In this document: piece by piece, positions 1 through 64,000 of the stretch
How positions within the stretch are numbered: the stretch's first letter is position 1
Layout of the letters: every line of letters starts with the position of its first letter
Source of the DNA: a virus
IMG/VR virus record: IMGVR_UViG_3300020200_001050
Span: 1-64,000 of that record
Strand: one strand, 5' to 3'
DNA length: 64,000 bases
Notes under the pieces: model-generated
Database searches by the model: none
Told to the model about the DNA's origin: nothing
Seen by the model: only the letters and a program-made list of their open reading frames with translations
Made by a program: the position numbers and the translations under genes

Positions 1-658
1 TTTTGACTACACTCTCCACTCGACGTGGATTATTGGGTACTACCGTGGCGACATAGGCACACCCCGACAATTTAGCAAGTCCGATCATGTCCATTTTCTC
101 AAATTTCTTGCCGAGCGGGGCCATCTTCAGCACGGCCCCTCGATTGGTCATACCGCTCTCCTGACCTCCGGTATTGCCGTAGACTTCGTTGTCCAGCATG
201 ATCGTGGTAAACCGCTCCTTGCGGAACCAGGAATGGAGCACCTGCTGGAAGCCGATGTCCGCCGTGCCACCGTCGCCCGCCATCACGACCACATCCTTTG
301 GCTTGTCGCCGAATCGAAGACGCAGACCACGGGACAACCCGCTCGCTACACCGTTTTGATCGCCATAGTTGCCGTATACGAACGGAATCGCCGCCTGAGA
401 AATAGCCAGACGCCCGCAACCGGCGGTGCCGACGGTGATGGTGTCTTCGGGATTGGGGAACGCGATCATGGCGAGACGAATGAAGAGAGTCATAGCACAG
501 CCAGCGCACATCGGGTGCTCTTCTAACACTTCCTTAAAATGACCCGTCTGTGATACACTGACCTTCTTGCCAAATGGACCGCGATCAACCAAGTCGCGGT
601 ATTCCTTGGGCATGAATCGATCAAATCCTGGACTAAACTTAACGTAATCGAGACTCAT
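1..658 (-). CDS. porB: 2-oxoacid (pyruvate):ferredoxin oxidoreductase, beta subunit, 3' truncated by window edge
   Basis: Reading back from 658 gives 219 residues with no stop before the edge. The protein has the TPP-binding beta-subunit signature: HPMCAGCAMT at about 53-62, TVGTAGCGR at about 80-88, GDGGTADIGFQ (TPP/Mg motif) at about 129-139 and LDNEVYGNTGGQ at about 156-167. The family makes or splits acetyl-CoA or succinyl-CoA with ferredoxin and serves the reductive TCA cycle in Nitrospira and Aquificales, whose five-subunit enzymes this most resembles from memory. The start at 658 follows a weak AGGA. The stop of the upstream phage gene is only 14 bases away. GC by eye is well above the rest of the window, so recent host origin or an assembly join are both possible. 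Whether alpha/gamma/delta subunits follow cannot be seen. Confidence 0.9.
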   Translation of the reverse strand, partial: MSLDYVKFSPGFDRFMPKEYRDLVDRGPFGKKVSVSQTGHFKEVLEEHPMCAGCAMTLFIRLAMIAFPNPEDTITVGTAGCGRLAISQAAIPFVYGNYGDQNGVASGLSRGLRLRFGDKPKDVVVMAGDGGTADIGFQQVLHSWFRKERFTTIMLDNEVYGNTGGQESGMTNRGAVLKMAPLGKKFEKMDMIGLAKLSGCAYVATVVPNNPRRVESVVK

Positions 659-672
659 ATCATCCTATTTAG

Positions 673-1005
673 TTAGAAATAATGTCCGCCGTCGTTTTTT
701 GGTTTGTCAATCAACGTCGCAGTTCGAGTCAAATCCCAGAGGTCTACTTGACCAAGTGGTGTAAACACATTACATGTTTCAATATCAGGTGGAACAAAAG
801 AATTAATTTTTCGGCAAAAAACTTGTGTTTTATTGGATGATTTAAGGGTATAGATCATGCTGTGTTGACAATATCCGCAGCGACTTTCTGGACGATTTTT
901 CATTACAATCTGAGAATTGGATTGTCTGTGACCGTCCTCTACAACACCAGAGACACCACTAATAGTATCATAAATGACGGTGGTGAGTTCTTGATCGCGC
1001 AGCAT
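673..1005 (-). CDS. Hypothetical protein with a cysteine pair cluster
   Basis: An open frame of 110 residues from an ATG at 1005 that is preceded by a GGGGTG ribosome-binding-like stretch. The frame could extend to 1041, but that upstream start would lie inside a perfect hairpin (1030-1055), so 1005 is preferred. The protein contains CGYCQH and further downstream cysteines (VFCRK, ETCNVF), which may form a small zinc site. I do not recognise a family. It sits directly before porB (14 bases) and after the HTH gene. Confidence 0.6.
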   Translation of the reverse strand: MLRDQELTTVIYDTISGVSGVVEDGHRQSNSQIVMKNRPESRCGYCQHSMIYTLKSSNKTQVFCRKINSFVPPDIETCNVFTPLGQVDLWDLTRTATLIDKPKNDGGHYF

Positions 1006-1029
1006 AAACACCCCATTGTTAATGGTAGA

Positions 1030-1055
1030 GTCGCCCAGCACTTATGCTGGGCGAC
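1030..1055. other. Perfect 11-bp inverted repeat hairpin
   Basis: The arms GTCGCCCAGCA and TGCTGGGCGAC face each other across a 4-base CTTA loop. It lies between the HTH gene (stop 1113) and the next gene (start 1005). No T-run follows on either strand, so a classical intrinsic terminator is not supported. It may act on mRNA stability or processing. Confidence 0.7.
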
Positions 1056-1066
1056 CCCTAGTTAGC

Positions 1067-1091
1067 TCGTTCACAGCGAAGTTGTGAACGA
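1067..1091. other. Second intergenic hairpin (9-bp stem)
   Basis: TCGTTCACA pairs with TGTGAACGA around a 7-base loop. Only 11 bases separate it from the hairpin at 1030-1055, making a tandem hairpin pair behind the HTH gene. No T-run is adjacent. Together they could protect or punctuate the upstream message; function is inferred only. Confidence 0.6.
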
Positions 1092-1112
1092 ATTTACGTG
1101 TCTACCTAAGAA

Positions 1113-1385
1113 TTAGGCAGAACGGAGGCGGGAGTAAAACCGATTGCTCCGACGACTTCTCGTCGGGGTACCGAGACGGTACACCGCAATCTTGTCACCC
1201 TTACCATTTCGAACGATGTTGGTATAGATCGAATGTCCATCCTCACGGAGTTCTGCGATTCTTGCAGAGACATTTTCCACACCAAAAAGATTTCGACCTT
1301 GCTTGACGCTGAAGGTATTATATCCCTTCGTCTTGCGCAAGTAAGCCAACATCTTATCATTTACCGACATTATAGCATTAGCCAT
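1113..1385 (-). CDS. Small helix-turn-helix DNA-binding protein (HTH_39-like)
   Basis: The 90-residue product from ATG 1385 (GAGG seven bases upstream) fits the winged HTH pattern of HTH_39-like phage proteins: KMLAYLRKTKGYNTFSVK, then VSARIAELREDGHSI followed by a basic beta-wing (GKGDKIAVYRLGTP). The tail TRSRRSNRF is rich in arginine. A GTG at 1397 is an alternative start but lacks spacing to the GAGG. The gene lies behind a strong host-type promoter (1453-1482) and before two hairpins, so it looks like an independently expressed early regulator. Target unknown. Confidence 0.65.
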   Translation of the reverse strand: MANAIMSVNDKMLAYLRKTKGYNTFSVKQGRNLFGVENVSARIAELREDGHSIYTNIVRNGKGDKIAVYRLGTPTRSRRSNRFYSRLRSA

Positions 1386-1452
1386 AACTAACCTCACTAA
1401 TTATATTTGAGTTGCACTTAGAGGGACAACTCTTGCCTCATACTTATTGTAT

Positions 1453-1482
1453 AGTATATAATATTTCAATTATTAATGTCAA
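1453..1482 (-). promoter_or_regulatory. Host-type (sigma70-like) promoter before HTH gene
   Basis: On the minus strand TTGACA (1482-1477) and TATACT (1458-1453) are 18 bases apart. The predicted start near 1446 leaves a leader of about 60 bases before ATG 1385. The -35 box overlaps the last codons of the preceding small gene. Confidence 0.6.
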
Positions 1483-1687
1483 CTTTTTTAGCCTTTTTGG
1501 ATTTCTTGGATGAATTTTTCTTTTTTGATTTCTCATGAATTACAACATCATCACTGACAAAAGGATCATCCTTTTGAGAAAACTGATTTGATTCAAATTT
1601 TGGCAAATCTAATTCCAGTTGTTGGTGTTCTTCAACTGGATGTTGTTTGTGTGAAAAAATTTCTGAAATCTTTTTTAACCATTTCAT
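1466..1687 (-). CDS. Small lysine-rich hypothetical protein
   Basis: Seventy-three residues starting MKWLKKISEIF at 1687, preceded by an AGGAGGGC Shine-Dalgarno sequence. The frame is open further upstream but that part overlaps the membrane-protein gene and has no ribosome site. The C-terminus is a lysine/serine stretch (KSKKKNSSKKSKKAKK). No family recognised. It follows the membrane protein by 11 bases and is probably co-transcribed with it. Confidence 0.65.
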   Translation of the reverse strand: MKWLKKISEIFSHKQHPVEEHQQLELDLPKFESNQFSQKDDPFVSDDVVIHEKSKKKNSSKKSKKAKKVDINN

Positions 1688-1698
1688 TATCTGCCCTC

Positions 1699-2013
1699 CT
1701 ATGAATAAATAAACCAACGAAATAACCCAATACCATCTACAACAAGAAACGTTCCATAAATAATGGTAAACCCTGTAGACCCTCGACTGATAGAAGTTAT
1801 AATTAAACAGGAAGATCCAATCATCCATAACAGATAACACAATCCTATATTTGGTTCAGGGACGGTAGTTGCTAAAACCAATGAAGCGAAAATAGAAGCA
1901 ACCATGCCGACAAATTCCAACACAAATCGCCGACTATTAATATGAAAATCATCTGAAATAAAATCAATGGACGATTCGAACACTTCACCTATACGATCTA
2001 AAACATTATACAT
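1699..2013 (-). CDS. Small integral membrane protein
   Basis: The 104-residue product has about three hydrophobic segments (roughly 33-50, 55-75 and 83-102) after a polar N-terminus of about 28 residues. No signature motif was found. Its ATG lies one base after the stop of the 43-residue membrane peptide upstream, so the two are translationally coupled. Likely acts in the host inner membrane; function unknown. Confidence 0.7.
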   Translation of the reverse strand: MYNVLDRIGEVFESSIDFISDDFHINSRRFVLEFVGMVASIFASLVLATTVPEPNIGLCYLLWMIGSSCLIITSISRGSTGFTIIYGTFLVVDGIGLFRWFIYS

Positions 2014-2014
2014 A

Positions 2015-2146
2015 TTAAAGCACCCTTTTAATATGATTATATAATTGCGATGGAGTTTCTAGCACATTATGTTGTTTGCGACGCCAAATTGTACGTACTG
2101 TCAGTAAAATCACAATAAGACCCAATATAATTTCATAATACATCAT
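2015..2146 (-). CDS. 43-residue single-span membrane peptide
   Basis: A short frame starts at ATG ATG (2146) after AGGA and ends with TAA at 2015, one base before the next ATG. The first 20 residues are hydrophobic (YYEIILGLIVILLTV), followed by a basic stretch (RTIWRRKQ), a typical membrane anchor with a cytoplasmic tail. It sits 36 bases behind a good TTGACT-N17-TATAAT promoter. Function unknown. Confidence 0.6.
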   Translation of the reverse strand: MMYYEIILGLIVILLTVRTIWRRKQHNVLETPSQLYNHIKRVL

Positions 2147-2181
2147 GGCAGAGATTCCTATTAACTCAAATAATATCATAT

Positions 2182-2210
2182 ATTATAATGAAATGGAGTA
2201 GAAAAGTCAA
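2182..2210 (-). promoter_or_regulatory. Host-type (sigma70-like) promoter, TTGACT-N17-TATAAT
   Basis: TTGACT at 2210-2205 and a perfect TATAAT at 2187-2182 with a 17-base spacer. It lies in the gap between the 2226-2759 gene and the small membrane-peptide gene, so it should start the 2146-1466 small-gene unit. Confidence 0.7.
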
Positions 2211-2225
2211 CTATTTTGTATCTTA

Positions 2226-2759
2226 TTAATACCATTGAGGAATAGTACGTTTCTTCCAAGATGCCAGATGCTGTTTCTTTTGTTGATAATAGGTGCGATA
2301 CGCATCCACCGCGTCGAGCCGTTTACAGTCAACGGGCATGGCTTGTGCAAACGGAGTTATCCCCACATTGGGAATATGGTGAGGTGTTAAAAGTAATGCC
2401 TCAAGTAAACCGCTGGACTGACACTTATGAACTTTGTTATAACGATAGGTATATTCATGACACAACGCTGTTGTCAATGAACATAGCCATAGATAATTTT
2501 GTGACGACAAACGACACCAAATAGCACAAGGATGATGAATATAAGTGGCGTGATAGAGTTGCTGTTCGCGAGCATCGGGCAGTGCCCACCGACGAACGGT
2601 TCGACCAGATTGTGTTGTGCCTTTGTATTCGTTGCCATCTAACATACGATGCGCAGTAGACAATAATTGACAACTCTCCAGTATCATTTTGACCACATGC
2701 TTGTCATTATGATATTGCGCACACAAAACGGAATCTTGATCAAGAATGAAGATATTCAT
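2226..2759 (-). CDS. Conserved phage protein of unknown function (MNIFxLDxD family)
   Basis: The 177-residue product starts MNIFILDQD and contains CDKH-type and KMILESCQLL segments (here HNDKHVVKMILES), HPCAIWCRLS and the end WKKRTIPQWY. From memory this layout is widespread in environmental phages and some bacteria, usually without a firm function. Charged and aromatic conserved residues suggest an enzyme. It overlaps the end of the 2OG oxygenase gene by four bases (ATGA-type), so they are co-translated. Confidence 0.7.
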   Translation of the reverse strand: MNIFILDQDSVLCAQYHNDKHVVKMILESCQLLSTAHRMLDGNEYKGTTQSGRTVRRWALPDAREQQLYHATYIHHPCAIWCRLSSQNYLWLCSLTTALCHEYTYRYNKVHKCQSSGLLEALLLTPHHIPNVGITPFAQAMPVDCKRLDAVDAYRTYYQQKKQHLASWKKRTIPQWY

Positions 2760-3361
2760 AGAATTAATTCCGTTAGAGCTGCCTCATTTCCCAACTGTCC
2801 TTTTATCACACTATTAAAGGCGAGACTAATTCGCTCACCCTCACTTTGTTTTACATCCACTAGATGAAAGAGATACGAAGGAAATACAATAAGTTCATTG
2901 GCATCAGGTTTGAACAAACATTCTTCCGAGTTATGATTATTCGAAACTGCAGGAGGAATAGAAAATAGTTTGCGCTCAGGTTGAAGAAATGTAATAGAAT
3001 CTTGATTGGTGGAGAAATACATAATTCCCGATAAAAAACTGTTGGGATGATGGTGTTGAGGATGAAATTCACCTTTAGTGGCGATATTGATCCATGATTG
3101 CGTTAACACTGGTGTTAACGGATGTTTTGGCTGACACACCGAATCAATATACTCTTGTAAAGTTTCTAGACAAAAAGTGCGAATTGCACCAAATTCAGGA
3201 AGCGATAGCACATATGAATCAGCACTGCGTCTGTTACCGAGGTTGCGAATAAGTGGCAATGAACGAGCAAATTGTAATTCTGCATCAGAAATTCCTGTTG
3301 CATAATGAGAAAACATAACTGGTATAGGGAACAATTCAATTATGTGTGTCAAATTCATCAT
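2756..3361 (-). CDS. 2OG-Fe(II) oxygenase superfamily protein
   Basis: The 201-residue protein carries QSWINIATKGEFHPQHHHP near 107-125 followed by SFLSGIMYF, and a distal FPSYLFHLV with GERISLAFN behind it. This matches the cyanophage-type putative 2OG-Fe(II) oxygenase family in which the histidines and the late arginine hold iron and 2-oxoglutarate. Such enzymes hydroxylate proteins, nucleic acids or small molecules; the substrate here is unknown. Start MMNL at 3361 follows GAGG in the sequence GAGGTAAATG. One of three such oxygenases in the window. Confidence 0.8.
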   Translation of the reverse strand: MMNLTHIIELFPIPVMFSHYATGISDAELQFARSLPLIRNLGNRRSADSYVLSLPEFGAIRTFCLETLQEYIDSVCQPKHPLTPVLTQSWINIATKGEFHPQHHHPNSFLSGIMYFSTNQDSITFLQPERKLFSIPPAVSNNHNSEECLFKPDANELIVFPSYLFHLVDVKQSEGERISLAFNSVIKGQLGNEAALTELIL

Positions 3362-3376
3362 TTACCTCGCGAGGGA

Positions 3377-3400
3377 GGTGGAGAACACTCGTTCTCCACC
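3377..3400. other. 10-bp stem hairpin ahead of the oxygenase start
   Basis: GGTGGAGAAC and GTTCTCCACC form a perfect 10-bp stem with a 4-base ACTC loop. On the mRNA it sits about 15-40 bases before the oxygenase start and just after a possible 27-residue peptide. No T-run is present, so a role in translation or RNA processing is more likely than termination. Confidence 0.65.
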
Positions 3401-3404
3401 CATG

Positions 3405-3488
3405 TCAGTTAGTGTGTGGTGGGCATAAATGGGGAATAACAGAAGCGGAGATGTTGGGAACGGAAACACTCATTAAATGCTCAATCAT
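3405..3488 (-). CDS. Possible 27-residue peptide downstream of tRNA-Thr
   Basis: ATG at 3488 is preceded by GAGG six bases upstream and the frame runs MIEHLMSVSVPNISAS to a TGA at 3405. It fills the space between the tRNA and the hairpin at 3377-3400. No homology is known. It could be a leader peptide or a chance frame; only the ribosome site and fit to the gap support it. Confidence 0.35.
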   Translation of the reverse strand: MIEHLMSVSVPNISASVIPHLCPPHTN

Positions 3489-3499
3489 ATTAACCTCAA

Positions 3500-3575
3500 T
3501 GGAGCTGACGAGAGGAATCGAACCTCTAACCTGCTGCTTACAAAGCAGCAGCTCTGCCAATTGAGCTACGTCAGC
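3500..3575 (-). tRNA. tRNA-Thr (anticodon TGT)
   Basis: The minus strand folds into a full cloverleaf: acceptor GCTGACG/CGTCAGC, D-arm GCTC...GAGC, anticodon stem GCTGC/GCAGC with loop TTTGTAA, and T-arm AGAGG/CCTCT with TTCGATT. Position 3503 is the discriminator T and CCA is encoded at 3502-3500. The 5' end overlaps the last bases of the SprT-like gene, whose TGA stop lies inside the acceptor stem. A phage tRNA reading ACA (and other ACN) codons would suit an AT-leaning genome. Confidence 0.95.
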
Positions 3576-4077
3576 ATCGTTTTTCCTTGTTTTGTGTTTT
3601 AGTCCATTTTACATAAGCATGTAGCAAAAGCGTTTGCATAGAATAGGCTTCCCTTTCCCATGGCAGTCTCCAATATGAGATCTTTTTTGTATCAATAATT
3701 TCAAAGACACCTTTTTTCTTATTGTGCCATCGAGATAAATCACTGTTGTTCGCGTAATCAAATAACTCATTTTTGACAAATTGTTTCAAATGCGTCAGTT
3801 CATGAGCCAAGGTAGATGTTTGTTGTTTACGTGTTTGTAGCGATGAAAGACGAATTTTAAATTCTCGTGGAGATTGGTTGGTGTCCAACCACTCACAATC
3901 ACCAAAGAATCGTCCTAATGTTGGCACAGATTCAATTGTCAAATTTACATTGCCTGTTAATCGTTTTCCGATCAATGCAGGCAACATCCACTCAACAGCT
4001 TCGCGAATTTCACGTCGTCTTTCTTTTTCAAAACCACGAATACTCAATCGTCGCAATGTTACAGGATATGTGTTCAT
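3571..4077 (-). CDS. SprT-like zinc metallopeptidase
   Basis: The 168-residue frame from MNTYPVTLRRL has the zincin motif HELTH (in STLAHELTHLKQF) about residue 96 and a downstream WEREAY that can supply the third ligand glutamate, as in SprT-type proteases. SprT/Spartan relatives act on DNA-associated proteins. Start 4077 lies one base after the stop of the upstream gene; the frame remains open to 4140 but would overlap it. The stop codon falls inside the acceptor stem of tRNA-Thr, an unusual overlap. Confidence 0.7.
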   Translation of the reverse strand: MNTYPVTLRRLSIRGFEKERRREIREAVEWMLPALIGKRLTGNVNLTIESVPTLGRFFGDCEWLDTNQSPREFKIRLSSLQTRKQQTSTLAHELTHLKQFVKNELFDYANNSDLSRWHNKKKGVFEIIDTKKISYWRLPWEREAYSMQTLLLHAYVKWTKTQNKEKRC

Positions 4078-4078
4078 A

Positions 4079-4420
4079 TCAATTGCCGATTTGTGTGTAT
4101 TCCGTTGTGTTGTTTTCATACGATTGTTTAAGTAATCCATCCAGTGTTACATCATACAGGGTTAATCCAGAATCATTTGTGATATTAATAATACTATCCC
4201 AACGAAACGAACGCCATTCCTGTAAATCCAAATCAAAAATTGGGCACGCAGAACTCGTCGTCATATTGTCCCGCTTTGATGAGTCGGGAGTTTTATAAAA
4301 AGGAATGCGAGTGGGATCTTGCGTTCCGCGAATAGTTCGCAATGTCCCGTCTTTTTTAGAAAATGTCACAATCACAATGTTCTTCCACAACATTCCGCAA
4401 ACCCATGATCTAGTTGGCAT
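4079..4420 (-). CDS. Conserved phage protein, SH3-like/translation-associated family, unknown role
   Basis: The 113-residue product contains VTFSKKDGTLRTIRGT and later FDLDLQEWRSFRWDSI, a pairing repeatedly seen in small proteins of T4-like environmental phages and reminiscent of a small beta-barrel. No catalytic motif is visible. Start 4420 follows GAGG by eight bases; the next gene upstream ends three bases away. The stop TGA is followed after one base by the protease ATG. Confidence 0.65.
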   Translation of the reverse strand: MPTRSWVCGMLWKNIVIVTFSKKDGTLRTIRGTQDPTRIPFYKTPDSSKRDNMTTSSACPIFDLDLQEWRSFRWDSIINITNDSGLTLYDVTLDGLLKQSYENNTTEYTQIGN

Positions 4421-4423
4421 ATC

Positions 4424-4894
4424 TTATTCCTCTTCTTTTGGATACACCCCCAACCACATTTTGATGCGTGACCACAAGGAAAGTTGTTTGACTTCTTCTA
4501 TCATGCGGTTAAGAATTAATTCTTGCATCATCTGTTTACCATTTCGTTCAATATTTTTGATAATTGATTTTGTTTTTTTTATATCTCGAACAATAATACC
4601 AAACATTTGAGTTTGTTTTCGAATCATATTGGCATACACTTTCGGATCTGAGAAGTGTGCCCGAAATGTGTCAAAATGCTCGACATCGTTATTTTGAATG
4701 GAAAATAAAGAAACAAGACAAGGAATGAAATTGGTTTCAGCACATTCTGTCCGTTTTCCATTCAAACAGAAATACTCAAAGTACATATGAGTGGGAGTGG
4801 GATAGAAAAAGATTCCATCATATTTTTGCGGAGTCATTTCTTTATCATCAACTACATTTATCATCAGAATTGATTTCCTGTTTTGTTTCGACAT
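4424..4894 (-). CDS. Hypothetical protein
   Basis: A 156-residue frame with no recognised motif. The N-terminal half is mixed beta-type with several cysteines; the C-terminal half (about 95-156) is helical and charged (IVRDIKKTKSIIKNIERN) and ends in an acidic tail KEEE. The start at 4894 follows AAAGG. Its first 47 bases overlap the end of the 53-residue basic gene upstream. Confidence 0.6.
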   Translation of the reverse strand: MSKQNRKSILMINVVDDKEMTPQKYDGIFFYPTPTHMYFEYFCLNGKRTECAETNFIPCLVSLFSIQNNDVEHFDTFRAHFSDPKVYANMIRKQTQMFGIIVRDIKKTKSIIKNIERNGKQMMQELILNRMIEEVKQLSLWSRIKMWLGVYPKEEE

Positions 4895-5009
4895 GAGTGT
4901 GAGCCTTTTCTTTATAGCGTCTGTAGCATTTTTTAGACAGCACGATGCGTTGATGAAACTGTCGCTCGCGCAATGACTTTGCTACAGGATTTCTCACAGT
5001 CCTACTCAT
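4848..5009 (-). CDS. 53-residue basic phage protein (RTVRNPVAKSLR type)
   Basis: The short frame starts MSRTVRNPVAKSLRER at 5009 and ends with TGA at 4848. The opening R-VRNPVAK is, from memory, a recurrent beginning of small basic proteins in T4-like environmental phages. It overlaps the upstream 29-residue peptide by eight bases (ATGAGTAG) and the downstream gene by 47 bases, so expression is coupled. No function is known. Confidence 0.55.
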   Translation of the reverse strand: MSRTVRNPVAKSLRERQFHQRIVLSKKCYRRYKEKAHTHVETKQEINSDDKCS

Positions 5010-5091
5010 CGTCGTCATCTTTCATTAAAGTTAGAAAACACACCATCATCAAAAAAAAGACAATTGCGTACATCGCAGAAAAGGATTTCAT
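5002..5091 (-). CDS. 29-residue membrane peptide
   Basis: ATG at 5091 starts a single hydrophobic segment (residues 8-22, AIVFFLMMVCFL) followed by an acidic end KDDDDE and TAG at 5002. It is the first frame behind the TTGACT-N17-TATACT promoter at 5104-5132. No clear Shine-Dalgarno was found. Such micro-proteins are common in T4-like early regions. Confidence 0.45.
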   Translation of the reverse strand: MKSFSAMYAIVFFLMMVCFLTLMKDDDDE

Positions 5092-5103
5092 AATTTATTC
5101 TTA

Positions 5104-5132
5104 AGTATATCTTATTTAGACTGCACAGTCAA
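5104..5132 (-). promoter_or_regulatory. Host-type (sigma70-like) promoter, TTGACT-N17-TATACT
   Basis: TTGACT (5132-5127) and TATACT (5109-5104) are separated by 17 bases. The spacer also contains CTAAATA (5119-5113), a degenerate late-promoter-like motif, so early and late use are both possible. It would start transcription of the 5091-3571 unit. Confidence 0.65.
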
Positions 5133-5567
5133 GTTTTTTAAATGATTCCTGTGAATTTTACAGGAAGTCCATTGATTATAGTATTGGGAAGAAAGTAGCG
5201 CATGTAATTGAAAAATATAATAATTTTCCCAATATGAACACTCTCCCCGTGAGCCACATAATTGAAGAATCTCACGGGTAAAATTGTTTTCACCTATTTT
5301 GCGAACATCTGCTCGCAACAGATCATTTGATCCCCAGTACGTTTGCCAATCTGATTGAATACGATGATGAATTTTTTTCTTTTTTTTCTTACCGTTTTTA
5401 AGAACAATTGTTTTAAATTTTGTTTTATTAAATTTTGTTAGTTTTTTGCCAATATATTTGCGATTATTCGTTAAATTAGTAATACAATAGACAAATCCGT
5501 ATGCATCACCAACATGTGCCTCAGTAAATTCCTTTCCCTTATAGGTCCACGCCGTCGTCATCGTCAT
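5112..5567 (-). CDS. GIY-YIG-like endonuclease-type protein
   Basis: The protein, about 150 residues from the MTMTTAW start, has YGFVYCITNLTNNRKYIGKK near 20-40, which fits the GIY-YIG nuclease core (here GFVYxITN...KYIG), followed by a lysine-rich stretch and WGSND. A conserved arginine and a late GECSYWENYY glutamate region could complete the site. Similar phage proteins are seg-type or uncharacterised nucleases. The start is inside the end of the upstream zinc-ribbon gene (ATG at 5567 or 5561), so translation is probably coupled. Confidence 0.7.
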   Translation of the reverse strand: MTMTTAWTYKGKEFTEAHVGDAYGFVYCITNLTNNRKYIGKKLTKFNKTKFKTIVLKNGKKKKKKIHHRIQSDWQTYWGSNDLLRADVRKIGENNFTREILQLCGSRGECSYWENYYIFQLHALLSSQYYNQWTSCKIHRNHLKNLTVQSK

Positions 5568-5721
5568 CAACAAATCCCATAAGATTAGGGGGATCATTGC
5601 TATGCTCTGCGATATATCCTCCGCAGAATACACAATATTCGAGCGATTCCTCAATTACCTGATCATCATAAATCACACGAAATTTGCCTTCACAATGTTC
5701 ACAAACAATATCTTGAGTCAT
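5539..5721 (-). CDS. Small zinc-ribbon-like protein
   Basis: Sixty residues with two CxxC pairs (CEHCEGKF near 7-14 and CVFCGGY near 30-36) and an acidic end (VDDDDDGVDL). The spacing suits a single bound zinc. It lies directly before the GIY-YIG-like gene and overlaps its start by 29 bases, which suggests the two products work together. Function not known. Confidence 0.65.
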   Translation of the reverse strand: MTQDIVCEHCEGKFRVIYDDQVIEESLEYCVFCGGYIAEHSNDPPNLMGFVDDDDDGVDL

Positions 5722-5722
5722 T

Positions 5723-6151
5723 TTATTTTAGATGTGATTTCAGCATCCAAGCATACTTGTCGTGGATGTTGATGCGTTCTTCTAAAAAATTAATGACACC
5801 TGCTTCTTTGATAGTCTCCGCTTCACCTCTGGCGCGATACAAACTTGCCCGAACTAAATCGTTAGCTGCTATGAGCCCCGCGATCATTTCGTGAGAATCA
5901 TATATTGTAGAATCTTCCGTCACTTCTGAATTTTCCAGGAGTGCGAGAAGAGATACGGGAACATAGACTCCAAGTGCGCGAATGTGTTCGGCAATGGGAT
6001 CTACTGCATTGTGAAGTTCCGTATAAAGTGTCCCGAAGAACTGATGAAGGGACGCAAACAACATTCCTTCTGCATTCCAATGTGCTACATGCGCCTTATA
6101 ATACATCACAAACGTATTGGCTAAAACTTTTTTCATTTCTTCTATTAACAT
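5723..6151 (-). CDS. dps: Dps-like ferritin (DNA protection during starvation)
   Basis: The 142-residue protein matches the Dps four-helix fold: AHWNAEG at 23-29, then LHQFFGTLYTELHNAVDPIAEHIRALG. The ferroxidase residues H24, H36, D51 and E55 keep exactly the spacing 12-15-4 known from bacterial Dps (His51, His63, Asp78, Glu82 in E. coli). Dps oxidises Fe(II) with peroxide and stores iron in a 12-mer shell. The N-terminal DNA-binding lysine tail of E. coli Dps is absent. The gene is one base away from the zinc-ribbon gene. Likely captured from a host to manage oxidative stress or iron during infection. Confidence 0.92.
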   Translation of the reverse strand: MLIEEMKKVLANTFVMYYKAHVAHWNAEGMLFASLHQFFGTLYTELHNAVDPIAEHIRALGVYVPVSLLALLENSEVTEDSTIYDSHEMIAGLIAANDLVRASLYRARGEAETIKEAGVINFLEERINIHDKYAWMLKSHLK

Positions 6152-6155
6152 AAAT

Positions 6156-6638
6156 TCACCTCAAATCAGATAGTTTAACACCTTTCCAATTAATAATTGT
6201 TGATTGGGGATATTCACTGAAATGAATAGCTTTATTTTCAAAAAGGTTATAATATAAAAGTAAATCCGAACATTTTTGTAAACCTTTAATATCTATATAG
6301 ATAATGTCTGGCTTTTTATCTTGCGGAGGAAAATCAATTTCATATAGCAATCCCGCACTGTGAGGATATTCAATTTTACCATCATCCTTGCGATTTGTAA
6401 AACCATATATGGGGGAATATATAGCTAGATCTGGAATATAGTCATGATTGACATCATAGAGTTCAGCAAATAATCCGTTTGGTGCTATAAGAGTAGCAAT
6501 AATTCGCGGTTCGCCATCTGGTTTTAGTGATTGAAAAATAGAACATTTTAATGTTTCGGTGCTCAAATGAGCATTTCCGATTGAAACAGATAATAACAAT
6601 AACACACTCATCATTATACTAATGAGTAGTAGTTTCAT
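6156..6638 (-). CDS. Exported hypothetical protein with signal peptide
   Basis: The 160-residue product begins MKLLLISIMMSVLLLLSVSIGNAH, a clear signal peptide with cleavage after about residue 23 (GNA-H). The mature part includes DVNHDYIPDLAIYSP, which resembles a short calcium-binding or FG-GAP-like loop, and two cysteines that could pair in the periplasm. The ATG at 6638 follows AAGGAG. A perfect late motif TATAAATA (6679-6672) stands 34 bases upstream. An exported late protein could modify the envelope, block superinfection or be part of release; no family recognised. Confidence 0.7.
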   Translation of the reverse strand: MKLLLISIMMSVLLLLSVSIGNAHLSTETLKCSIFQSLKPDGEPRIIATLIAPNGLFAELYDVNHDYIPDLAIYSPIYGFTNRKDDGKIEYPHSAGLLYEIDFPPQDKKPDIIYIDIKGLQKCSDLLLYYNLFENKAIHFSEYPQSTIINWKGVKLSDLR

Positions 6639-6671
6639 AAAACTCCTTGAACATGTGAAAACTATAGAATA

Positions 6672-6679
6672 TATTTATA
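6672..6679 (-). promoter_or_regulatory. T4-type late promoter TATAAATA
   Basis: An exact TATAAATA on the minus strand, 34 bases before ATG 6638 of the exported protein, in the gap behind nrdB. T4-like gp55 (encoded at 42389-42910) recognises this motif. Confidence 0.65.
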
Positions 6680-6688
6680 CAATTTAAG

Positions 6689-7675
6689 TTATGTAGTAGC
6701 CCACACATCTTCCCATGATCCACTGAGTGCACCTTTCGCATAATCGTTGCTGCGATTTTCAAAGAAATTGGTGTGGCCTGGAGCATTTACCATTCCCTCC
6801 ACCCACGATAACGGATTCTTTTTCACTTTGAAGATGCCTTTCATACTCATTGAAATTAAGCGACGATCTGCTATATACCGAATGTACTGTTTGACTTCCT
6901 CAGCTGTTAAATTGGACATCGGACCCATCTTATAGGCAAGATCAATAAATTGATCCTCTAAGTCCACCATCTTTTCAGCAATCGTATAGATGCTAGATTT
7001 CAACTTATCATCCCAAATCTCTGGGTGTTCTTCAATGAAAATTCTAAACAATTTAATCATACTCTCACAGTGTTGCGTCTCGTCCACTATGCTCCACGAA
7101 ATGATCTGCCCCATTCCTCGCATCAAGCCATGACGCGGAAAGTTGAGTAACATAATAAACGAGGAGAACAACTGTAATCCTTCTGTAAATGCTGAAAATG
7201 CTGCTATTTGCAAAGCCGTTGAATCTTTTGAGACTGCACGATCACTAATTTTCAGTAAATAATCGTGCTTGTTTTTCATTTCCTGATATTCTAGAAACTC
7301 GTTGTAGGTAGACTCTGGCATTCCTAACGTTTCAATTAAATGCGAATATGCTGCAATATGTACCGCTTCTCGCGCAGCAAATCCTAGCAGCATCATGCGC
7401 ACTTCAGGTGCTTTGAAGTAGGTGAGATAGTGCTTGACATAACCTGATGCAACATCAATATCGCCCTGAGTAAAGAAACGAAAAATGTTGGTAAGAAAAT
7501 ATTTTTGTTCTGGAGTCAGTTTCTTTTTCCAATCAGACACATCTTCCAGCATCGGCACTTCGGTCATAATCCAGTGTGATTTTTCGTGTGCCAACCAAGA
7601 ATCATATGCCCATGGATAGTGAAATGGGCGAAATGCATTTCGTTCATCTGTTAAGAGTAGTTTCTTTTTCGTCAT
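6689..7675 (-). CDS. nrdB: Ribonucleoside-diphosphate reductase, class I beta subunit (NrdB)
   Basis: The 328-residue protein has all metal ligands at canonical spacing: D72, E103, H106, E165, E199 and H202, plus the radical tyrosine Y110 in REAVHIAAY. It therefore belongs to the tyrosyl-radical class rather than the Phe/Leu variants. It holds the diiron cofactor that generates the radical for the NrdA subunit, making dNTP precursors for phage replication. Start 7675 overlaps the stop of an 85-residue gene at ATGA. A late promoter lies just behind it. Confidence 0.96.
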   Translation of the reverse strand: MTKKKLLLTDERNAFRPFHYPWAYDSWLAHEKSHWIMTEVPMLEDVSDWKKKLTPEQKYFLTNIFRFFTQGDIDVASGYVKHYLTYFKAPEVRMMLLGFAAREAVHIAAYSHLIETLGMPESTYNEFLEYQEMKNKHDYLLKISDRAVSKDSTALQIAAFSAFTEGLQLFSSFIMLLNFPRHGLMRGMGQIISWSIVDETQHCESMIKLFRIFIEEHPEIWDDKLKSSIYTIAEKMVDLEDQFIDLAYKMGPMSNLTAEEVKQYIRYIADRRLISMSMKGIFKVKKNPLSWVEGMVNAPGHTNFFENRSNDYAKGALSGSWEDVWATT

Positions 7676-7929
7676 CGAAGTTCCTCATCTAGCCATTTTT
7701 CTGCTGCCAGTGACATGATTTTCTGAAATGCGCGGTCTATCGCCGCATATTGCTCTGAGGTACATGTTAAATCTTTTTTCAAGAAATATAAATCCTGTAG
7801 TTCATCTTCATATTCTTCGTAAGAAATCGCATCATACTGTAACTTGGTTTCTAATTGAATTAATCTTTTAATTAATTTAGTTATCTGGCACGATGGGTCT
7901 TGATGTAACATATTGATTACAGCATCCAT
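7672..7929 (-). CDS. 85-residue protein between nrdA and nrdB
   Basis: A mainly helical, charged product (LIKRLIQLETKLQYDAISYEEYEDELQDLYFLKKDL) with no recognised motif; the helices could form a coiled coil. It lies between nrdA (stop 7966) and nrdB and overlaps the nrdB start by four bases, so it should be made in similar amounts. A role linked to ribonucleotide reductase is inferred from position only. ATG 7929 is used; ATG 7911 is an alternative. Confidence 0.65.
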   Translation of the reverse strand: MDAVINMLHQDPSCQITKLIKRLIQLETKLQYDAISYEEYEDELQDLYFLKKDLTCTSEQYAAIDRAFQKIMSLAAEKWLDEELR

Positions 7930-7965
7930 ATATTTTCTCTTATGCTACGGATTTGATCTTAAAAA

Positions 7966-9759
7966 TCATCCCTCACATGCCAAACAGGTATCTTCCCCCG
8001 ATGCTAAGGCTTTTAAATCAATTTCTTCAATCACCTTACGTTCAATGCGTTTGGCAACTTTATCTGCCTTCGCGAGCTTTTCACTTCGGCAATAATATAG
8101 TGTTTTTAATCCTTGCGTCCAAGCGAGAAAATGAACTGCATGCAAATACTTAATATTGACATCAGGGCGAAAGAATAAATTAATAGACTGTGATTGATCA
8201 ATGTGTTCCTGTCGGTCGGCTGCATGTTGAACGACCCATCGCTGATCAATTTCCATCGCAGTCTTAAACACTAATTTAGTATTCTCATCTAAAAACTCTA
8301 GATGCTGAACAGAGCCGTCATTCGCAATAATGGAAGACCACACTTCATCATACCATCCCTCTTTGTGTTTCTCAATTTCTTTTTTTAAAATCACATCAAG
8401 ATATCGATTCTTGTTCAAATACATCCCTGAGAGAGTATCCTGCCGATATGCATTCGCACGAAATGGTTCTACACTGGGTGACGTATTACCCATGATAATA
8501 GAACTGGAGGCATTGGGTGCCACTGCTATCATATGAGAGAACCGACGCCCCGTATTCACAGCATCAGGTGCTTCACCCCGCTCTTTTCCTAAACGCAGAT
8601 TCGCTTCGTCCAACTGTTTACGAATGTGTTTGAACATATTTTTGTTCAGAGAGGTGGCAGCCGCAGACTCCCACGGAACATTCTTCTGCTGAAGATAGGC
8701 ATGAAACCCCAAGGCACCGATTCCAATACTACGTTCGCGTGTTGCCGAATACTTTGCGCGTTCAATTTCTTTGGGTGCATTGTCAATGAAATATTGTAAC
8801 ACATTATCTAACATTTCAGCAATATCTGATAGAAAGTCTGTGTTTTTCTTCCAATCATCATAATATTCCAGATTGACAGAGGAAAGACAACACACCGCCG
8901 TGCGATCTTTGTCAGTAGGTAGAATGATTTCTGAACACAAATTGGATTGCTTGATACTCAATCCCAGCTTCTTCTGCCACTCAGGCAACTGCTTGTTAGA
9001 AGTATCAATAAAATGCAAATAGGGTTCGCCTGTCTGCATACGAATCTCCATAATCCGTTGCCACAAGTCTTTAGCTGAGACAGTATCGCGCACTGTACCC
9101 GAATGCGGGTCTTTCAATTCCCACGCATCAGAAGCGACTGGATCTACCATGCATGTTTCAATAATTTTCATAAATGCATCAGACACATTAATGCCATGAT
9201 GTAGATTCTGACATCGCATGTTCGGATCACCCGTTGGCTTTCTCATTTCTAAAAACATCAGAATGTCTGGATGAGAGATGTCTAGATAGGTAGCATAACT
9301 TCCGCGTCGAGTGCGTCCTTGCCGATACGCAAGACAAGAAGAATCATAAATGCGTAAATGCGGCATGATGCCGACGGACTTGTTATCGGTCGAACGAATG
9401 CCAATTCCAATACCAACACCACCACCCAACATGGATAACCAATTGACTTCGGATAATGTATCTACTAACCCCTCAGCGGTGTCAGCTAGATATGGCAAAT
9501 AACAACTGATTGGCAACTGTCGTTTTCGTGCTGCAAAAGATAAAATTGGTGTCGCATAACTCAACCAGTGCTTAGACGCATACTCATAGAGACGTTGCGC
9601 GTGGTCAGGATTACTGCCGAATTGTTTCGAAACAAATGCGAACCGATCTTGCGGTGAACATTCCTCTTCAGTCATATAAGATTCTTTGAGTCGTTTGATG
9701 CCCAGTTCATCAAACAATGCATCACGGGTATAGTCAACAACAACGGTCTGGTTGGTCAT
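7966..9759 (-). CDS. nrdA: Ribonucleoside-diphosphate reductase, class I alpha subunit (NrdA)
   Basis: The 597-residue catalytic subunit shows the NLCSE active site (N273, C275, E277), the redox pair C86 (PISCYLP) and C290 (AVCCLSS), and GGGVGIGIG near 112-120. The C-terminus ends TCLACEG, the CxxC that accepts electrons from thioredoxin or glutaredoxin. It starts without the usual N-terminal ATP-cone, so allosteric overall-activity control is probably lost, as in many phage enzymes. It reduces ribonucleotides with NrdB. The gene follows thyX by four bases. Confidence 0.97.
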   Translation of the reverse strand: MTNQTVVVDYTRDALFDELGIKRLKESYMTEEECSPQDRFAFVSKQFGSNPDHAQRLYEYASKHWLSYATPILSFAARKRQLPISCYLPYLADTAEGLVDTLSEVNWLSMLGGGVGIGIGIRSTDNKSVGIMPHLRIYDSSCLAYRQGRTRRGSYATYLDISHPDILMFLEMRKPTGDPNMRCQNLHHGINVSDAFMKIIETCMVDPVASDAWELKDPHSGTVRDTVSAKDLWQRIMEIRMQTGEPYLHFIDTSNKQLPEWQKKLGLSIKQSNLCSEIILPTDKDRTAVCCLSSVNLEYYDDWKKNTDFLSDIAEMLDNVLQYFIDNAPKEIERAKYSATRERSIGIGALGFHAYLQQKNVPWESAAATSLNKNMFKHIRKQLDEANLRLGKERGEAPDAVNTGRRFSHMIAVAPNASSSIIMGNTSPSVEPFRANAYRQDTLSGMYLNKNRYLDVILKKEIEKHKEGWYDEVWSSIIANDGSVQHLEFLDENTKLVFKTAMEIDQRWVVQHAADRQEHIDQSQSINLFFRPDVNIKYLHAVHFLAWTQGLKTLYYCRSEKLAKADKVAKRIERKVIEEIDLKALASGEDTCLACEG

Positions 9760-9763
9760 GGTG

Positions 9764-10435
9764 TTAGTCCTGTTCTAGTGCTTGCGTAATGGTTGGAAAT
9801 TCTTGTTGGAGGATTGTCCAACAGGCTTCTGCAATTTCTTGATGTTCTAGTTGTGTTCCATTTTTTCGTCGCAAGTCGCAATAATGAATCCAGCTTCGAA
9901 TGGTCCCAGCCATATAGAGTCGGCTCATCGTGCAACCTTCCGGCAGAACTGCTCGCGCTTGTTCTTTCGCAATTCCGTTTCTAACTGCCCACGCATAGAT
10001 TGTTTGGGCTTTTAGAATTATATCTTGTTGTCGCACCTCCCATTCTTGTTTGAGTGTATTATCGGTAGTAATCAAACTATTTTGACGATTCTTCATATCT
10101 TGAAGCCGTGCGTCCTTCGTAATAAACTTCAAATCTTTTGTTGGATCAGCATAGCGTTGAGAAAATTCCTGAAATGAAAATGATCGATGCCGCAAGATTT
10201 GTCGAGCAATATCACGAGTGGTATTAATCTCCAGCGTTAAACTCACCATTTCAAGTGGACTCCAATGTTTGTTCTTGAGAAGATACCGAATCAATTTGGG
10301 TCCGGTGTCCATGTTTGATTGATTAGCAGGATTAGACACGCGAGCACAATATGCAATCAAGTCCTCAGCAGTCTTGACGCCATCAATTTTAGGAGTTGAG
10401 ACGGCTACAAGTTTGACGAGGTGTTCTGTGGTCAT
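9764..10435 (-). CDS. thyX: FAD-dependent thymidylate synthase ThyX
   Basis: The 223-residue protein contains the ThyX signature RHRSFSFQEFSQRY at about residue 101 (R-H-R-x5-S-x-R-Y type) and a C-terminal RSWIHYCDLR substrate-binding segment. ThyX methylates dUMP to dTMP using methylene-tetrahydrofolate, FAD and NADPH. Start 10435 (MTTEHLVKL) is one base after the primase stop; the open frame upstream lies inside the primase gene. Together with nrdA/nrdB it forms a dNTP supply block. Confidence 0.95.
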   Translation of the reverse strand: MTTEHLVKLVAVSTPKIDGVKTAEDLIAYCARVSNPANQSNMDTGPKLIRYLLKNKHWSPLEMVSLTLEINTTRDIARQILRHRSFSFQEFSQRYADPTKDLKFITKDARLQDMKNRQNSLITTDNTLKQEWEVRQQDIILKAQTIYAWAVRNGIAKEQARAVLPEGCTMSRLYMAGTIRSWIHYCDLRRKNGTQLEHQEIAEACWTILQQEFPTITQALEQD

Positions 10436-10436
10436 T

Positions 10437-11465
10437 TTACACTTTTTTCCAAAACGCGAGTTTTGTTTTCGCGGTAAGTCCTGATGCGGAGTCACGATAA
10501 ATTGCCTGTGTTAATTCTTCACTGGTGTGCCCATTTAAAATCATTTCGTTAATGTCTTTTCCACGAATTGTCTCAGACCAGAACATCACTCGATATCCTC
10601 CGTAAATGGCTTTGCGCATCATTTCTACAATTTCTTTATTGCGTCGTTCATTATCAAAGACCAAATATACATCCGAATGATTGACCTGTGCCGCAACTGT
10701 CATCAAATTCACATCCCCCGACGCGACGGCATTTTCAAAGAACAAACTATCCAATGGACCTTCTGTGATGATCAGAGGTTGATCGGATTTGATTCGTTCA
10801 AGCCCATATACCAACTTTTCTGTGCCATCTGTAAGACGAATCGTGACATAGCGTAACTCAGCAGCGGCAGCAAGAGCGCGACCAGACATCGCTGCCAGGG
10901 ACCCATATGTATCATAAAAAGGAATTAGTAATCGGGCATCAGCGCGAACTTTCTTCAATTCGTCAGGAGCTAAGTGACGAATTACTGTTTCATAGTTATC
11001 GGTATAATGAAGCAATGACCATCGGGACACCGGAATCTGTCGGCGCATCAAGTACAACCGACAATGATGTTGATCAGGAAGATAATCGCATCGTTCAGCA
11101 CCTTCAATTGTAGTCTGTTTGACTACATCAAATCGGACCGCAGGAATACTTTGTACTCGCGTCTGCTGAATCTTCTTTTGATGCTGGTGTGAATCACTGT
11201 ATGATTCAAGCAGATACTCCTTATATAGTAAAGAATCGAATTGTTTAAGAATCGTTCGAATCTGATGCGTTCTGGCGCAATTGTGACATTTATAGATGAT
11301 CCGATCCTTCTCGCGAAAGAAGTACCCACGCATCTTGGTTTTCTTTTTTTGTGAATCGCCACAAAGAAAACATCGACAGTTCCATAAATATTCAGACTTA
11401 CGATGAAAGCCTTCTAGACGTACCGAGATCAGCTGCAAATATTTAATATCGATGAATAAGGACAT
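10437..11465 (-). CDS. 61: DNA primase (T4 gp61-like)
   Basis: The 342-residue protein has an N-terminal zinc ribbon (C32/C35 in CFLCGDS and C60/C63 in CHNC), then a TOPRIM-type core with IITEGPLDSLF and VFDNERRN acidic residues. It makes RNA primers for lagging-strand synthesis together with the gp41 helicase encoded at 27722-29104. In T4 61 is close to recombination genes; here it precedes thyX. The ATG at 11465 is only seven bases from a TATAAT-like box, so the mRNA may be leaderless or start elsewhere. Confidence 0.92.
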   Translation of the reverse strand: MSLFIDIKYLQLISVRLEGFHRKSEYLWNCRCFLCGDSQKKKTKMRGYFFREKDRIIYKCHNCARTHQIRTILKQFDSLLYKEYLLESYSDSHQHQKKIQQTRVQSIPAVRFDVVKQTTIEGAERCDYLPDQHHCRLYLMRRQIPVSRWSLLHYTDNYETVIRHLAPDELKKVRADARLLIPFYDTYGSLAAMSGRALAAAAELRYVTIRLTDGTEKLVYGLERIKSDQPLIITEGPLDSLFFENAVASGDVNLMTVAAQVNHSDVYLVFDNERRNKEIVEMMRKAIYGGYRVMFWSETIRGKDINEMILNGHTSEELTQAIYRDSASGLTAKTKLAFWKKV

Positions 11466-11471
11466 TGACTC

Positions 11472-11500
11472 ATTATATATTATTCACAACTAAATGACAA
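11472..11500 (-). promoter_or_regulatory. Possible sigma70-like promoter before primase gene
   Basis: TTGTCA (11500-11495) and TATAAT (11477-11472) are 17 bases apart. The predicted transcription start coincides with or lies close to the primase ATG, so a leaderless message is possible. The -35 box is imperfect. Confidence 0.4.
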
Positions 11501-11501
11501 A

Positions 11502-11972
11502 TTATTTCAGTAGATTTTCAATTATAGGAACTTGTATTTTTGCAGTGTAATATCCAATAAAGAAAATTAGAACCAGAATTGCCCAAATGACCTTACTGAT
11601 TCTTCCAAGATCAAAGATTGAGAAAAATGATTCATTTTGTTTTTCACACTTATCAGCTGTATTGCGTGCATTGATATAGTCCAGAATTTTTTGTTCTTTT
11701 CGTTCAATCATATCTTCAATATCGCGGACAACGGTGGCGATCCGCGCATACAAATCCTTAATATCCTGTTGAAAAGAAGTTTGAAATCGTTCATGCTGCT
11801 CATGTTTTTCCTCATGAAGAGCAATCATGCGCAGCAAATTGACATTGACTTCTTGGATTTTTTCAATAGACTGAGATAACCGATCAAACAACATCATAGT
11901 CTGTTGAATGTCTCGTGTCAATAAACCAGATTCCAACTTCAACTGTGAAACGTCTTCTTGTAAATCAGACAT
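11502..11972 (-). CDS. Coiled-coil protein with C-terminal membrane anchor
   Basis: The 156-residue product (MSDLQEDVSQLK start, AAGGAA upstream) is a long heptad-rich helix through about residue 115, followed by a hydrophobic span near 127-150 (VIWAILVLIFFIGYYTAK) and a short tail. It is probably a tail-anchored inner-membrane protein. The frame is open to 12008 but that part overlaps the upstream gene. Function unknown; placement between primase and virion-like genes gives no clear clue. Confidence 0.65.
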   Translation of the reverse strand: MSDLQEDVSQLKLESGLLTRDIQQTMMLFDRLSQSIEKIQEVNVNLLRMIALHEEKHEQHERFQTSFQQDIKDLYARIATVVRDIEDMIERKEQKILDYINARNTADKCEKQNESFFSIFDLGRISKVIWAILVLIFFIGYYTAKIQVPIIENLLK

Positions 11973-11980
11973 GGAATTCC

Positions 11981-12340
11981 TTATTTCTTTCCATACCGAA
12001 GATAACACATGGCGCCCGTTCGCTCATCCTGAATCACGATAGGACGGCTGTAGTCTTCATGAGCATATGCACGAATGGCTTGCCCAATCTCATCATCACC
12101 AACATAATTCTCGTAGCGAGTATATTTCTTTTTACCCAATCGTGCTTTATGAAACCAGTCAGCATTGACTTCAAAGACTTCAGCGCCAGCGAACTTTTTC
12201 CGACGCACTATACTTCTCGGTGGTGCACCAGGTTCTCCCTGCGCCCCCACACCGATTCCTGCAATATCACCGCTTCCTGCTGACATCGTTGGAGCATCTT
12301 CAGTTTGCATAGATGGTGAATTTTTTTGTTGTTGGTTCAT
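11981..12340 (-). CDS. Conserved T4-like phage protein (VNADWFHKARLGKKKYxRY)
   Basis: A 119-residue protein with a low-complexity Gly/Ala/Pro N-terminus (about 1-45) and a conserved C-terminal domain with AGAEVFEVNADWFHKARLGK and RPIVIQDERTGAMCYLRYG. From memory this C-terminal domain recurs in T4-like environmental phages without an assigned role. The upstream gene is 11 bases away. Confidence 0.6.
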   Translation of the reverse strand: MNQQQKNSPSMQTEDAPTMSAGSGDIAGIGVGAQGEPGAPPRSIVRRKKFAGAEVFEVNADWFHKARLGKKKYTRYENYVGDDEIGQAIRAYAHEDYSRPIVIQDERTGAMCYLRYGKK

Positions 12341-12351
12341 AGTATGTTCCG

Positions 12352-12738
12352 TTATATTTTTCTTAAAGAATTAATAACATGCTCATTCATGGGAATGAGC
12401 GATGTAATGATGTCGCCATCTCGTATTCCTCGAACAATCTTTGGTAAAACATTCAATAAAATTAAAAACGGTTTTAACACTGAATATTCTGATGACCGAA
12501 TAAAGTAAAACAATAATCGCGTTGAAGGTTCTACACCAAACACATTATAAATTGCAACTAAATGATTTAAAATTAATCGCTCTCGTAATTCTCCCGTCTT
12601 TTGATATCGACGAAACAAGCGACCCAGATAACTGAATCGCTTGAAATCGTCTCTAAATTCGCTCTTGATACAGTTGGGGCGCTCATACGCCTTGACTGCA
12701 TAGAGCATTACATTTTCATCTGTCAACATCTCAAACAT
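12352..12738 (-). CDS. Conserved T4-like phage protein (RLFRRY...RLILNHLVAIYNVFG)
   Basis: The 128-residue helical protein contains SYLGRLFRRYQKTGELRERL, ILNHLVAIYNVFGVEPSTRL and a C-terminal LLNVLPKIV. From memory this layout is one of the most conserved proteins of unknown function in cyanophage-like myoviruses. No catalytic motif is visible. It is three bases from the upstream gene. Confidence 0.7.
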   Translation of the reverse strand: MFEMLTDENVMLYAVKAYERPNCIKSEFRDDFKRFSYLGRLFRRYQKTGELRERLILNHLVAIYNVFGVEPSTRLLFYFIRSSEYSVLKPFLILLNVLPKIVRGIRDGDIITSLIPMNEHVINSLRKI

Positions 12739-12741
12739 TTG

Positions 12742-13152
12742 TTAAGTGTCGAGCGGCTCACCCTCATCATCTTCTGCAGAAAATAAAAAATCATTCAGGG
12801 TTGGCTCGTCCATAATTTCCGCATAAAAATCATACAATCCATTATCATTTTGAACATATGCGAGATACAAAAACAATTGCTTAGAGCCATTAATTAAGTA
12901 TATATGTTCATCCTCCATGGGGTCTAATGAATGGGCAAATACAGGCAAAATTAATTTATAATTTGACATCAATTGATGCACACGCCCGTATCCAATCGCA
13001 GGACTTAAAATTGGCATTTCAAATGCATCAGAAAACTGATCGTTCAATGCATTGTGCCAATTATCCCCCAAGGTCTGATCCATGGGTCCTGCTAAACCCA
13101 CGGTAACTATATCTTCTTCATCAATGGCAAATTGTTTAAATGAAATTGCCAT
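12742..13152 (-). CDS. Hypothetical acidic protein
   Basis: A 136-residue acidic frame starting MAISFKQFAIDEEDIV and ending EDDEGEPLDT. No motif recognised. Short spacing (3 bases) to the downstream gene suggests co-transcription. It may be a structural or scaffold-associated factor given neighbours of virion type, but this is inference. Confidence 0.55.
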   Translation of the reverse strand: MAISFKQFAIDEEDIVTVGLAGPMDQTLGDNWHNALNDQFSDAFEMPILSPAIGYGRVHQLMSNYKLILPVFAHSLDPMEDEHIYLINGSKQLFLYLAYVQNDNGLYDFYAEIMDEPTLNDFLFSAEDDEGEPLDT

Positions 13153-13179
13153 AATAGATTCTCCTACATGTTATACATA

Positions 13180-13473
13180 TTATGTTATTGACCCCATGGC
13201 AACGATTGTTTCAACATGAGTACGTCCAGCACGGCCACCCGTGCCTGTTCTCTTAAGTACCCATCCCGCATGACCACCCTTCACCGTTCCCGCTGTATTT
13301 TGTTCCGTAGCAGTCACACCAAACACGCCATCCGTTGAGCCTGTAAAAAATACATTTGCTGTCGTGTTCTCAAAGGCTAAATCCATATTAGCCTGAGTCT
13401 GGGCGACTCTAAGTTGTGAAAGCACAAGCTTTGGTGCGCTTGTATTTGCGTCAGTTGATTTCCATAGAGACAT
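13180..13473 (-). CDS. Small Gly/Thr-rich virion-like protein (MSLWKSTD...VAMGSIT)
   Basis: A 97-residue protein with the recurrent start MSLWKSTDA and end GWVLKRTGTGGRAGRTHVET. From memory this family is common in T4-like marine phages and is found near structural genes. The glycine/threonine content and lack of catalytic residues suit a small virion component. ATG follows AAGGAG by seven bases. Confidence 0.65.
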   Translation of the reverse strand: MSLWKSTDANTSAPKLVLSQLRVAQTQANMDLAFENTTANVFFTGSTDGVFGVTATEQNTAGTVKGGHAGWVLKRTGTGGRAGRTHVETIVAMGSIT

Positions 13474-13494
13474 TGTATTACTCCTTGTAAAAAG

Positions 13495-13995
13495 TTAATA
13501 AATCCCGTGCTTCTTTAATTGATCTAGTGTATGACTCACACTCTGATGATAAATAGTTTTACCCCCAGCCCGTTCAAACTCAATAATGTTATCTTTAAAA
13601 TCATCAATTAACAAATTCGAACCTGCTTCCGATTGTGCATAATATTTCTTCTCTGATCGTTTCACAATATGAACTCGATTCAACGAAACTCCTAGATTCT
13701 TTTTGACCCACATCATTTTACCAATTCGTGAATACTTTACTCCCGCTTCGCGATCCCAGGAGGCTTCTGCGGACAAGATTTGTGCGTCATATTTAGTAAT
13801 TACACGCCATAACCGCATCGCATCAGGCATCATCGGTAGATTGCTCCAAAATATCTCTTTCAACTTCAGAATTCTTTCCTGATCTTCTTTCTTCACCGAA
13901 TCTAACACCGAAGACATAAAACGATGCCCGACAGCGAGTTCAGCCCCACGCTCGAAATTGACCAACACCCCATCCATATCACAGTAAATAATCAT
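13495..13995 (-). CDS. HAD-superfamily 5'-nucleotidase-like phosphatase
   Basis: The 166-residue protein begins MIIYCDMDGVLVNF, the HAD motif I (DMDG) with both catalytic aspartates, and continues with ILSAEASWDREAG (motif II region) and LLIDDFKDNI (DD motif IV). The size and layout resemble 5'(3')-deoxyribonucleotidases or polynucleotide phosphatase domains. It may dephosphorylate nucleotides or DNA/RNA ends. Its ATG overlaps the stop of the upstream gene (ATGA). Confidence 0.75.
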   Translation of the reverse strand: MIIYCDMDGVLVNFERGAELAVGHRFMSSVLDSVKKEDQERILKLKEIFWSNLPMMPDAMRLWRVITKYDAQILSAEASWDREAGVKYSRIGKMMWVKKNLGVSLNRVHIVKRSEKKYYAQSEAGSNLLIDDFKDNIIEFERAGGKTIYHQSVSHTLDQLKKHGIY

Positions 13996-14573
13996 GGTGT
14001 TATTGTAAGAATAGGACGATACTCTGGATCTTTCTCAAATTCTGTTTTACCATTTAATTTTGTCTTTTGCTTCTCCTGTGCAGACTTGATGGTATCTTTA
14101 AGAATTTTATTTTTGCGATTCTCTTTGGGGACATCTTTATTTTCTTGTTCAACTTCTTCATGCATTTTGTATCCTTGTTTTTTCAAACCGGCTACAACAT
14201 CTTCATGTGATTTTTTATGTGTTTCTTTCTTTTTTGATTTTGTATGTTCAACTTCATAGTTATAACCACCCTCACCACCTTTATGCCAGATATATGCTTT
14301 ACCGTGTTCTGGATGGCTCATGATATTAACAAGTTTTACTTCATCAATCTGTTCAACTTCTTCTGTACGGACTTCAGACACTGTATGTGGAGTTAAATCT
14401 TCTGGATGAGCAGTTGCTGCTCCCAGTCGATATCGATTTTTACTTGGATGTATATTCTTAGGTTGAATATTTACATGACCTGAATTGTGAACGTGAATCA
14501 CCGCATGGGGATGCCCCTTATGCGGTCCAATCTTTGGAACAACTAAATCTCCAACTTTATATTTGTGCGTCAT
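13992..14573 (-). CDS. Phage protein with N-terminal KOW/SH3-like segment, unknown role
   Basis: The 193-residue protein starts KYKVGDLVVPKIGPHKGHPH, resembling a small SH3/KOW-like barrel, continues with a charged middle containing EEVEQIDEVK and an YIWHKGGEGGYNYEVEHT segment, and ends in a lysine-rich coiled region. Related EEVEQIDE-type proteins occur in T4-like environmental phages near the next two genes. Four-base stop/start overlap with the HAD gene. Possibly a virion or core component. Confidence 0.55.
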   Translation of the reverse strand: MTHKYKVGDLVVPKIGPHKGHPHAVIHVHNSGHVNIQPKNIHPSKNRYRLGAATAHPEDLTPHTVSEVRTEEVEQIDEVKLVNIMSHPEHGKAYIWHKGGEGGYNYEVEHTKSKKKETHKKSHEDVVAGLKKQGYKMHEEVEQENKDVPKENRKNKILKDTIKSAQEKQKTKLNGKTEFEKDPEYRPILTITP

Positions 14574-14577
14574 AAAA

Positions 14578-15753
14578 TTAATCTTTCTTGGCTATTTTAG
14601 TGGCTGTTGCGTACATAACTTCTTTCGCACGCTCACCATAGTGTTCCTTGAACCCAGGCAGTTTCTTCTTCATACTCATCACTACTTCTTCTTTCTTCTT
14701 TTTCTCAGCAGATGTCAATTCACGTTCCTCCATTTTGTGACCACCGCGCAACGCAGTCAAATCGTGCTGATCAATCTTGTGTGGATTACCCGCAACTTTC
14801 GCGACGTTTTTCTGCTTTGGTGTCATCTCAGTTTCTTGCATCAGTTCAGTTGCTTCTTTTCGCAACGTCTTGATCGTTTTCCACACACCCCGACTCTTCT
14901 CTGTTTCGTCTTCGCGAATGTGTGCGCCAGCTCTGGTTTTGTAAGCCTTGTTTGCATGTGTGTCCCTTAGTCTTTCGTATTTGGACTCTGGGTCCTGCTC
15001 GTAAGGACGAGGCGCATCATGTCTGGCTTTGATTTTGGCCTTTAAAGTCTCGATATTTGCCCTCGATACCATACCTTTTCTTTTGCCCGATTCAATGTCT
15101 GATCTATAGCGTTTGCCTCTAATAAAGGACGCACCGCCTATAGAGCCTTGAGGCCGTTGACTCAAATCGCCGTATTTTGGAGGTGTATCTGATACAGCTC
15201 TCATTCTACCACTTGAGGGACGACCGTGCCACCACTCGTCCTCAGCACCACTTATTTTCTGTGCCACACCAGTTTTTGTTTTATAATTATATGGATAATT
15301 CCGCCATTTCGCTCGTTCTGTAATCGTTTCAACTGTGACGCCATTGATCGCATCAGCATCAAACATTTCTATTTCTTCATTCTTTACTGCTTGAACTGCT
15401 GGCTTCGCAACTTCAGCCTTCTTGCCCTTGCCTTCTGCCTTCTCTTGCGCTGCCTTAACTTCTTGTGTGAACTGCTCACTGTCGGGCTCTTCTGATACAG
15501 TTTTCATTCTACCAGTTGAGGGGCTACCGTGGTGCTGCTCTTCCTCACCACCACTTATTTTCCTTGCTGCTCCAGAAATTCCAGAACGAGCGAGTCTTGC
15601 TGCTCCAGAAATTCCAGAACCAACGAGTCTTGCTACTCCAGCGAGTCCAGCGATTTCAGTCAGCTGATCTAGCTGCGCAGTAGTCCGATGTTCCATCAAT
15701 TTCTTATAATCAAACTTTCCATTCGTCTTAAATTGTTCTGCGAATCGTGCCAT
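14578..15753 (-). CDS. Repeat-containing basic phage protein (possible internal virion protein)
   Basis: The 391-residue product has Gly/Ala repeats at the N-terminus (SGISGAARLARSGISGAARK) and two copies of a roughly 24-residue unit (ARKISGGEEEQHHGSPSTGR... and AQKISGAEDEWWHGRPSSGR...), matching the DNA repeats at 15188-15260 and 15491-15562. The C-terminal end LTSAEKKKKEEVVMSMKKK and GERAKEVMYATATKIAKK is a domain seen in several T4-like environmental phage proteins. It is probably a structural or internal capsid protein; no enzyme motif is seen. Confidence 0.6.
   Translation of the reverse strand: MARFAEQFKTNGKFDYKKLMEHRTTAQLDQLTEIAGLAGVARLVGSGISGAARLARSGISGAARKISGGEEEQHHGSPSTGRMKTVSEEPDSEQFTQEVKAAQEKAEGKGKKAEVAKPAVQAVKNEEIEMFDADAINGVTVETITERAKWRNYPYNYKTKTGVAQKISGAEDEWWHGRPSSGRMRAVSDTPPKYGDLSQRPQGSIGGASFIRGKRYRSDIESGKRKGMVSRANIETLKAKIKARHDAPRPYEQDPESKYERLRDTHANKAYKTRAGAHIREDETEKSRGVWKTIKTLRKEATELMQETEMTPKQKNVAKVAGNPHKIDQHDLTALRGGHKMEERELTSAEKKKKEEVVMSMKKKLPGFKEHYGERAKEVMYATATKIAKKD
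15188..15260. repeat. Degenerate 73-bp direct repeat, copy 1
   Basis: Within the 14578-15753 gene, this stretch (beginning TCTGATACAG and ending near CACTTATTTTCT on the plus strand) recurs at 15491-15562 with small differences. It encodes the KISGxEDEWWHGRPSSGRMRAVSD unit. The duplication lies within an open frame. Confidence 0.7.
15491..15562. repeat. Degenerate 73-bp direct repeat, copy 2
   Basis: Second copy of the repeat at 15188-15260, encoding the KISGGEEEQHHGSPSTGRMKTVSE unit. Differences are mainly in the central residues (HH versus WW). Confidence 0.7.
15563..15628. repeat. Tandem 33-bp repeat (two copies plus a degenerate third)
   Basis: The unit starts CTTGCTGCTCCAGAAATTCC on the plus strand and recurs with a period of 33 bases at 15563 and 15596, then degenerates from 15629. 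It encodes the 11-residue SGISGAARLAR-type repeat near the N-terminus of the 14578-15753 protein. Confidence 0.75.
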
Positions 15754-15791
15754 AAATAACTCCTTCTATTAGAGAATTTCAGTTAACAATA

Positions 15792-17792
15792 CTAATAATT
15801 GCTTTGCGAGTCGGTCTTCCTTTTTTTCTTTCGCAAAAAAATTGTTCGTTTAACTGGTGCGGACGCTTGCCCATCTAACTTGAAATTAATCTCATCTTTC
15901 CCAGGACCAAATAAAGGTGGCGTTGTTTCATCATATCCAAACGACGTTTCGCGAATAGACTTTTTAATTTCTGATAACGATTTTGGCTTCACAGATTTAG
16001 TTTCCATCAGTTGTGTGTAATAGTCGGGACGCTCCTTTAGATGGTCCAGCGCAATCTGCATGGCGAGAGTGTCATTCTGCGCGTGTTCACATTCCATTTC
16101 AATTCCCATTTCTAACTGCGCAACAATCGTTGATGGTGAAACACCATGCGCTTTCGCGAGTCTATCCACATCACTTTCGCTAGTTTCCTCAGTAATATAG
16201 AATTCGCGCAATGGTTTGGTGTTGCGTGAATTCATTCCAGGCGCGGGCATTCCTGGCGCTGCGGGCATCTTAATATCATGTGTGACTGGAACAAGTTTAC
16301 CTTGTTTTGTTATATGTGTGATTTTCCCCATCTTTCCATAGCGACCAAATCCATAATATTGAAGACCCAGTGCATGTGCGGCTTTGCCCACTTCTGAATG
16401 TTTGACAGTTTCCCCCCCTGTCAACACTCCCATTCCAAATTGATGTTGAGTGTGCGCGTGTTGGACCTTTTTTTCCAGTGACGCATCAATCCAAGCTTGC
16501 GCTTTGGGATCTTCAGCCCCCTGTTCAGTAAACTTCTTGATGGTTTTCCAAATATTTTCAAGTTCTTTCGTTTTCTGTTTGCGAATGGTCGAATCTAAAT
16601 TAGAATTTGCTCGTAGATCATCAGAATTATCAAAATTTATAAAATTGTCTCCAAACTCTTTTTCAAATTCAGATTTAAATTTTTGTGAGGTTGCCCACTT
16701 TTCTTTACGAATTTCTTCAGGCACAGTACGTCCGCCGCGCTCACCGCGTTCAACATTTCGTTGTTTAGAGATATTATCAGCGGTATTCACAAAAATCATC
16801 AGAGTTGAGTACCCCAAATCTTCTAAGTTCTTTTTGATACGCAGTGTCTTCTCTGGGTTATCAGCGGTTCCATTAATAATTAATCCATTACGACCATCTA
16901 ACGCCAATTGTTGTCGCACATCCGTTATCGACTTGGCGCGTTTCCGCACTCCTTCATGTTTCTCTCGTTCTGCGTCGGGCATTTTCTTATTCAGGTGTTC
17001 TTTATCCATCAAAAATTCAAAGGCTTTGTCAGAGTTGATTTCAGTAAGACCGTGCCCATCCAGCGTTTTCTTGAGAACAAAATCTTTGCCTGATCCAGGA
17101 CCACCGACAAGAAATACCGCTTTAAAGATCGCGGCATCATGAACACCCTCTGTTAATTCGGCTGATTCTTTTAAACTCATACCTTGACGAACGTCATGAT
17201 AGAGTTCTTTGGTATGAGCATCCGAGAGATGTCGCGGAACGCCTTTTCGAAATTCTTTGAAGTTGCCCGATTGAGCATATTCGCGCATCTTGGACGCACT
17301 TACGCCCTCTACACCTTCCGCATCGGGATCGCGTTTTCCAGCAGAGACGATTTTGATAGACTTAAATTTGTACTCTTTGCCATTATATTTGTTAAGCAAT
17401 TGCTTAAAGTCGTGCGTTCGGTCACTACCTGCCACGAAGATTAGATGCTTATGCCCTGCCTTATTCAAGCGTTTGGCGTGGTGAATCAACGTTGGAGCAT
17501 CAGCGGATGCTACAGTAATTGTAATATCAGGAAAATATCGCTTGAGATGTTTTAGTTTTTGTTTGGGAGATAGCGGATTATTTTTAGCATCTTGTGTCGA
17601 GGAGACAACAAGTTCTTTATAATGCCCATCACCCGCCGCGTGAATTGCATCCACCAATTTGACATGACCAATCGTTGGAGGATTTAGACGACCAAATGCC
17701 ATAACAGCAGTGGTTTCTTTATCTTCCAAAAGAAGATGTGGAGAATTGTCAGAAGTGTTAGTATTAGAAGAAAAGACCGAATTCGTTGACAT
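15792..17792 (-). CDS. Nucleotidyltransferase-P-loop kinase fusion with DUF5661-like C-terminus
   Basis: The 666-residue protein has three parts. Residues about 27-190 are a HxGH-family nucleotidyltransferase (FGRLNPPTIGH at 33-43; GVSASKMREYAQSG around 163-176, the ISxSxxR motif). Residues about 222-400 are a P-loop kinase-like domain (Walker A GGPGSGKD at 230-237). Around 540-605 lies a DUF5661-like segment (LEMGIEMECEHAQNDTLAMQ). The pairing of an NMN-adenylyltransferase-like fold with a kinase recalls NadR, but the substrate cannot be assigned. Similar multi-domain proteins occur in T4-like environmental phages. A CTAAATA motif stands 31 bases upstream. Confidence 0.8.
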   Translation of the reverse strand: MSTNSVFSSNTNTSDNSPHLLLEDKETTAVMAFGRLNPPTIGHVKLVDAIHAAGDGHYKELVVSSTQDAKNNPLSPKQKLKHLKRYFPDITITVASADAPTLIHHAKRLNKAGHKHLIFVAGSDRTHDFKQLLNKYNGKEYKFKSIKIVSAGKRDPDAEGVEGVSASKMREYAQSGNFKEFRKGVPRHLSDAHTKELYHDVRQGMSLKESAELTEGVHDAAIFKAVFLVGGPGSGKDFVLKKTLDGHGLTEINSDKAFEFLMDKEHLNKKMPDAEREKHEGVRKRAKSITDVRQQLALDGRNGLIINGTADNPEKTLRIKKNLEDLGYSTLMIFVNTADNISKQRNVERGERGGRTVPEEIRKEKWATSQKFKSEFEKEFGDNFINFDNSDDLRANSNLDSTIRKQKTKELENIWKTIKKFTEQGAEDPKAQAWIDASLEKKVQHAHTQHQFGMGVLTGGETVKHSEVGKAAHALGLQYYGFGRYGKMGKITHITKQGKLVPVTHDIKMPAAPGMPAPGMNSRNTKPLREFYITEETSESDVDRLAKAHGVSPSTIVAQLEMGIEMECEHAQNDTLAMQIALDHLKERPDYYTQLMETKSVKPKSLSEIKKSIRETSFGYDETTPPLFGPGKDEINFKLDGQASAPVKRTIFLRKKKRKTDSQSNY

Positions 17793-17795
17793 TCT

Positions 17796-17829
17796 TCGCC
17801 TCTACAGCAAATAGTCTATTCTTATTTAG
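17796..17829 (-). promoter_or_regulatory. Possible late-type promoter CTAAATAA and ribosome site before the fusion gene
   Basis: CTAAATA (17829-17823), one or two bases off the T4 late consensus, lies 31 bases before ATG 17792, followed by GAGGCGAAG as a ribosome-binding site. The same CTAAATA variant precedes gp19, uvsW and the glycosyltransferase at 23346. Confidence 0.4.
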
Positions 17830-18796
17830 TCTTTTTGTGATTTGCGACAGCAAGAATATCGTCGACGGTGTTACCTATTAGGTGCGTAGACCGCACATAC
17901 TGATACCCCGCCAGGAGCTGTTCGCAATTGACGGTATAAGACTTCAAAATGCCTTCTAATTCCGACTCAGTTTCATAGACAGTGCCATATGGCTGAAGCA
18001 CACGCGCTCCAGCGATGTTTCGTGCTATCCAAGGTGTCTGATTCAAGAGACATTCTAGGAGTACCAATCCGAATCCTTCTTCGCTAGAATTCATAATGTA
18101 GACATTAGCATCGGCAATCGCATTGGCAACGTCCTGTTCATCCTCAAGCATCAGTGGGCGAACACAAGAAGAGGGAGTCGGCATGAGATTCATAGAATTA
18201 TCATATCCTGTGGTGACCAATAGTGCGTTGTCGAGTTGGGCTCGTTCAAATGTCTGTGCTAACTCGCGCATGCGTTTGTGTGCCCAGTATCCTCCACACG
18301 ACACAAAAAGACGCACTGTCGGAGAAATGTCATATTTTGCGCGAAATGCGCCACGTATACCAGTGCGCCGCTGTGAATCAATTCCATGACGCACCGTGAA
18401 TGATCGAGCCAGCACGTCATAATGTTTCGCATGATCCCAATCTTCTCGCGTAGAACAGCCAATCGCTGCAGCATAATTCATAGCCAGCTGGCAGACTTGA
18501 CTATTAGAAGGCTTGATAATCAAATATAAGACAGGAGAAGTCAAACGAGGAATTGCGGACAAAACAGCATTTTGAATATAGACATCTCCTCCATGTACAA
18601 CAATTAAATCAAAGGGATCATCAAAAATAATTCCATCAGACGTAACTCGAACGCCATTCAAATCACCGCCATGTTTTCCTGTAAATACTGTAACATCGTG
18701 CCCACGTCGTACACACTCTTCTGCCATCCACTGAACATAATACTCTGAGCCGCCAGGAAACGGCGCATATCGGTGAACCACAAAACAGAGTTTCAT
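17822..18796 (-). CDS. GT4-type glycosyltransferase
   Basis: The 324-residue product begins MKLCFVVHRYAPFPGGSEYY, the Rossmann-like acceptor domain with GGSE, and near the C-terminus has NSSEEGFGLVLLECLLNQTP, the E-x7-E donor-sugar motif of GT4/GT-B enzymes. It transfers an activated sugar to a glycan or protein. Start 18796 overlaps the methyltransferase stop (ATGA); the open frame upstream is inside that gene. First member of the 17.8-23.4 kb glycan cassette in map order. Confidence 0.85.
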   Translation of the reverse strand: MKLCFVVHRYAPFPGGSEYYVQWMAEECVRRGHDVTVFTGKHGGDLNGVRVTSDGIIFDDPFDLIVVHGGDVYIQNAVLSAIPRLTSPVLYLIIKPSNSQVCQLAMNYAAAIGCSTREDWDHAKHYDVLARSFTVRHGIDSQRRTGIRGAFRAKYDISPTVRLFVSCGGYWAHKRMRELAQTFERAQLDNALLVTTGYDNSMNLMPTPSSCVRPLMLEDEQDVANAIADANVYIMNSSEEGFGLVLLECLLNQTPWIARNIAGARVLQPYGTVYETESELEGILKSYTVNCEQLLAGYQYVRSTHLIGNTVDDILAVANHKKTK

Positions 18797-19500
18797 CGTT
18801 TCTCCGTTCTCAACCACAACCACTGAGGATGCTCATCCTTACACGGCTCAGTCAACACAATATCAGTATGATGAAATCCCGCACGTTCTACATCCGCTGT
18901 CAAGACAGACAAATCTTCCACTCGCACATCTTTGTCCACGAATTCTTTTTCATTTGTATATGAATCGGTGAAATAATCCACGGAACGAGGATGTCCTGAA
19001 CCATATCCCGTTTGAAAACAAAAATATCCGCCAGGTGTCAAAATTCGCTGAACTTCGCGATACAGATTCAAACGCACCGATCGCGAAGTAATATGTTGAT
19101 GAGAAATCACCATAAACACTATATCGTAACTCGCATTTCCAATCATTGGCAAAGACTTGCCGTCCATAGCCCAAAGATTAGGAATAGGCACTCGTGCATC
19201 TGAAAGATTGATACGTGCTTTATTCAAGGTATCAGGAGCAATATCTACTCCATCAATTCGTTTGAACCAATTATGAAACAGAATCATATTGCGCCCAGGA
19301 CCACATCCGATCTCTAGTACCAGTTTCTCTTTCATGTTCTCAATGCCACGAAAAAGATGACTTTTATAATAAGGAAACTTGTTGTGAAAATCATACCAAC
19401 CCACTACGGGATTTTTATTCTCAAGTGACCATCCCTGAGAAATTTGATTCCAGAAATCAGATTGTCGCTGTAAGAATGTCTGTTCACTCAGCTGTGCCAT
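18793..19500 (-). CDS. SAM-dependent methyltransferase (class I)
   Basis: The 235-residue protein has motif I VLEIGCGPGRNMILFHNW at about 61-78, an acidic strand-2 end GVDIAPDT, and post-I strand YDIVFMVISHQH. It fits small-molecule or glycan methyltransferases rather than DNA enzymes (no DPPY/NPPY motif). Sits between two glycosyltransferases, so methylation of a sugar or a glycan intermediate is the simplest idea. One base separates it from the upstream gene. Confidence 0.8.
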   Translation of the reverse strand: MAQLSEQTFLQRQSDFWNQISQGWSLENKNPVVGWYDFHNKFPYYKSHLFRGIENMKEKLVLEIGCGPGRNMILFHNWFKRIDGVDIAPDTLNKARINLSDARVPIPNLWAMDGKSLPMIGNASYDIVFMVISHQHITSRSVRLNLYREVQRILTPGGYFCFQTGYGSGHPRSVDYFTDSYTNEKEFVDKDVRVEDLSVLTADVERAGFHHTDIVLTEPCKDEHPQWLWLRTEKR

Positions 19501-19501
19501 G

Positions 19502-20299
19502 TTACCCTCCGTTCAAATACTTGGTGGTGAACCAAGGATACCAATCAATTTCAGGAAATTGTGGCGGAGCGGTATATTGAATCATACTTCCTATACCATT
19601 GATCCCATTTCCCGGCGTTGCCCATTTGGCTTTGAAGTGTGACTGAGATTGTTGCAGGGCAGTATTCCGATGTTGCAGTTTTCCCTCAGTTTCTTCGTGT
19701 TGATTGACATAAGTTGAATCGCAGGCTTTTGCATGCACATCTGTTGGAATCAGCCGCGCTATTCCAATATCGTTATGTGTAAATCCCCAATCATGACTAT
19801 CAATGATAGAAAGGCGATCGCGATCATTGAGCAACCATACCCGCTTGAGAAAATCTGCATCGCCACAGTAACACCCTAGATATCGTTCATCAAACCAGCC
19901 CGTGCGTTGAAGAATCGTCTTGGTCAGATAAAAGAACTGATCTCCTGCAGGACCCCAAATAAAATCATACTTAGATTGTTGCTCTTCTATGAGCGCACGA
20001 AACGCAGAAGGATTTGTAATACAGGTATCATCTTGAATACAAATCAACCGATCTTCTGTTTTAAAATCCTTGAGAAAGATGTTATTCCATGATCGAGCGC
20101 AATATGAGTTAGATTCAGAATCGGAGAGTGTGTTGTAAAAAATATGAAGTCGACCGTCTTTCCATAAGAGATGATTGTCTTCGGACAATTCAATCTTCGG
20201 ATGATTTGAAAAGATGTGGATTTCAGCCCAATCCTTAAACGCATTAATTTGACGATTGAGGGCCCGAGGACGATTGAATGTCAAAATCCAGACATGCAT
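19502..20299 (-). CDS. Glycosyltransferase-like protein (GT-A type)
   Basis: The 265-residue product starts MHVWILTFNRPRALNRQI, like many GT-A N-termini, and carries LICIQDDTCITN (DDT in place of DxD) at about 86-97 plus LGCYCGDADFLKRV, typical of acceptor/donor handling. Probably uses a nucleotide sugar with a divalent metal. The gene is 11 bases before the fusion gene's stop in the same run. Confidence 0.7.
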   Translation of the reverse strand: MHVWILTFNRPRALNRQINAFKDWAEIHIFSNHPKIELSEDNHLLWKDGRLHIFYNTLSDSESNSYCARSWNNIFLKDFKTEDRLICIQDDTCITNPSAFRALIEEQQSKYDFIWGPAGDQFFYLTKTILQRTGWFDERYLGCYCGDADFLKRVWLLNDRDRLSIIDSHDWGFTHNDIGIARLIPTDVHAKACDSTYVNQHEETEGKLQHRNTALQQSQSHFKAKWATPGNGINGIGSMIQYTAPPQFPEIDWYPWFTTKYLNGG

Positions 20300-20310
20300 T
20301 ACGACTCCAT

Positions 20311-21684
20311 TTATTTGTGGTGCTGAAGAAATACCTGTAAATCTTCAGGCGTACCCAGCCCCCACATTTCTTGAACCGATTTCACCCGCACACGCTTCCC
20401 CGCTTCAATGGCTTGATTGAACACGGGGCACACATAAAACTCATTATTAAAGCGAATGTTTTTCTCAATCATCTGTTCGGCGCATGTCACATAATCAGAC
20501 CCTTTGCGCCAGTAGTAAATTCCTACGGTGGCAATATTAGAAATGGGCCGTTTTTCCGCCACTTCTTTGACGAATCCGTGATCATCTAATGCCGCATAGG
20601 ACCACTTCGGATGCGTAGCCGTGAATGTGAGAATGCCGCCGTCCACGCCATCCGCCGTAAACGCATACAAACATTCATTGGAATTCCACTTGACATATTG
20701 ATCGGAATTGGCAATCACCAAAGGATTATCAGTATTGATAAACTCTTTGGCTAAGAGCGTGGTACAAGCTGCACCTTGCGTTATACCGTCAACTTGTACA
20801 ATCGTCACTTTATCCGATAACAGATTTAGCAGATACTTCAGATTGTATTTTTCATAGTGTTCTTTCTGCACTAAGAAAATATAGTTGGCATCAATGTTCA
20901 GATTTTCTACTACGAGCTGAATCATAGGTTTGCCGTTCACTTCAATGAGTGGCTTGGGAAATGTATATCCCGCCGCCGCAAATCGTGATCCTGCTCCTGC
21001 CATAGGAATCAAGACATTCATTTTCTTGTCTCGCCATGGCACAGGCTTCGTGCGATCTTGCCCCTCAAATTCATCAATCCATGCCATGAACTGATTCTCT
21101 TGTAAATCTGCGACATTCTCAACAGGATATAAATGAGCCCCAGAATCAAGCGCACCCTGTCGTCCAATATGACTATCTTCAATAATTACCGTGTGCTTGG
21201 GCAACGCTCCCGTCTCTGTCATACATCGCCAGTACATTTCTGGAAAGGGCTTGGGGCGCGTAACTTCTTCATTACTGACAATATAATCTACATGCGGCAA
21301 AAGTTGAATGGCATCTAATGCGGTAACAATAGTTTTTTGAATAGCATTACTTGCTACAGCAATTTTCCATCCCCTCTGGCGCAATGCTTCTGCGATATTA
21401 ATTGCGGTTTTATTAATTCCCAGTTGTGCTAGTAATTGTATCGTGAATTCTTGTTTTGATTTCCATATGACATCAAATAATTCACGGGACAATCCTCGCG
21501 TCTCTGCTAAAATTTCTAGTTTCTTTGTTGTGGGCAGCCCATCAAAAACACTCAAATGATCTTCCCGACTAATCACATACTTTTGATCAAAGACACCCAG
21601 AGCATGATTGAGGGCTTCAAAGTGCGCGTCGCGAGAATCTATAAGCACTCCATCAAGATCAAAAATGAGCAGTTTTTGCGGCAT
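20311..21684 (-). CDS. HAD phosphatase-sugar nucleotidyltransferase fusion
   Basis: The 457-residue protein (MPQKLLIFDLDG start at 21684, AAGG upstream) joins an N-terminal HAD phosphatase (FDLDGVLIDS at 7-16, ASNA near 112-115, EDSHIG later) to a C-terminal NTP-transferase (LIPMAGAGSRFAAAGYTFPK near 224-243, the GxGxRx(n)PK sugar-nucleotide signature). Such proteins dephosphorylate a sugar phosphate and then activate it with NTP for capsule or LPS-type glycans. It starts inside the end of the upstream glycosyltransferase, indicating coupling. Substrate sugar unknown. Confidence 0.85.
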   Translation of the reverse strand: MPQKLLIFDLDGVLIDSRDAHFEALNHALGVFDQKYVISREDHLSVFDGLPTTKKLEILAETRGLSRELFDVIWKSKQEFTIQLLAQLGINKTAINIAEALRQRGWKIAVASNAIQKTIVTALDAIQLLPHVDYIVSNEEVTRPKPFPEMYWRCMTETGALPKHTVIIEDSHIGRQGALDSGAHLYPVENVADLQENQFMAWIDEFEGQDRTKPVPWRDKKMNVLIPMAGAGSRFAAAGYTFPKPLIEVNGKPMIQLVVENLNIDANYIFLVQKEHYEKYNLKYLLNLLSDKVTIVQVDGITQGAACTTLLAKEFINTDNPLVIANSDQYVKWNSNECLYAFTADGVDGGILTFTATHPKWSYAALDDHGFVKEVAEKRPISNIATVGIYYWRKGSDYVTCAEQMIEKNIRFNNEFYVCPVFNQAIEAGKRVRVKSVQEMWGLGTPEDLQVFLQHHK

Positions 21685-22297
21685 CGCGATGTACCTTATT
21701 GTGGCGGACAATAGCATGTCCATTACAGACAATTTTACATTTGTTGCGAACTCTGAGGGACCACTCAATATCTTCAGCTGATCCCCATAGCATTGACTCA
21801 TTGAGAGGATATGTCAGCGCGATATTCTTTTTGAGTAAATAATAGCCTCCCGAAATATACATGTACTTCGTCAAACCCCATTCAGCATAGTCAACAGGAG
21901 TGTATCGTGGAATCGTGGGATGATCCCACATCACCCAATCTGTGAAATGTCGCGCGCCCGTGATCAGTTGTTGCTGATTGGAACAAATGTCCCAGTCACT
22001 ACCAAAAAGCAGGAATTCATTATACCACTCATTATCAAACACATAATAATCATGCATCAGAACAATAATATCATATATTGCTTGTTGACAGAGAATATTC
22101 TTTTTTCGTGTAATCCATCCGGGCTTGAGAGATTCATCAAATGAAATACACCGCACATCACCATTGCGCCCGTTTCTTCCAGGACCAATAATGAGAATTT
22201 CATAATACGGAATATGAAGTCTACGAATAGATTCAACAATCTTATCTAAACGTCCATCATCCGCATAATCAGTGGTGATGGCAAAAGTCATGTTCAT
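21659..22297 (-). CDS. GT-A family glycosyltransferase
   Basis: The 212-residue protein begins MNMTFAITTDYADDGRLDKI and contains IIVLMHDYYVFDNEWY at about 78-93 with a acidic HDYY metal site in place of DxD, and LWGSAEDIEWSLRVR near 169-183 (the ED catalytic-base region). Small phage GT-A proteins of this size are common. It overlaps the fusion gene start by 26 bases and follows the 61-residue gene by three bases. Confidence 0.7.
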   Translation of the reverse strand: MNMTFAITTDYADDGRLDKIVESIRRLHIPYYEILIIGPGRNGRNGDVRCISFDESLKPGWITRKKNILCQQAIYDIIVLMHDYYVFDNEWYNEFLLFGSDWDICSNQQQLITGARHFTDWVMWDHPTIPRYTPVDYAEWGLTKYMYISGGYYLLKKNIALTYPLNESMLWGSAEDIEWSLRVRNKCKIVCNGHAIVRHNKVHRDAAKTAHF

Positions 22298-22300
22298 AGA

Positions 22301-22486
22301 TTAATAACATGTGCTGAGTGAAGGTTTGGGATGACCCAGAGCCTTTGCCATTTCAGCTTCGTTTCGATCATGCCGATTCGTTGTTTTTTGATTTTCTTTA
22401 AATTGTCTAATTTTGCCACCGCAACTAAGATACTCATTCACAATCTCATTAAGTTCGGCTCTTGTCATTTCTTTTTCACTTTTCAT
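22301..22486 (-). CDS. Small conserved phage protein (GGKIxxF type)
   Basis: Sixty-one charged residues starting MKSEKEMTRAELNEIVNEYL and containing CGGKIRQFKENQKTT. From memory similar short proteins with a LxxGGKI motif are common in T4-like environmental phages, sometimes labelled transcriptional regulators without proof. Start overlaps the stop of the upstream glycosyltransferase (ATGA). Confidence 0.6.
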   Translation of the reverse strand: MKSEKEMTRAELNEIVNEYLSCGGKIRQFKENQKTTNRHDRNEAEMAKALGHPKPSLSTCY

Positions 22487-23346
22487 TGATATGTCTCCTC
22501 AATTAATGTTTTCCATTCGGGGACTCGATCATACTGATGAACCAAATAAAAGGGTGTACCATGTTCAGTGCAAATCATTCCATCTTGAAGAATTGGTTGC
22601 CCCTCCAGAAGATGCGACTGAAACTCTAGAAGTTTATTGGGGTCTTTCGTCGTGCCTAATTGTGCAGCCCACGCATCATTTGCTACCGTAAATCGAGTGA
22701 TATCTCGATACGCAGCGGTATGAATTAGAATGTTGACAGCCGCTTGATCTGGACCACCCCCACCAGGCACATGCATCGGTGCACCCAGACAAGAGAGATA
22801 AACACTCAAAAAGAAGTCTAAAATATATGAAAATCGTCCAGAGAGTGTTCCCGCATTGTAGATGTAATTGTCTTTGTGACAATCATAGAGTAAAGAACCA
22901 AATGATCTATACAGATTGTTTCGCCCCCATGGTTCATCGCGATAGCGAATGGATTCACATGCAACGTTAATCTTATATGGATCAATAAGATTCTGTTCTA
23001 ACCATTCAGAAGGATTGCGCTGAAACACGACATCCTTCACATCCGTGGCAATCACATAACGATAATCTGTTTTGTTTTCGAGCTTATTGAGAAAATACCA
23101 CATGTGCAAGAATCGCTCTCGCACAACATTGAAATCACCGTTATATGTTAAATCTTTGGTGTCTGGGTTTTGATGGAATGCCAGAATCATGTAGCCACGC
23201 TCAGACAATTCCTTCACAACATCCAGTTTAATATTGTAACACAGTAACGCTTTCGCGCCAGTGAATCCACAGCGATCTAGCGAATTGACCCACGTTTTGA
23301 TTTGTGGGAAAGAATAATCTGTGATAGCACCAATCACAAGATCCAT
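22483..23346 (-). CDS. Glycosyltransferase-like protein (GT-A)
   Basis: The 287-residue product contains RYVIATDVKDVVFQRNP near 95-111, where TDVKD plays the DxD role, and GGGGPDQAAVN near 195-205, typical of the acceptor-binding glycine/proline-D-Q motif in GT8/GT-A-like families. It is the first gene of the cassette in transcription order and is preceded by the CTAAATA motif at 23371-23377. Likely role in glycan building. Confidence 0.75.
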   Translation of the reverse strand: MDLVIGAITDYSFPQIKTWVNSLDRCGFTGAKALLCYNIKLDVVKELSERGYMILAFHQNPDTKDLTYNGDFNVVRERFLHMWYFLNKLENKTDYRYVIATDVKDVVFQRNPSEWLEQNLIDPYKINVACESIRYRDEPWGRNNLYRSFGSLLYDCHKDNYIYNAGTLSGRFSYILDFFLSVYLSCLGAPMHVPGGGGPDQAAVNILIHTAAYRDITRFTVANDAWAAQLGTTKDPNKLLEFQSHLLEGQPILQDGMICTEHGTPFYLVHQYDRVPEWKTLIEETYQ

Positions 23347-23370
23347 AATAACCTCATTATCTTCTATGAA

Positions 23371-23377
23371 TATTTAG
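23371..23377 (-). promoter_or_regulatory. Possible late-type motif CTAAATA
   Basis: CTAAATA on the minus strand, 25 bases upstream of ATG 23346. Same variant at comparable distance before gp19 and uvsW. It may start the glycan cassette late in infection. Confidence 0.35.
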
Positions 23378-23386
23378 TTAAACTTT

Positions 23387-23659
23387 CTACGCTCTAGTGA
23401 GTGTTAGAATCTTTTTAATTTGATCCTCTAACAATGCCTTTCTATTCGGCCAATAGATATAGGCTTTGTCTGATGTTTTTAACATCTTGACCAAGAACGG
23501 CATCACCATCTTTTCGACTTGTTGAAGACGTTCCTTGAGTTCCTCTACAGTGTCAGCTGAATCTGAAATTGCTTTATTATATTCTTCCTCAGATACAGCT
23601 GAAAATCCAAATGCGTCATCGTCGTATTCTTTGATAATTTGTGATAAATCTATTGCCAT
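23387..23659 (-). CDS. Small conserved phage protein (DDDAFGFSAVSEEEY)
   Basis: A 90-residue acidic/helical protein with DDDAFGFSAVSEEEYN near the N-terminus and helical C-terminal half (LKERLQQVEKMVMPFLVK). Recurrent in cyanophage-like myoviruses from memory; no function assigned. Probably co-transcribed with the downstream glycan cassette or with the upstream ligase-like gene. Confidence 0.6.
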   Translation of the reverse strand: MAIDLSQIIKEYDDDAFGFSAVSEEEYNKAISDSADTVEELKERLQQVEKMVMPFLVKMLKTSDKAYIYWPNRKALLEDQIKKILTLTRA

Positions 23660-23696
23660 GAAAAACCTCTTTCAGTTTTGATTTCTTCTGTGAGTT

Positions 23697-24923
23697 TCAT
23701 TTATCCCAATTTTTCGTCGTTTGAAAATTTGCTCTCGAAAATTCAAGACGATCTACCAATTTAACAGCATTTCCCTTTTTTAAATTCACTGCTACAAATC
23801 CCTCTGGTGTAGTTGCTTTGAAGCCGTTATCTGTGCGTAAAAACGTTCCCAAACTTTTTATTTCTTGAATCTTTCTGAGTATAAGCAATTTTGCCTCAAC
23901 TAGCGAATTCATCAATTGAATTATTGCTACTAATGAAGCATAGTTGGCGCGCAAAAAACTGATCGACTGTGTTTTTTCTTTCGTCCGATTAGTTTTAGTG
24001 TCAGCCTTTTTCGCACCCAAAACAGTTTGATTTAATTCAGTTTCATATGTTCGAATAAATTGATTGACAAACAGAGGTGGTTTCTCAATGCTCTGCCCCA
24101 AACGAATTTGCGAATTCTGAAACTTCTTTAGCGCAGCAACGATCTTTTGTTGAACAAGCAATTGCCCCATAAATCGTGGAGGAATTGTGTGTAACAAACG
24201 TCCCGCACCACTCAACACATCGGTAATCTCATTGGTTTCCTGTTGAGTGAAGTTTGCGCTTCCTGTTGCATCCACAAAAGAAGCATCGCGAAACCAGACA
24301 GACTTGGTTTGCTTCAGATTTGAAATATCAACATTGAAAGAGGCTTGCATATCACTAATCGTTTTTCCCTGATAGGACGTATGAAAGATAATTCCCAGTT
24401 CAGCATCGCGCATTCGTGTCACTAATGAGGAATTAGCAGGAACCGCATATACAATTGTGTTCGGTTGAAATGTGAAATATTTCACACCCTCAATCGTTTC
24501 AGGCTTCAGGTCCCCTTTGGTAAAAAGTAAATCACCTTGAAGAATGCCTTTAATCCCAAGTCCTGAAAGATGTCGTAGCGCAACTTTTAACTTGTCATTT
24601 AACCCAGGATTTGGGTGATTGGCATCAATATCCGCATCTGTAAAGTTGAGCTTGGATGCTTTTGCAAAGACTGACTTGGTCCCCACAAAGAACTTCTTGG
24701 TTTCTGGATCAATGCCGCAGATAATCGCCGGTGCACCATCCCACTTCGTTGTGATGTTCACCTGACGATCTGCATCACCGGAGAGCATATCGCGCAGAGA
24801 ACGAAGAAAATTAATCGCCTCACGCGCACCAGCGATGCCACGATTAAGAACTTCGTCCTCAATATGCTCAAGGTGAACATTCTTACCCTCTTTGCCCTCG
24901 GTTAAAAATTCTGTAAAGTTCAT
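23697..24923 (-). CDS. DUF6267-like protein with ligase/nucleotidyltransferase motifs
   Basis: The 408-residue protein shows an ordered set of covalent nucleotidyltransferase features: TTKWDGAPAI with K60-W-D-G63 (motif I, KxDG), FFVGTKS at 78-84 (IIIa-like), LQGDLLF at 128-134 (motif IV-like) and EGFVAVNLKKGNAVKLVDR at 374-392 (motif V-like, with paired lysines). This is the core of DNA/RNA ligases and capping enzymes. Phage members of this family are usually listed as unknown (DUF6267-type). The likely action, adenylylation of a nucleic acid end, is inferred. A TATAAATA promoter is 36 bases upstream. Confidence 0.7.
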   Translation of the reverse strand: MNFTEFLTEGKEGKNVHLEHIEDEVLNRGIAGAREAINFLRSLRDMLSGDADRQVNITTKWDGAPAIICGIDPETKKFFVGTKSVFAKASKLNFTDADIDANHPNPGLNDKLKVALRHLSGLGIKGILQGDLLFTKGDLKPETIEGVKYFTFQPNTIVYAVPANSSLVTRMRDAELGIIFHTSYQGKTISDMQASFNVDISNLKQTKSVWFRDASFVDATGSANFTQQETNEITDVLSGAGRLLHTIPPRFMGQLLVQQKIVAALKKFQNSQIRLGQSIEKPPLFVNQFIRTYETELNQTVLGAKKADTKTNRTKEKTQSISFLRANYASLVAIIQLMNSLVEAKLLILRKIQEIKSLGTFLRTDNGFKATTPEGFVAVNLKKGNAVKLVDRLEFSRANFQTTKNWDK

Positions 24924-24958
24924 TGTTGCCCGCCCATACCTCTATAAATTTCTTAGAA

Positions 24959-24966
24959 TATTTATA
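24959..24966 (-). promoter_or_regulatory. T4-type late promoter TATAAATA
   Basis: Exact TATAAATA on the minus strand between the methyltransferase stop (24962 region) and the ligase-like ATG at 24923, 36 bases upstream of that ATG. Confidence 0.6.
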
Positions 24967-26230
24967 CTGTTAAAAATGCCTCTAGGGTACTCTTTTTGTT
25001 GAATTCATAGTCAGAACTAGACTTACGAAAGACCCACACCGGCTCAATGAACACCTTTTCCAGTTTTTCTGCGTCAGGTCTTGCCACCATACGCATACCA
25101 ATCTTCCCAATATAATTGGATTCTGGTAATGCAGCAAAATGGTCTACCATGTCATCACACAGATTCAATCTCCCACCACTCTTTGCTTTCGGTTCAATAA
25201 TATTGATCATCATAAACCCATTTTGTCGAATTGTCGTCCATACCATCTCTGTCACTTTAAAGAAAAAATCATACTTCCAACGGTCAAATGAGTTATATCT
25301 TGACCAAGATTGGTCAGATACCGCATCAGTATCAGACGCATACCGTTCCGTTTCAAAATACGGTGGTGATGTGAAATACAAATCAAATGTATCTGTGTAC
25401 AACGACCAATTTACATCTTCTGAGGGTTTACGCCAAATCTTGACTGTCTTTTTCCCATGACATTCAAAATAATTTTCTTGCTCAATGAGTTGTGGGGTGT
25501 CACCAATAATTTTTTCATATTCTACACATTGTTTTTTGTAGACTTCAAACACATCTGGGTTTGGATCACACCCCACATATAGTTTGGTTTTTGGTGTGCC
25601 ATAAAACCCAGCCAGCCGATCCCCCCAACCACAAGAGGTATCTAAGATGTTTTCTGCACGATGACGTTCATACAATGCTTTGGCAACTGATGGTTTGAAC
25701 TGTGTTGCAGTATATGCGCCAATTCTGAATGCTTCTCGAAATACGGCATCATCAATACCACTATCTTCCATAACACCAGCTCTCCAAAAGTGCCAATTCA
25801 TCTTTGCTAACTTGTCTTCATTAGACCATATTTCCATCGGTGATTCTTCATAAATTGAACCGCACTTCATACGATTTATTTGTTGAAAATAATCGGAAAT
25901 ATCATTGTAATAATGTGACCTATCAATTACACCTAATGGTGTATCTTTATATTTGTAGTCATATCGTTCCGATACAACATCAAAGTCTTTGTATAACGTT
26001 TCCATCGATGTGTTATAGAACTCATAAAACAACTCACACATATCTTGTTTGGGAATTATTTTCAATGGAAACTCGGTGCCCACTTTTATTATAAAAGAAG
26101 CTAAAGAATCTCTGATGTCATCTTTCTCATACTTACTAATCAGCGCATTCCATTCTTCTTTTGTTAGATTAGGAATTTTTCTTTGATCTTGATGCTGACC
26201 AAAATAATCTACTATCTCACTTAATATCAT
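24962..26230 (-). CDS. Orphan DNA methyltransferase (TSPPY type)
   Basis: The 422-residue protein has a SAM-binding DTSCGWGDRLAGFYG near 197-211 and a catalytic TSPPYF near 290-295. The S/TSPPY variant is typical of N4-cytosine or N6-adenine amino methyltransferases acting on DNA. No restriction endonuclease gene lies beside it, so protection of phage DNA from host restriction or a regulatory mark is likely. Long N-terminal helical region (about 1-150) may serve target recognition. Confidence 0.8.
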   Translation of the reverse strand: MILSEIVDYFGQHQDQRKIPNLTKEEWNALISKYEKDDIRDSLASFIIKVGTEFPLKIIPKQDMCELFYEFYNTSMETLYKDFDVVSERYDYKYKDTPLGVIDRSHYYNDISDYFQQINRMKCGSIYEESPMEIWSNEDKLAKMNWHFWRAGVMEDSGIDDAVFREAFRIGAYTATQFKPSVAKALYERHRAENILDTSCGWGDRLAGFYGTPKTKLYVGCDPNPDVFEVYKKQCVEYEKIIGDTPQLIEQENYFECHGKKTVKIWRKPSEDVNWSLYTDTFDLYFTSPPYFETERYASDTDAVSDQSWSRYNSFDRWKYDFFFKVTEMVWTTIRQNGFMMINIIEPKAKSGGRLNLCDDMVDHFAALPESNYIGKIGMRMVARPDAEKLEKVFIEPVWVFRKSSSDYEFNKKSTLEAFLTV

Positions 26231-26272
26231 CTTTGCACACCAACGACCTTATTCTTTGTGCGCATGTTTAGT

Positions 26273-26848
26273 TTAAACATAATGCAGATAAGTGCCAATA
26301 ATATACTTGGTCTCACTAATGGGTTTGGTCCCCGCATGAGGGAACATCCAGAGCGGTGGAAACATCAATAAAGTACCTTGTAGGGGTTTAACAATTCTCG
26401 TTGATCCATCATGAGATAAATCAGGAAACACCGTTTCACCCCCCGCATCAACGGTATTCAAGTACCAAAAGCAGACCAAAAATCGTCGGGCGGATGAATG
26501 ATCACCTACATCCACATGCAATTGAAATTCTTCACCGGTCTGAGGACGATAGCGTTTAAGACGAATCTGTTCAAATCCATATTGTTCTGGAAACTGTCGT
26601 AAATTAAGACTGAGATCCTTACAATACTGAGGAATCATATCTATTGTCTTATTCACCAATAAATCATGAATATCCTTCCACGTTGGAACAACACTAATGT
26701 TAATCTCCGTGAATGACCGATGCCCCGCTAAGAACACCTGCTGTTGGTGTTCTGAATCACTCTCAAATCGCTCAATAATACGAGCACAAACATCCGACTC
26801 CAGTGACTGCGAATACTCACACACAAAATCATTTAATGTTCTCATCAT
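26273..26848 (-). CDS. 2OG-Fe(II) oxygenase, prolyl-4-hydroxylase-like
   Basis: The 191-residue protein has LHVDVGDH near 115-122 (H-x-D iron ligands) followed by ARRFLVCFWYLN, VDAGGETVFPDL and FPHAGTKPISETKYIIGTY near 169-187, giving the distal His and the Lys that binds 2-oxoglutarate. This is the P4H/double-stranded-helix layout. Substrate unknown; phage protein or base hydroxylation are options. Ten bases separate it from the exported protein gene. Confidence 0.85.
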   Translation of the reverse strand: MMRTLNDFVCEYSQSLESDVCARIIERFESDSEHQQQVFLAGHRSFTEINISVVPTWKDIHDLLVNKTIDMIPQYCKDLSLNLRQFPEQYGFEQIRLKRYRPQTGEEFQLHVDVGDHSSARRFLVCFWYLNTVDAGGETVFPDLSHDGSTRIVKPLQGTLLMFPPLWMFPHAGTKPISETKYIIGTYLHYV

Positions 26849-26858
26849 ATACTGATGC

Positions 26859-27722
26859 TCATTTCAGCCATTTAAATTCATAGCGCATTTGAATCGCTAT
26901 GTATTTCTGAATCAGCCCATTTTGGTCGAGCGGTATGTCCTGTTCATGTAACACAGACAGTTCGTAATTATTCCATCGCAGAGCGAGACCGATTATCCAG
27001 TCTAACTCAGTTGGGGTAAACATGTTGCTTTTTGTCCGATCAGTTAACCAGTTGGTGTCGAAAAAAATGATGACTTGGTTTTTATATAGATCAAGATCAC
27101 CATGTGCAACATAGCGAAAAAGAGCTTGCCCAGTATTGTCGGGACGGGCAAAATGATTTTCATTATAAAACAACCAGCCGTTACCCATGTAAAAGGTTAA
27201 GTTCTGATTAGGAAATCGTTGTCGCCACCAATCATATTGATTACTTGGTGTGAAGTTAAAATTGACAAGTACGTCTGCGTAAGTCTGCTTGATGCCTTTC
27301 CTGTCCAATGGCACGTCTTGTTCATATTGTACTCGCCAATTCCATTGCCGAGCGGTTCCGGTGAAGGTGAAAATCTTAGTCCATTCGGAAAGCTCGATAA
27401 AACCATTCCCACGATCTGAGAAAAAGTTTTGATCTGTATAGAACTGCAGATAGTCGCCAATAAGATCGGTTTCTAGGTGAATCATATACCGCATTCCTAT
27501 CAGTCCGCTGTTGTCGGGACGTGAGGCAAAGGTTGGGTTGTATGGATACGTCGCAGTTAGTAGATAACCTTTCAACCAAGTGGCACTCTCGTCTAGTTGA
27601 TCGTTTAGTGTAGGAAGTGGACGGCCGTGTTTTTCCATCGCCTCTAGAGGAGAGGGGCACAACAGCAGCAGAAAAATTATTATCAGCGTTTTCAATAACG
27701 GCAAATATTTACTAATAATCAT
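26859..27722 (-). CDS. Exported protein with two tandem homologous domains
   Basis: The 287-residue product has a signal peptide (1-28, hydrophobic core TLIIIFLLLLCPSP, cleavage near EA-M) and two copies of an approximately 107-residue domain at about 50-157 and 177-284. Shared elements are ARPDN-G, RY-x2-H-x3-DL, F-x-D-x-N-x3-DR, and EQD-PLD-x2-G-x2-Q-Y. Alternating hydrophobic residues suggest beta strands, possibly an outer-membrane barrel or periplasmic beta protein. Its ATG shares a base with the helicase stop (TAATG), so it is translated with replication genes. Function not recognised; envelope modification or superinfection exclusion are options. Confidence 0.7.
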   Translation of the reverse strand: MIISKYLPLLKTLIIIFLLLLCPSPLEAMEKHGRPLPTLNDQLDESATWLKGYLLTATYPYNPTFASRPDNSGLIGMRYMIHLETDLIGDYLQFYTDQNFFSDRGNGFIELSEWTKIFTFTGTARQWNWRVQYEQDVPLDRKGIKQTYADVLVNFNFTPSNQYDWWRQRFPNQNLTFYMGNGWLFYNENHFARPDNTGQALFRYVAHGDLDLYKNQVIIFFDTNWLTDRTKSNMFTPTELDWIIGLALRWNNYELSVLHEQDIPLDQNGLIQKYIAIQMRYEFKWLK

Positions 27723-29104
27723 TATACAATCAATGTCGAATATCGATTTGACTTTTTCTGATCTTCCTGCGCATCTTTATTATCTTTTCCTGAATCACTT
27801 AACTGTTGTGCTGAGTGTTCCACATCATAGAGTTTCATTTTCGCACGATCTACTCCAACCACAAACCGTTTATTGATGGTGGGATCACCATATCGATTTT
27901 TCAACTGTTTGACCATCATTTGATTGAGTTGTTCTAATTCTTCTGTGACAATCAGGGCAAACATAAAATCGGCTGTGGCTGGCAATCCAAACGATTCACT
28001 GGTGTCTGTTAAATCTGGATCAGAATTTGCGAATCCGCTTCGTGTGGTTTGTGTTGCACTCATCAACGGAACGGCAAACTCCACTGCTAGTCCACGCAAT
28101 TCTTCCGCGATACACTTGATGTAGGTATAGGAATTGATCGTGGCACCAGGCTTGACGCGAGATGAGGTGCAAATGTTGATATAGTCCACAAAAATAATAT
28201 CAGGGCGAAAATTCTTTTTCAATTGTAGTTCATTGATCAACGCACGAAAATGGAGCACCGAGGCTGAGGCGGTTGGATATTCTTTGATAATAAGCTTTCC
28301 GTGTGTTCGCGAGCGTAAGGATTGAAACTTGCGTTCATAATCTGCTTTGGAAATCTTCTTTAATGTATTCAAATCCAAATTCAAAAGATTTGCGTCAATT
28401 CGTTCTGCAATACGTTCTTCTGCCATCTCTAGCGTGATATACAAGACATTGTATCCCGCCGAAAGACACGCAGAAGTCATATGACACATGACCAAACTTT
28501 TTCCAACATTGGTTCCACCCAACGCAACATTTAATGTCTTTTTTGGTAATCCACCTCCAGTAATTCGATTAAAGAAATCAAGATCAAATGGAATACGTTC
28601 CTCTTTCTTATGATAAAACTCATATCGTTGATCCGATTGTTCAATATAATCGTGCCCCACGTGTGGATCAAACGACACACCCAGAGCTTTCTTGAGTAAC
28701 TCAGGAATTTCACCCTTTGCGCGGCGATCTTTCTTGTTCTCAAGAATCGCGACTGATTCTAATACTGCGTTGTAAACTGCTTTGTCCTGACAGAACGATT
28801 CGGTTTGAGCAATCAACCAATCACGATTCGTCTCGTCTTGACGATGTTCGTGTAGGGTTGAGAGGAGATCCAAAATGTGTTGAAGCTCATCCTCTCTGAA
28901 TTGCGTCTGCTCCGTAATGGAGATAATCAAAGCTTCATAAGTAGGTGTAGTTTTGTATTTCTCTAGAAAGTTCGCAATAATCTGAAATAAAACCTTTTCA
29001 GACTTTTCAAGAAAATAGTCTTCTTTGAGAAACGGCAAAACTTTTCGCGAGTAAGATTCATCAAACGCTAAGTGGCGCAGAATAATGTGTTCGAGACGAG
29101 TCAT
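27722..29104 (-). CDS. 41: Replicative DNA helicase (T4 gp41/DnaB-like)
   Basis: The 460-residue protein (start MTRLEHII at 29104, AAGGAG upstream) has the RecA-fold helicase core: Walker A GGTNVGKS near 191-198, acidic strand IIFVDYIN (Walker B), and the QTTRSG/ATQTT loop. The N-terminal half is the helical DnaB-like domain. It unwinds duplex DNA at the fork and stimulates primase gp61. The frame upstream to 29143 overlaps the previous gene. Confidence 0.93.
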   Translation of the reverse strand: MTRLEHIILRHLAFDESYSRKVLPFLKEDYFLEKSEKVLFQIIANFLEKYKTTPTYEALIISITEQTQFREDELQHILDLLSTLHEHRQDETNRDWLIAQTESFCQDKAVYNAVLESVAILENKKDRRAKGEIPELLKKALGVSFDPHVGHDYIEQSDQRYEFYHKKEERIPFDLDFFNRITGGGLPKKTLNVALGGTNVGKSLVMCHMTSACLSAGYNVLYITLEMAEERIAERIDANLLNLDLNTLKKISKADYERKFQSLRSRTHGKLIIKEYPTASASVLHFRALINELQLKKNFRPDIIFVDYINICTSSRVKPGATINSYTYIKCIAEELRGLAVEFAVPLMSATQTTRSGFANSDPDLTDTSESFGLPATADFMFALIVTEELEQLNQMMVKQLKNRYGDPTINKRFVVGVDRAKMKLYDVEHSAQQLSDSGKDNKDAQEDQKKSNRYSTLIV

Positions 29105-29396
29105 GCAACTCCTTGTTATCAAGTAAGGAACAGAGAATATCACCCGCTGTCGTATGAAATTCTTGAGTATACCCTATAAATGAGGGGTCTGTCAAGATTT
29201 CTGTAGCAAAATGTAATGTCGCAAACCCCTCCGATTCTGTTAGATAGGACCACCGATAGCGATAACACATACCCGAAAACGGTCCAGTAAGCACTTCAAT
29301 CGATTGCCCAGTTTCATCCTCAGTAATACGATAATCTTTATTCAGAATTTTCTTCGGTGTTGTAGCGTGGGAGAATCGATCCGTAAGCCACTTCAT
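29061..29396 (-). CDS. Conserved small phage protein between uvsX and gp41
   Basis: The frame ends at 29061 and contains DYRITEDETGQSIEVLTGPF and AGDILCSLLDN, which from memory recur in T4-like environmental phages at this exact place. The start is uncertain: ATG at 29396 lies inside the uvsX 3' end, and 29426/29546 would overlap it more. It overlaps gp41 by 44 bases. A promoter-like TTGACA...TATACT lies inside it. Function unknown. Confidence 0.55.
   Translation of the reverse strand: MKWLTDRFSHATTPKKILNKDYRITEDETGQSIEVLTGPFSGMCYRYRWSYLTESEGFATLHFATEILTDPSFIGYTQEFHTTAGDILCSLLDNKELHDSSRTHYSAPLSV
29167..29196 (-). promoter_or_regulatory. Possible sigma70-like promoter before gp41
   Basis: TTGACA (29196-29191) and TATACT (29172-29167) with an 18-base spacer, about 60 bases upstream of the helicase ATG and inside the preceding small gene. 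Confidence 0.5.
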
Positions 29397-30372
29397 ACCG
29401 TTTGCGAATATAATTTTCAAATGCTTCATCTTCAAGAATGTCCTTCCAAAATTCTGTTGTTTGTGTGTTTTCAAAACGAACCTTGGATTTTTCACCCCTT
29501 TTCTGGTACCACCCAGGAGACGGCTTGGTGACAAATTCACCCTCAATCGCTACTTCCAATAATCCTGAATACTGTTGAATCCCACCCTCAAAAGATACAG
29601 TAATTGGAATTTTAGATTTTTCACGGACAAAGCGCGATTTTTCAATATTAATCACAAAATTATATCCAGTGAGTTCTGTGCCATTTTTATCCTGCTGGCG
29701 ACCGATGACCCAGACAGTATCAGACGAATACATCACACCTGTACCCCCAGAGACAATATCTTTGGGATACAATCCAATCTCTTTATAAGTATGATTGACG
29801 ATCAACATCGGAATATCTTTAATACGAAGATGTGGCGTTACCATTCGACACAAAGACTTCACGGCTTTGGCGCGAGTCATATCAGCCACACTTTTGCCCT
29901 CTAGTGCATCCTCCACTTCTTTCTTAGAAGCAAGATTCCCAAGCGAGTCCACGATAATTATCACTCTGGTTTTTGATTGAATGCCCTCCAGTTGTTTCAT
30001 AATATCGTGCTTGAGTTGTTCTACATCCGTAATGGGTGTATGAAATACTCGTTCAGTATCTATACCAAACGTCTTGAAGTATCCCTGTGGCGAACCAAAT
30101 TCAGAATCATAAAACAAAATGACACTATCCTCATACTTCTTTTGATAGGCTGCGCCCATGAGAAGGGCAAAGCACGTTTTAAAGTGTTTTGGAGGACCAG
30201 CAAAAACTGTCAGACCAGGTGTCAATCCACCCCCCAACCGTCCAGACAATGCCACGTTTATCATCGGGACATCCGTTTGGATCATATCATGATCGGTGAA
30301 AAATTTTGATGTGGATAAGACGGACGCAGCATCAATGGTGGTATTTTTCTTGAATTGATCAAGAAGATTCAT
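29338..30372 (-). CDS. uvsX: UvsX, RecA-like recombinase
   Basis: The 344-residue protein has a variant Walker A, AGPPKHFKTC near 58-67, as in T4/cyanophage UvsX, the acidic FYDSEFGSPQG segment, the Walker B-like VIIIVDSLGNL near 140-150 and the NHTYKEIG loop. It forms presynaptic filaments on ssDNA for strand exchange and recombination-dependent replication. Its partner UvsY is at 44922-45389. The 3' end overlaps the next small gene. Confidence 0.95.
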   Translation of the reverse strand: MNLLDQFKKNTTIDAASVLSTSKFFTDHDMIQTDVPMINVALSGRLGGGLTPGLTVFAGPPKHFKTCFALLMGAAYQKKYEDSVILFYDSEFGSPQGYFKTFGIDTERVFHTPITDVEQLKHDIMKQLEGIQSKTRVIIIVDSLGNLASKKEVEDALEGKSVADMTRAKAVKSLCRMVTPHLRIKDIPMLIVNHTYKEIGLYPKDIVSGGTGVMYSSDTVWVIGRQQDKNGTELTGYNFVINIEKSRFVREKSKIPITVSFEGGIQQYSGLLEVAIEGEFVTKPSPGWYQKRGEKSKVRFENTQTTEFWKDILEDEAFENYIRKRYEVAYGSILPRYNTEENSE

Positions 30373-30384
30373 ACGGTATTCCTC

Positions 30385-31131
30385 TCAATGAAATGTAACA
30401 ATATTTGATTTCGGAACTAATATACTTGATTCTACACTCGATGAGGGGGTAAAATCAAATTTTTCTTTGTGTAACAATCCCATATTTACAGCAATCAGTA
30501 ACAAAATAGCCAGCGGATCAAAAACCACAATAATCATAAGAATAACCACTCGCACCGCTTTGTCGATAAAAGTTGACTCGGCTCGATCATACAGAAGTTC
30601 TGCCACATATCGAATAGGTCCAATTTCTGCCATTAGTTTATTTTCGGATTGCTTGAGTGGTAATTTGGCTGTGCCAATATTCTCTAGTTGTTTTTGAATG
30701 CGTTGAAGTTCACGCGATTCTTGTGGAGTCGGGCCCTCAGGACGCTCTGTCTGTTTCAATACAAAATTCATGCGTTTCTGTAACAGTTGTTCTCGCGCTT
30801 CCAACGATTGAATTTGAATCGTCGTAGAGGATGTGACCGAAACTGTTTGAAGATGGGCAGATGATAGAAATCCAAAAATACCCATAGAGGTAATTAACAT
30901 CAAAATAAGAACAGCACCAGTAAAATAACTTTTCAAGACCCAATGAATCTGTGTCCAATTACGATAGAGCCAAGATGCTGTCACTAGTTTGGCAAGTTCC
31001 AGTGTCGATCCCATAATGACAATTGACCAAAATGCACCAGGAAAAATCTGAACCAAACCTAGCACTGAATAATACGCAGCTACACTAGAGAGTAGAATAG
31101 CAGTGACAAATAATATCACTAAGAAAATCAT
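30385..31131 (-). CDS. Multi-span membrane protein with coiled-coil loop
   Basis: The 248-residue product has hydrophobic segments near 1-25, 33-53, 66-92 and 190-222, with a helical heptad-type loop of about 90 residues (LEAREQLLQKRMNFVLKQ...) between the third and the fourth. From memory similar four-span proteins occur in cyanophage-like genomes close to uvsX or gp43. Possibly an inner-membrane factor. It overlaps gp43 by four bases (ATGA-type). Confidence 0.65.
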   Translation of the reverse strand: MIFLVILFVTAILLSSVAAYYSVLGLVQIFPGAFWSIVIMGSTLELAKLVTASWLYRNWTQIHWVLKSYFTGAVLILMLITSMGIFGFLSSAHLQTVSVTSSTTIQIQSLEAREQLLQKRMNFVLKQTERPEGPTPQESRELQRIQKQLENIGTAKLPLKQSENKLMAEIGPIRYVAELLYDRAESTFIDKAVRVVILMIIVVFDPLAILLLIAVNMGLLHKEKFDFTPSSSVESSILVPKSNIVTFH

Positions 31132-33704
31132 GCGAAAAATCCTTCAAGGGATTGTGTTTCTTCTGTTTTCCACCCAATAGCGTCTAAGACAATTTTGAGA
31201 GGTTCCACAAATGATTTCTCAAACTGCGTGTCATAGTCAATCATTGTTTCTAGTTTCCACTGTTTGGGCGGCTGTTGAATGAATGAAATCACAGAAGAAC
31301 GAAATTGATTGGGTTCTTTCAAATACACAAACTTAATCTTTTCGCCCTCTTGAATCGTTTCATATTGCGTTTCCAGATGATCCTGAATCAATTGATGATT
31401 ATACACCAAGGCACCTTTTACATGAATCGGTGTGCCCTTGGCTTTCAAGAGATCATCATCAGACGCAATCGTGTTGGATATTCGTGTTGCCCTTCTATAC
31501 TTAGACAATCCATTGACTGAACGAGGAAACGATACTTCTTGTGCTGGAAACGTTTTAAACTCTTGACGAAACGTATTAATAAATTCAATCACCGCAGATT
31601 GATTGCCAGAAAAAATCAAATTCAAGATTTCTTTAATTTTTTCACGACAAGCAGATGGCGTCGAAGACTTAATCGCCTCTAAGCCCTGAATCTTCAATTG
31701 TGGTTCAGAGAATCGGACACCTTCAAGATCATAGACATTCATCAGATATCGCTTTTTCGCTGTCCAAATGGCTTGATCAGCAATCGCCTCGCGCTTCATC
31801 TGCATTTTTTGTGCATACGCATTGACATAAGACGCAAGATTCTGATATGAGCGATCAATTTGTGGTTGAATTTTCTCTTGACAAAACTGATCTAGGGTTG
31901 AGACAATTTTATCTTTAGAAATTCCAGGAGTAGACAATTTCTTAACTAGTGGTCCAAGATTCAAATACACCGAATCAGTATCAATCGCAATTACATAATC
32001 TACATGCTGCGTCTTGAGCAACTGATTTAAATATTGATTCAGAGTTCGTTCAATCCAGCGAATAGATAATTGCCCAGAAAGTGTGATGGCTTCCGCAATA
32101 CGAATATCATAGAATCTGAAATAGTTATTTCCCATCGCGCCATACGCTGAGTTCAATCCCACTTTCTTAGACAATTGTAGATTGTTATATCGAGAAATCT
32201 CATACCCTAGCTGTTGAATACGTGCCGGAGGTGCTTTGGGATCTTTCTTCAAGGCTTCCAATTGCTTTTTCGCTTCAAGCATTTTTGTCTTATAGAGTGA
32301 GCGATCCTTAAACATACGATCCATAATCTCAGGCAGAAATCCCTGCTTTTCTGTGGAAAAGGTTTGTTTATTCGGTGTGATCGTCACTCGATGTGCCTTG
32401 AGGTCGGCTGTTGCCACAGTCTGATTTAAGAGCGTCTCAACTGTTGCTGCAGAAGTCATGGAGGAAAGTTCAGGAATTACTCGCAAAGTTTCAGGTGATA
32501 GATTATACTCCATAATCAAGTGTGGATACAGTGAGGCTAAGTCAAATGAAACAATCCACTCAAACAATCCAATTTGAGGGTCTTTGACATACGCACCCTC
32601 ATAAAATGTCTTATCTTGTTTGACACCAGGAGGCACAACAATATTCTTTGCGCGCAAGTGATTGTAACAAATAACATCCCACATTCGAACCTGCGTAAAG
32701 ACATCCTCATAATTTACTTTGTTATCATAGGCAAGTGTCAATGCCATCTCAATGAGACGCCCCTTGGCGTTGAGTTGCTCGACCAATGCGACGTCTTTGA
32801 TGTTGTATTCAATAAACTTTTGATGATTGAGTTTGTAAAGTTGATGTAGTGTTTCATATTCATCAAATGAAAGTTTTTTCTGTTTGAGTTCTACGAACGC
32901 AATATGATCCAGTTTATAACTTTCTTGAGAAGCATTGGGAGCATACTTACGAAACAACTGAAGATAATCCAGTGTAGCAATGCCCACGAGATCATAGGTG
33001 ATAACGTTTTTTTGATAGAACTGCTCTTCATCTTCCAGCACCACTCCAAACGGCGAGAGTCGTTTAGCCATTGACTCGCCAAAGAGTTTACACACACGGC
33101 GATAGAGATACGGAATATCAAAGCTCTTGATATTCCATCCCGAAACAACATCAGGTTCAGCTTCTATCCAGAATTGTAAAAAGTTCTCTAAGAGATCGCG
33201 TTCATTGAGACAATGCCGATAGAAAATATTGTCTTGTGTGTTGTTGAAAACGCCCGTTCCCCAAACATAATAATTGGGTGAGTTGGAAAGTTTGACGGTA
33301 ATTGCTGTGACGGGGCAGTCTGCTGTGCGTGGCTCAGGGAATCCACTCTCTGAACCGGTTTCAATATCAAGAAAGGCAATGACGATATTATTGACATTCC
33401 ACTCAATCACCGCTTCGGGATGTTCATCTGAAATATAGGTATACTCAAATCGCGTTTGCCCGTAAATCGTAAATCCCGTCACATCTTTATATTGATTGAG
33501 AAAATTTCGCGCATCTCGAATCTTATCAAAGAATTTCGGTTCAACGGGGGTCCCCTCAAGTGTGCGGAATTCGCTGTGTTGATTAGTTGAGGGCAAAAAC
33601 AACACAGGCGAATACTCGCGCCGTTCCTTGATGTGCTGCCCATCGCGGACACCACGATAATACAAAGTGGATCCGATACAACGGACGTTAGTGTAATACG
33701 TCAT
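31128..33704 (-). CDS. 43: DNA polymerase (family B, T4 gp43)
   Basis: The 858-residue polymerase has 3'-5' exonuclease motif FLDIETGSESG (D113, E115), further exonuclease D in ITYDLVGI, and polymerase motifs SFDLASLYPH (motif A), KKVGLNSAYGAMGNNY (motif B) and AIDTDSVYL (motif C). It replicates phage DNA with clamp gp45. The ATG at 33704 is preferred because the longer frame begins with TTG right after the previous stop. No intein or frameshift is visible. Confidence 0.97.
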   Translation of the reverse strand: MTYYTNVRCIGSTLYYRGVRDGQHIKERREYSPVLFLPSTNQHSEFRTLEGTPVEPKFFDKIRDARNFLNQYKDVTGFTIYGQTRFEYTYISDEHPEAVIEWNVNNIVIAFLDIETGSESGFPEPRTADCPVTAITVKLSNSPNYYVWGTGVFNNTQDNIFYRHCLNERDLLENFLQFWIEAEPDVVSGWNIKSFDIPYLYRRVCKLFGESMAKRLSPFGVVLEDEEQFYQKNVITYDLVGIATLDYLQLFRKYAPNASQESYKLDHIAFVELKQKKLSFDEYETLHQLYKLNHQKFIEYNIKDVALVEQLNAKGRLIEMALTLAYDNKVNYEDVFTQVRMWDVICYNHLRAKNIVVPPGVKQDKTFYEGAYVKDPQIGLFEWIVSFDLASLYPHLIMEYNLSPETLRVIPELSSMTSAATVETLLNQTVATADLKAHRVTITPNKQTFSTEKQGFLPEIMDRMFKDRSLYKTKMLEAKKQLEALKKDPKAPPARIQQLGYEISRYNNLQLSKKVGLNSAYGAMGNNYFRFYDIRIAEAITLSGQLSIRWIERTLNQYLNQLLKTQHVDYVIAIDTDSVYLNLGPLVKKLSTPGISKDKIVSTLDQFCQEKIQPQIDRSYQNLASYVNAYAQKMQMKREAIADQAIWTAKKRYLMNVYDLEGVRFSEPQLKIQGLEAIKSSTPSACREKIKEILNLIFSGNQSAVIEFINTFRQEFKTFPAQEVSFPRSVNGLSKYRRATRISNTIASDDDLLKAKGTPIHVKGALVYNHQLIQDHLETQYETIQEGEKIKFVYLKEPNQFRSSVISFIQQPPKQWKLETMIDYDTQFEKSFVEPLKIVLDAIGWKTEETQSLEGFFA

Positions 33705-33716
33705 AGTGCGCGTCAA

Positions 33717-34028
33717 TTAGTGTGTGAGCGCAGAAGCGAGAACAATTCCCGAACCAAAGATTGAATTATATTGATTGAGCAATTCTGTGACGGGGGTGGT
33801 AATAGTTAACACATCATCTCGTTTAATGGTAATACCACTAGAAAATTCTTTAGTGTAATTGAGAAAAGGAGCAATCGCAATAGAAGAAGTATCCGATGAT
33901 GTGCGAGGAGGAACAGTAATCACCATCACAGGATTTTTGAGTATCAGTTGACCAATACCGTCATCAGAGATCTGCGCCATAAGTGTGTGCATGATCCCCT
34001 TCATTGTAACACATTTCACATCTATCAT
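33717..34028 (-). CDS. Small conserved phage protein (Sm-like layout)
   Basis: A 103-residue beta-rich product (VMVITVPPRTSSDTSS, APFLNYTKEFSSGITI, NQYNSIFGSGI at the end). From memory, the closing NQYN-FGSGI and beta-strand pattern recur in T4-like environmental phage proteins sometimes compared with Sm-like RNA-binding folds. It lies directly before gp43. Function unknown. Confidence 0.6.
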   Translation of the reverse strand: MIDVKCVTMKGIMHTLMAQISDDGIGQLILKNPVMVITVPPRTSSDTSSIAIAPFLNYTKEFSSGITIKRDDVLTITTPVTELLNQYNSIFGSGIVLASALTH

Positions 34029-34038
34029 AATCTACTCC

Positions 34039-34389
34039 TTAAATAAATGGTTGAAGATTGGGTGGGCTAAAAGTTTTGGGCTTGAGAATTTTTCCGTCAT
34101 TGCGTTTTAAAACTCTTCCCGTAACGGGATCAATCTTACTCATATTGGATCGAACAACTTCATTCCATGCACCTTCTACATTATAACCTTTCGCATGACA
34201 ATATCCCAAAATAACCCAAATCAAATCCATACATGCATCCAGTTCTTCAATACGAATGGATGCATCTGTTAATTCATGGAATTCTTCAAGAATAAGTTTG
34301 TAATACAACGATGCGTCAACTTCGACTTGCTTTAACTGATCACATGCGACTTGAAAAGTTTTGACATCATGAGACATATCACAAGGCAT
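34039..34389 (-). CDS. mazG: MazG-like nucleotide pyrophosphohydrolase
   Basis: The product, about 116 residues from ATG 34389, has LILEEFHELTDA and ELDACMDLIWVILGYCHAKG, giving the EExxE...D-x2-D metal-binding helices of all-alpha NTP pyrophosphatases, and ends KRNDGKILKPKTFSPPNL as in phage MazG-like proteins. It would hydrolyse (d)NTPs or ppGpp-like nucleotides. Three ATGs follow GAGGAG; the third (34389) has proper spacing. It stands behind the structured element at 34415-34476. Confidence 0.8.
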   Translation of the reverse strand: MPCDMSHDVKTFQVACDQLKQVEVDASLYYKLILEEFHELTDASIRIEELDACMDLIWVILGYCHAKGYNVEGAWNEVVRSNMSKIDPVTGRVLKRNDGKILKPKTFSPPNLQPFI

Positions 34390-34414
34390 CATCATCTCCT
34401 CATAAAAAAGAAAG

Positions 34415-34476
34415 TGGGCGATCTATCCTAGTGTGTGCTAGGAACGTACACCTTACGGTGACAATTCAATCGCCCA
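34415..34476 (-). ncRNA. 62-nt predicted three-way-junction RNA element
   Basis: On the minus strand an 8-bp closing stem (TGGGCGAT with ATCGCCCA) encloses two small hairpins: CACC-GTAA-GGTG with a GNRA-like loop and CCTAG-CACACA-CTAGG. It lies between hsp20 and the mazG-like gene, 26 bases upstream of the latter's first ATG. A leader element, processing site or small RNA is possible; no known riboswitch class was recognised. Confidence 0.5.
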
Positions 34477-34493
34477 ACCTCGAACGTGTGAAG

Positions 34494-34949
34494 TTATTCG
34501 TTCAATAACTGCGATGAAGCAGTTGTGAGCGAAATTTTCCGCGCCTTACGAGATTCCGGCACGACATTTTCTAATTCAATTCTCAACATTCCATTAATCA
34601 GTGACGCATTGCGCACTTCCACAGAATCTGCGAGTTGAAAAGTTTTCACAAAGGACCGATTCGCAATCCCACGATAAACATAATCAGTTTTATCGTCGTC
34701 TTTCGGCTCTTTTAATCCCTGAACAGTCAGAGTAGAATTTTTGAGTGTCAAATCAATCTCTTTGTATTCAAATCCTGCAACTGCCATTTCAATCACGAAA
34801 TGATAATCATCTTTCCGCACGATATTGTGTGGCGGAAATTTTGCAGGTTGAATGTCTGATTGAAGCAGACGCTCAAACGAGTCAAAAAACCGGTCAAAAC
34901 CGACCGTGGTGGGAAGTAACGGACTAAAAGATAAATGACCAACTGTCAT
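34494..34949 (-). CDS. hsp20: Small heat-shock protein (Hsp20/IbpA-like)
   Basis: The 151-residue product (MTVGHLSFSPLLP start, AAGGAGG before 34949) has the alpha-crystallin domain from about 40 to 135: PPHNIVRKDDYHFVIEMAVAG, the DYVYRGIANRSFVKTFQLAD core and the hallmark NGMLRIELEN. It binds unfolding proteins as an ATP-independent holdase. T4-like cyanophages commonly carry such a gene. A good TTGACT-N17-TATATT promoter stands at 35025-35053. Confidence 0.93.
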   Translation of the reverse strand: MTVGHLSFSPLLPTTVGFDRFFDSFERLLQSDIQPAKFPPHNIVRKDDYHFVIEMAVAGFEYKEIDLTLKNSTLTVQGLKEPKDDDKTDYVYRGIANRSFVKTFQLADSVEVRNASLINGMLRIELENVVPESRKARKISLTTASSQLLNE

Positions 34950-35024
34950 AACATCCTCCTTGGTTAAGCGAGAAATACATACTGCATGCTCACCATGAGC
35001 CATGCAGTGTATTCATACTACTCT

Positions 35025-35053
35025 AATATAATACTAAAAAGACAAAAAGTCAA
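35025..35053 (-). promoter_or_regulatory. Host-type promoter before hsp20, TTGACT-N17-TATATT
   Basis: TTGACT (35053-35048) and TATATT (35030-35025) are 17 bases apart, with a predicted start near 35018 and a leader of about 70 bases. The -35 overlaps the end of regA. Confidence 0.6.
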
Positions 35054-35454
35054 GTTTTAATTGACTTTTTTCCGATAGTATATTTTGGAGTCAGAATCCA
35101 ATCATGCTTTTCTTTAAAGGGAATAATCTTGATTTGATGTAGTGGTGCAAGATTGCCCACAATCTGAGCAGGAACCACAATTTCAATCAATCCCCACTCT
35201 TCCAATAATTTCGCAATCGCATTCCGACGAGCGTAGTCAGCATCACTAATATCAGAATTCTTGCCATCAAGCAAAAACATTTCCTTGAAATGGACCAGAT
35301 AGTATTTGCCTTTTTTGTGAAGAATATGGCAAGATTGATAGAGTGATTTATCTTTATGAGAAGCAACTCCGATACGAGTCAGGGTTTCGCGTACTTTCAA
35401 AAAGTCTTCTTCAGATTTCAAACGTATTTCTAAAAACGTTGATAAATCTGTCAT
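35050..35454 (-). CDS. regA: RegA translational repressor
   Basis: The 134-residue protein closely follows T4 RegA from memory: EDFLKVRETLTRIGVASHKD, LYQSCHILHKKGKYYLVHFK, LLEEWGLIEIV and KHDWILTPKYTIG. RegA binds ribosome sites of early mRNAs and down-regulates their translation, including replication genes such as gp44 and gp45 in T4. As in T4 it lies directly behind gp62 (four-base overlap). Confidence 0.95.
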   Translation of the reverse strand: MTDLSTFLEIRLKSEEDFLKVRETLTRIGVASHKDKSLYQSCHILHKKGKYYLVHFKEMFLLDGKNSDISDADYARRNAIAKLLEEWGLIEIVVPAQIVGNLAPLHQIKIIPFKEKHDWILTPKYTIGKKSIKT

Positions 35455-35849
35455 TTTGTCGCTCCACCTATATCAGTGATCTTTCTCAAATCTGCTAATT
35501 GTTCAGGAGTTAGAAGGAAAAGAATCTGACGGGCTTTAGAATTGGAATAGCCGTACACCAATTTCACACATTCCAAATCGTCAGGTATCTCCGCTTTACT
35601 CCACTTAACATAGGGTCGTTTTCGACCTCTTACTGTATTTATAAGATAAGAATATTGTAATTTCTTATCTAGGTGGTGGCGACGATTCATTTCATTCGCA
35701 AACATCACACAATCTAGATGATATGAGAGTGAACGATTCGTGAGAAAGGGCACATAGGCTTTCTCTGTGATCTCGTCTACCATCAAATCCTTCTTACCCT
35801 GAGTAATCTGCTTGACGTAATCAAAAGGATTGATCTGAGATTGTGTCAT
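35451..35849 (-). CDS. 62: Clamp-loader small subunit (gp62)
   Basis: The 132-residue protein starts INPFDYVKQITQGKKDL and ends with helical LLTPEQLADLRKI; SLSYHLDCVMFANEMNRRH and YSYLINTVRGRKRPYVKW fit T4-like gp62. It combines with gp44 to load clamp gp45 onto primer ends. One base separates it from gp44 and it overlaps regA, the standard T4 order 45-44-62-regA-43. Confidence 0.9.
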   Translation of the reverse strand: MTQSQINPFDYVKQITQGKKDLMVDEITEKAYVPFLTNRSLSYHLDCVMFANEMNRRHHLDKKLQYSYLINTVRGRKRPYVKWSKAEIPDDLECVKLVYGYSNSKARQILFLLTPEQLADLRKITDIGGATK

Positions 35850-35850
35850 T

Positions 35851-36795
35851 TTAAACCCACTCAGCAGTAATCATGATTTCAGTCAAGGCTGCGACATTGT
35901 TGATTTCTTGGTCCGCACAGAACGCTGACTTGTACTGATAATCTGCCAGCAACACTACGATCTGCGGAATAGATGCAGGCTTCATATGTTCCGCCAGTCC
36001 ATCATAGATTCGACGAAACAGTGTGACTGAATCAGGATTGGTAGTCGCAACCCACTTTCGCATGGAACTAAAATCTTTTCTCTTCAGCATTTCCACCAAT
36101 TCTTGAATGGCAATATCACCCAGTTGCGTGAGAATGCCCACATCAATCTTTCCGAATTGTGAATATCGCTGAAGTTCGTTTAGAACACGGCGAAAGTCAG
36201 GAAAATACTTGGTGATGAGTTCAGCAACCACTTTCTCGTCATACGCAATTGTTTCAGACTTGAGAATGGTCTGCACTCGCTTGAAAAAGGCAGCAGCCAT
36301 TTTCTGTTTTTCACCATTGCGTAAAGTAAAATCAATCACCGCGCAACGAGAATGAAGCGGTTCAATGATACGAGACTTGTAATTGCAGGTGAAGATAAAT
36401 GTACAGTTGGTAGAAAATTCTTCAATCGCATTACGCAAAGCGGGTTGAATACTATTCGGATTCAAATAATCCGCTTCATCAATCAAAATGATTTTGCGCC
36501 CACCACCCAACGACATTGATGACGCATAATGCTTGATTTTCGTGCGGAAAACATCAATGCCACTTTCGTCTGATCCGTTAATCACAAGCATATCGGAATC
36601 GATCTCTCGTGCCATTGCTTTGGCTACGGTCGTTTTCCCGACGCCAGGACCACCACAGAGCAGCAAATTAGGAACTTTGTGTTGTTTGACGTATTCCTTG
36701 AACGGAACTTTCAACCGATCTGGTAGGATACACTCATCAATCGTCTGTGGACGATACTTCTCAACAAACAGAAAATGATCTGTGTTGGCTATCAT
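35851..36795 (-). CDS. 44: Clamp-loader large subunit (gp44, AAA+)
   Basis: The 314-residue protein has FVEKYRPQTIDECILP, Walker A GGPGVGKTT near 46-54, Walker B ILIDEADYL and the SRC motif EPLHSRCAVIDF. It is the AAA+ ATPase that opens the sliding clamp. Start 36795 (MIANTDHFL) follows GGAG; the frame upstream to 36837 includes the hairpin and is unlikely. In T4 this mRNA is a RegA target. Confidence 0.95.
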   Translation of the reverse strand: MIANTDHFLFVEKYRPQTIDECILPDRLKVPFKEYVKQHKVPNLLLCGGPGVGKTTVAKAMAREIDSDMLVINGSDESGIDVFRTKIKHYASSMSLGGGRKIILIDEADYLNPNSIQPALRNAIEEFSTNCTFIFTCNYKSRIIEPLHSRCAVIDFTLRNGEKQKMAAAFFKRVQTILKSETIAYDEKVVAELITKYFPDFRRVLNELQRYSQFGKIDVGILTQLGDIAIQELVEMLKRKDFSSMRKWVATTNPDSVTLFRRIYDGLAEHMKPASIPQIVVLLADYQYKSAFCADQEINNVAALTEIMITAEWV

Positions 36796-36821
36796 AATCA
36801 CTCCATCATTATAAAATTGAA

Positions 36822-36836
36822 TGGAGCATCGCTCCA
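36822..36836. other. Short hairpin between gp45 and gp44
   Basis: TGGAGC and GCTCCA form a 6-bp stem with a 3-base loop about 27 bases before the gp44 start. The sequence GGTGGAG...CTCC resembles the hairpin at 3377-3400. It may influence translation of gp44. Confidence 0.45.
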
Positions 36837-36849
36837 CCCATATCGCCCA

Positions 36850-37530
36850 CTACTTCTGTGTCTTTGAGCCAACTTCCAAAGCCAGCCAATACGTCAATTT
36901 CCGCGTAGGATTTTCAAACTTCGCAATACCCTTCGAGGAAATTTTGACACGATATGCGCCTGGCATCATTTTCCAATTCTCTGTGCGAAAGACCATTCGA
37001 CAGATTTGAGATGTCTTATTAACTTCAATCGAGTATTGATTTGACGAATCGTTGTTCACATCAATGGCAGTTAAACTGAGAACCGAGCCATCACCCTCCA
37101 CAACAATATGCGGCGCACTCAAAATAGAAGTGGCTTTCAAAATTCGCGATAGCATTTCTTCAGACAAATCAAATTCTACATCTGGTGTACCCAAATCAAG
37201 TTCTTTAGCGGGTGGCGTAACCAACATCTTTTCTTCACAACACCGAAATTTAGTGGTTTCGGTATCGCGAATCTTGACGATCAAATTGGATTCTTGATAT
37301 GACACCGCAGGAGTTTGTGCACTGTCAAATGTCAACACCGCCAATAAGTTGTTCAGATCATAGATGCCAAAAGATGACGGAATGTTTTCCTCTAGCTGGA
37401 CTTCTGCGAACACTGTTTTGGTGGGGGAAATGGTACGCTGCTTTTTGCCTTCGCGAAACATCAATCCAGAATTGATGGATGCGAAATTCTTTAAGACTTC
37501 AATGGTTGCCGGAGATAACTGAACGGACAT
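36850..37530 (-). CDS. 45: Sliding clamp (gp45)
   Basis: The 226-residue product starts MSVQLSPATIEVLKNFASIN and contains LEENIPSSFGIYDLNNLLAVL, a pattern of T4-like gp45. It forms a trimeric ring that tethers gp43 to DNA and later activates gp55-dependent late transcription. The gene lies behind a strong sigma70-like promoter (37573-37601), as expected for an early replication gene. Confidence 0.95.
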   Translation of the reverse strand: MSVQLSPATIEVLKNFASINSGLMFREGKKQRTISPTKTVFAEVQLEENIPSSFGIYDLNNLLAVLTFDSAQTPAVSYQESNLIVKIRDTETTKFRCCEEKMLVTPPAKELDLGTPDVEFDLSEEMLSRILKATSILSAPHIVVEGDGSVLSLTAIDVNNDSSNQYSIEVNKTSQICRMVFRTENWKMMPGAYRVKISSKGIAKFENPTRKLTYWLALEVGSKTQK

Positions 37531-37572
37531 AACTCACCTCATAATAAATGGTTAAAAAACACAACACAAACT

Positions 37573-37601
37573 ATATTAAACCAAAACCGTGTGCTTGTCA
37601 A
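37573..37601 (-). promoter_or_regulatory. Host-type promoter before gp45, TTGACA-N17-TAATAT
   Basis: A perfect TTGACA (37601-37596) and TAATAT (37578-37573) with 17-base spacing; 43 bases before the gp45 ATG. It overlaps the end of the dNMP kinase gene. Confidence 0.6.
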
Positions 37602-38211
37602 GTATTTGAAGCACCTTTTGTTGAAATGCATGAATCGTTTCATTATTATCAATAACATAATCAAACTCACAACCAATCCAATCCCATTCTGACCGATGAA
37701 CATTTAAATCAATCATCGTCTGAATTGCATCCTGATTTCCTCGATTGGCTTGTTCCGCTGTCAAAAACCATGTCGGTTCATTGCCGCGACGAATACGAAC
37801 AATGATACCACCCAGTTCTTGAATGGCTTGAACTTCATTTTCAAATCGCACATCCGACACCACAAACTTTTGACGTGAAGATGTTTGAATTCGGCGCATC
37901 AATGATTTCACCCAAATATCGTCATGAAATACATCCCGCATCGATTCTGTTCCAAATTTCTGCAACACCACACGAGGCAGGACATCGCACCCAAAAGCAG
38001 CAGACCAATACGAATCTGGTATCTCACGCCAAGCACGAGATTCTTCTGTTGCTCCCTCAATCAATTCGCGATCCCATGAAAAGATTTGCGCGACCGCATC
38101 TTTTATGGGAGCCGCAAACGAGTCTTTCGTAAATCCACGCGAGACAAATATATTGGCAGCGGTATCTTTGCCTGATCCTTTAAACCCCACCAATCCCACT
38201 ATAAGTTTCAT
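37576..38211 (-). CDS. Deoxynucleoside monophosphate kinase (gp1-like)
   Basis: The 211-residue protein has a P-loop GFKGSGKDT near 9-17 and FAAPIKDAVAQIFSWDREL plus FVVSDVRFENEVQAI near 116-130, the pattern of T4 gp1/phage dNMP kinases. It phosphorylates dNMPs to dNDPs, complementing ribonucleotide reductase and ThyX. It is 11 bases from the glycosyltransferase upstream. Confidence 0.85.
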   Translation of the reverse strand: MKLIVGLVGFKGSGKDTAANIFVSRGFTKDSFAAPIKDAVAQIFSWDRELIEGATEESRAWREIPDSYWSAAFGCDVLPRVVLQKFGTESMRDVFHDDIWVKSLMRRIQTSSRQKFVVSDVRFENEVQAIQELGGIIVRIRRGNEPTWFLTAEQANRGNQDAIQTMIDLNVHRSEWDWIGCEFDYVIDNNETIHAFQQKVLQILDKHTVLV

Positions 38212-38222
38212 ACTTCACCTCC

Positions 38223-39020
38223 TCACAAGCGACCAGTTAGTTCCGCAATCTTTGGCATATTCCCACTAAACGCATAGGTGCCCACGTGTTGGGCGCGCAT
38301 CCACGGACACAACCAAACTTGAAACCCAATCTTTCGCGCCCACTGACAAAACATATAATCTTCACTTAGATATCGTTGACTTTCAGGATCAATCACCGTA
38401 TCAAAATATGCATGAATATATCGTGTCCCATCAAAGTTAGCTTGCCCGACATGATCTGGTTTATATCGAAATTCAGGATAAGACTCAGCAAACTTCTCAA
38501 ATACGTGACGTTTAATCATCATGTAGCCGGTGCCGATTTCCATCACTTCTAATGGATCTGAGACATGAAATTGTGACGTTCCTTTAACGACATTAAACAC
38601 ATATTCACCCACCACATTCTCAAGATTTTTGGGGTCGATGTCTGGATGGTTTTTAACAGCAGCGACAATGTTACTCCAATTGATTGCTTTCTTGGGATAG
38701 GGAGCGCCAATAATGTCGCGATCTAATGCTAACAAGGCAAGGACATCCTTGGGTTCAAAATGAATATCAGAGTCAAGAAAGAGAAGATGTGTGAATCCCG
38801 TGGATCGTAGAAACTCATCCGCCAAATAATTTCTTGCTCGCGTGATGAGCGATTCGTTGAAGAGAAACGAAAAGCGCATATCTACACCATACCGCGACAT
38901 CGTGGTTTGAAGATCCAAACACGATTTCATATACATGCCATGGCATTGACCGCCATACATAGGCGTTGCCACAAACAATTTGTGTTTACGCAACTCTTCA
39001 ACCTTGACTTGAATTTCCAT
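38223..39020 (-). CDS. Glycosyltransferase-like protein (GT-A)
   Basis: The 265-residue product contains KLFVATPMYGGQCHGMYM, THLLFLDSDIHFEPKDVLAL near 92-111 (DSD metal motif) and GTGYMMIKRHVF. The pattern is common in phage-encoded glycosyltransferases of the replication region. It could decorate a virion protein, DNA or host glycan. Surrounded by replication genes rather than the glycan cassettes. Confidence 0.75.
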   Translation of the reverse strand: MEIQVKVEELRKHKLFVATPMYGGQCHGMYMKSCLDLQTTMSRYGVDMRFSFLFNESLITRARNYLADEFLRSTGFTHLLFLDSDIHFEPKDVLALLALDRDIIGAPYPKKAINWSNIVAAVKNHPDIDPKNLENVVGEYVFNVVKGTSQFHVSDPLEVMEIGTGYMMIKRHVFEKFAESYPEFRYKPDHVGQANFDGTRYIHAYFDTVIDPESQRYLSEDYMFCQWARKIGFQVWLCPWMRAQHVGTYAFSGNMPKIAELTGRL

Positions 39021-39040
39021 AACGAATCTCCGTAATAATT

Positions 39041-39607
39041 TTATTTTATCTTAAAGGTTTTAATTCGCTCAATCTTTTTGAATAACTTCTGCTGTTTCTT
39101 TCGTGCCATTTGAAGTGTCAAAGGTCCTACTAATTCAGTATACAGAATACCATTCATGTGATCCAATTCATGTTGAAAACAGCGAGCGGTAATGCCAGAA
39201 AATTCTTGTTGTTGCAACTGCCCTGATGCATCATAATATTTCACAGAAATCTGTGCTGGTCGATAAACACGCAACCACAATCCTGGAAACGATAAACACC
39301 CTTCGCTATCATGAGTCATTAAGTCTGATGTTGACACAATGCGCGGATTAAAACAAACAATATCACCTTCCAGCACAAACACACGATACTGTAGACCAAC
39401 TTGATTCGCCGCTAATCCCAATCCATGATAATGCTTCATGGTCACTTGAAGGTGTTTGGCAAGTATCTGCGGATTTACTGGTGGAGCAGAAAAATCAAAT
39501 ATCGGCAATTTCATTTTTAACAGTGGATTCTTTTCATTGTACAACAGCAACGGTTTGAATTCTGTGAGCGTATCAGCCGTTGTATTAAAGGTCAACACTT
39601 CACTCAT
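39041..39607 (-). CDS. def: Peptide deformylase
   Basis: The 188-residue protein carries all three PDF motifs in order: GLGLAANQVG near 86-95, EGCLSFPG near 129-136 and HELDHMNG near 171-178. It removes formyl groups from nascent proteins using a metal held by the Cys and the two His. Phage PDFs are known from cyanophages. Its start overlaps the gp46 stop (ATGA). Confidence 0.95.
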   Translation of the reverse strand: MSEVLTFNTTADTLTEFKPLLLYNEKNPLLKMKLPIFDFSAPPVNPQILAKHLQVTMKHYHGLGLAANQVGLQYRVFVLEGDIVCFNPRIVSTSDLMTHDSEGCLSFPGLWLRVYRPAQISVKYYDASGQLQQQEFSGITARCFQHELDHMNGILYTELVGPLTLQMARKKQQKLFKKIERIKTFKIK

Positions 39608-41316
39608 GTCACCACCTGTGAGAAGTTATGAAGTTTACGAAATCGAATGACATGTTGAAACTTATCCTGCAACACATCCCCTCGATGAGAAATTACAAAC
39701 ACATTAGTACCCTCTAAGACGGCTAAAATCTTAAGAAGTTCTTCTGCACCAGTCGTATCCAATGACGAATCAAAGACTTCATCCAAAATCAATAAATTGG
39801 TATTCATAGAGTTTTTGAGTTTGGCAACTGCTCGCCATGTCAACATCAATGCCATGTCAATGCGTTGCTTCTCACCTTCACTAAACGAAGCATATTGAAA
39901 TTCGTCTCGATATCGCGATTTAATCGTTTCCGTAAAAGATTCATCCAACATAAAATTCACAGAAAAATCCAGTGCTAAAAGATATTTATTAACAAGTGTG
40001 TTAATTACTGGTAAGTATTGCTGAACAATTTTGGTTTTAATTCCTGTATCTTTCAATAACAACGCAGCCGCATCACAATATTGCTTGTCAGTCAGTAATA
40101 CTTGACGAGCCGCTGTTAAGTCCACCACAGACTGTTCATAGATGCGTAGTTGTTGTGTTTCGTTAGCTGATGAATTTTGTGTGGATTCCAACGTGGTCAA
40201 TTTCGTATCAATGCCACGAATCCACTGTTGAATCTGTTCAATTGATTGTTTCCAAGATGCCATATCAGATTCTAGTGATCGCACCGTCTGTTCTACCCCC
40301 TCAACATGCGCCAGCTGATCTTTTAGCGCGGCAACTTTATGTTCCAGTTTCTGAATACCATCGCACGATTCAGCCGTCTTTTTTCGAAGACTAATGATTT
40401 GTTCATCACGAAAAGCTCGTTCAATTTTCTGTTCACATGTCGGGCAGTTTTCGTGTTCTTCAAAAAAGGTCAAGGACTTGTGTTGTTTACCAAGCGTGTG
40501 TCTGATCTGGGCTTCAAGTTTCATTAGTTTGGTTAATTTCGTTTGCAAATCCCGTTTGTCGTCTAGCGATGCAATCACTTCACCAAGACGTTCAGCGGTG
40601 GTTTGAATTGATTGTTCAAACTTGGCGATTTGCGCGAGATGGTCGGTGCGTTCATGGCGCAACGATTCCGCAATACGTTCTTGATTTTCTGATAATGTCG
40701 CAACATGTTTCTTTTGTAACTCCACCTTTTCTTGTGATGATTCTAATATTAACTTATTTGTCATCAATGATTCTTTATTAGTCGCGAATTGTTCTTTCAA
40801 TAACGAATTCATAGTGGAGAAAATCTGAATATCTAATAAATCTTCAATAATGGCACGTCGCTCCGAACTAGACAATTGCATAAAAGGAGTGAATGAGGCG
40901 GACCCCAAGACGGCGATTTGTGTAAAAGATTTATAGTTCATTTTCAGAATTGTGGTTTCAAGATACTCTTGATAATCCCGCGATTCTGCATCCTGATTGA
41001 TTAATACGCCATCTTGATAAATTTCAAAGATGTTTGGTCTAATTCCGCGCACAATACGATAGGCAATATTGTCAATCGTCAGTGCAACTTCAACAATACA
41101 GTCACGACCATTAATGGAATTGACGAGACTGGGTTTATTGATCTTTCGAAACGGGCGATTGAATAACCCAAAGCAAATTCCATCTAAGAGCGTTGATTTG
41201 CCCGATCCGTTTTCACCAACAACCAGCGTATGATTATGTGCGGTTAGCGGAATTTCAGTAAACGCATTTCCCGTAGAGAGAAGATTGCGCCACTTGACAG
41301 ATTGGAGTGTAATCAT
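39604..41316 (-). CDS. 46: Recombination endonuclease subunit gp46 (Rad50/SbcC-like)
   Basis: The 570-residue ATPase has Walker A GENGSGKST at 34-42, a zinc hook CPTCEQK in a long coiled coil near 290-300, the signature FSEGEKQR and Walker B LLILDEVFD. With gp47 it resects DNA ends for recombination-dependent replication. Its start overlaps the gp47 stop by four bases. Confidence 0.95.
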   Translation of the reverse strand: MITLQSVKWRNLLSTGNAFTEIPLTAHNHTLVVGENGSGKSTLLDGICFGLFNRPFRKINKPSLVNSINGRDCIVEVALTIDNIAYRIVRGIRPNIFEIYQDGVLINQDAESRDYQEYLETTILKMNYKSFTQIAVLGSASFTPFMQLSSSERRAIIEDLLDIQIFSTMNSLLKEQFATNKESLMTNKLILESSQEKVELQKKHVATLSENQERIAESLRHERTDHLAQIAKFEQSIQTTAERLGEVIASLDDKRDLQTKLTKLMKLEAQIRHTLGKQHKSLTFFEEHENCPTCEQKIERAFRDEQIISLRKKTAESCDGIQKLEHKVAALKDQLAHVEGVEQTVRSLESDMASWKQSIEQIQQWIRGIDTKLTTLESTQNSSANETQQLRIYEQSVVDLTAARQVLLTDKQYCDAAALLLKDTGIKTKIVQQYLPVINTLVNKYLLALDFSVNFMLDESFTETIKSRYRDEFQYASFSEGEKQRIDMALMLTWRAVAKLKNSMNTNLLILDEVFDSSLDTTGAEELLKILAVLEGTNVFVISHRGDVLQDKFQHVIRFRKLHNFSQVVT

Positions 41317-42392
41317 ACTGAACGTTCCGAGGCGAGGGCGTCCTGATAGAGATTGTGCATAAACTCTTTTAATTGTTTAGGATCTACATCCATTTTCAAT
41401 CCATCAATATATTTACTGAGAATTGTCATCGTATCTTCTGCTTGATCAATTATGGCGTCTTCAATCTGGTCAGACACGGGTAAATAGTTTTCCACAATTG
41501 ACACATCAAGTGGGCTAGACGCATAGAGTTTATCCAAGATGGAATCAAACAAATATGGATTGGTTTTTTGTTTGACAACTACTTTGACACAAGTCTCTTT
41601 GTACATTGAGAAATCACACGCATTCCATGTGTCAAACGTTTGAGTGGTATCATCGTACAAAAGTTTATAGAACATTTTATATGGATTCGGAACAAAAGTC
41701 AAAGTTCGTGTGTCTGTATCAAAGATATGAAACCCACGAGGATCGTTATAATCTGCCCATGTAATTTCATACGTATTGCCTAGATAGTGAATCGGACCTT
41801 TTGTAGATCGATGATGAAAATGCCCTGAGAGTACGAGTTCAAATCGATTAAACAAATCCGCAGACAATCCATCAAGACACATCAACCCTTTGTCCATTTC
41901 AAATCCGGCAATCTCTAAGTGACCCATGACTAAGGATACCGGAGCTTCACGAATTAATTTTAACGAGCGGTCACGATTCTCGTCACAAATCCACGGCAAA
42001 AATAATATTTCTACGCCATCAAAACTAACTACAGCAGGATCCACATAAATCCACGGCTCATGCAATCCATCATAGGTGCCACAGAGATTTTGAATAGAAT
42101 TAATACGATTTGTGTTTTTGTGGAAACAGTCATGATTTCCAATGATAATATGTGTGTCAATACCCTCGTCATAGAGGCGTTTGATAAACCGTGTTTGAAA
42201 CTCATTCGCAATATAATGATTGATGAACTTGCGTCGGTCCATCACATCTCCAAGATGCACTACAGTTTTAATCTGGTGCGCACTCAAATAGGGGAAAAAG
42301 GTGTCTTCCCAAAACTTAAAGAAGAACGCATTAAACTGGGGAGAATCTGAACGAGCACCAAAATGAGTGTCCGTCACAAGAGCCAGTTTCAT
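41313..42392 (-). CDS. 47: Recombination endonuclease subunit gp47 (Mre11/SbcD-like)
   Basis: The 359-residue metallophosphoesterase has DTHFGARSD at 7-15, HLGDVMDRR near 46-54, IIGNHDC near 83-89 and SGHFHHRS later, the five-motif phosphodiesterase set. It is the nuclease partner of gp46. Overlaps gp55 and gp46 by four bases each. Confidence 0.95.
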   Translation of the reverse strand: MKLALVTDTHFGARSDSPQFNAFFFKFWEDTFFPYLSAHQIKTVVHLGDVMDRRKFINHYIANEFQTRFIKRLYDEGIDTHIIIGNHDCFHKNTNRINSIQNLCGTYDGLHEPWIYVDPAVVSFDGVEILFLPWICDENRDRSLKLIREAPVSLVMGHLEIAGFEMDKGLMCLDGLSADLFNRFELVLSGHFHHRSTKGPIHYLGNTYEITWADYNDPRGFHIFDTDTRTLTFVPNPYKMFYKLLYDDTTQTFDTWNACDFSMYKETCVKVVVKQKTNPYLFDSILDKLYASSPLDVSIVENYLPVSDQIEDAIIDQAEDTMTILSKYIDGLKMDVDPKQLKEFMHNLYQDALASERSV

Positions 42393-42910
42393 TCGTCCTC
42401 CACAAATAATTCTAATCCTCGCTTTTTGGACTTCTTAGCTTCAATTTTCCTTTCAAAGGTATCAATATATTCGGCTATGTTGGTGTACAACTCACCTTGA
42501 TTTGAGGGTGTTTTGTCTTCTGACTGATTAAACTCTTGCGTCACGATGAGTTTTTCTGCCAGTTTATACTTTAAATAAAGTTGCTTCTTTTCGCGTTGAA
42601 TACGCCGTAAAAACGCATAGTAAATAATTTGAGTGAAATATGAAAAAGGATTACTGGATTTTTTCATATCAAAGTTATCAACATACAACACACAATTTTC
42701 TACTGCATCCATAACCATTTCTTCGCGAAACGTGTACGAGTAGAAATTGGGTTTGCGTGATAGTCGATCTGCGATTTTCAAAAAACAAGCTCCGATATAA
42801 TCGGGAAGAACAGGACGTTCTTGATGAAGACGTTTGGCGCGGCGAACCGCCTTTTGATATTGAAGTAAAGCCTCAAATAAAGTGATATTTGAAATATAAT
42901 GTTCACTCAT
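42389..42910 (-). CDS. 55: Late-transcription sigma factor gp55
   Basis: The 173-residue protein matches T4-like gp55: FREEMVMDAVENCVLYVDNF, SSNPFSYFTQIIYYAFLRRI and QREKKQLYLKY, corresponding to sigma region 2. It directs host RNA polymerase to TATAAATA late promoters with gp45 as activator. The window contains several such motifs before structural genes, in agreement with this role. Confidence 0.95.
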   Translation of the reverse strand: MSEHYISNITLFEALLQYQKAVRRAKRLHQERPVLPDYIGACFLKIADRLSRKPNFYSYTFREEMVMDAVENCVLYVDNFDMKKSSNPFSYFTQIIYYAFLRRIQREKKQLYLKYKLAEKLIVTQEFNQSEDKTPSNQGELYTNIAEYIDTFERKIEAKKSKKRGLELFVEDE

Positions 42911-42918
42911 ACATCATA

Positions 42919-43422
42919 TTAATGAAACGTAGGAGTATTGTCATCATTTTCTTCGTCTTCATCTTCATCTTCATCTTTATTGCGACAAGCTTGACGAGAA
43001 TTGTGATCAGAAAAATTAATATTAGATGACTTATTTATCATATCTCGAAACATTGATTCAATCGTTGGTGAGTTGTATTTAAGATTCAACAACTGTTTAC
43101 GAAAAATACTATCCAAGTTGATCAATCGCATATAAAAATCATCACTGATACGATAATAATAATCAATAAATTCTTTTTTGGGTGTCATAATACAAACTAC
43201 TTGTGATTTCGAAATCACTGTTGTGTGTTCGTCGAGCAATTCATCAAGTAACCAAGGCACGATCAACAATCCCACTTGATTCTCAGCGTTCAAACGACGA
43301 AAAATCACCTTGAAAGGATTGATCACTTGATACTCAGTTTTTATTTCTGAGATAAGTCCAATAATATCTTCACCGGTGGTGAGTCGTAATATTGCGACAA
43401 AAGATGCAGATGTAGATATCAT
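42919..43422 (-). CDS. Sm-like conserved phage protein with acidic tail
   Basis: The 167-residue product has an N-terminal beta layout (SFVAILRLTTGEDIIGLISE) that resembles an Sm/Hfq-like start seen in T4-like environmental phages, and a C-terminal acidic run (EDEDEDEENDD). It lies between gp55 and uvsW with a four-base overlap to uvsW. RNA-binding is suggested by the fold pattern only. Confidence 0.6.
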   Translation of the reverse strand: MISTSASFVAILRLTTGEDIIGLISEIKTEYQVINPFKVIFRRLNAENQVGLLIVPWLLDELLDEHTTVISKSQVVCIMTPKKEFIDYYYRISDDFYMRLINLDSIFRKQLLNLKYNSPTIESMFRDMINKSSNINFSDHNSRQACRNKDEDEDEDEENDDNTPTFH

Positions 43423-44888
43423 GTGCTTAAATCAATGTAATATTGTTGATAGGAAAATTGTTCGTCATCATAAATCTTCAGACGCTCTACATAATGTTCG
43501 AGCAAATAATTCATTGTCTTACCAGTTCGTAGATCATCAGCAATATCAAATAACGTCATCAAATTTTTTTCATCCGTTCTTCGAAGACCACGACCTATTG
43601 ACTGAAGCACACGAATACGTGACTTTGATGGTGAGGCAAATATGATATTGTGTAGATTGGGAATATTAACACCAATACTGAATGTACCAGCCGATCCCAA
43701 TACTATAGCATGAGACGATTGATCAATACATCGTCTAATACGTTCACGTTCATCGGTTTCCACGCCTCCATGAACATACATCACCTCGCGTTTAGGTGAC
43801 AAATCACGAATAAGATTATATAATAATTCTCCGTGCTTGTCAATAAATTGAAAAAGAATTAATGTATTGCCCATCAATGATAACGCAAGATTGGCAACAA
43901 ATCGATTACGTTTGGGGTGTTGTACGACAAAATCCAATTCCTCTTGATAGGTAGAAGATTTTAATTGCTGACATGTGTTGACATCATATTTAAGAATCAA
44001 AGCTTTGATGTTGATATTTGCTAATGTATCGCGTTCCATCAAGTCTTTGGTTTTGGTTGCTTCATACACGGGTCCAAATGCGCCCTCTAACACCAATCGA
44101 TTAGTCTTAGTGCCATCTAATGTGCCAGTGGTGCCAATACGAAAGAGTGTCCGAGTCAATTTAGTCATAATACTTTGCAACGATTTAGCTTTGAACAGAT
44201 GACACTCATCTCCCAATACAACATCGAATTGTTCAAAGTATGACGCAGGAAATTCATAAATGGATTGCCAGGTGGTAATCGTTACAGGCTTCTGTGTTGT
44301 TTTTTCTTTACCCGCATATTGTTTATGGACAAATTGATTTACATCCCATCCATATAATTGAAAATCAGACGTTAGTTGTTCAACAAGATTAGTTGTGGGA
44401 ACCACCACAAGAATGTGATGTAAATCACGAAAAAGAAAATACCGAATCAAACAATATAAAATGAGAGATTTACCTGAGCCTGTTGGTGATACAATTAATT
44501 GACGACGATTGCGGACTGCTTGAACAAGCGTATTAAATTGATAGTCACGAAGTTGAAATTGTTCGGGAAGCGATAGTGACTGAATAAAGGTATGCGCTTC
44601 TTGTTCAGACCAATTTTCAGTCAGAACCACTAACGTATCTAGATGATACGTATAGTTGCGATCATGACAAAACTTTTCAACATAAGGGACTAGCCCATGA
44701 TAAAGCAGATTACTTCGAGTGTCAAAGAGTCGAATTTTGCCATCCCAAAGCTTTCGTCGAAATTGTGGAGTGAACTGAAATCCTGGCACCCAAAAAGAGA
44801 AATATTCATGCAGTTCTTGTGCAATCCCACTATCACACTGTATTTTGATATAGACTTCGCTATGTTTTGTGATCACAAGATCCATCAT
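43419..44888 (-). CDS. uvsW: UvsW helicase
   Basis: The 489-residue SF2 helicase has an N-terminal DNA-binding part (FTPQFRRKLWDGKIRLFD), Walker A SPTGSGKSL near 133-141, DECHLF as motif II and QSIGRGLRR as motif VI. It processes R-loops and branched recombination intermediates and helps switch replication mode. ATG 44888 follows GGAG. CTAAATA lies 17 bases upstream, consistent with late expression as in T4. Confidence 0.95.
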   Translation of the reverse strand: MMDLVITKHSEVYIKIQCDSGIAQELHEYFSFWVPGFQFTPQFRRKLWDGKIRLFDTRSNLLYHGLVPYVEKFCHDRNYTYHLDTLVVLTENWSEQEAHTFIQSLSLPEQFQLRDYQFNTLVQAVRNRRQLIVSPTGSGKSLILYCLIRYFLFRDLHHILVVVPTTNLVEQLTSDFQLYGWDVNQFVHKQYAGKEKTTQKPVTITTWQSIYEFPASYFEQFDVVLGDECHLFKAKSLQSIMTKLTRTLFRIGTTGTLDGTKTNRLVLEGAFGPVYEATKTKDLMERDTLANINIKALILKYDVNTCQQLKSSTYQEELDFVVQHPKRNRFVANLALSLMGNTLILFQFIDKHGELLYNLIRDLSPKREVMYVHGGVETDERERIRRCIDQSSHAIVLGSAGTFSIGVNIPNLHNIIFASPSKSRIRVLQSIGRGLRRTDEKNLMTLFDIADDLRTGKTMNYLLEHYVERLKIYDDEQFSYQQYYIDLST

Positions 44889-44904
44889 AAATACTCCATA
44901 TCAG

Positions 44905-44911
44905 TATTTAG
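44905..44911 (-). promoter_or_regulatory. Possible late-type motif CTAAATA before uvsW
   Basis: CTAAATA on the minus strand 17 bases upstream of the uvsW ATG, in the gap behind uvsY. T4 uvsW is a late gene, which supports a late promoter here. Confidence 0.45.
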
Positions 44912-44921
44912 TGAGTGAATC

Positions 44922-45389
44922 TTAGACGCCTTGAATAAAGCGTTGCCAGGTGATGAAGTCTTTAATTTGATACGTACGAGATTGTAGTTCTTTAAGAATC
45001 GATTGACACACTTCCACAATTTCTTCATGTAAACTTTTTTGTGTCATCAAAAGTTGCAAATCTTTATCTGCTTCGAGATAAGAGGGAATTTCTGATTTTA
45101 GTGTGAACATAAATGGTTCCCATCCATACTTCTCTAGTGTTGCTTTGTCCCCATTTAGTTTACCGGTATAGTATTCCCATTTGAGTTTACGAATACGATA
45201 ATATTTTTGTTCAACCACTTTCATAGCTAAACGATGTTCAGAGAGAATCGTCAGATACTTACTGTGTAAAGTACCAATACGAGCTAATTCTCGATCTGGT
45301 TGTGTTTGATCAAACACCACATCAATACCCCACATAGTCAAAAGTTCATGAACCGTTTCACGTGTAGTTACAGGAATTGGTGTTACCAT
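44922..45389 (-). CDS. uvsY: UvsY recombination mediator
   Basis: The 155-residue helical protein has SKYLTILSEHRLAMK, RIRKLKWEYYTGKLNGD and a late helix CQSILKELQSRTYQIKDF, following the layout of T4 UvsY. It loads UvsX on gp32-coated ssDNA. It lies behind a TTGACA-N17-TATAGT promoter and next to uvsW as in T4. Confidence 0.85.
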   Translation of the reverse strand: MVTPIPVTTRETVHELLTMWGIDVVFDQTQPDRELARIGTLHSKYLTILSEHRLAMKVVEQKYYRIRKLKWEYYTGKLNGDKATLEKYGWEPFMFTLKSEIPSYLEADKDLQLLMTQKSLHEEIVEVCQSILKELQSRTYQIKDFITWQRFIQGV

Positions 45390-45469
45390 AATGACTCCTC
45401 TTTATTAAGAGATCACAATACGCTTCAATCACATAATTGCTCATGTTGTCAACAACGACTCGTTCAGAA

Positions 45470-45498
45470 ACTATACTAAATTATTTCTGATTTGTCAA
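45470..45498 (-). promoter_or_regulatory. Host-type promoter before uvsY, TTGACA-N17-TATAGT
   Basis: TTGACA (45498-45493) and TATAGT (45475-45470) with 17-base spacing, leader about 75 bases. The -35 overlaps the last codons of the tail-tube-like gene. Confidence 0.6.
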
Positions 45499-46016
45499 AT
45501 TTTTTCGATATCAAAAAGAGAATAACTGAAGGTGGCGTCAGCAGTTAAAATGGTGTCAGCACCATTCACAGTAGTCATAGTAAAGGGAGCGAGCGTCATA
45601 GGAAATGCATCATGGAATTTGAATCGATAGTTGCCACGATTATTGGAATTCAACATAATTAAGGTTGCATCTGAAACTTGAGGTGTTACTGGATTGATGG
45701 ATTTAGAAATTTTTCTTAAATTTTTATATTCTTCAAATTTGGTTGGAAATCCTAAAGCGCGCATCCAATCATGAATTTCTCGCCAGGAGGCTAAATCTTC
45801 GTCAACTAAAAATGTAATAGTCAAGGGATCATAAACGAGCTTTTCTCCAGGAACAGGATAATCTACAAATGGCGTGGTTCGTGGTACAGCACTCAGATTC
45901 ATTCCTGGAAGATTCACCGTCTGACAGAAAAACTGCATGTTGGGAAGACGTATAAACGACAGGACGAATTTATTTGGAACAAGAAAATTTGTATTTGATG
46001 GTTGTAATTGACCCAT
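45495..46016 (-). CDS. Tail-tube-fold structural protein (gp19/gp54-like)
   Basis: The 173-residue product shows the pattern VNLPGMNLS, PLTITFLVDEDLASW and HDWMRALGFP, matching the layout of gp19 (AALPGSTIG, WTITILNDEDF, EKWMGGIN) in this same window. It is likely a baseplate or tube-initiator component sharing the tube fold. It stands alone between the gp23 terminator and uvsY. A TATAAATA lies only eight bases before ATG 46016 and no Shine-Dalgarno is visible, so a leaderless message is possible. Confidence 0.75.
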   Translation of the reverse strand: MGQLQPSNTNFLVPNKFVLSFIRLPNMQFFCQTVNLPGMNLSAVPRTTPFVDYPVPGEKLVYDPLTITFLVDEDLASWREIHDWMRALGFPTKFEEYKNLRKISKSINPVTPQVSDATLIMLNSNNRGNYRFKFHDAFPMTLAPFTMTTVNGADTILTADATFSYSLFDIEKI

Positions 46017-46023
46017 AATATAT

Positions 46024-46031
46024 TATTTATA
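46024..46031 (-). promoter_or_regulatory. T4-type late promoter TATAAATA
   Basis: Exact TATAAATA between the gp23 terminator and ATG 46016, so it can only serve the 45495-46016 gene. Distance to the ATG is eight bases, implying a very short or absent leader. Confidence 0.6.
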
Positions 46032-46047
46032 TAATCTGGTATAAATG

Positions 46048-46076
46048 AAAAGGGGGACCCTTTCAAGTCCCCCTTT
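46048..46076 (-). terminator. Rho-independent terminator after gp23
   Basis: On the minus strand AAAGGGGGAC pairs with GTCCCCCTTT around a nine-base loop and is followed by TTTCATTTAT. It lies 22 bases downstream of the gp23 stop, where high-level capsid mRNA should end. Confidence 0.8.
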
Positions 46077-46098
46077 CCGAACAATCATCTGTAATTGC

Positions 46099-47454
46099 TT
46101 ACAGAATATTGCTCACCTTCATTGCACGATAGTACATATTAGCCTTGGCGGTTAGCGCGCCCAGACCCTGTGTCGTGCCCTCAGCAAACGGATTGGCAAC
46201 AAGACCGTAGCGTGTCTTAAATCCAATCTTCGGCTGGAACGAACCTGTATCAATCGCACGAACCATCTGCAGTGGGACGTAGGGGCAATAGAAGATACCA
46301 GCGTCATAGGCATTGGTACCCTTATACCCAACCACCGCAAACTCTGAAGTGCTGGATGTTGGGAAGTACGGATCAATGTAGACCTTGATACGACCAAACA
46401 TGGTACCAGCAAAGGTGTTGCCAGTATCATCCACACTCAGATTCACTTGATCTTTCAACGCACTGTTGTAATCAAGCAGCCCTGCCATCGCGAAGGCACT
46501 GGCGACATCGGATGAACAGATGACTACGTTGCCCTTGCCCCGACGAGTTTGCTTGGCAATTGTATTTGCTTCGCGCTCAATCTGGAAAGCAAGACCCTTG
46601 ATTTTTTCAACCATCCACCGACCGTTTGAATCGGTATCCAGGTCGAATGTGCCCGTTGTCGTGGTGCCACTCTGGCAACCAACTTTGGCACCAACATAGA
46701 TGTTCCGCAGCACTTCACGGTTGATTTCCGCAAGGATTTCAGCCGAGAGGATGTTAGAGAGTTCACTCTCTGCATCCAGACCATGCACTGCTTTCAGATC
46801 CTGAGCCAATTCCATCGTGTACTCAGCCTTGAGTGCGCGAGTCTTGGCGGTGACAGTGACTTTCTCGATGGAGAATGCCATTTCACCAAATGCAGCACCA
46901 GCAGGAGATGTAGAAGTCCCCAATGCTTCACCCGCTGATGTTGTCAGACCAGTGCCTGTCGTCACGGATGTCGCGAACACGTTTCCATTGCCCGTCGAAG
47001 TATTAGATGCGAGAGCAATGTCGGCATGTGTTCCTGTGCCACCGAAATCAGTATCCGCTTCGTTGTAGAAGGCTTCTGTTGCACCGGCTGTCACGTTAGC
47101 TGTCGTATACGTGGACCGCATCGCGAAGATGAGTCCAGTTGGACCCGACATTGGCTGAACACCACACACATCGTAGGCAATGAGGTTCGGAAGCGAACGA
47201 CGCACCAACGAAATGAGAATCGGATCAAACCCTGCCATTGGACCACCAGCAGCAGCCCCACCTGTCAATCCACCACCAGTGGCGTTAGCAGGAGACGCTT
47301 CGCTGAGGATCTGCGATTCCTTGCGAATCGCTGTTTCCTGGTTCTCCAGAATAACAGCAGTTACCGCACGGCGATACGGATCCTTAATTTTGGGAAGATC
47401 TGGATGATCCAGAACTCCGCTCCACTTCTTCTCAAGATTCTCTGATAGAAACAT
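46099..47454 (-). CDS. 23: Major capsid protein gp23
   Basis: The 451-residue protein fits T4 gp23: N-terminal part with DPYRRAVTAVILENQE (about 25-40), then SLVRRSLPNLIAYDVCGVQP-type conserved core, and TRRGKGNVVICSSDVASA and C-terminal FKTRYGLVANPF. It is cleaved by gp21 at an N-terminal site and forms the capsid lattice. Strong terminator behind it; downstream of scaffold and protease genes in the expected order 20-67-68-21-22-23. Confidence 0.96.
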   Translation of the reverse strand: MFLSENLEKKWSGVLDHPDLPKIKDPYRRAVTAVILENQETAIRKESQILSEASPANATGGGLTGGAAAGGPMAGFDPILISLVRRSLPNLIAYDVCGVQPMSGPTGLIFAMRSTYTTANVTAGATEAFYNEADTDFGGTGTHADIALASNTSTGNGNVFATSVTTGTGLTTSAGEALGTSTSPAGAAFGEMAFSIEKVTVTAKTRALKAEYTMELAQDLKAVHGLDAESELSNILSAEILAEINREVLRNIYVGAKVGCQSGTTTTGTFDLDTDSNGRWMVEKIKGLAFQIEREANTIAKQTRRGKGNVVICSSDVASAFAMAGLLDYNSALKDQVNLSVDDTGNTFAGTMFGRIKVYIDPYFPTSSTSEFAVVGYKGTNAYDAGIFYCPYVPLQMVRAIDTGSFQPKIGFKTRYGLVANPFAEGTTQGLGALTAKANMYYRAMKVSNIL

Positions 47455-47487
47455 GTGGTACTCCTTGGTTAAAATAAACTATTGATG

Positions 47488-48690
47488 TTACTTCGGTAAA
47501 GTCTTCGAAATAGCCTGTACATATGCCCGCATCCGTGAATCAGTGATTTCAGGCTGTTCGGAAATATCTGCTTGTTCAGACAACATTTCAGCTGAGGCTG
47601 TTTTTGTTGTCTTTGGGAAATAGTTATCACGGATGGTCTCAACTGTCTTCTGAAATTCACCGTCTGTGGTGTACTCGGCACCCTCTACGAGCGACCGAAT
47701 TTTTTCAGTTTGTGTCCGTGTGAGACCCTCACAGACTTTATTAATAATGTCTTGTTTCTTGGATTCTTGAAGTGATTTCTTCATCTCAATGTTCCGTGCG
47801 ACGGTTTCATTGAGTTGTGTTTCCAATGACTCTACTTTTTCAACCAGTTCATTTACCAATTCAATCTTCTCTTCCGGAACATTAATATAATGCTCGGCAA
47901 AGAGATTGCGGAGTCCAGCGATAAACTCTTCTGTTAACTCCGAACGGATTCCATTCTCAATAGCGACTTGATTCTGTTCCATCCATTCTTCTACTGCATA
48001 ATTGAGGAATCCATCGATCTTTTCTACCAACTGAGCTTCAAGCTGCTGAACAGCTTCAGTCAACTCTGACGCATACTTGGCTTCCAACTTTTCCTCAATC
48101 TTCTTAACTTTATGCTGAACCTTATCGTTCACACGAGTTTCATAAATCATGGCAATTTTAGAACGGAAATTTTCAGATAGATTCTTTTCAGAAGACAGAA
48201 TAGCTTTTACATCTTCCTTCATAGCTTCTTTTTCTTCCTTCTCTTCCTTCTCTTTCTTCTTGTCTTCGTCTTCTTCCTCGTTCTTGTCCTTGCCGTTGCC
48301 GTTCTTACCGTTCTTGCCGTTCTTCTCGTCTTCTTCATTCACTTCCTTTTTCTTCTCATCCTTTTCGTCGTCGTCATGTTCGTCATCATGTTCTTCGTCG
48401 TCATGATCGTCGTCGTCATGATCGTCGTCATGATTATTTTCTTTAACGACATCCACTTCACCCTTAACCTTTTCCATTGGCATAGCTCCAACAGAGGCAG
48501 GTTTACCAGGCGCAGTAGCTTTCTTGACATTTTTCGCTGATCCGTCACCTTCGCGACGGACAGGATCAGTAGGTGTCACCCCACCCAAATCCTCAACTTC
48601 ACCCTTTACCTTTTCCAAGGGATCACTGGGTGCAGCGGCTTTACTACGACTTAAAATATCTGCGGCAGCTTCCATTAAATTTTTCGACAT
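47488..48690 (-). CDS. 22: Prohead core scaffold gp22
   Basis: The 400-residue protein has a repeated LEKVKGEV / MEKVKGEV segment near the N-terminus, an extended low-complexity stretch of His/Asp and Glu/Lys (about 86-150), then a helical body typical of gp22 and a C-terminal DSRMRAYVQAISK that resembles the gp22 end. It assembles the core inside the prohead and is degraded by gp21. TATAAATA lies 25 bases upstream. Confidence 0.85.
   Translation of the reverse strand: MSKNLMEAAADILSRSKAAAPSDPLEKVKGEVEDLGGVTPTDPVRREGDGSAKNVKKATAPGKPASVGAMPMEKVKGEVDVVKENNHDDDHDDDDHDDEEHDDEHDDDEKDEKKKEVNEEDEKNGKNGKNGNGKDKNEEEDEDKKKEKEEKEEKEAMKEDVKAILSSEKNLSENFRSKIAMIYETRVNDKVQHKVKKIEEKLEAKYASELTEAVQQLEAQLVEKIDGFLNYAVEEWMEQNQVAIENGIRSELTEEFIAGLRNLFAEHYINVPEEKIELVNELVEKVESLETQLNETVARNIEMKKSLQESKKQDIINKVCEGLTRTQTEKIRSLVEGAEYTTDGEFQKTVETIRDNYFPKTTKTASAEMLSEQADISEQPEITDSRMRAYVQAISKTLPK
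48220..48440. repeat. Low-complexity acidic/histidine region in gp22
   Basis: Short repeats of GTCGTCATG/TCTTC-type codons encode HDDD units and then Glu/Lys runs (KEKEEKEEKE). Roughly 220 bases with strongly biased composition. Likely made by replication slippage in a tolerant part of the scaffold. Confidence 0.7.
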
Positions 48691-48714
48691 ATGAATCTCC
48701 TCTGTTGGTATTAC

Positions 48715-48722
48715 TATTTATA
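48715..48722 (-). promoter_or_regulatory. T4-type late promoter TATAAATA before gp22
   Basis: Exact TATAAATA 25 bases before ATG 48690 of the scaffold gene; gp22 is a late gene in T4. Confidence 0.75.
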
Positions 48723-48724
48723 AT

Positions 48725-49369
48725 TTATAAGTTTTTCAAAAACGACTCAAACAGTTCTGCAGCGACTCGTTCTACGTCTTTTCGTGATGCCTTTTTGATT
48801 GTTTTCTGAACATGCTCAATCTGTTGTTCCATGAACTTTCCATCAATATAAATCCATTCACGCGCCTCCATAATACCCGACACCCAAGCATCAGGGGCTG
48901 AGGGGTCTGCAACAATATCCACGGTGGACAATTTGAAATCTTCCTGTACTCGATTGATTCCATCAATCGATTGTAAGGATCCCACTCCACGTGACGAGAC
49001 GCCCAGCTTGATACCTTCATTAATGAAACTTTTCGTAATTTCGCCATTTGGAGTTGGTAGAATTTTCGCTTTTCCGTAGATATTATTCCCATCAAAGTGT
49101 AACTCAGTAATAAGATGAGAAACTTTATCAAGATTGATGGTGGGAGTGTCTGGATGTCCTAGTTCACCCAATGATCGTTTTTCACTAATTGTTTGCTGAT
49201 AACGATTTAATTCATTTTCTAGAATCTGTTTAGGGTAAACTCGTCCATTGCGGTTTTTTGCTTCCGCTTGCATAAAGACGCCCTTGATATAATAATTCTT
49301 ATTGCCTGTATCAGACTTTTCCACCAAAACTTCTGTGTCGGAACCTGAAAATTCTTTGAGTAGTTTCAT
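48725..49369 (-). CDS. 21: Prohead protease gp21
   Basis: The 214-residue serine protease has EAKNRNGRVYPKQI near 36-49, GELGHPD near 68-74 (catalytic His) and LGVSSRGVGSL near 124-134 (catalytic Ser). It cleaves scaffold and capsid proteins during head maturation. The start follows AAAGG. Next upstream gene is nine bases away. Confidence 0.93.
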   Translation of the reverse strand: MKLLKEFSGSDTEVLVEKSDTGNKNYYIKGVFMQAEAKNRNGRVYPKQILENELNRYQQTISEKRSLGELGHPDTPTINLDKVSHLITELHFDGNNIYGKAKILPTPNGEITKSFINEGIKLGVSSRGVGSLQSIDGINRVQEDFKLSTVDIVADPSAPDAWVSGIMEAREWIYIDGKFMEQQIEHVQKTIKKASRKDVERVAAELFESFLKNL

Positions 49370-49378
49370 GGATAACCT

Positions 49379-49642
49379 TTAGTGATTGTAGGCGACAGGA
49401 ACAGCTTTAACATTCGTTCCTGCATCAACCTGTACTGTTTCCGTTCGATCTTTTTCTAAAAGCATTTCAGATGCTGCTAGAATGGTCACATTGCCAGTTG
49501 TGGTGCCGGCACCATCCGCAATCGTAATAACATGTTGAGTGCTGGCATGAGTATTAACCAATCGCAATAAGGTAGCACCACTAACAGTGGTGTTTGCCGA
49601 TGAACTTAGTGTGACTTCGTTGGATAATATTTTCAGTCTCAT
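49379..49642 (-). CDS. Small beta-rich virion-type protein
   Basis: An 87-residue product with many Thr/Ala/Val (SANTTVSGATLLRLVNTHAS) and no Cys/Trp. Similar small proteins occur in the head region of T4-like environmental phages. Possibly a minor head protein or decoration; no motif recognised. Its ATG overlaps the stop of the core gene upstream. Confidence 0.6.
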   Translation of the reverse strand: MRLKILSNEVTLSSSANTTVSGATLLRLVNTHASTQHVITIADGAGTTTGNVTILAASEMLLEKDRTETVQVDAGTNVKAVPVAYNH

Positions 49643-50067
49643 TAGTGGATACCCATTGCCTTTCTTTTCCGCAAACTAATTTTTCGTTTTCGTAATGCTT
49701 GCTGTAATTTTGCACGACGTTTAATTGCTGCCTTACGTGCTTTTAACCGCATTCGTATTCGCGCTGCAGCTGGGATCCGTACCAGTTTTCCTCGTTTCAG
49801 TGTAAATCCTCTAATCGCAGATCGCTTAATGTTACGCTGCAGTTTACCTTTTCGAATGCGCCGACGAATAAGATTAATTCGTCCGCGACGTAACACATCA
49901 CCTTCCGTCAATAGTTCTGTTGTCTCGTGCGATTCCCCTAATGTATCTCCAATCATCGTTTTCATTCGCACACATGCAATATCACGAATCGTATTTAATC
50001 GCTCTACAATCGTTGCACGAGCGTCTTGAAATCGCTCTGTCATAATTTGTGCAATCAATTGATTCAT
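49642..50067 (-). CDS. Highly basic prohead core protein (gp68-like position)
   Basis: The 141-residue protein has an acidic/neutral N-terminus and an arginine/lysine-rich C-terminus (about 61-141; RKGKLQRNIKRS, RRAKLQQALRKRK). In T4-like environmental phages such a protein lies between gp67 and gp21 and is taken as core protein gp68 or an internal DNA-binding protein. One base separates it from the next gene upstream. Confidence 0.65.
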   Translation of the reverse strand: MNQLIAQIMTERFQDARATIVERLNTIRDIACVRMKTMIGDTLGESHETTELLTEGDVLRRGRINLIRRRIRKGKLQRNIKRSAIRGFTLKRGKLVRIPAAARIRMRLKARKAAIKRRAKLQQALRKRKISLRKRKAMGIH

Positions 50068-50068
50068 T

Positions 50069-50524
50069 TTATTTGGGCGACTCCGTATCTTGAAAAGGAA
50101 CCGTAAAGTATCGATTTAATTTGTCACTATAATACAATGCTACTTTAGTATCATGCGGATACATACGAATTGCTTTTCGACGAAGAATGATTAACATCGG
50201 CGGTTCTTTATTAAGTAATGCAATAGGAGAATCAGCAGAATCAGCAATTTCCTGAATCTGTTCTTCTCTTACCGCTTGCCGTACTTTTTGAAAGACGCCC
50301 ATATTACCACTAACAATCTGTGTTAATTGTTTTACCAAGTCAAACACCAGTTGTCGTTCTTGCATGGACATCGGTTTCTCTTGATGCAACTTATCCATTA
50401 CACGATGAAGTTTGGGCAGCAGAGTTTTATCCATCAACCCTGCACGCACCAATATATCAAACCGTTGCTGTTCGGGTGAAACGGCTTCGTTCAGTTGTCG
50501 TTTCAAATCACCGAAAGATTTCAT
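50069..50524 (-). CDS. Conserved head-region protein, unknown role
   Basis: The 151-residue helical product starts MKSFGDLKRQLNEA and contains KPMSMQERQLVFDLVKQL and PPMLIILRRKAIRMYP. From memory it is conserved between gp67 and gp68 in cyanophage-like genomes. Probably scaffold-associated. Overlaps the gp67-like gene by four bases. Confidence 0.6.
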   Translation of the reverse strand: MKSFGDLKRQLNEAVSPEQQRFDILVRAGLMDKTLLPKLHRVMDKLHQEKPMSMQERQLVFDLVKQLTQIVSGNMGVFQKVRQAVREEQIQEIADSADSPIALLNKEPPMLIILRRKAIRMYPHDTKVALYYSDKLNRYFTVPFQDTESPK

Positions 50525-50706
50525 ATCCCCCCAGTTGGCTCAACAGTTGGTTTAACCTCTTGCTGAAACAACGCTGACGCGATTTCTTGCTTACGTGTAT
50601 CCAAAGCGTTCAACACACGTTGCCCCAGCAACTCATGTACAGAACCCGTTGCATCTGTCAATTTATCCGTTGCCACTGACTGAATTAAATCGTTAATATT
50701 AGACAT
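50521..50706 (-). CDS. 67: Prohead core protein gp67-like
   Basis: A 61-residue product from MSNINDLIQSV with the pattern GQRVLNALDTRKQEIASALF, resembling gp67 (N-terminal helix, KxxIA-F). In T4 gp67 is a small core protein cleaved by gp21. It lies directly downstream of gp20 as in T4-like genomes. TATAAATA lies 14 bases upstream. Confidence 0.75.
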   Translation of the reverse strand: MSNINDLIQSVATDKLTDATGSVHELLGQRVLNALDTRKQEIASALFQQEVKPTVEPTGGI

Positions 50707-50719
50707 AAACACCTCATAT

Positions 50720-50727
50720 TATTTATA
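50720..50727 (-). promoter_or_regulatory. T4-type late promoter TATAAATA before gp67-like gene
   Basis: Exact TATAAATA in the gap behind gp20, 14 bases before ATG 50706. A short leader with GAGG would follow. Confidence 0.7.
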
Positions 50728-52390
50728 ATCTTTTCTTTGCTGCACTCACAGCTGCATCTAAATCTGGCGTCAAGGATTTTGGTGCTACAGGTGCTGTCGG
50801 CAATGGTTCTGGCATCGCGGGAGGTTGCATCGCAACGGGTTGCGCAGGAAGTTCTCCGACTGGTGCCATAGCAGGGTCCGATGATGTTATTTCTTGTTTC
50901 TGTTCCTGTTCTAGCTCATCTTGCATCTCTGCCATTTCGTCTTCAGTCATTCGCAGAACATGACGTTTCACCCAGGCTTGAGAGTAATATTTACCAACAA
51001 AAGGATCAATTTGAGCTGCCAGGGCGACACGATTCTGAGTTAGATCAGCTTCACGTAATTCATAATAGTGATTGTCAGACATGAAATCGTAAGTAATGTC
51101 TTGTTTGATTTGATCCCATTCCTCCACAGAACAAATGCCTTTGAGAGACAATTGTACTCGTAAGGCATCATCAAATATTTGTGAAAACTTTCGACGAAGT
51201 CGTTGAATAAACTTAAAGAATTTAATTTCATCGCGGGTAACTTCTGCCGCCCGACCCAATCCAGCCAATCCACCACCCGTTTGATCATCTAAACGAGTCA
51301 TTGGCACATTGAGAGATTGATAGAGCTTTTTGCGGAAATAAATAACATCTTCCAACTGCCCAAGATTTTGCCCAGCTGGCAGCGTAGTGATTTCTGTGCC
51401 TTTAGATCCCTCGCGCCTGGGCAACCAAAAATCTTCCAGCATACTCAGATGTTTTCGTTCATCCCGAATTTCTCCTGTGCTGGCATCATATACCAATTTG
51501 TTGCGGTATTTGACCATAATATCATGGACGTATTGTTCCGCTTTGAGTTTGGGAAGATTGCCAACATCAATATAGAAAATTCGGCGTTCTGGTGCACGAG
51601 ACAACCGATAAATGACCACCGCATCTTCAATCATGCGCAACTGATTTAGTGGCTTGATGGCTTTATGGAGATGTGAAATCACCATGACCGATTTGGCATC
51701 TAACATGCCTGACGGAACATAGACAATAGAATCAGTAGCAATACGAATGCCTTGACTTGTTGATGCGGTATAAGTCTGCGCAGTCATCCCACGTTCATTG
51801 AACACATAGTATTCAGACACCGCAGCAATTGTATCTACCCCAGTTGACGAATCTCGTTGTTTCAATATTTCACGAACTTTTCGAATCTTTCGTGGATCAA
51901 TAAATCGTAACTCTTGAATGCCCAGCTTGGGATTGTCCTCATTCACCATCACATGAAAGTAGACTCGTCCATCCACATACCAGCGACGAAACAATTCTTC
52001 GGCAATATTCTTGAAATTTAGCAGATGAAGAATTTCTTCAAATTCTGCTTCGATTTTCTTTTTGATGGTATCTGGTTGTTTGAGTTGTTCGAGATTGATT
52101 TTGACGATTTGATTGTCTGTATCTTGTGAGATTGATTCAGTGATAATATCATCAATCGCCATGGAGCATTCTGGATGAAGCGACATTTCGCGATACCGCG
52201 TCACCAATTCAAGTTCGTTGCGGACTGATCCTTCTAAATCTACATAGGTGCCATAATACGCACCCTGCGTAATAGTGACTGCGCCGTCTTCAATAGCGGA
52301 TTGAGGGAGAACCAGCGCGGGTTTGTCGTCTGGTTGAACTTGAACTGATTCTTTTTTGCCGAGAGTGAATCCGAATAACGAAATTGGCAT
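50723..52390 (-). CDS. 20: Portal protein gp20
   Basis: The 555-residue protein fits T4 gp20: LEGSVRNELELVTRYREMSL, ECSMAIDDIITESI, the ELRFIDPRKIRKVRE core and YFRKKLYQSLNVPMTRL. It forms the dodecameric portal through which DNA is packaged and to which the neck binds. The C-terminus is proline/alanine-rich. A terminator for upstream gp19 lies between the two genes. Confidence 0.96.
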   Translation of the reverse strand: MPISLFGFTLGKKESVQVQPDDKPALVLPQSAIEDGAVTITQGAYYGTYVDLEGSVRNELELVTRYREMSLHPECSMAIDDIITESISQDTDNQIVKINLEQLKQPDTIKKKIEAEFEEILHLLNFKNIAEELFRRWYVDGRVYFHVMVNEDNPKLGIQELRFIDPRKIRKVREILKQRDSSTGVDTIAAVSEYYVFNERGMTAQTYTASTSQGIRIATDSIVYVPSGMLDAKSVMVISHLHKAIKPLNQLRMIEDAVVIYRLSRAPERRIFYIDVGNLPKLKAEQYVHDIMVKYRNKLVYDASTGEIRDERKHLSMLEDFWLPRREGSKGTEITTLPAGQNLGQLEDVIYFRKKLYQSLNVPMTRLDDQTGGGLAGLGRAAEVTRDEIKFFKFIQRLRRKFSQIFDDALRVQLSLKGICSVEEWDQIKQDITYDFMSDNHYYELREADLTQNRVALAAQIDPFVGKYYSQAWVKRHVLRMTEDEMAEMQDELEQEQKQEITSSDPAMAPVGELPAQPVAMQPPAMPEPLPTAPVAPKSLTPDLDAAVSAAKKRL

Positions 52391-52423
52391 GGGGTAATTA
52401 CTCCATCACAAAATAATAATAAA

Positions 52424-52445
52424 GCGGGGGAGCGAACTCCCCCGC
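52424..52445 (-). terminator. Rho-independent terminator after gp19
   Basis: On the minus strand GCGGGGGAG and CTCCCCCGC form a 9-bp GC-rich stem capped by a stable TTCG tetraloop, followed by TTTATTATTATTTTG. It lies 14 bases behind the gp19 stop. Confidence 0.88.
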
Positions 52446-52458
52446 GCTGTCATCATAA

Positions 52459-53016
52459 CTAGACTGTCAACGGTGAATTTTCACCCAGTGTCTGCCAGTA
52501 CTGATACGACAGAGTTACTGTGTATTCTTCCACCGTGTCGTTGGAACCCCAGTCCAAATCAATCTGTGCGAGATCTGTGGGAAATGCACCGATCATTTGG
52601 TAAGTTTTAATAACATCACCAGTCTTGCCATATTGCGTAACAATTGGACTAGCAGTGTAAGCAGCTGATCCAACAGCACCAGACAAGCGAAGATTGGTTG
52701 AATGGGTATTGATTCCTCCCATCCATTTTTCAAACGCTTTCCGAACAATAAAATCTTCATCGTTCAGAATCGTAATTGTCCAATCAGCAAAGGTGCGGTT
52801 CCCTGCTAATTTGACTTCACGACCAAAATACTGTAAATTTACAATACCGATAGTAGATCCAGGCAATGCAGCAGTCTTACACATAAATGTCAACTTTTCT
52901 CCAGAGTCGCCAGCGACTCCGAAGATTGTTGGAAACTGCATTTCCACTTGAAACAAGTTGGGACGTGCACCATCCTTAGCGAATTTTGATCTAAAAGTAG
53001 CAACATTAAATGGCAT
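52459..53016 (-). CDS. 19: Tail tube protein gp19
   Basis: The 185-residue protein starts MPFNVATFRSKFAKDGARPN and has CKTAALPGSTIG, WTITILNDEDFIVRKAFEKW, and late TYQMIGAFPTDL, matching T4-like gp19. Hexamers stack to form the inner tube. CTAAATA lies 26 bases upstream. A strong terminator follows. Confidence 0.95.
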   Translation of the reverse strand: MPFNVATFRSKFAKDGARPNLFQVEMQFPTIFGVAGDSGEKLTFMCKTAALPGSTIGIVNLQYFGREVKLAGNRTFADWTITILNDEDFIVRKAFEKWMGGINTHSTNLRLSGAVGSAAYTASPIVTQYGKTGDVIKTYQMIGAFPTDLAQIDLDWGSNDTVEEYTVTLSYQYWQTLGENSPLTV

Positions 53017-53041
53017 ATAGGTTCTCCTTAATTCGTATCAG

Positions 53042-53048
53042 TATTTAG
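53042..53048 (-). promoter_or_regulatory. Possible late-type motif CTAAATA before gp19
   Basis: CTAAATA on the minus strand 26 bases upstream of the gp19 ATG, between gp18 and gp19. Confidence 0.5.
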
Positions 53049-53056
53049 TGGAATCT

Positions 53057-54952
53057 TTAAAACTTTCCAACCACTTCGTCAAACGCCACACCAGTTCTCA
53101 CGGCAACAAAGTTCAACTTAATGAAGTTGATGCTGCGAGCAGGTTTAATATAAATGTCACCAATAAATTCGTTACGATCAATGACTTCTGGTGTATTGTT
53201 GCTGGTATCACAGACAACACGGAAATCAAAGATACCACGACGACCTTGAACGTCACGGAGGAAAGGTTCCACCAATGAGACGAACTGTGCGCGAGTAAAT
53301 TCATCATTAAACTCGAACAGTGAATACTTAGCTGCACGAGCGATGGCTTTCTCTAACACAATAAACAACCGACGCACATTGATTCGATCAAATGCACTCG
53401 GTTTACTCTGCAGAGTCTTATCGCCATATAGAATTGATCCCTCACCTGGGAATGTAGTTACTGGATTGATGCCATTTTTATAGAGTTCATCTCGTTCAGT
53501 TTGTGATGGTGTCCAAGATAACTTAATAACGTTCTTAATAGAACCACGATTGAATCCCGCTGGTGAAAACCACGGTTCGCGAGTATTGTCAGTTCTGACA
53601 CATAACCCTGCGGTATCACCGCAAACTGGAACCCAACGATAGACATCGTTATACTTATCATATTGATACTTCCAAGCAGAATCTAAAAAGGCATAGGAAG
53701 TAGATGCTAACAGATTACGATAAGCAACCACATCATCTACCTCACCCCCCGCATTGTCCACCACATCAGCATAGAGTGGCGAGAAGAATGCTACGCAATC
53801 CTTACGTGTTTCAACAATGTTAGAAATCAGATGTGTAGCAATTGTCTGATTCGCAGGACCTCCTAGAACTAACGAAATATCCACAACATCTGCATTGGCA
53901 AACAGATCATATGAGGTAATCAAATCAGCATTTGATGGTGCCGCATCGACACCGCCACCCAATGACGCATAATTAGGCTTGTAGACATTAGTAAATGTTT
54001 TACCAACCACAGTGGTGCCCCAATTGGTGCCAGCTGTGTCATGATCGCCCCAATAGATCCACTTAGATTTTCTGAAGATGACTTCTGGATAATAAATCGA
54101 CGTGCCACTTTCATCCTTAACGTCAGAGCCTTTGGAAACAAATGGATATTTCTCAATAACAGTCTCAGGAACACCAGAGATTCCACCATCTTCATCAATG
54201 ACGATGATATGGGCTTCATCAATGGACCCACCTAAGTTAGTTGCGTACGCAGATGTTCCAGGTGCGCGATCAAACTCATCTGCATACTGCCATTTCCGCA
54301 GAAGTGCGGTGTTAGCAGTAATCGCAACAGTCAATGCACCAGACAATACGATATTACCAGAGTTCACCGCGCTGACTTTGATATAGTCATTGGTTCCGAG
54401 TTTGACCAAGTCATTGACGGAGAGATAGTTGGTTGGATTGACCGTGACGTTAATGGTAGTATCGCCCACACTAGCTGCGTTTGCTGTGGAACTAATCTGC
54501 GCCGTTAGATTGGACGAAAAGGCATTCGCTGACGGGCAAATGGAAACTTTAATATTGTTTCCAAGACTGCCACCATACCGAGCCGCCCACATTCCAAACG
54601 TTCCCGATCCATCGTAATAATCAGATTCATAGAGATCTTGAGTTTTAATGAGTACTGCAGCTGCGGAATTGGCTGTCGCATTCCTAGTCGCAGTGTTGGC
54701 AGCCCGAACCACTCGAAGATTATTGCCATATGCGAGAAAGTTTGCAGCAGTAAAGAAATACTGGTATGTATTAGCATCAGGTTCACCAAACCGTTCAACA
54801 AGACGAATTTCGGAATCTATAAGAACACGCTCTCCGATAGGACCCCAATGAAAATTACCTGCTAATGCGCCACCAGTCGTGGCAACAGCAGGAATGACGG
54901 TTGATAAATCGATTTCAGAAACCGTTACGCCTGGTGATAACATAAATCCCAT
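53057..54952 (-). CDS. 18: Tail sheath protein gp18
   Basis: The 631-residue protein begins MGFMLSPGVTVSEIDLSTVI, the usual sheath N-terminus, contains GNNLRVVRAA and near the C-terminus INVRRLFIVLEKAIARA and the NNTPEVIDRNEFIGDIYI end. It forms the contractile sheath around gp19. A TATAAATA promoter stands 68 bases upstream in the gap behind gp17. Confidence 0.97.
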   Translation of the reverse strand: MGFMLSPGVTVSEIDLSTVIPAVATTGGALAGNFHWGPIGERVLIDSEIRLVERFGEPDANTYQYFFTAANFLAYGNNLRVVRAANTATRNATANSAAAVLIKTQDLYESDYYDGSGTFGMWAARYGGSLGNNIKVSICPSANAFSSNLTAQISSTANAASVGDTTINVTVNPTNYLSVNDLVKLGTNDYIKVSAVNSGNIVLSGALTVAITANTALLRKWQYADEFDRAPGTSAYATNLGGSIDEAHIIVIDEDGGISGVPETVIEKYPFVSKGSDVKDESGTSIYYPEVIFRKSKWIYWGDHDTAGTNWGTTVVGKTFTNVYKPNYASLGGGVDAAPSNADLITSYDLFANADVVDISLVLGGPANQTIATHLISNIVETRKDCVAFFSPLYADVVDNAGGEVDDVVAYRNLLASTSYAFLDSAWKYQYDKYNDVYRWVPVCGDTAGLCVRTDNTREPWFSPAGFNRGSIKNVIKLSWTPSQTERDELYKNGINPVTTFPGEGSILYGDKTLQSKPSAFDRINVRRLFIVLEKAIARAAKYSLFEFNDEFTRAQFVSLVEPFLRDVQGRRGIFDFRVVCDTSNNTPEVIDRNEFIGDIYIKPARSINFIKLNFVAVRTGVAFDEVVGKF

Positions 54953-55019
54953 AAGAGACTCCTTGTGTTATGCAAAATCGTGATAATACGTCAAAAATTG
55001 TGCCTAAGTCGCTATATCA

Positions 55020-55027
55020 TATTTATA
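55020..55027 (-). promoter_or_regulatory. T4-type late promoter TATAAATA before gp18
   Basis: Exact TATAAATA, 68 bases before ATG 54952, overlapping the end of gp17. Confidence 0.7.
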
Positions 55028-56666
55028 AATTACTAAATTTGTCTTCTAATACATCTTGAACAGTTTTACCAATTGGAATCCACAAATCTTCATCAATAAC
55101 CATCGGTTCGTTCTCGACATGCTCCTCATAACCAAGAAATCCAAATGATAGCCAGTCTGTGTTCTCATTTTCGCTTTCCAGCGTTCTTCGGATGTCGGTA
55201 TTATTAGTATCTCGAAAATATTTCTGTGAAGCCAGCCATCCAAATAATACTAAAGTCATCACAATATCGTCATGATATCCCTCATCCGCTCTATAGGTAT
55301 TACCTTGTTGGGTAAACGTAGATAGTTCGGAAATAGTCTCAAAATCATGAATAATGAGTTTTTCTCGTTCAATGAGAGTTTTGAGGTTAGAACACCCAAT
55401 TCGTTTGACGGATTCAGTCATACGTAATCCCATTAGTACACGTCGTTTGAATCCTGCAGAGACTTTGACACCGCGTTGTTGAAATCCTTCTGTTCGAAAG
55501 AGATTTTCATATTCCAAATCATGATGAAGTGATTCCGCCACTTGAGATCCCACATCATTCAATTCGATTAAAATAAACGCTCGATTATAGTTCGTCCCCA
55601 CGGTAGAAATAATCGTTGGTAGTAACAGTGGAGGAATTGTAGCATTTTGATACTTGGCAACCTGACGATACGGCATCGAAGTGATATCAAACACGCTAAA
55701 TGCAGACGCATCTTGATCTAATCCATGAGACACATCACACGTAATGATATAAGTGTGTCCCTCAATCGGATCTTCATAGATATCTAAGTGTTGTTCTTTG
55801 CGTAACGGAACATGATAAACGAGCTTAGATAATACCGATCCAGCGATCAGTGTATCTGATGAGCCCAAGAAGTCACACAACACTTCCTGTCTAAATTTCA
55901 CATCTCCCAAAACTTGCAGTTGTTTCTCCATCCAATCATGATCCCGTTCTGGATGTGATTGCCATGGGAAAGAGAGTGACTGAAATCCATTTCGCTTTTC
56001 TTCTGCATCTATCCAAAACTTATAAAAGTGATTTAGCCCATTGGGAGTAGACGCGATGAGAATCTTAGTTTCTTTACCAGACGAAATTGTGGGGAATATT
56101 GAAGTGAAAAACTCATCAGCGATATTATTGTGAACATGCGCGAATTCGTCTAAAAACACCAAACTCAATGAATATCCACGAATACCAGATGAACTGGTTG
56201 CGGCCGCTAAGACTCGTGATCCGTTCTCTAAAGCAATTGAACCCTTATTCCATTCGATAACGCCCTGTTGAAGCCAAAGCGGCAAATGTTCATAAGACAA
56301 TTTGATACGCGACAGAATTTCTCGTGCGATTACAGCCTTATTTGCTAAAATGGCACAGACCTTATTATCATGAAACAAAATATACCACAGAAAGAACGCT
56401 GCAGTGGTGGTGGTTTTCCCCATCTGACGAGGAAGCCGCACAATCACTTTATTCTCTTTCACAAACGAGTCAATGATGTGTTTTTGAAATTCAAACAAAT
56501 TAAAGGCAATGAGCCCACGATCCACATGAATAATTTTGACATATGTGCTAATAAAGTATTCACAATCCGTCGCACATCGTTGGTATTCCTCGATCTGTTC
56601 TTGTGTAAAAGCAACAGGAACTCCCACGCATTTCAAATTGGGATTATTCAAATACGATTCGTTCAT
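55023..56666 (-). CDS. 17: Terminase large subunit gp17
   Basis: The 547-residue packaging motor has Walker A VRLPRQMGKTTTT (R80-T85), Walker B LVFLDEFAHVH, and the nuclease acid TCDVSHGLDQDA. ATPase and headful nuclease acting with gp16 and portal gp20. Its start overlaps gp16 by four bases. Confidence 0.97.
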   Translation of the reverse strand: MNESYLNNPNLKCVGVPVAFTQEQIEEYQRCATDCEYFISTYVKIIHVDRGLIAFNLFEFQKHIIDSFVKENKVIVRLPRQMGKTTTTAAFFLWYILFHDNKVCAILANKAVIAREILSRIKLSYEHLPLWLQQGVIEWNKGSIALENGSRVLAAATSSSGIRGYSLSLVFLDEFAHVHNNIADEFFTSIFPTISSGKETKILIASTPNGLNHFYKFWIDAEEKRNGFQSLSFPWQSHPERDHDWMEKQLQVLGDVKFRQEVLCDFLGSSDTLIAGSVLSKLVYHVPLRKEQHLDIYEDPIEGHTYIITCDVSHGLDQDASAFSVFDITSMPYRQVAKYQNATIPPLLLPTIISTVGTNYNRAFILIELNDVGSQVAESLHHDLEYENLFRTEGFQQRGVKVSAGFKRRVLMGLRMTESVKRIGCSNLKTLIEREKLIIHDFETISELSTFTQQGNTYRADEGYHDDIVMTLVLFGWLASQKYFRDTNNTDIRRTLESENENTDWLSFGFLGYEEHVENEPMVIDEDLWIPIGKTVQDVLEDKFSNL

Positions 56667-57058
56667 GATTTGAGATGGTTCCGCAGTTCTTTCGTAGTTC
56701 CCACAAACACCGCGTTTTTCACGTGAATAGGTGCATTCTCTGTGGATGCAGTTTTCTCTGAGAGTTCCAGTTCTTTCTTATGAATCTCCATCAAATCTTT
56801 ATTCAAATCAGACATGGTTTTCATTAATTGAGTTGCCACTTCATAAGCGCGAGGATGCTGCGAATCATTCGCGATTCGAATGAGATTCTGAAGCGTAGGA
56901 ATGCCGGCATCAATCAATGCGCGAATATTCTCACGCGCATATGTTGCATCATTCGTCTGGGTGCCATCAGTGGCCACAGGCGCTGACACCGTAACTGATG
57001 GTAGAACAGGCGACAGAGCTGTTCTGTCTAAAATTTCCACTAAAGTGTCATCCGTCAT
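56663..57058 (-). CDS. 16: Terminase small subunit gp16
   Basis: The 131-residue protein has an N-terminal variable part and a helical core IRALIDAGIPTLQNLIRIAN, ATQLMKTMSDLNKDLMEIH, as in T4-like gp16. It recognises DNA and stimulates gp17. Overlaps gp15 and gp17 by four bases each. Confidence 0.88.
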   Translation of the reverse strand: MTDDTLVEILDRTALSPVLPSVTVSAPVATDGTQTNDATYARENIRALIDAGIPTLQNLIRIANDSQHPRAYEVATQLMKTMSDLNKDLMEIHKKELELSEKTASTENAPIHVKNAVFVGTTKELRNHLKS

Positions 57059-58125
57059 AGTGTATTAGGAAATTCAGTTAATTGTTCAGAATAACCAAAG
57101 TCACTGCTTACATTGGCTGACAAGGGTTTTTGTTGTATCTCAATAATTGCAATTTTTAATGCGCTTGTTTCTGTTTTGGTTACTGTGACACTGGCATGTG
57201 AGGTATCACCAATAATGACATCATGAACATTAAAAACGTCAGTAGAACTCGCACCAACAATCAAAAGTTTTTTTAGTGTGCGTTTCCACGCCAGTACTGT
57301 TCCCAATGCAGCAGTAGAATCAACAGAAGTGGCGTGCGAGTGAACATTCGACGTAGTGTGTCGATGAGATCGCACTGTCTCTCCTTCAAGGAAATCTTGA
57401 TTACTGATATGCGTAACATAGACTGTTTGTAATTGACGATTCAAAGTGTCATGATAGAAATTGGTAATCGTGCCACCCGTATTGCCGCTATTTGCAATAT
57501 TCCCTATAGTGATATTCGTATTTGCCGAAGGTCCAAAGAAGTATCCCTTTAGTGTAAAGTTAAATTGCCAAATAATCAATCGAGTGCTACCAGCAATTGC
57601 TGGACCTTCATACTCAATCGTTTGATTCACACCAGTAAGCAGAATAGGAATATCTCGTTTTAACTCCATGTCGGGTATTAACGTGGCACTCACGATAAAG
57701 TCAGGCTGAAAATAGGGCAAAATTTGTTCTGCGATTTGAGTACCATCTTCAATATTGCGCGCATAGAGATTCAATGAAAAATCAATATTGTAGGGAGCAC
57801 CAGTATAGAGACTTTTTAGTGAAGTGTTTCCCGCAGTTGGGCCTTGAAGTTTCAATGTATTCTGTTGTTTTCGTTCGGGGTCATAGGTGATGCGATCAAT
57901 CTCAAACGATAATCGCGGCACAGTGACCATAACCGATTTCGTCAAGGTGGGGTCTGATTGAATTCGCGTCAACCATCTTTCTTTGGGACCATACGCCAGC
58001 GGCACCTTAAATGTTTCTTTTTGTGTACGATCTTGCGTATAACGTGTTAGATAGAGTCCATTAAAAAGTGTTCCAAAAATGACGACGTATTTGCGTATGA
58101 GTCGATGGTAGAAGTGTGTAAACAT
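57055..58125 (-). CDS. 15: Tail sheath stabiliser/completion protein gp15
   Basis: The 356-residue protein starts MFTHFYHRLIRKYVVIFGTL and contains FKVPLAYGPKERWLTRI and VPRLSFEIDRITYDPERK, typical of T4-like gp15. The C-terminal part (about 220-340) looks like an extra beta domain compared with T4. Sits between gp14 and gp16 as expected. Overlaps gp14 (TGATG). Confidence 0.93.
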   Translation of the reverse strand: MFTHFYHRLIRKYVVIFGTLFNGLYLTRYTQDRTQKETFKVPLAYGPKERWLTRIQSDPTLTKSVMVTVPRLSFEIDRITYDPERKQQNTLKLQGPTAGNTSLKSLYTGAPYNIDFSLNLYARNIEDGTQIAEQILPYFQPDFIVSATLIPDMELKRDIPILLTGVNQTIEYEGPAIAGSTRLIIWQFNFTLKGYFFGPSANTNITIGNIANSGNTGGTITNFYHDTLNRQLQTVYVTHISNQDFLEGETVRSHRHTTSNVHSHATSVDSTAALGTVLAWKRTLKKLLIVGASSTDVFNVHDVIIGDTSHASVTVTKTETSALKIAIIEIQQKPLSANVSSDFGYSEQLTEFPNTL

Positions 58126-59045
58126 CAGAATGAACCTTCACTAAACGGATTCGTCTCCGAGAAGTCAATGATACTGTCCGCTTCTTGCTGAATGAGTTTA
58201 TTATCAATGACGTCTTCAGTGGCGAGTTCCAACGGCGTATTCGTGTCTGTTGAGGTTAACGTCCAGGCAGCATTACTACTTGCACCACGAATCAAGACAT
58301 TAGAGGTAAACGTTCCCCGAACACGAATAGCATCAATCGTGCGAGTGCCTGGAGTCCAATTGCGTACAATTGCTTGCACAGTTGCGGATGCGAGATTCGC
58401 ACCTTGATAAATGATTTCGGTATTGCTGGAATCAAAAGTCCCTGATCCACCAACAGCAACCACGAAATTGGTCCCACGATACTGATCAAGAATCTGATTG
58501 TCGATTTCATCAATCCCTGTTGCAATAATTTCATCTGAGAAGACAAACTGTTTCAGACGTAAACTATAAACATAGACATTTCCACCACGTCCACGCCCCA
58601 GGGTATACATCATGGCTTGATTATTTTCGTGTTCGACATGAGTGATTTCAAAAAAGTTTTGTATTAGGGGTACATATACCAGATCACCCTCGCGCGGGCG
58701 AGTCATATTTGGTACATTTGTTTTGAATCGACGACGCGAAACTAACAGACTCATTTCATCACGAATTTCCAAACCAAACTTGGAGATAAAGTCCCCCTCA
58801 CCCTCCATGGCGGTAGTGTTCTCTAAATACATCTCTATCGCATGGGCACTGGTATATTGCTTAGTGGGATCTTCGCCGTAAAGAGTATCTATTCCAAGGG
58901 TGGTGTTGCTACGACCCGTGCGAGGCAAATAATACACGGACATGCCATGAATGCCCAGTGTCTCAATGACCAAATCCTCAACAAGCAGTTGCTCGTTGGT
59001 GACATGATCATTTGGGAAAAAATTAAAATATGGATTAATTGACAT
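58125..59045 (-). CDS. 14: Neck protein gp14
   Basis: The 306-residue protein begins MSINPYFNFFPNDHVTNEQLL and has VIETLGIHGMSVYYLPRT and LYGEDPTKQYTSAHAIEMYL, the T4-like gp14 pattern. It forms the neck collar with gp13. Its start follows gp13 by one base. Confidence 0.93.
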   Translation of the reverse strand: MSINPYFNFFPNDHVTNEQLLVEDLVIETLGIHGMSVYYLPRTGRSNTTLGIDTLYGEDPTKQYTSAHAIEMYLENTTAMEGEGDFISKFGLEIRDEMSLLVSRRRFKTNVPNMTRPREGDLVYVPLIQNFFEITHVEHENNQAMMYTLGRGRGGNVYVYSLRLKQFVFSDEIIATGIDEIDNQILDQYRGTNFVVAVGGSGTFDSSNTEIIYQGANLASATVQAIVRNWTPGTRTIDAIRVRGTFTSNVLIRGASSNAAWTLTSTDTNTPLELATEDVIDNKLIQQEADSIIDFSETNPFSEGSF

Positions 59046-59046
59046 A

Positions 59047-60000
59047 TTAACCTAGAAACATATCTCCAGGCAACACATTCATCTGGTGCATAGATTCTTC
59101 TAGGTCTTTAATCTCGGTTACAGCTTCGTCATAAATCTGTTGTCCATTGAGCATTACGCCACCAGGCATTTGTATGCCACTGAACTTTTTGAGATTCGTA
59201 CCCCATTGCTTTTTCAACAGGGCCGTCGCATATTTTTTCAAAAATCGGTCATTCCAAATATCAGCATATCCCGGAATTGTCGCAGTTAGTCCTGACGCAG
59301 TATTTGCAAACGCTGTAACTGTTTTCATGATGGTGGAAGAACTAATGTTAGCAATCGTCGCTTGAGTGTTGCCGATGTAGATAATGTCCCCTTCGATAAA
59401 ATCTAAATCAATCGTGGTGCCAGTGCCTGTCACGGTATTAGAATTTGCCGTAGTTGCGAAGGTACCAGTGACAGTCACCAATTCTCCATTGAGACGCCGA
59501 TAACATTCTAAAATGACCCAGGTACCTGGTTGCAAATCTCGTACCCAGTCCTGATCAATATACACTTTATTCAGATGACGATTGAATCGAAATTGAGGTG
59601 TTCCAGAGAACAACAAATTAAGCGTCCGCAGATGCTGCATCGTAATCTCATAAGAGACATACGACACCGAAGTAAAGTCATAGAGATCATGCAAACGTAA
59701 CTGATACCGAAGATCAAACATATTGACACTGGCATTGCTCTGATCAAACGGAAAAATTCGTGTTACACCGATGATTGAGTCGGGGCAATAAATCCAGCGA
59801 CGAGCGTAATCTTCTGATGTAATCTGATGAGTGACAAACACTCTTTCCGTGCCGTTATAATGATAATCATCCCAAAAGAGCTTGGCGTCATCGACTCTAT
59901 CGCTAATCTGATCGTTATCCAGATTCACTTCAATGACGGGGTGCCCCAGTTGTCTAAGACAGTAATCAATAAATTGTGCGCGTGTTTGTGGTGCTGACAT
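59047..60000 (-). CDS. 13: Neck protein gp13
   Basis: The 317-residue protein has FIDYCLRQLGHPVIEVNLDN at the N-terminus, then DRVDDAKLFWDDYHYNGTER and YEITMQHLRTLNLLFSGTPQ; it ends LEESMHQMNVLPGDMFLG. These match T4-like gp13. Late promoter TATAAATA is 36 bases upstream. Marks the beginning of the neck-terminase-tail run in transcription order. Confidence 0.94.
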   Translation of the reverse strand: MSAPQTRAQFIDYCLRQLGHPVIEVNLDNDQISDRVDDAKLFWDDYHYNGTERVFVTHQITSEDYARRWIYCPDSIIGVTRIFPFDQSNASVNMFDLRYQLRLHDLYDFTSVSYVSYEITMQHLRTLNLLFSGTPQFRFNRHLNKVYIDQDWVRDLQPGTWVILECYRRLNGELVTVTGTFATTANSNTVTGTGTTIDLDFIEGDIIYIGNTQATIANISSSTIMKTVTAFANTASGLTATIPGYADIWNDRFLKKYATALLKKQWGTNLKKFSGIQMPGGVMLNGQQIYDEAVTEIKDLEESMHQMNVLPGDMFLG

Positions 60001-60035
60001 AGAACTCCTCAGAAAAGAAAAGATAATTCTTAAAG

Positions 60036-60043
60036 TATTTATA
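60036..60043 (-). promoter_or_regulatory. T4-type late promoter TATAAATA before gp13
   Basis: Exact TATAAATA 36 bases upstream of ATG 60000, overlapping the end of the glycosyltransferase gene. Confidence 0.75.
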
Positions 60044-60818
60044 CTTTAGGTCTGTTGGGGTCATCCATCAAATACCCTGTTTTACTACAGTATTTCTTAG
60101 TGGGGTCAAACCGATCATAGTTGAATAGGTGCCAGTTAGGTTCGCCTGGGCAAATGCGTTTCCCATGAAAGTAATCCCCAATATGCGTAATCAGCGGGGT
60201 CCCATCAGACTGCTTGACTACGGCTGAACACGCACCTGGGTATTTCCACTCTAAATATTTGAAAATCATTCCTTCATTGAGATTAAACCGATAATAGTCT
60301 ACGAAGGGTTCGCGCACCACCCAGCCAGGATATAGACTTGCAATTATCGAAAAGACTTCGCGAGTACGTTCAAATCGATACGCTAACCAAGTTTCATCAG
60401 TTTCGCGAAGTAATCGAGGATCATCCCAGGTATACCATGGTTGTCGCTTGAGCACCGTTTGAACTATCGAGGCATCGGATTCTATCAACCCAATCAAGTC
60501 ATCAATCTTGACGGGCTGAGTAATGACAACATCATCTTCTTGATGCCAAATATAATCATATTGTCGATCTCGAATAAGATTGAAAAACTCAGTCCATGTC
60601 ACCGATAATCCCCTATTTTCTTCATGAAGAATAATCTCTGTGTAGCCATAGGTTTCTACCAACAGACGCACAAGATGATTATTGCGCCCCTGTGGATAGT
60701 CATCAAAGAAAATTTTGTGAACGGTATGTGATCCAAAATCTAAATGTGACTGGGCTTCCAGAGTTTGCGTGAGATATTCAATCCGATTTGTGGAAAAGAT
60801 TACTTGACAAATTTTCAT
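60039..60818 (-). CDS. Glycosyltransferase-like protein (GT-A)
   Basis: The 259-residue product (MKICQVIFSTNR start, overlapping the dehydratase stop at ATGA) has YDYIWHQEDDVVITQPV near 85-101 with an EDD metal motif and a downstream RFNLNEGMIFKYLEW. It fits small GT-A transferases in phage glycan clusters. The N-terminal extension to 60899 lies in the previous gene. Confidence 0.72.
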   Translation of the reverse strand: MKICQVIFSTNRIEYLTQTLEAQSHLDFGSHTVHKIFFDDYPQGRNNHLVRLLVETYGYTEIILHEENRGLSVTWTEFFNLIRDRQYDYIWHQEDDVVITQPVKIDDLIGLIESDASIVQTVLKRQPWYTWDDPRLLRETDETWLAYRFERTREVFSIIASLYPGWVVREPFVDYYRFNLNEGMIFKYLEWKYPGACSAVVKQSDGTPLITHIGDYFHGKRICPGEPNWHLFNYDRFDPTKKYCSKTGYLMDDPNRPKV

Positions 60819-61840
60819 ACTTTCAACCACTCTGGATGAGACAAAAACCAAGTCACCACTTGATGAAGTCTTTCCGAGACCTTCTGTTGAGGAGACCATC
60901 CTAGTGTTTGTAATCGTCCTCCATCTAACGCATAGCGTAAATCATGCCCAGGACGACTGCTATGAAAATCCACGAATTCAGCATGTAATGATTTGTTTTG
61001 AATTTTGGCAATATATTGCGCTAGTTCATAGTTGTCCCATTCTTCTGGACCTACGAGATTGTATTTGGGACACAAACACACACCATTCCCAACTAAGTGT
61101 TCAGCAGGTTGTGTTAAGAGAAAATACAATCCATCTGCTACATCAGAAGCATGAATATAATGTCTTGATCCCGCTTTGGTTTTAGTCGCATTAGCATGAA
61201 TAGAGATCTTTTCTCCTGTTGCTATTCGACGAATACACAACGGAATAAACTTTTCTGGATGCTGACGCTCTCCAAAGACATTCATCGTGTGAGTGACTAG
61301 AATCGGCATTTTGTAAGTGTTATGAAATGCAACTGCTAATTCTTCTCCCCCAGCTTTGGACGCAGAATACGGATTAGTGGAGTTATATCGATCATATTCT
61401 TGATACTTAATGTTCGCTGGGGCAGGACCAAAAATTTCATCGGTGGAAAAATACACTAGACGTTCTAATTGTGATAATGATCGAGCCCATTGAAGCAAAT
61501 TGCCTGTGCCCACGACATTATCCATAACGAATTCCATTGGATATTCAATAGATCGATCTACATGACTTCCTGCAGCCAAATGCAACACATAATTGACATG
61601 AGGCCCAATCATCTTAGCAGTTAAAGGAGAAATCTCAGATTTCAAGTCATGCCACACAATCCTCACTCGTTGACGAACTTCTGGCGATACTGTAATTAAC
61701 ACATCCGCTAGACGATTCAAATTACCTGAAAAATCTAAACGATCTAGACAGATGAGATTCCAGTTGGTTTTTTCTAAGAGATAGACTATTACATGATGCG
61801 CAATAAATCCTGCTCCACCAGTTATTAGAACTGTTTTCAT
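60815..61840 (-). CDS. dTDP-glucose 4,6-dehydratase-like NAD(P)-dependent epimerase
   Basis: The 341-residue SDR enzyme starts MKTVLITGGAGFIAHHVIVY with the GxxGxxG NAD site, and has VYFSTDEIFGPA (STDE, as in RmlB), and YSASKAGGEE with the catalytic Tyr-x3-Lys. RmlB-type enzymes convert dTDP-glucose to the 4-keto-6-deoxy sugar used for rhamnose and other deoxysugars. ATG 61840 follows GGAG. Suggests that a deoxysugar is made for the second glycan cassette. Confidence 0.88.
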   Translation of the reverse strand: MKTVLITGGAGFIAHHVIVYLLEKTNWNLICLDRLDFSGNLNRLADVLITVSPEVRQRVRIVWHDLKSEISPLTAKMIGPHVNYVLHLAAGSHVDRSIEYPMEFVMDNVVGTGNLLQWARSLSQLERLVYFSTDEIFGPAPANIKYQEYDRYNSTNPYSASKAGGEELAVAFHNTYKMPILVTHTMNVFGERQHPEKFIPLCIRRIATGEKISIHANATKTKAGSRHYIHASDVADGLYFLLTQPAEHLVGNGVCLCPKYNLVGPEEWDNYELAQYIAKIQNKSLHAEFVDFHSSRPGHDLRYALDGGRLQTLGWSPQQKVSERLHQVVTWFLSHPEWLKV

Positions 61841-61842
61841 AA

Positions 61843-62391
61843 TTACCACTCCGCATTAAAAAAGAATAATTGAAAGAGTCGCCCATCATTCTTAGTAGCA
61901 CCAAAATAATCAAGTGACATATGAAACAAATTGCCTCGATAAAGTGCAAGTCGATTATACCGATTGCTGATGACATCACACAAGTCCCACTTTGTCATAT
62001 CTTGGGCTTCATAATCCGTCGTCACATATTCATATTGCCCTGATACTTTATGACGAAATAAACCAGTCCCCGCAGTGTGCGGAGCGTTGGGTGTCAAATA
62101 ACACACGCCTGCCCAGTTATTGAAATGATCACTATGAATCCAGCTGCGGTCAGCGGCGGTCGTATATTGAAAAGAACCAGTAAACCCGTCTTGCGCGAAC
62201 CACTCAGTTACTTGCCCTCCATGTTGACGGATAATGTGTTGAATCGTCTCTTTGACATCCTCTGTTAAAAAGGATTTGGTACGAACTCCAGGATAATTGC
62301 CTCTGATCTCAAACGCTTGATTGAGCGCGAATTCGCGGACCGCATCAGGATTTGTATAGAAGTCATCCACGATAATCACATTGGTTCGCAT
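61843..62391 (-). CDS. 2OG-Fe(II) oxygenase-like protein (DUF6445-like)
   Basis: The 182-residue product (MRTNVIIVDDFYTNPDAVRE, strong GAGGAGG) has WIHSDHFNNWAGVCYL near 84-99 (H-x-D) and GNLFHMSLDYFG near 156-167 (distal His) plus GRLFQLFFF. This matches the DUF6445-type oxygenase layout. Third oxygenase in the window, here within the sugar cluster, so modification of a glycan or protein is possible. Confidence 0.75.
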   Translation of the reverse strand: MRTNVIIVDDFYTNPDAVREFALNQAFEIRGNYPGVRTKSFLTEDVKETIQHIIRQHGGQVTEWFAQDGFTGSFQYTTAADRSWIHSDHFNNWAGVCYLTPNAPHTAGTGLFRHKVSGQYEYVTTDYEAQDMTKWDLCDVISNRYNRLALYRGNLFHMSLDYFGATKNDGRLFQLFFFNAEW

Positions 62392-62401
62392 AGCATCCTC
62401 C

Positions 62402-63163
62402 TCAATACAGCAAGAATCTCCCATCAGGGCTTTGCCATCCCAACACCTGAACCGGCAGCGTCACAATCGATGCGCGATAATCGTTCAATAAAAAATACAA
62501 CAGCGTTTCTATGTCATAATGTATCATTGAGGGATGTTTTAGTATACTGGCCATGCCTTGATATAACTGCGTAAACGTGGGCAAATGATGTTTGCCATAT
62601 CCATAGAACACACTACAATACTGGTTTAATCTATTATGCCCTTCTTTGTGACGCAAATCAACTTTATCATATCCCCAGGTTGAATTCCATTCAAATGATA
62701 GGGGCATTTTGAAAAAGATTTGATTCAGACGATCTTCAGTAAAGACATTTGCATGATATGCGGATGTCAAAAGATACCGTCCACTCATTTTGAATAAGAA
62801 GTCATACTGCTGAAGTTCTTGGTGATAGGCAACCAAAAAGTTTCGTAGCATCAACGATTCTCCTAAACTTTTATTTGGATGCCGACGAATCAATTCATAC
62901 TCAGCGGGAGTCGTCAAATCGCGAATCGGCACAAATATACAGCGAGGAAAGAAACGTGGAAGTTCAGTCGCATAGCGAATATACTGCTCACTCGCATCCA
63001 CAACATAAATGGTTGCGGTCGGATTATGACAGATGAGATTGTTGATAGTTGCGATAGTTTGTCGATAGCGTTCCGCAGTAGAAAAATAAGATCGTGTTTG
63101 CGCGTAAGAAAGTGGTGCGGTATCAATCTCTATACAGGAACTAATATACACTGCGTTGCTCAT
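62402..63163 (-). CDS. Glycosyltransferase-like/sugar-associated protein, family uncertain
   Basis: The 253-residue product has NPTATIYVVDASEQYIRYAT near 47-66, a NKSLGESLMLRNFL acceptor-type segment and YDFLFKMSGRYLL near 122-134. The pattern resembles LPS/sugar transferase-like proteins found in phage glycan clusters but lacks a clear DxD. Overlaps the GT4 gene upstream by four bases. Probably works with its neighbours in glycan building. Confidence 0.55.
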   Translation of the reverse strand: MSNAVYISSCIEIDTAPLSYAQTRSYFSTAERYRQTIATINNLICHNPTATIYVVDASEQYIRYATELPRFFPRCIFVPIRDLTTPAEYELIRRHPNKSLGESLMLRNFLVAYHQELQQYDFLFKMSGRYLLTSAYHANVFTEDRLNQIFFKMPLSFEWNSTWGYDKVDLRHKEGHNRLNQYCSVFYGYGKHHLPTFTQLYQGMASILKHPSMIHYDIETLLYFLLNDYRASIVTLPVQVLGWQSPDGRFLLY

Positions 63164-64000
63164 GCGTAAAAATCCTGTCGTAAGATGCGTTGAAAATACA
63201 CATCAAATTGAGGATGCACCACGTCATCCGTATAATACGTCGTTGCATGAGTGAGACAGGTGTGGGAATCAATACGATCTAGTGATTCAAGAGCGGTGAC
63301 AAATGATCGAAAATCTTTACAGCGATAGCCTGTAATACCATGTAAATTTGTTTCAGCAAATCCTCCCCAATCCGTCGTAATGGCGGGAGTGCCGGAGAGT
63401 TGGGCTTCGACAACAATATTGCCAAATGGTTCTAGATAATACGTGGGTGCCATTAAGGCTTTCGCGCGTGACAATAATTGTTTGCGCTGAGTGGGATTGA
63501 CATACCCCACACATTCAACATGTTTTGGAGTATTAGGATAATTAAGATGTATTAAAGATCCAGGACCTGCAATCACTAATCGCTGCCCTGTGCGTTCTGT
63601 TGCTTGAATGCAAATATCCACACCCTTATCTCGCGTCACTCGTCCTAGATATAAAATATAATCTTCTTTCTCTGCTCCACTGCGATACTCAAACTCACTG
63701 GGTGTAAATGCATTGGGGATCACAGTATCAGTCCACGACGGTGAACACAACATCTGCCGCTGCCCATAATAATAGTGCATTTGCGAGTAGGACGTGAATG
63801 CGCGATAGGGTGCAAACACACACTCAGTGCGATAACCAATAGAAGGTTCCACAACAAAGACATTTGGGTGCGCAGCAACAGCAGCTTGTTGCGTGTTGCC
63901 CCAAAACACAAGCACCAAATCATTCGGATGTTTGCGTTGCCCAATTGCATCTGAGGCGCGGCGATTGAATAGTGTGGCCAGTTTGTCATCATGCAAAAAC
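63160..64000 (-). CDS. GT4-type glycosyltransferase, 5' end beyond window
   Basis: The frame is open to the right edge without a credible start (TTG at 63996 is not convincing), so the N-terminus lies outside. It shows EDYILYLGRVTRDKGVDICI, RLVIAGPGSL and PFGNIVVEAQLSGTPAITTD, the GT-B donor-binding set with the E-x7-E motif. Likely transfers a sugar in the second glycan cassette. Confidence 0.85.
   Translation of the reverse strand, partial: FLHDDKLATLFNRRASDAIGQRKHPNDLVLVFWGNTQQAAVAAHPNVFVVEPSIGYRTECVFAPYRAFTSYSQMHYYYGQRQMLCSPSWTDTVIPNAFTPSEFEYRSGAEKEDYILYLGRVTRDKGVDICIQATERTGQRLVIAGPGSLIHLNYPNTPKHVECVGYVNPTQRKQLLSRAKALMAPTYYLEPFGNIVVEAQLSGTPAITTDWGGFAETNLHGITGYRCKDFRSFVTALESLDRIDSHTCLTHATTYYTDDVVHPQFDVYFQRILRQDFYA

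Follow-up and report, generated by a model that had tools for sequence, protein, structure and literature searches.

The DNA analysed here (the window) comprises bases 1-64000 of a 66,380-base linear viral record, IMGVR_UViG_3300020200_001050, and it begins inside a gene (porB-like, porB below) for what looks like the beta subunit of a 2-oxoacid:ferredoxin oxidoreductase of Nitrospira. The questions that this locus raises are whether a phage indeed carries one subunit of a five-subunit carbon-fixing enzyme and, if so, what such a subunit could do on its own. A reading of the sequence alone (the sequence-only reading) had assigned the record to a T4-like phage, and this assignment holds: genes for the gp23 capsid protein, scaffold, gp20 portal, tail sheath, gp15, terminase and gp43 polymerase are present, those of a contractile tail among them. 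Among 50,697 GenBank phage records no close relative turned up, all matches being partial and none above 41% identity. The phage also has a tRNA-Thr (TGT) gene at window positions 3500-3575, and the right end of the record (L095:5350-6378, record bases 65350-66378) encodes a repetitive protein with ~48-residue repeats (AIFGYGYTGSYVSMTNLV...), which is probably a tail or adhesion protein. The main features are as follows.

2..658 (-), porB-like gene, codons 1-219 of 299; remainder in L002:10001-10900
673..1041 (-), orfX, the phage gene directly upstream of the porB-like gene
1113..1397 (-), phage winged HTH gene (HTH_39), kept in the relative L177
7966..9759 (-), phage ribonucleotide reductase large subunit, the query for finding relatives
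31128..33716 (-), T4-like family B DNA polymerase, gp43 type
46099..47454 (-), T4-like major capsid protein gp23
50723..52390 (-), T4-like portal protein gp20

Since the record starts inside porB, it is the record and not the window that truncates the gene, and the 219-amino acid product is open at the first base. The C-terminal TPP domain is recognized in this product (PF02775, E 1.1e-15), and models of 2-oxoacid:ferredoxin oxidoreductase beta subunits match it with a best E of 4.7e-27, under every NCBIfam full-length cut-off. The full-length copy on another contig, L002, encodes 299 amino acids without a stop. Beta subunits are defined by a GDG TPP motif and by a CX2C motif with two further cysteines for a [4Fe-4S] cluster (PMC10052474); the porB product has all of these, i.e., the TPP motif GDGGTADIG...DNEVYGNTGGQ and the four conserved cysteines C51, C54, C81 and C239 (numbering of the full-length copy), so that the TPP site is as intact as the sequence-only reading had it. 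The closest relatives are Nitrospira proteins with 92-94% amino acid identity (93% over the window part), in agreement with the proposed Nitrospira-type reverse-TCA enzyme, while the nearest host gene is 86% identical at the nucleotide level. Compared with this gene, dN/dS is ~0.06 over the whole of porB and 0.02 in its host-like tracts (see below). The GC content of porB, 0.53, exceeds the ~0.38-0.45 of the phage genes, as had been noticed from the sequence. The AlphaFold model is moderately confident (pLDDT 72.5) with a poor N-terminus, and its top structure matches are oxidoreductase beta chains, though with high rmsd. Judged by its sequence, the porB product is the beta subunit (TPP and [4Fe-4S]) of the Nitrospira five-subunit 2-oxoacid:ferredoxin oxidoreductase.

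That the gene is phage-borne, as proposed earlier, is established by contigs other than the window. A scan of IMG/VR yielded L002, part of an 18,986-bp contig that is 99.2% identical to window 1-10,658 and extends past the window end. There, orfX is followed by a 14-bp gap, the full porB (299 codons), an ATP-dependent DNA ligase, a conserved phage gene and a phage exonuclease, with ~10 kb of phage DNA before porB and ~8 kb after it. L014 starts within porB and continues into the same ligase region, and L096 joins the upstream phage genes to porB codons 1-14. All three contigs come from Lake Tanganyika metagenomes, samples of which were assembled one by one (PMC8245535). Window 1-127 and L014:1-127 are an exact 127-bp overlap of contig ends, which suggests an assembly graph break at k=127 inside porB; the two may thus be adjoining contigs of one assembly, and it is L002, from another sample, that counts as the second, independent witness. 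Within porB, the window record and L002 differ by one synonymous change in 657 bases. To the left of the window, where the sequence-only reading had suggested looking for other Por subunits, phage genes or host chromosomal genes, L002 and L014 have the phage DNA ligase and no other subunit. An assembly chimera, in which a Nitrospira chromosomal fragment is fused to a phage contig, is effectively ruled out by L002, L014 and L096 and must be considered extremely unlikely: porB does lie at the very end of the record with a host-like GC content, contigs of three records terminate in or near it, and the 127-bp overlap means that two of them are perhaps not independent, but L002 spans the gene within phage DNA, no gamma subunit follows porB as it does in Nitrospira, the nearest host gene is only 86% identical in nucleotides, and the phage genes flanking porB have contiguous orthologues in a relative. 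The locus therefore holds a homologue of a host metabolic gene, with its coding sequence and catalytic residues intact, between phage genes on both sides. The start of porB lies 14 bases past the orfX stop (673) on the same strand, as previously noted, and an AGGA motif precedes its ATG; because the two genes have the same direction and are so close, they are probably transcribed together.

The relative (75.9 kb), whose ribonucleotide reductase is 84% identical in amino acids to that of this phage, retains orfX and the ligase, yet lacks a beta gene at that locus. Its orfX orthologue (L177, 7540-7863) does not have porB next to it, and the space between orfX and the ligase is taken by other genes, including a tRNA-like sequence and a probable HNH endonuclease (these two recognized by eye).

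The porB gene itself is not uniform. It was compared with that of L079, a Lake Tanganyika Nitrospira (Deep Cast sample, 65 m), and the tracts that fall within the window are the following.

518..658 (-), codons 1-47, diverged phage-like tract, GC3 0.47, ~71% nucleotide identity to host L079
86..517 (-), codons 48-191, host-like tract, GC3 0.72, 89-96% nucleotide identity to L079
2..85 (-), codons 192-219, start of the second diverged tract, which comprises codons 192-237 in L002, GC3 0.48

The first host-like tract holds the TPP motif and three of the four Fe-S cysteines; in the full-length copy, a second one (codons ~238-271, GC3 0.78) and a last diverged tract past codon ~271 (GC3 0.31) follow. 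Per 24 codons, nucleotide identity to L079 goes from 0.71 (codons 1-48) to 0.89-0.96 (49-192), down to 0.71-0.79 (193-240), up to 0.96 (241-264) and to 0.79 beyond, and steps of this kind are absent from host-host comparisons. In the best segment, codons 58-190, 20/125 (16%) of synonymous codons differ from L079 as opposed to 64/129 (50%) outside it, a contrast that was reached in none of 300 shuffles when all segments were searched; two of the other pairs tried, L080-L066 and phage-L080, are also uneven, though far less so (5 and 9 of 300). The third codon position is G or C in 127/178 codons of host-like tracts and in 52/121 codons of diverged ones (p 1e-6); L079 has no such contrast between the same tracts, and the GC3 of phage genes is ~0.27-0.44. 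Since tract borders were picked from the identity data, it is the shuffle test and the GC3 contrast that carry the argument for mosaicism, and trees of individual segments serve as illustrations; in the tree of the diverged tracts the phage gene is nearest to L051/L081/L075 on a long branch, a placement that the AU test fails to separate from one with the L079 clade. Relative to the host, dS is 0.30 and dN 0.006 in the host-like tracts, while the synonymous sites of the diverged tracts have reached saturation, with a dN of 0.11, so that selection is poorly measurable there and some functional change is possible.

The alternation could also arise if the assembly had switched from a diverged gene of the phage to that of a co-occurring host and back, given that the assemblies are from short reads and that phage and host share long identical runs in the host-like tracts. 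We consider this very unlikely: the tracts agree between the window record and L002, L014 equals L002 save for 2 bases across the junctions at codons 191, 237 and 271, and the host-like tracts, 94% identical to L079, are 6% off the only local host genome available. The simplest history is that a local host gene replaced parts of a phage allele that was already old. The recent capture considered from the sequence alone thus stands for one part of the gene, which is recently host-derived, and fails for the other, which has long been in phage-like composition, as its GC3 and saturated synonymous sites indicate. Alternating host-like and phage-like tracts in both identity and GC3 resemble the patchy GC of cyanophage psbA, ascribed to intragenic recombination with hosts (PMC3900582, citing Sullivan 2006 and Zeidner 2005). 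In both cases the phage copy is of one central subunit of a host energy or carbon enzyme; unlike psbA, which serves photosynthesis, porB concerns dark CO2 fixation.

In Nitrospira, the homologue heads a beta-gamma-epsilon-delta-alpha cluster at every host locus that is long enough, and there is a second five-gene cluster, delta-alpha-beta'-gamma-epsilon (the names delta and epsilon follow Aquifex naming). The order of the second cluster is that of A. aeolicus OGOR, but a peptide of N. marina that had been assigned to POR alpha is similar to the alpha subunit encoded in this very cluster. Five-subunit enzymes of this type are the oxygen-tolerant pyruvate and 2-oxoglutarate oxidoreductases of the reverse TCA cycle (PMC8115632, PMC3578206); the A. 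aeolicus enzymes nevertheless lose activity in air (PMC10052474). The phage product has all cofactor residues in common with Nitrospira beta at 93% amino acid identity; unlike the latter, its gene has diverged tracts of phage-like GC3 and stands without the four partner genes. No match to alpha, gamma, delta or epsilon was found in the window or in L178, and PF01855 (alpha) and PF01558 (gamma) are missing from the whole 66,380-bp record and from the record of L002. The other subunits could be encoded in the missing part of the genome, of which 66 kb and another ~8 kb in L002 are covered.

Beta-type subunits recur in viral records. Among 13 such records, a beta-type gene (PF02775) is present in 12, alpha (PF01855) in 4 and gamma (PF01558) in none; most of the records were fetched by beta similarity, so the first count is expected and only the alpha and gamma counts are informative. 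L212 (IMGVR_UViG_3300047312_000028, 176 kb) and L214 (89 kb) have beta-prime, 85-89% identical to that of Nitrospira, without alpha or gamma, and it is located upstream of a ligase, a conserved gene and an exonuclease resembling those of this phage. The GC content of L212 and L214 is ~47-49%, near that reported for the Baikal phages discussed below. Four low-GC T4-like IMG/VR contigs that are probably marine (L004, L007, L009 and L010) have both beta types and a ferredoxin, three of the four have alpha, and most add Nfu-like, IscA-like and aldehyde dehydrogenase genes.

The sequence-only reading had not counted a gene of this kind as known phage cargo, which proved incorrect: the T4-like Nitrospirota phages VP_1723/VP_99 from Lake Baikal carry a ferredoxin oxidoreductase similar to the POR beta of N. 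defluvii, and modulation or a boost of reductive TCA carbon fixation was proposed for them (Coutinho et al. 2020, PMC7678222). Compared by that description only, they are of the same phage type and also have a POR-beta-like gene; their GC content is ~47% versus ~41% here, and they add a 2-oxoglutarate oxidoreductase epsilon subunit, an Fe-S protein, a ferredoxin and a desaturase. The available portion of that account makes no mention of lone beta carriage or intragenic mosaicism, and these two features, the recurrence of beta-only carriage included, appear to be new relative to the 2020 work. Our data extend that work to another lake, place the gene firmly in its genomic context, and add the mosaic and the repeated carriage of beta-type subunits. 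A literature search for Nitrospina phages with this enzyme found no paper. In archaeal viruses, amoC is likewise carried as the only subunit of a multi-subunit nitrifier enzyme, with a different enzyme and different hosts.

What would a phage gain from the beta subunit alone? Beta provides the TPP site and one [4Fe-4S] cluster of the reductive-TCA carboxylase, here of the predicted oxygen-tolerant type. Alone it should not make an enzyme, and the phage product is therefore expected to enter the host complex, most likely by assembling with host alpha, gamma, delta and epsilon. The reading that we favour, and hold to be rather probable, is that porB is an authentic auxiliary metabolic gene of a T4-like Nitrospira phage. 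Its product would join the host subunits and, while the infected cell no longer transcribes its own genes, sustain or raise the activity of the enzyme, and its allele became a mosaic when stretches of it were swapped with the chromosomal copy in a local Nitrospira. Beta-type genes recur and enzymes of this kind are sensitive to oxygen, which suggests the replacement of a labile or limiting part; the Fe-S/TPP subunit may be lost to oxygen in infected cells. Only tentatively, we extend this to phages of nitrite oxidizers in general, which might repeatedly carry just the beta-type subunit as a spare for the most labile piece of the enzyme and keep it compatible through recurrent gene conversion with the host.

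Phage beta might instead displace host beta so as to alter the choice of substrate (pyruvate vs 2-oxoglutarate) or slow carbon fixation. The host does have two homologous five-subunit enzymes, and the changes in the phage protein cluster at codons 10-40 and 192-222, outside the cofactor core, where contacts with partner subunits are possible; with the core of codons 41-191 identical to the host consensus and with marine phages supplying ferredoxin, Fe-S assembly proteins and alpha as well, a sign of more rather than less activity, such interference seems distinctly unlikely. Somewhat better placed, and still unlikely, is the idea that porB is a passenger gained by illegitimate recombination and retained without a metabolic role. 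This would fit a lone subunit of a five-subunit enzyme that is missing from a close relative and has amino acid changes in its diverged tracts, but synonymous saturation means a long residence during which no stop, frameshift or change of a cofactor residue arose, the exchange with the host gene was renewed, and beta-type subunits recur in other phages.

Nitrospira and its relatives are the drivers of nitrite oxidation and of CO2 fixation in the dark, in both lakes and oceans. That a phage keeps a subunit of the CO2-fixing enzyme, and that the gene is exchanged between phage and host, suggests a redirection of dark carbon fixation by infection, in the way that cyanophages redirect photosynthesis, and the reading of beta as a spare part, if true, would place porB beside cyanophage psbA as its counterpart in dark carbon fixation. 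That phages repeatedly pick the beta type amounts to a testable statement on where in the enzyme the flux limit lies during infection. Extra beta copies (~90% amino acid identity) are also present outside the five-gene clusters in the chromosomes of N. defluvii (L197:4613-6311) and N. moscoviensis (L198:4403-5819), where they adjoin beta-prime and transposase-like genes or a truncated alpha; these copies are possibly remnants of phage-borne modules.
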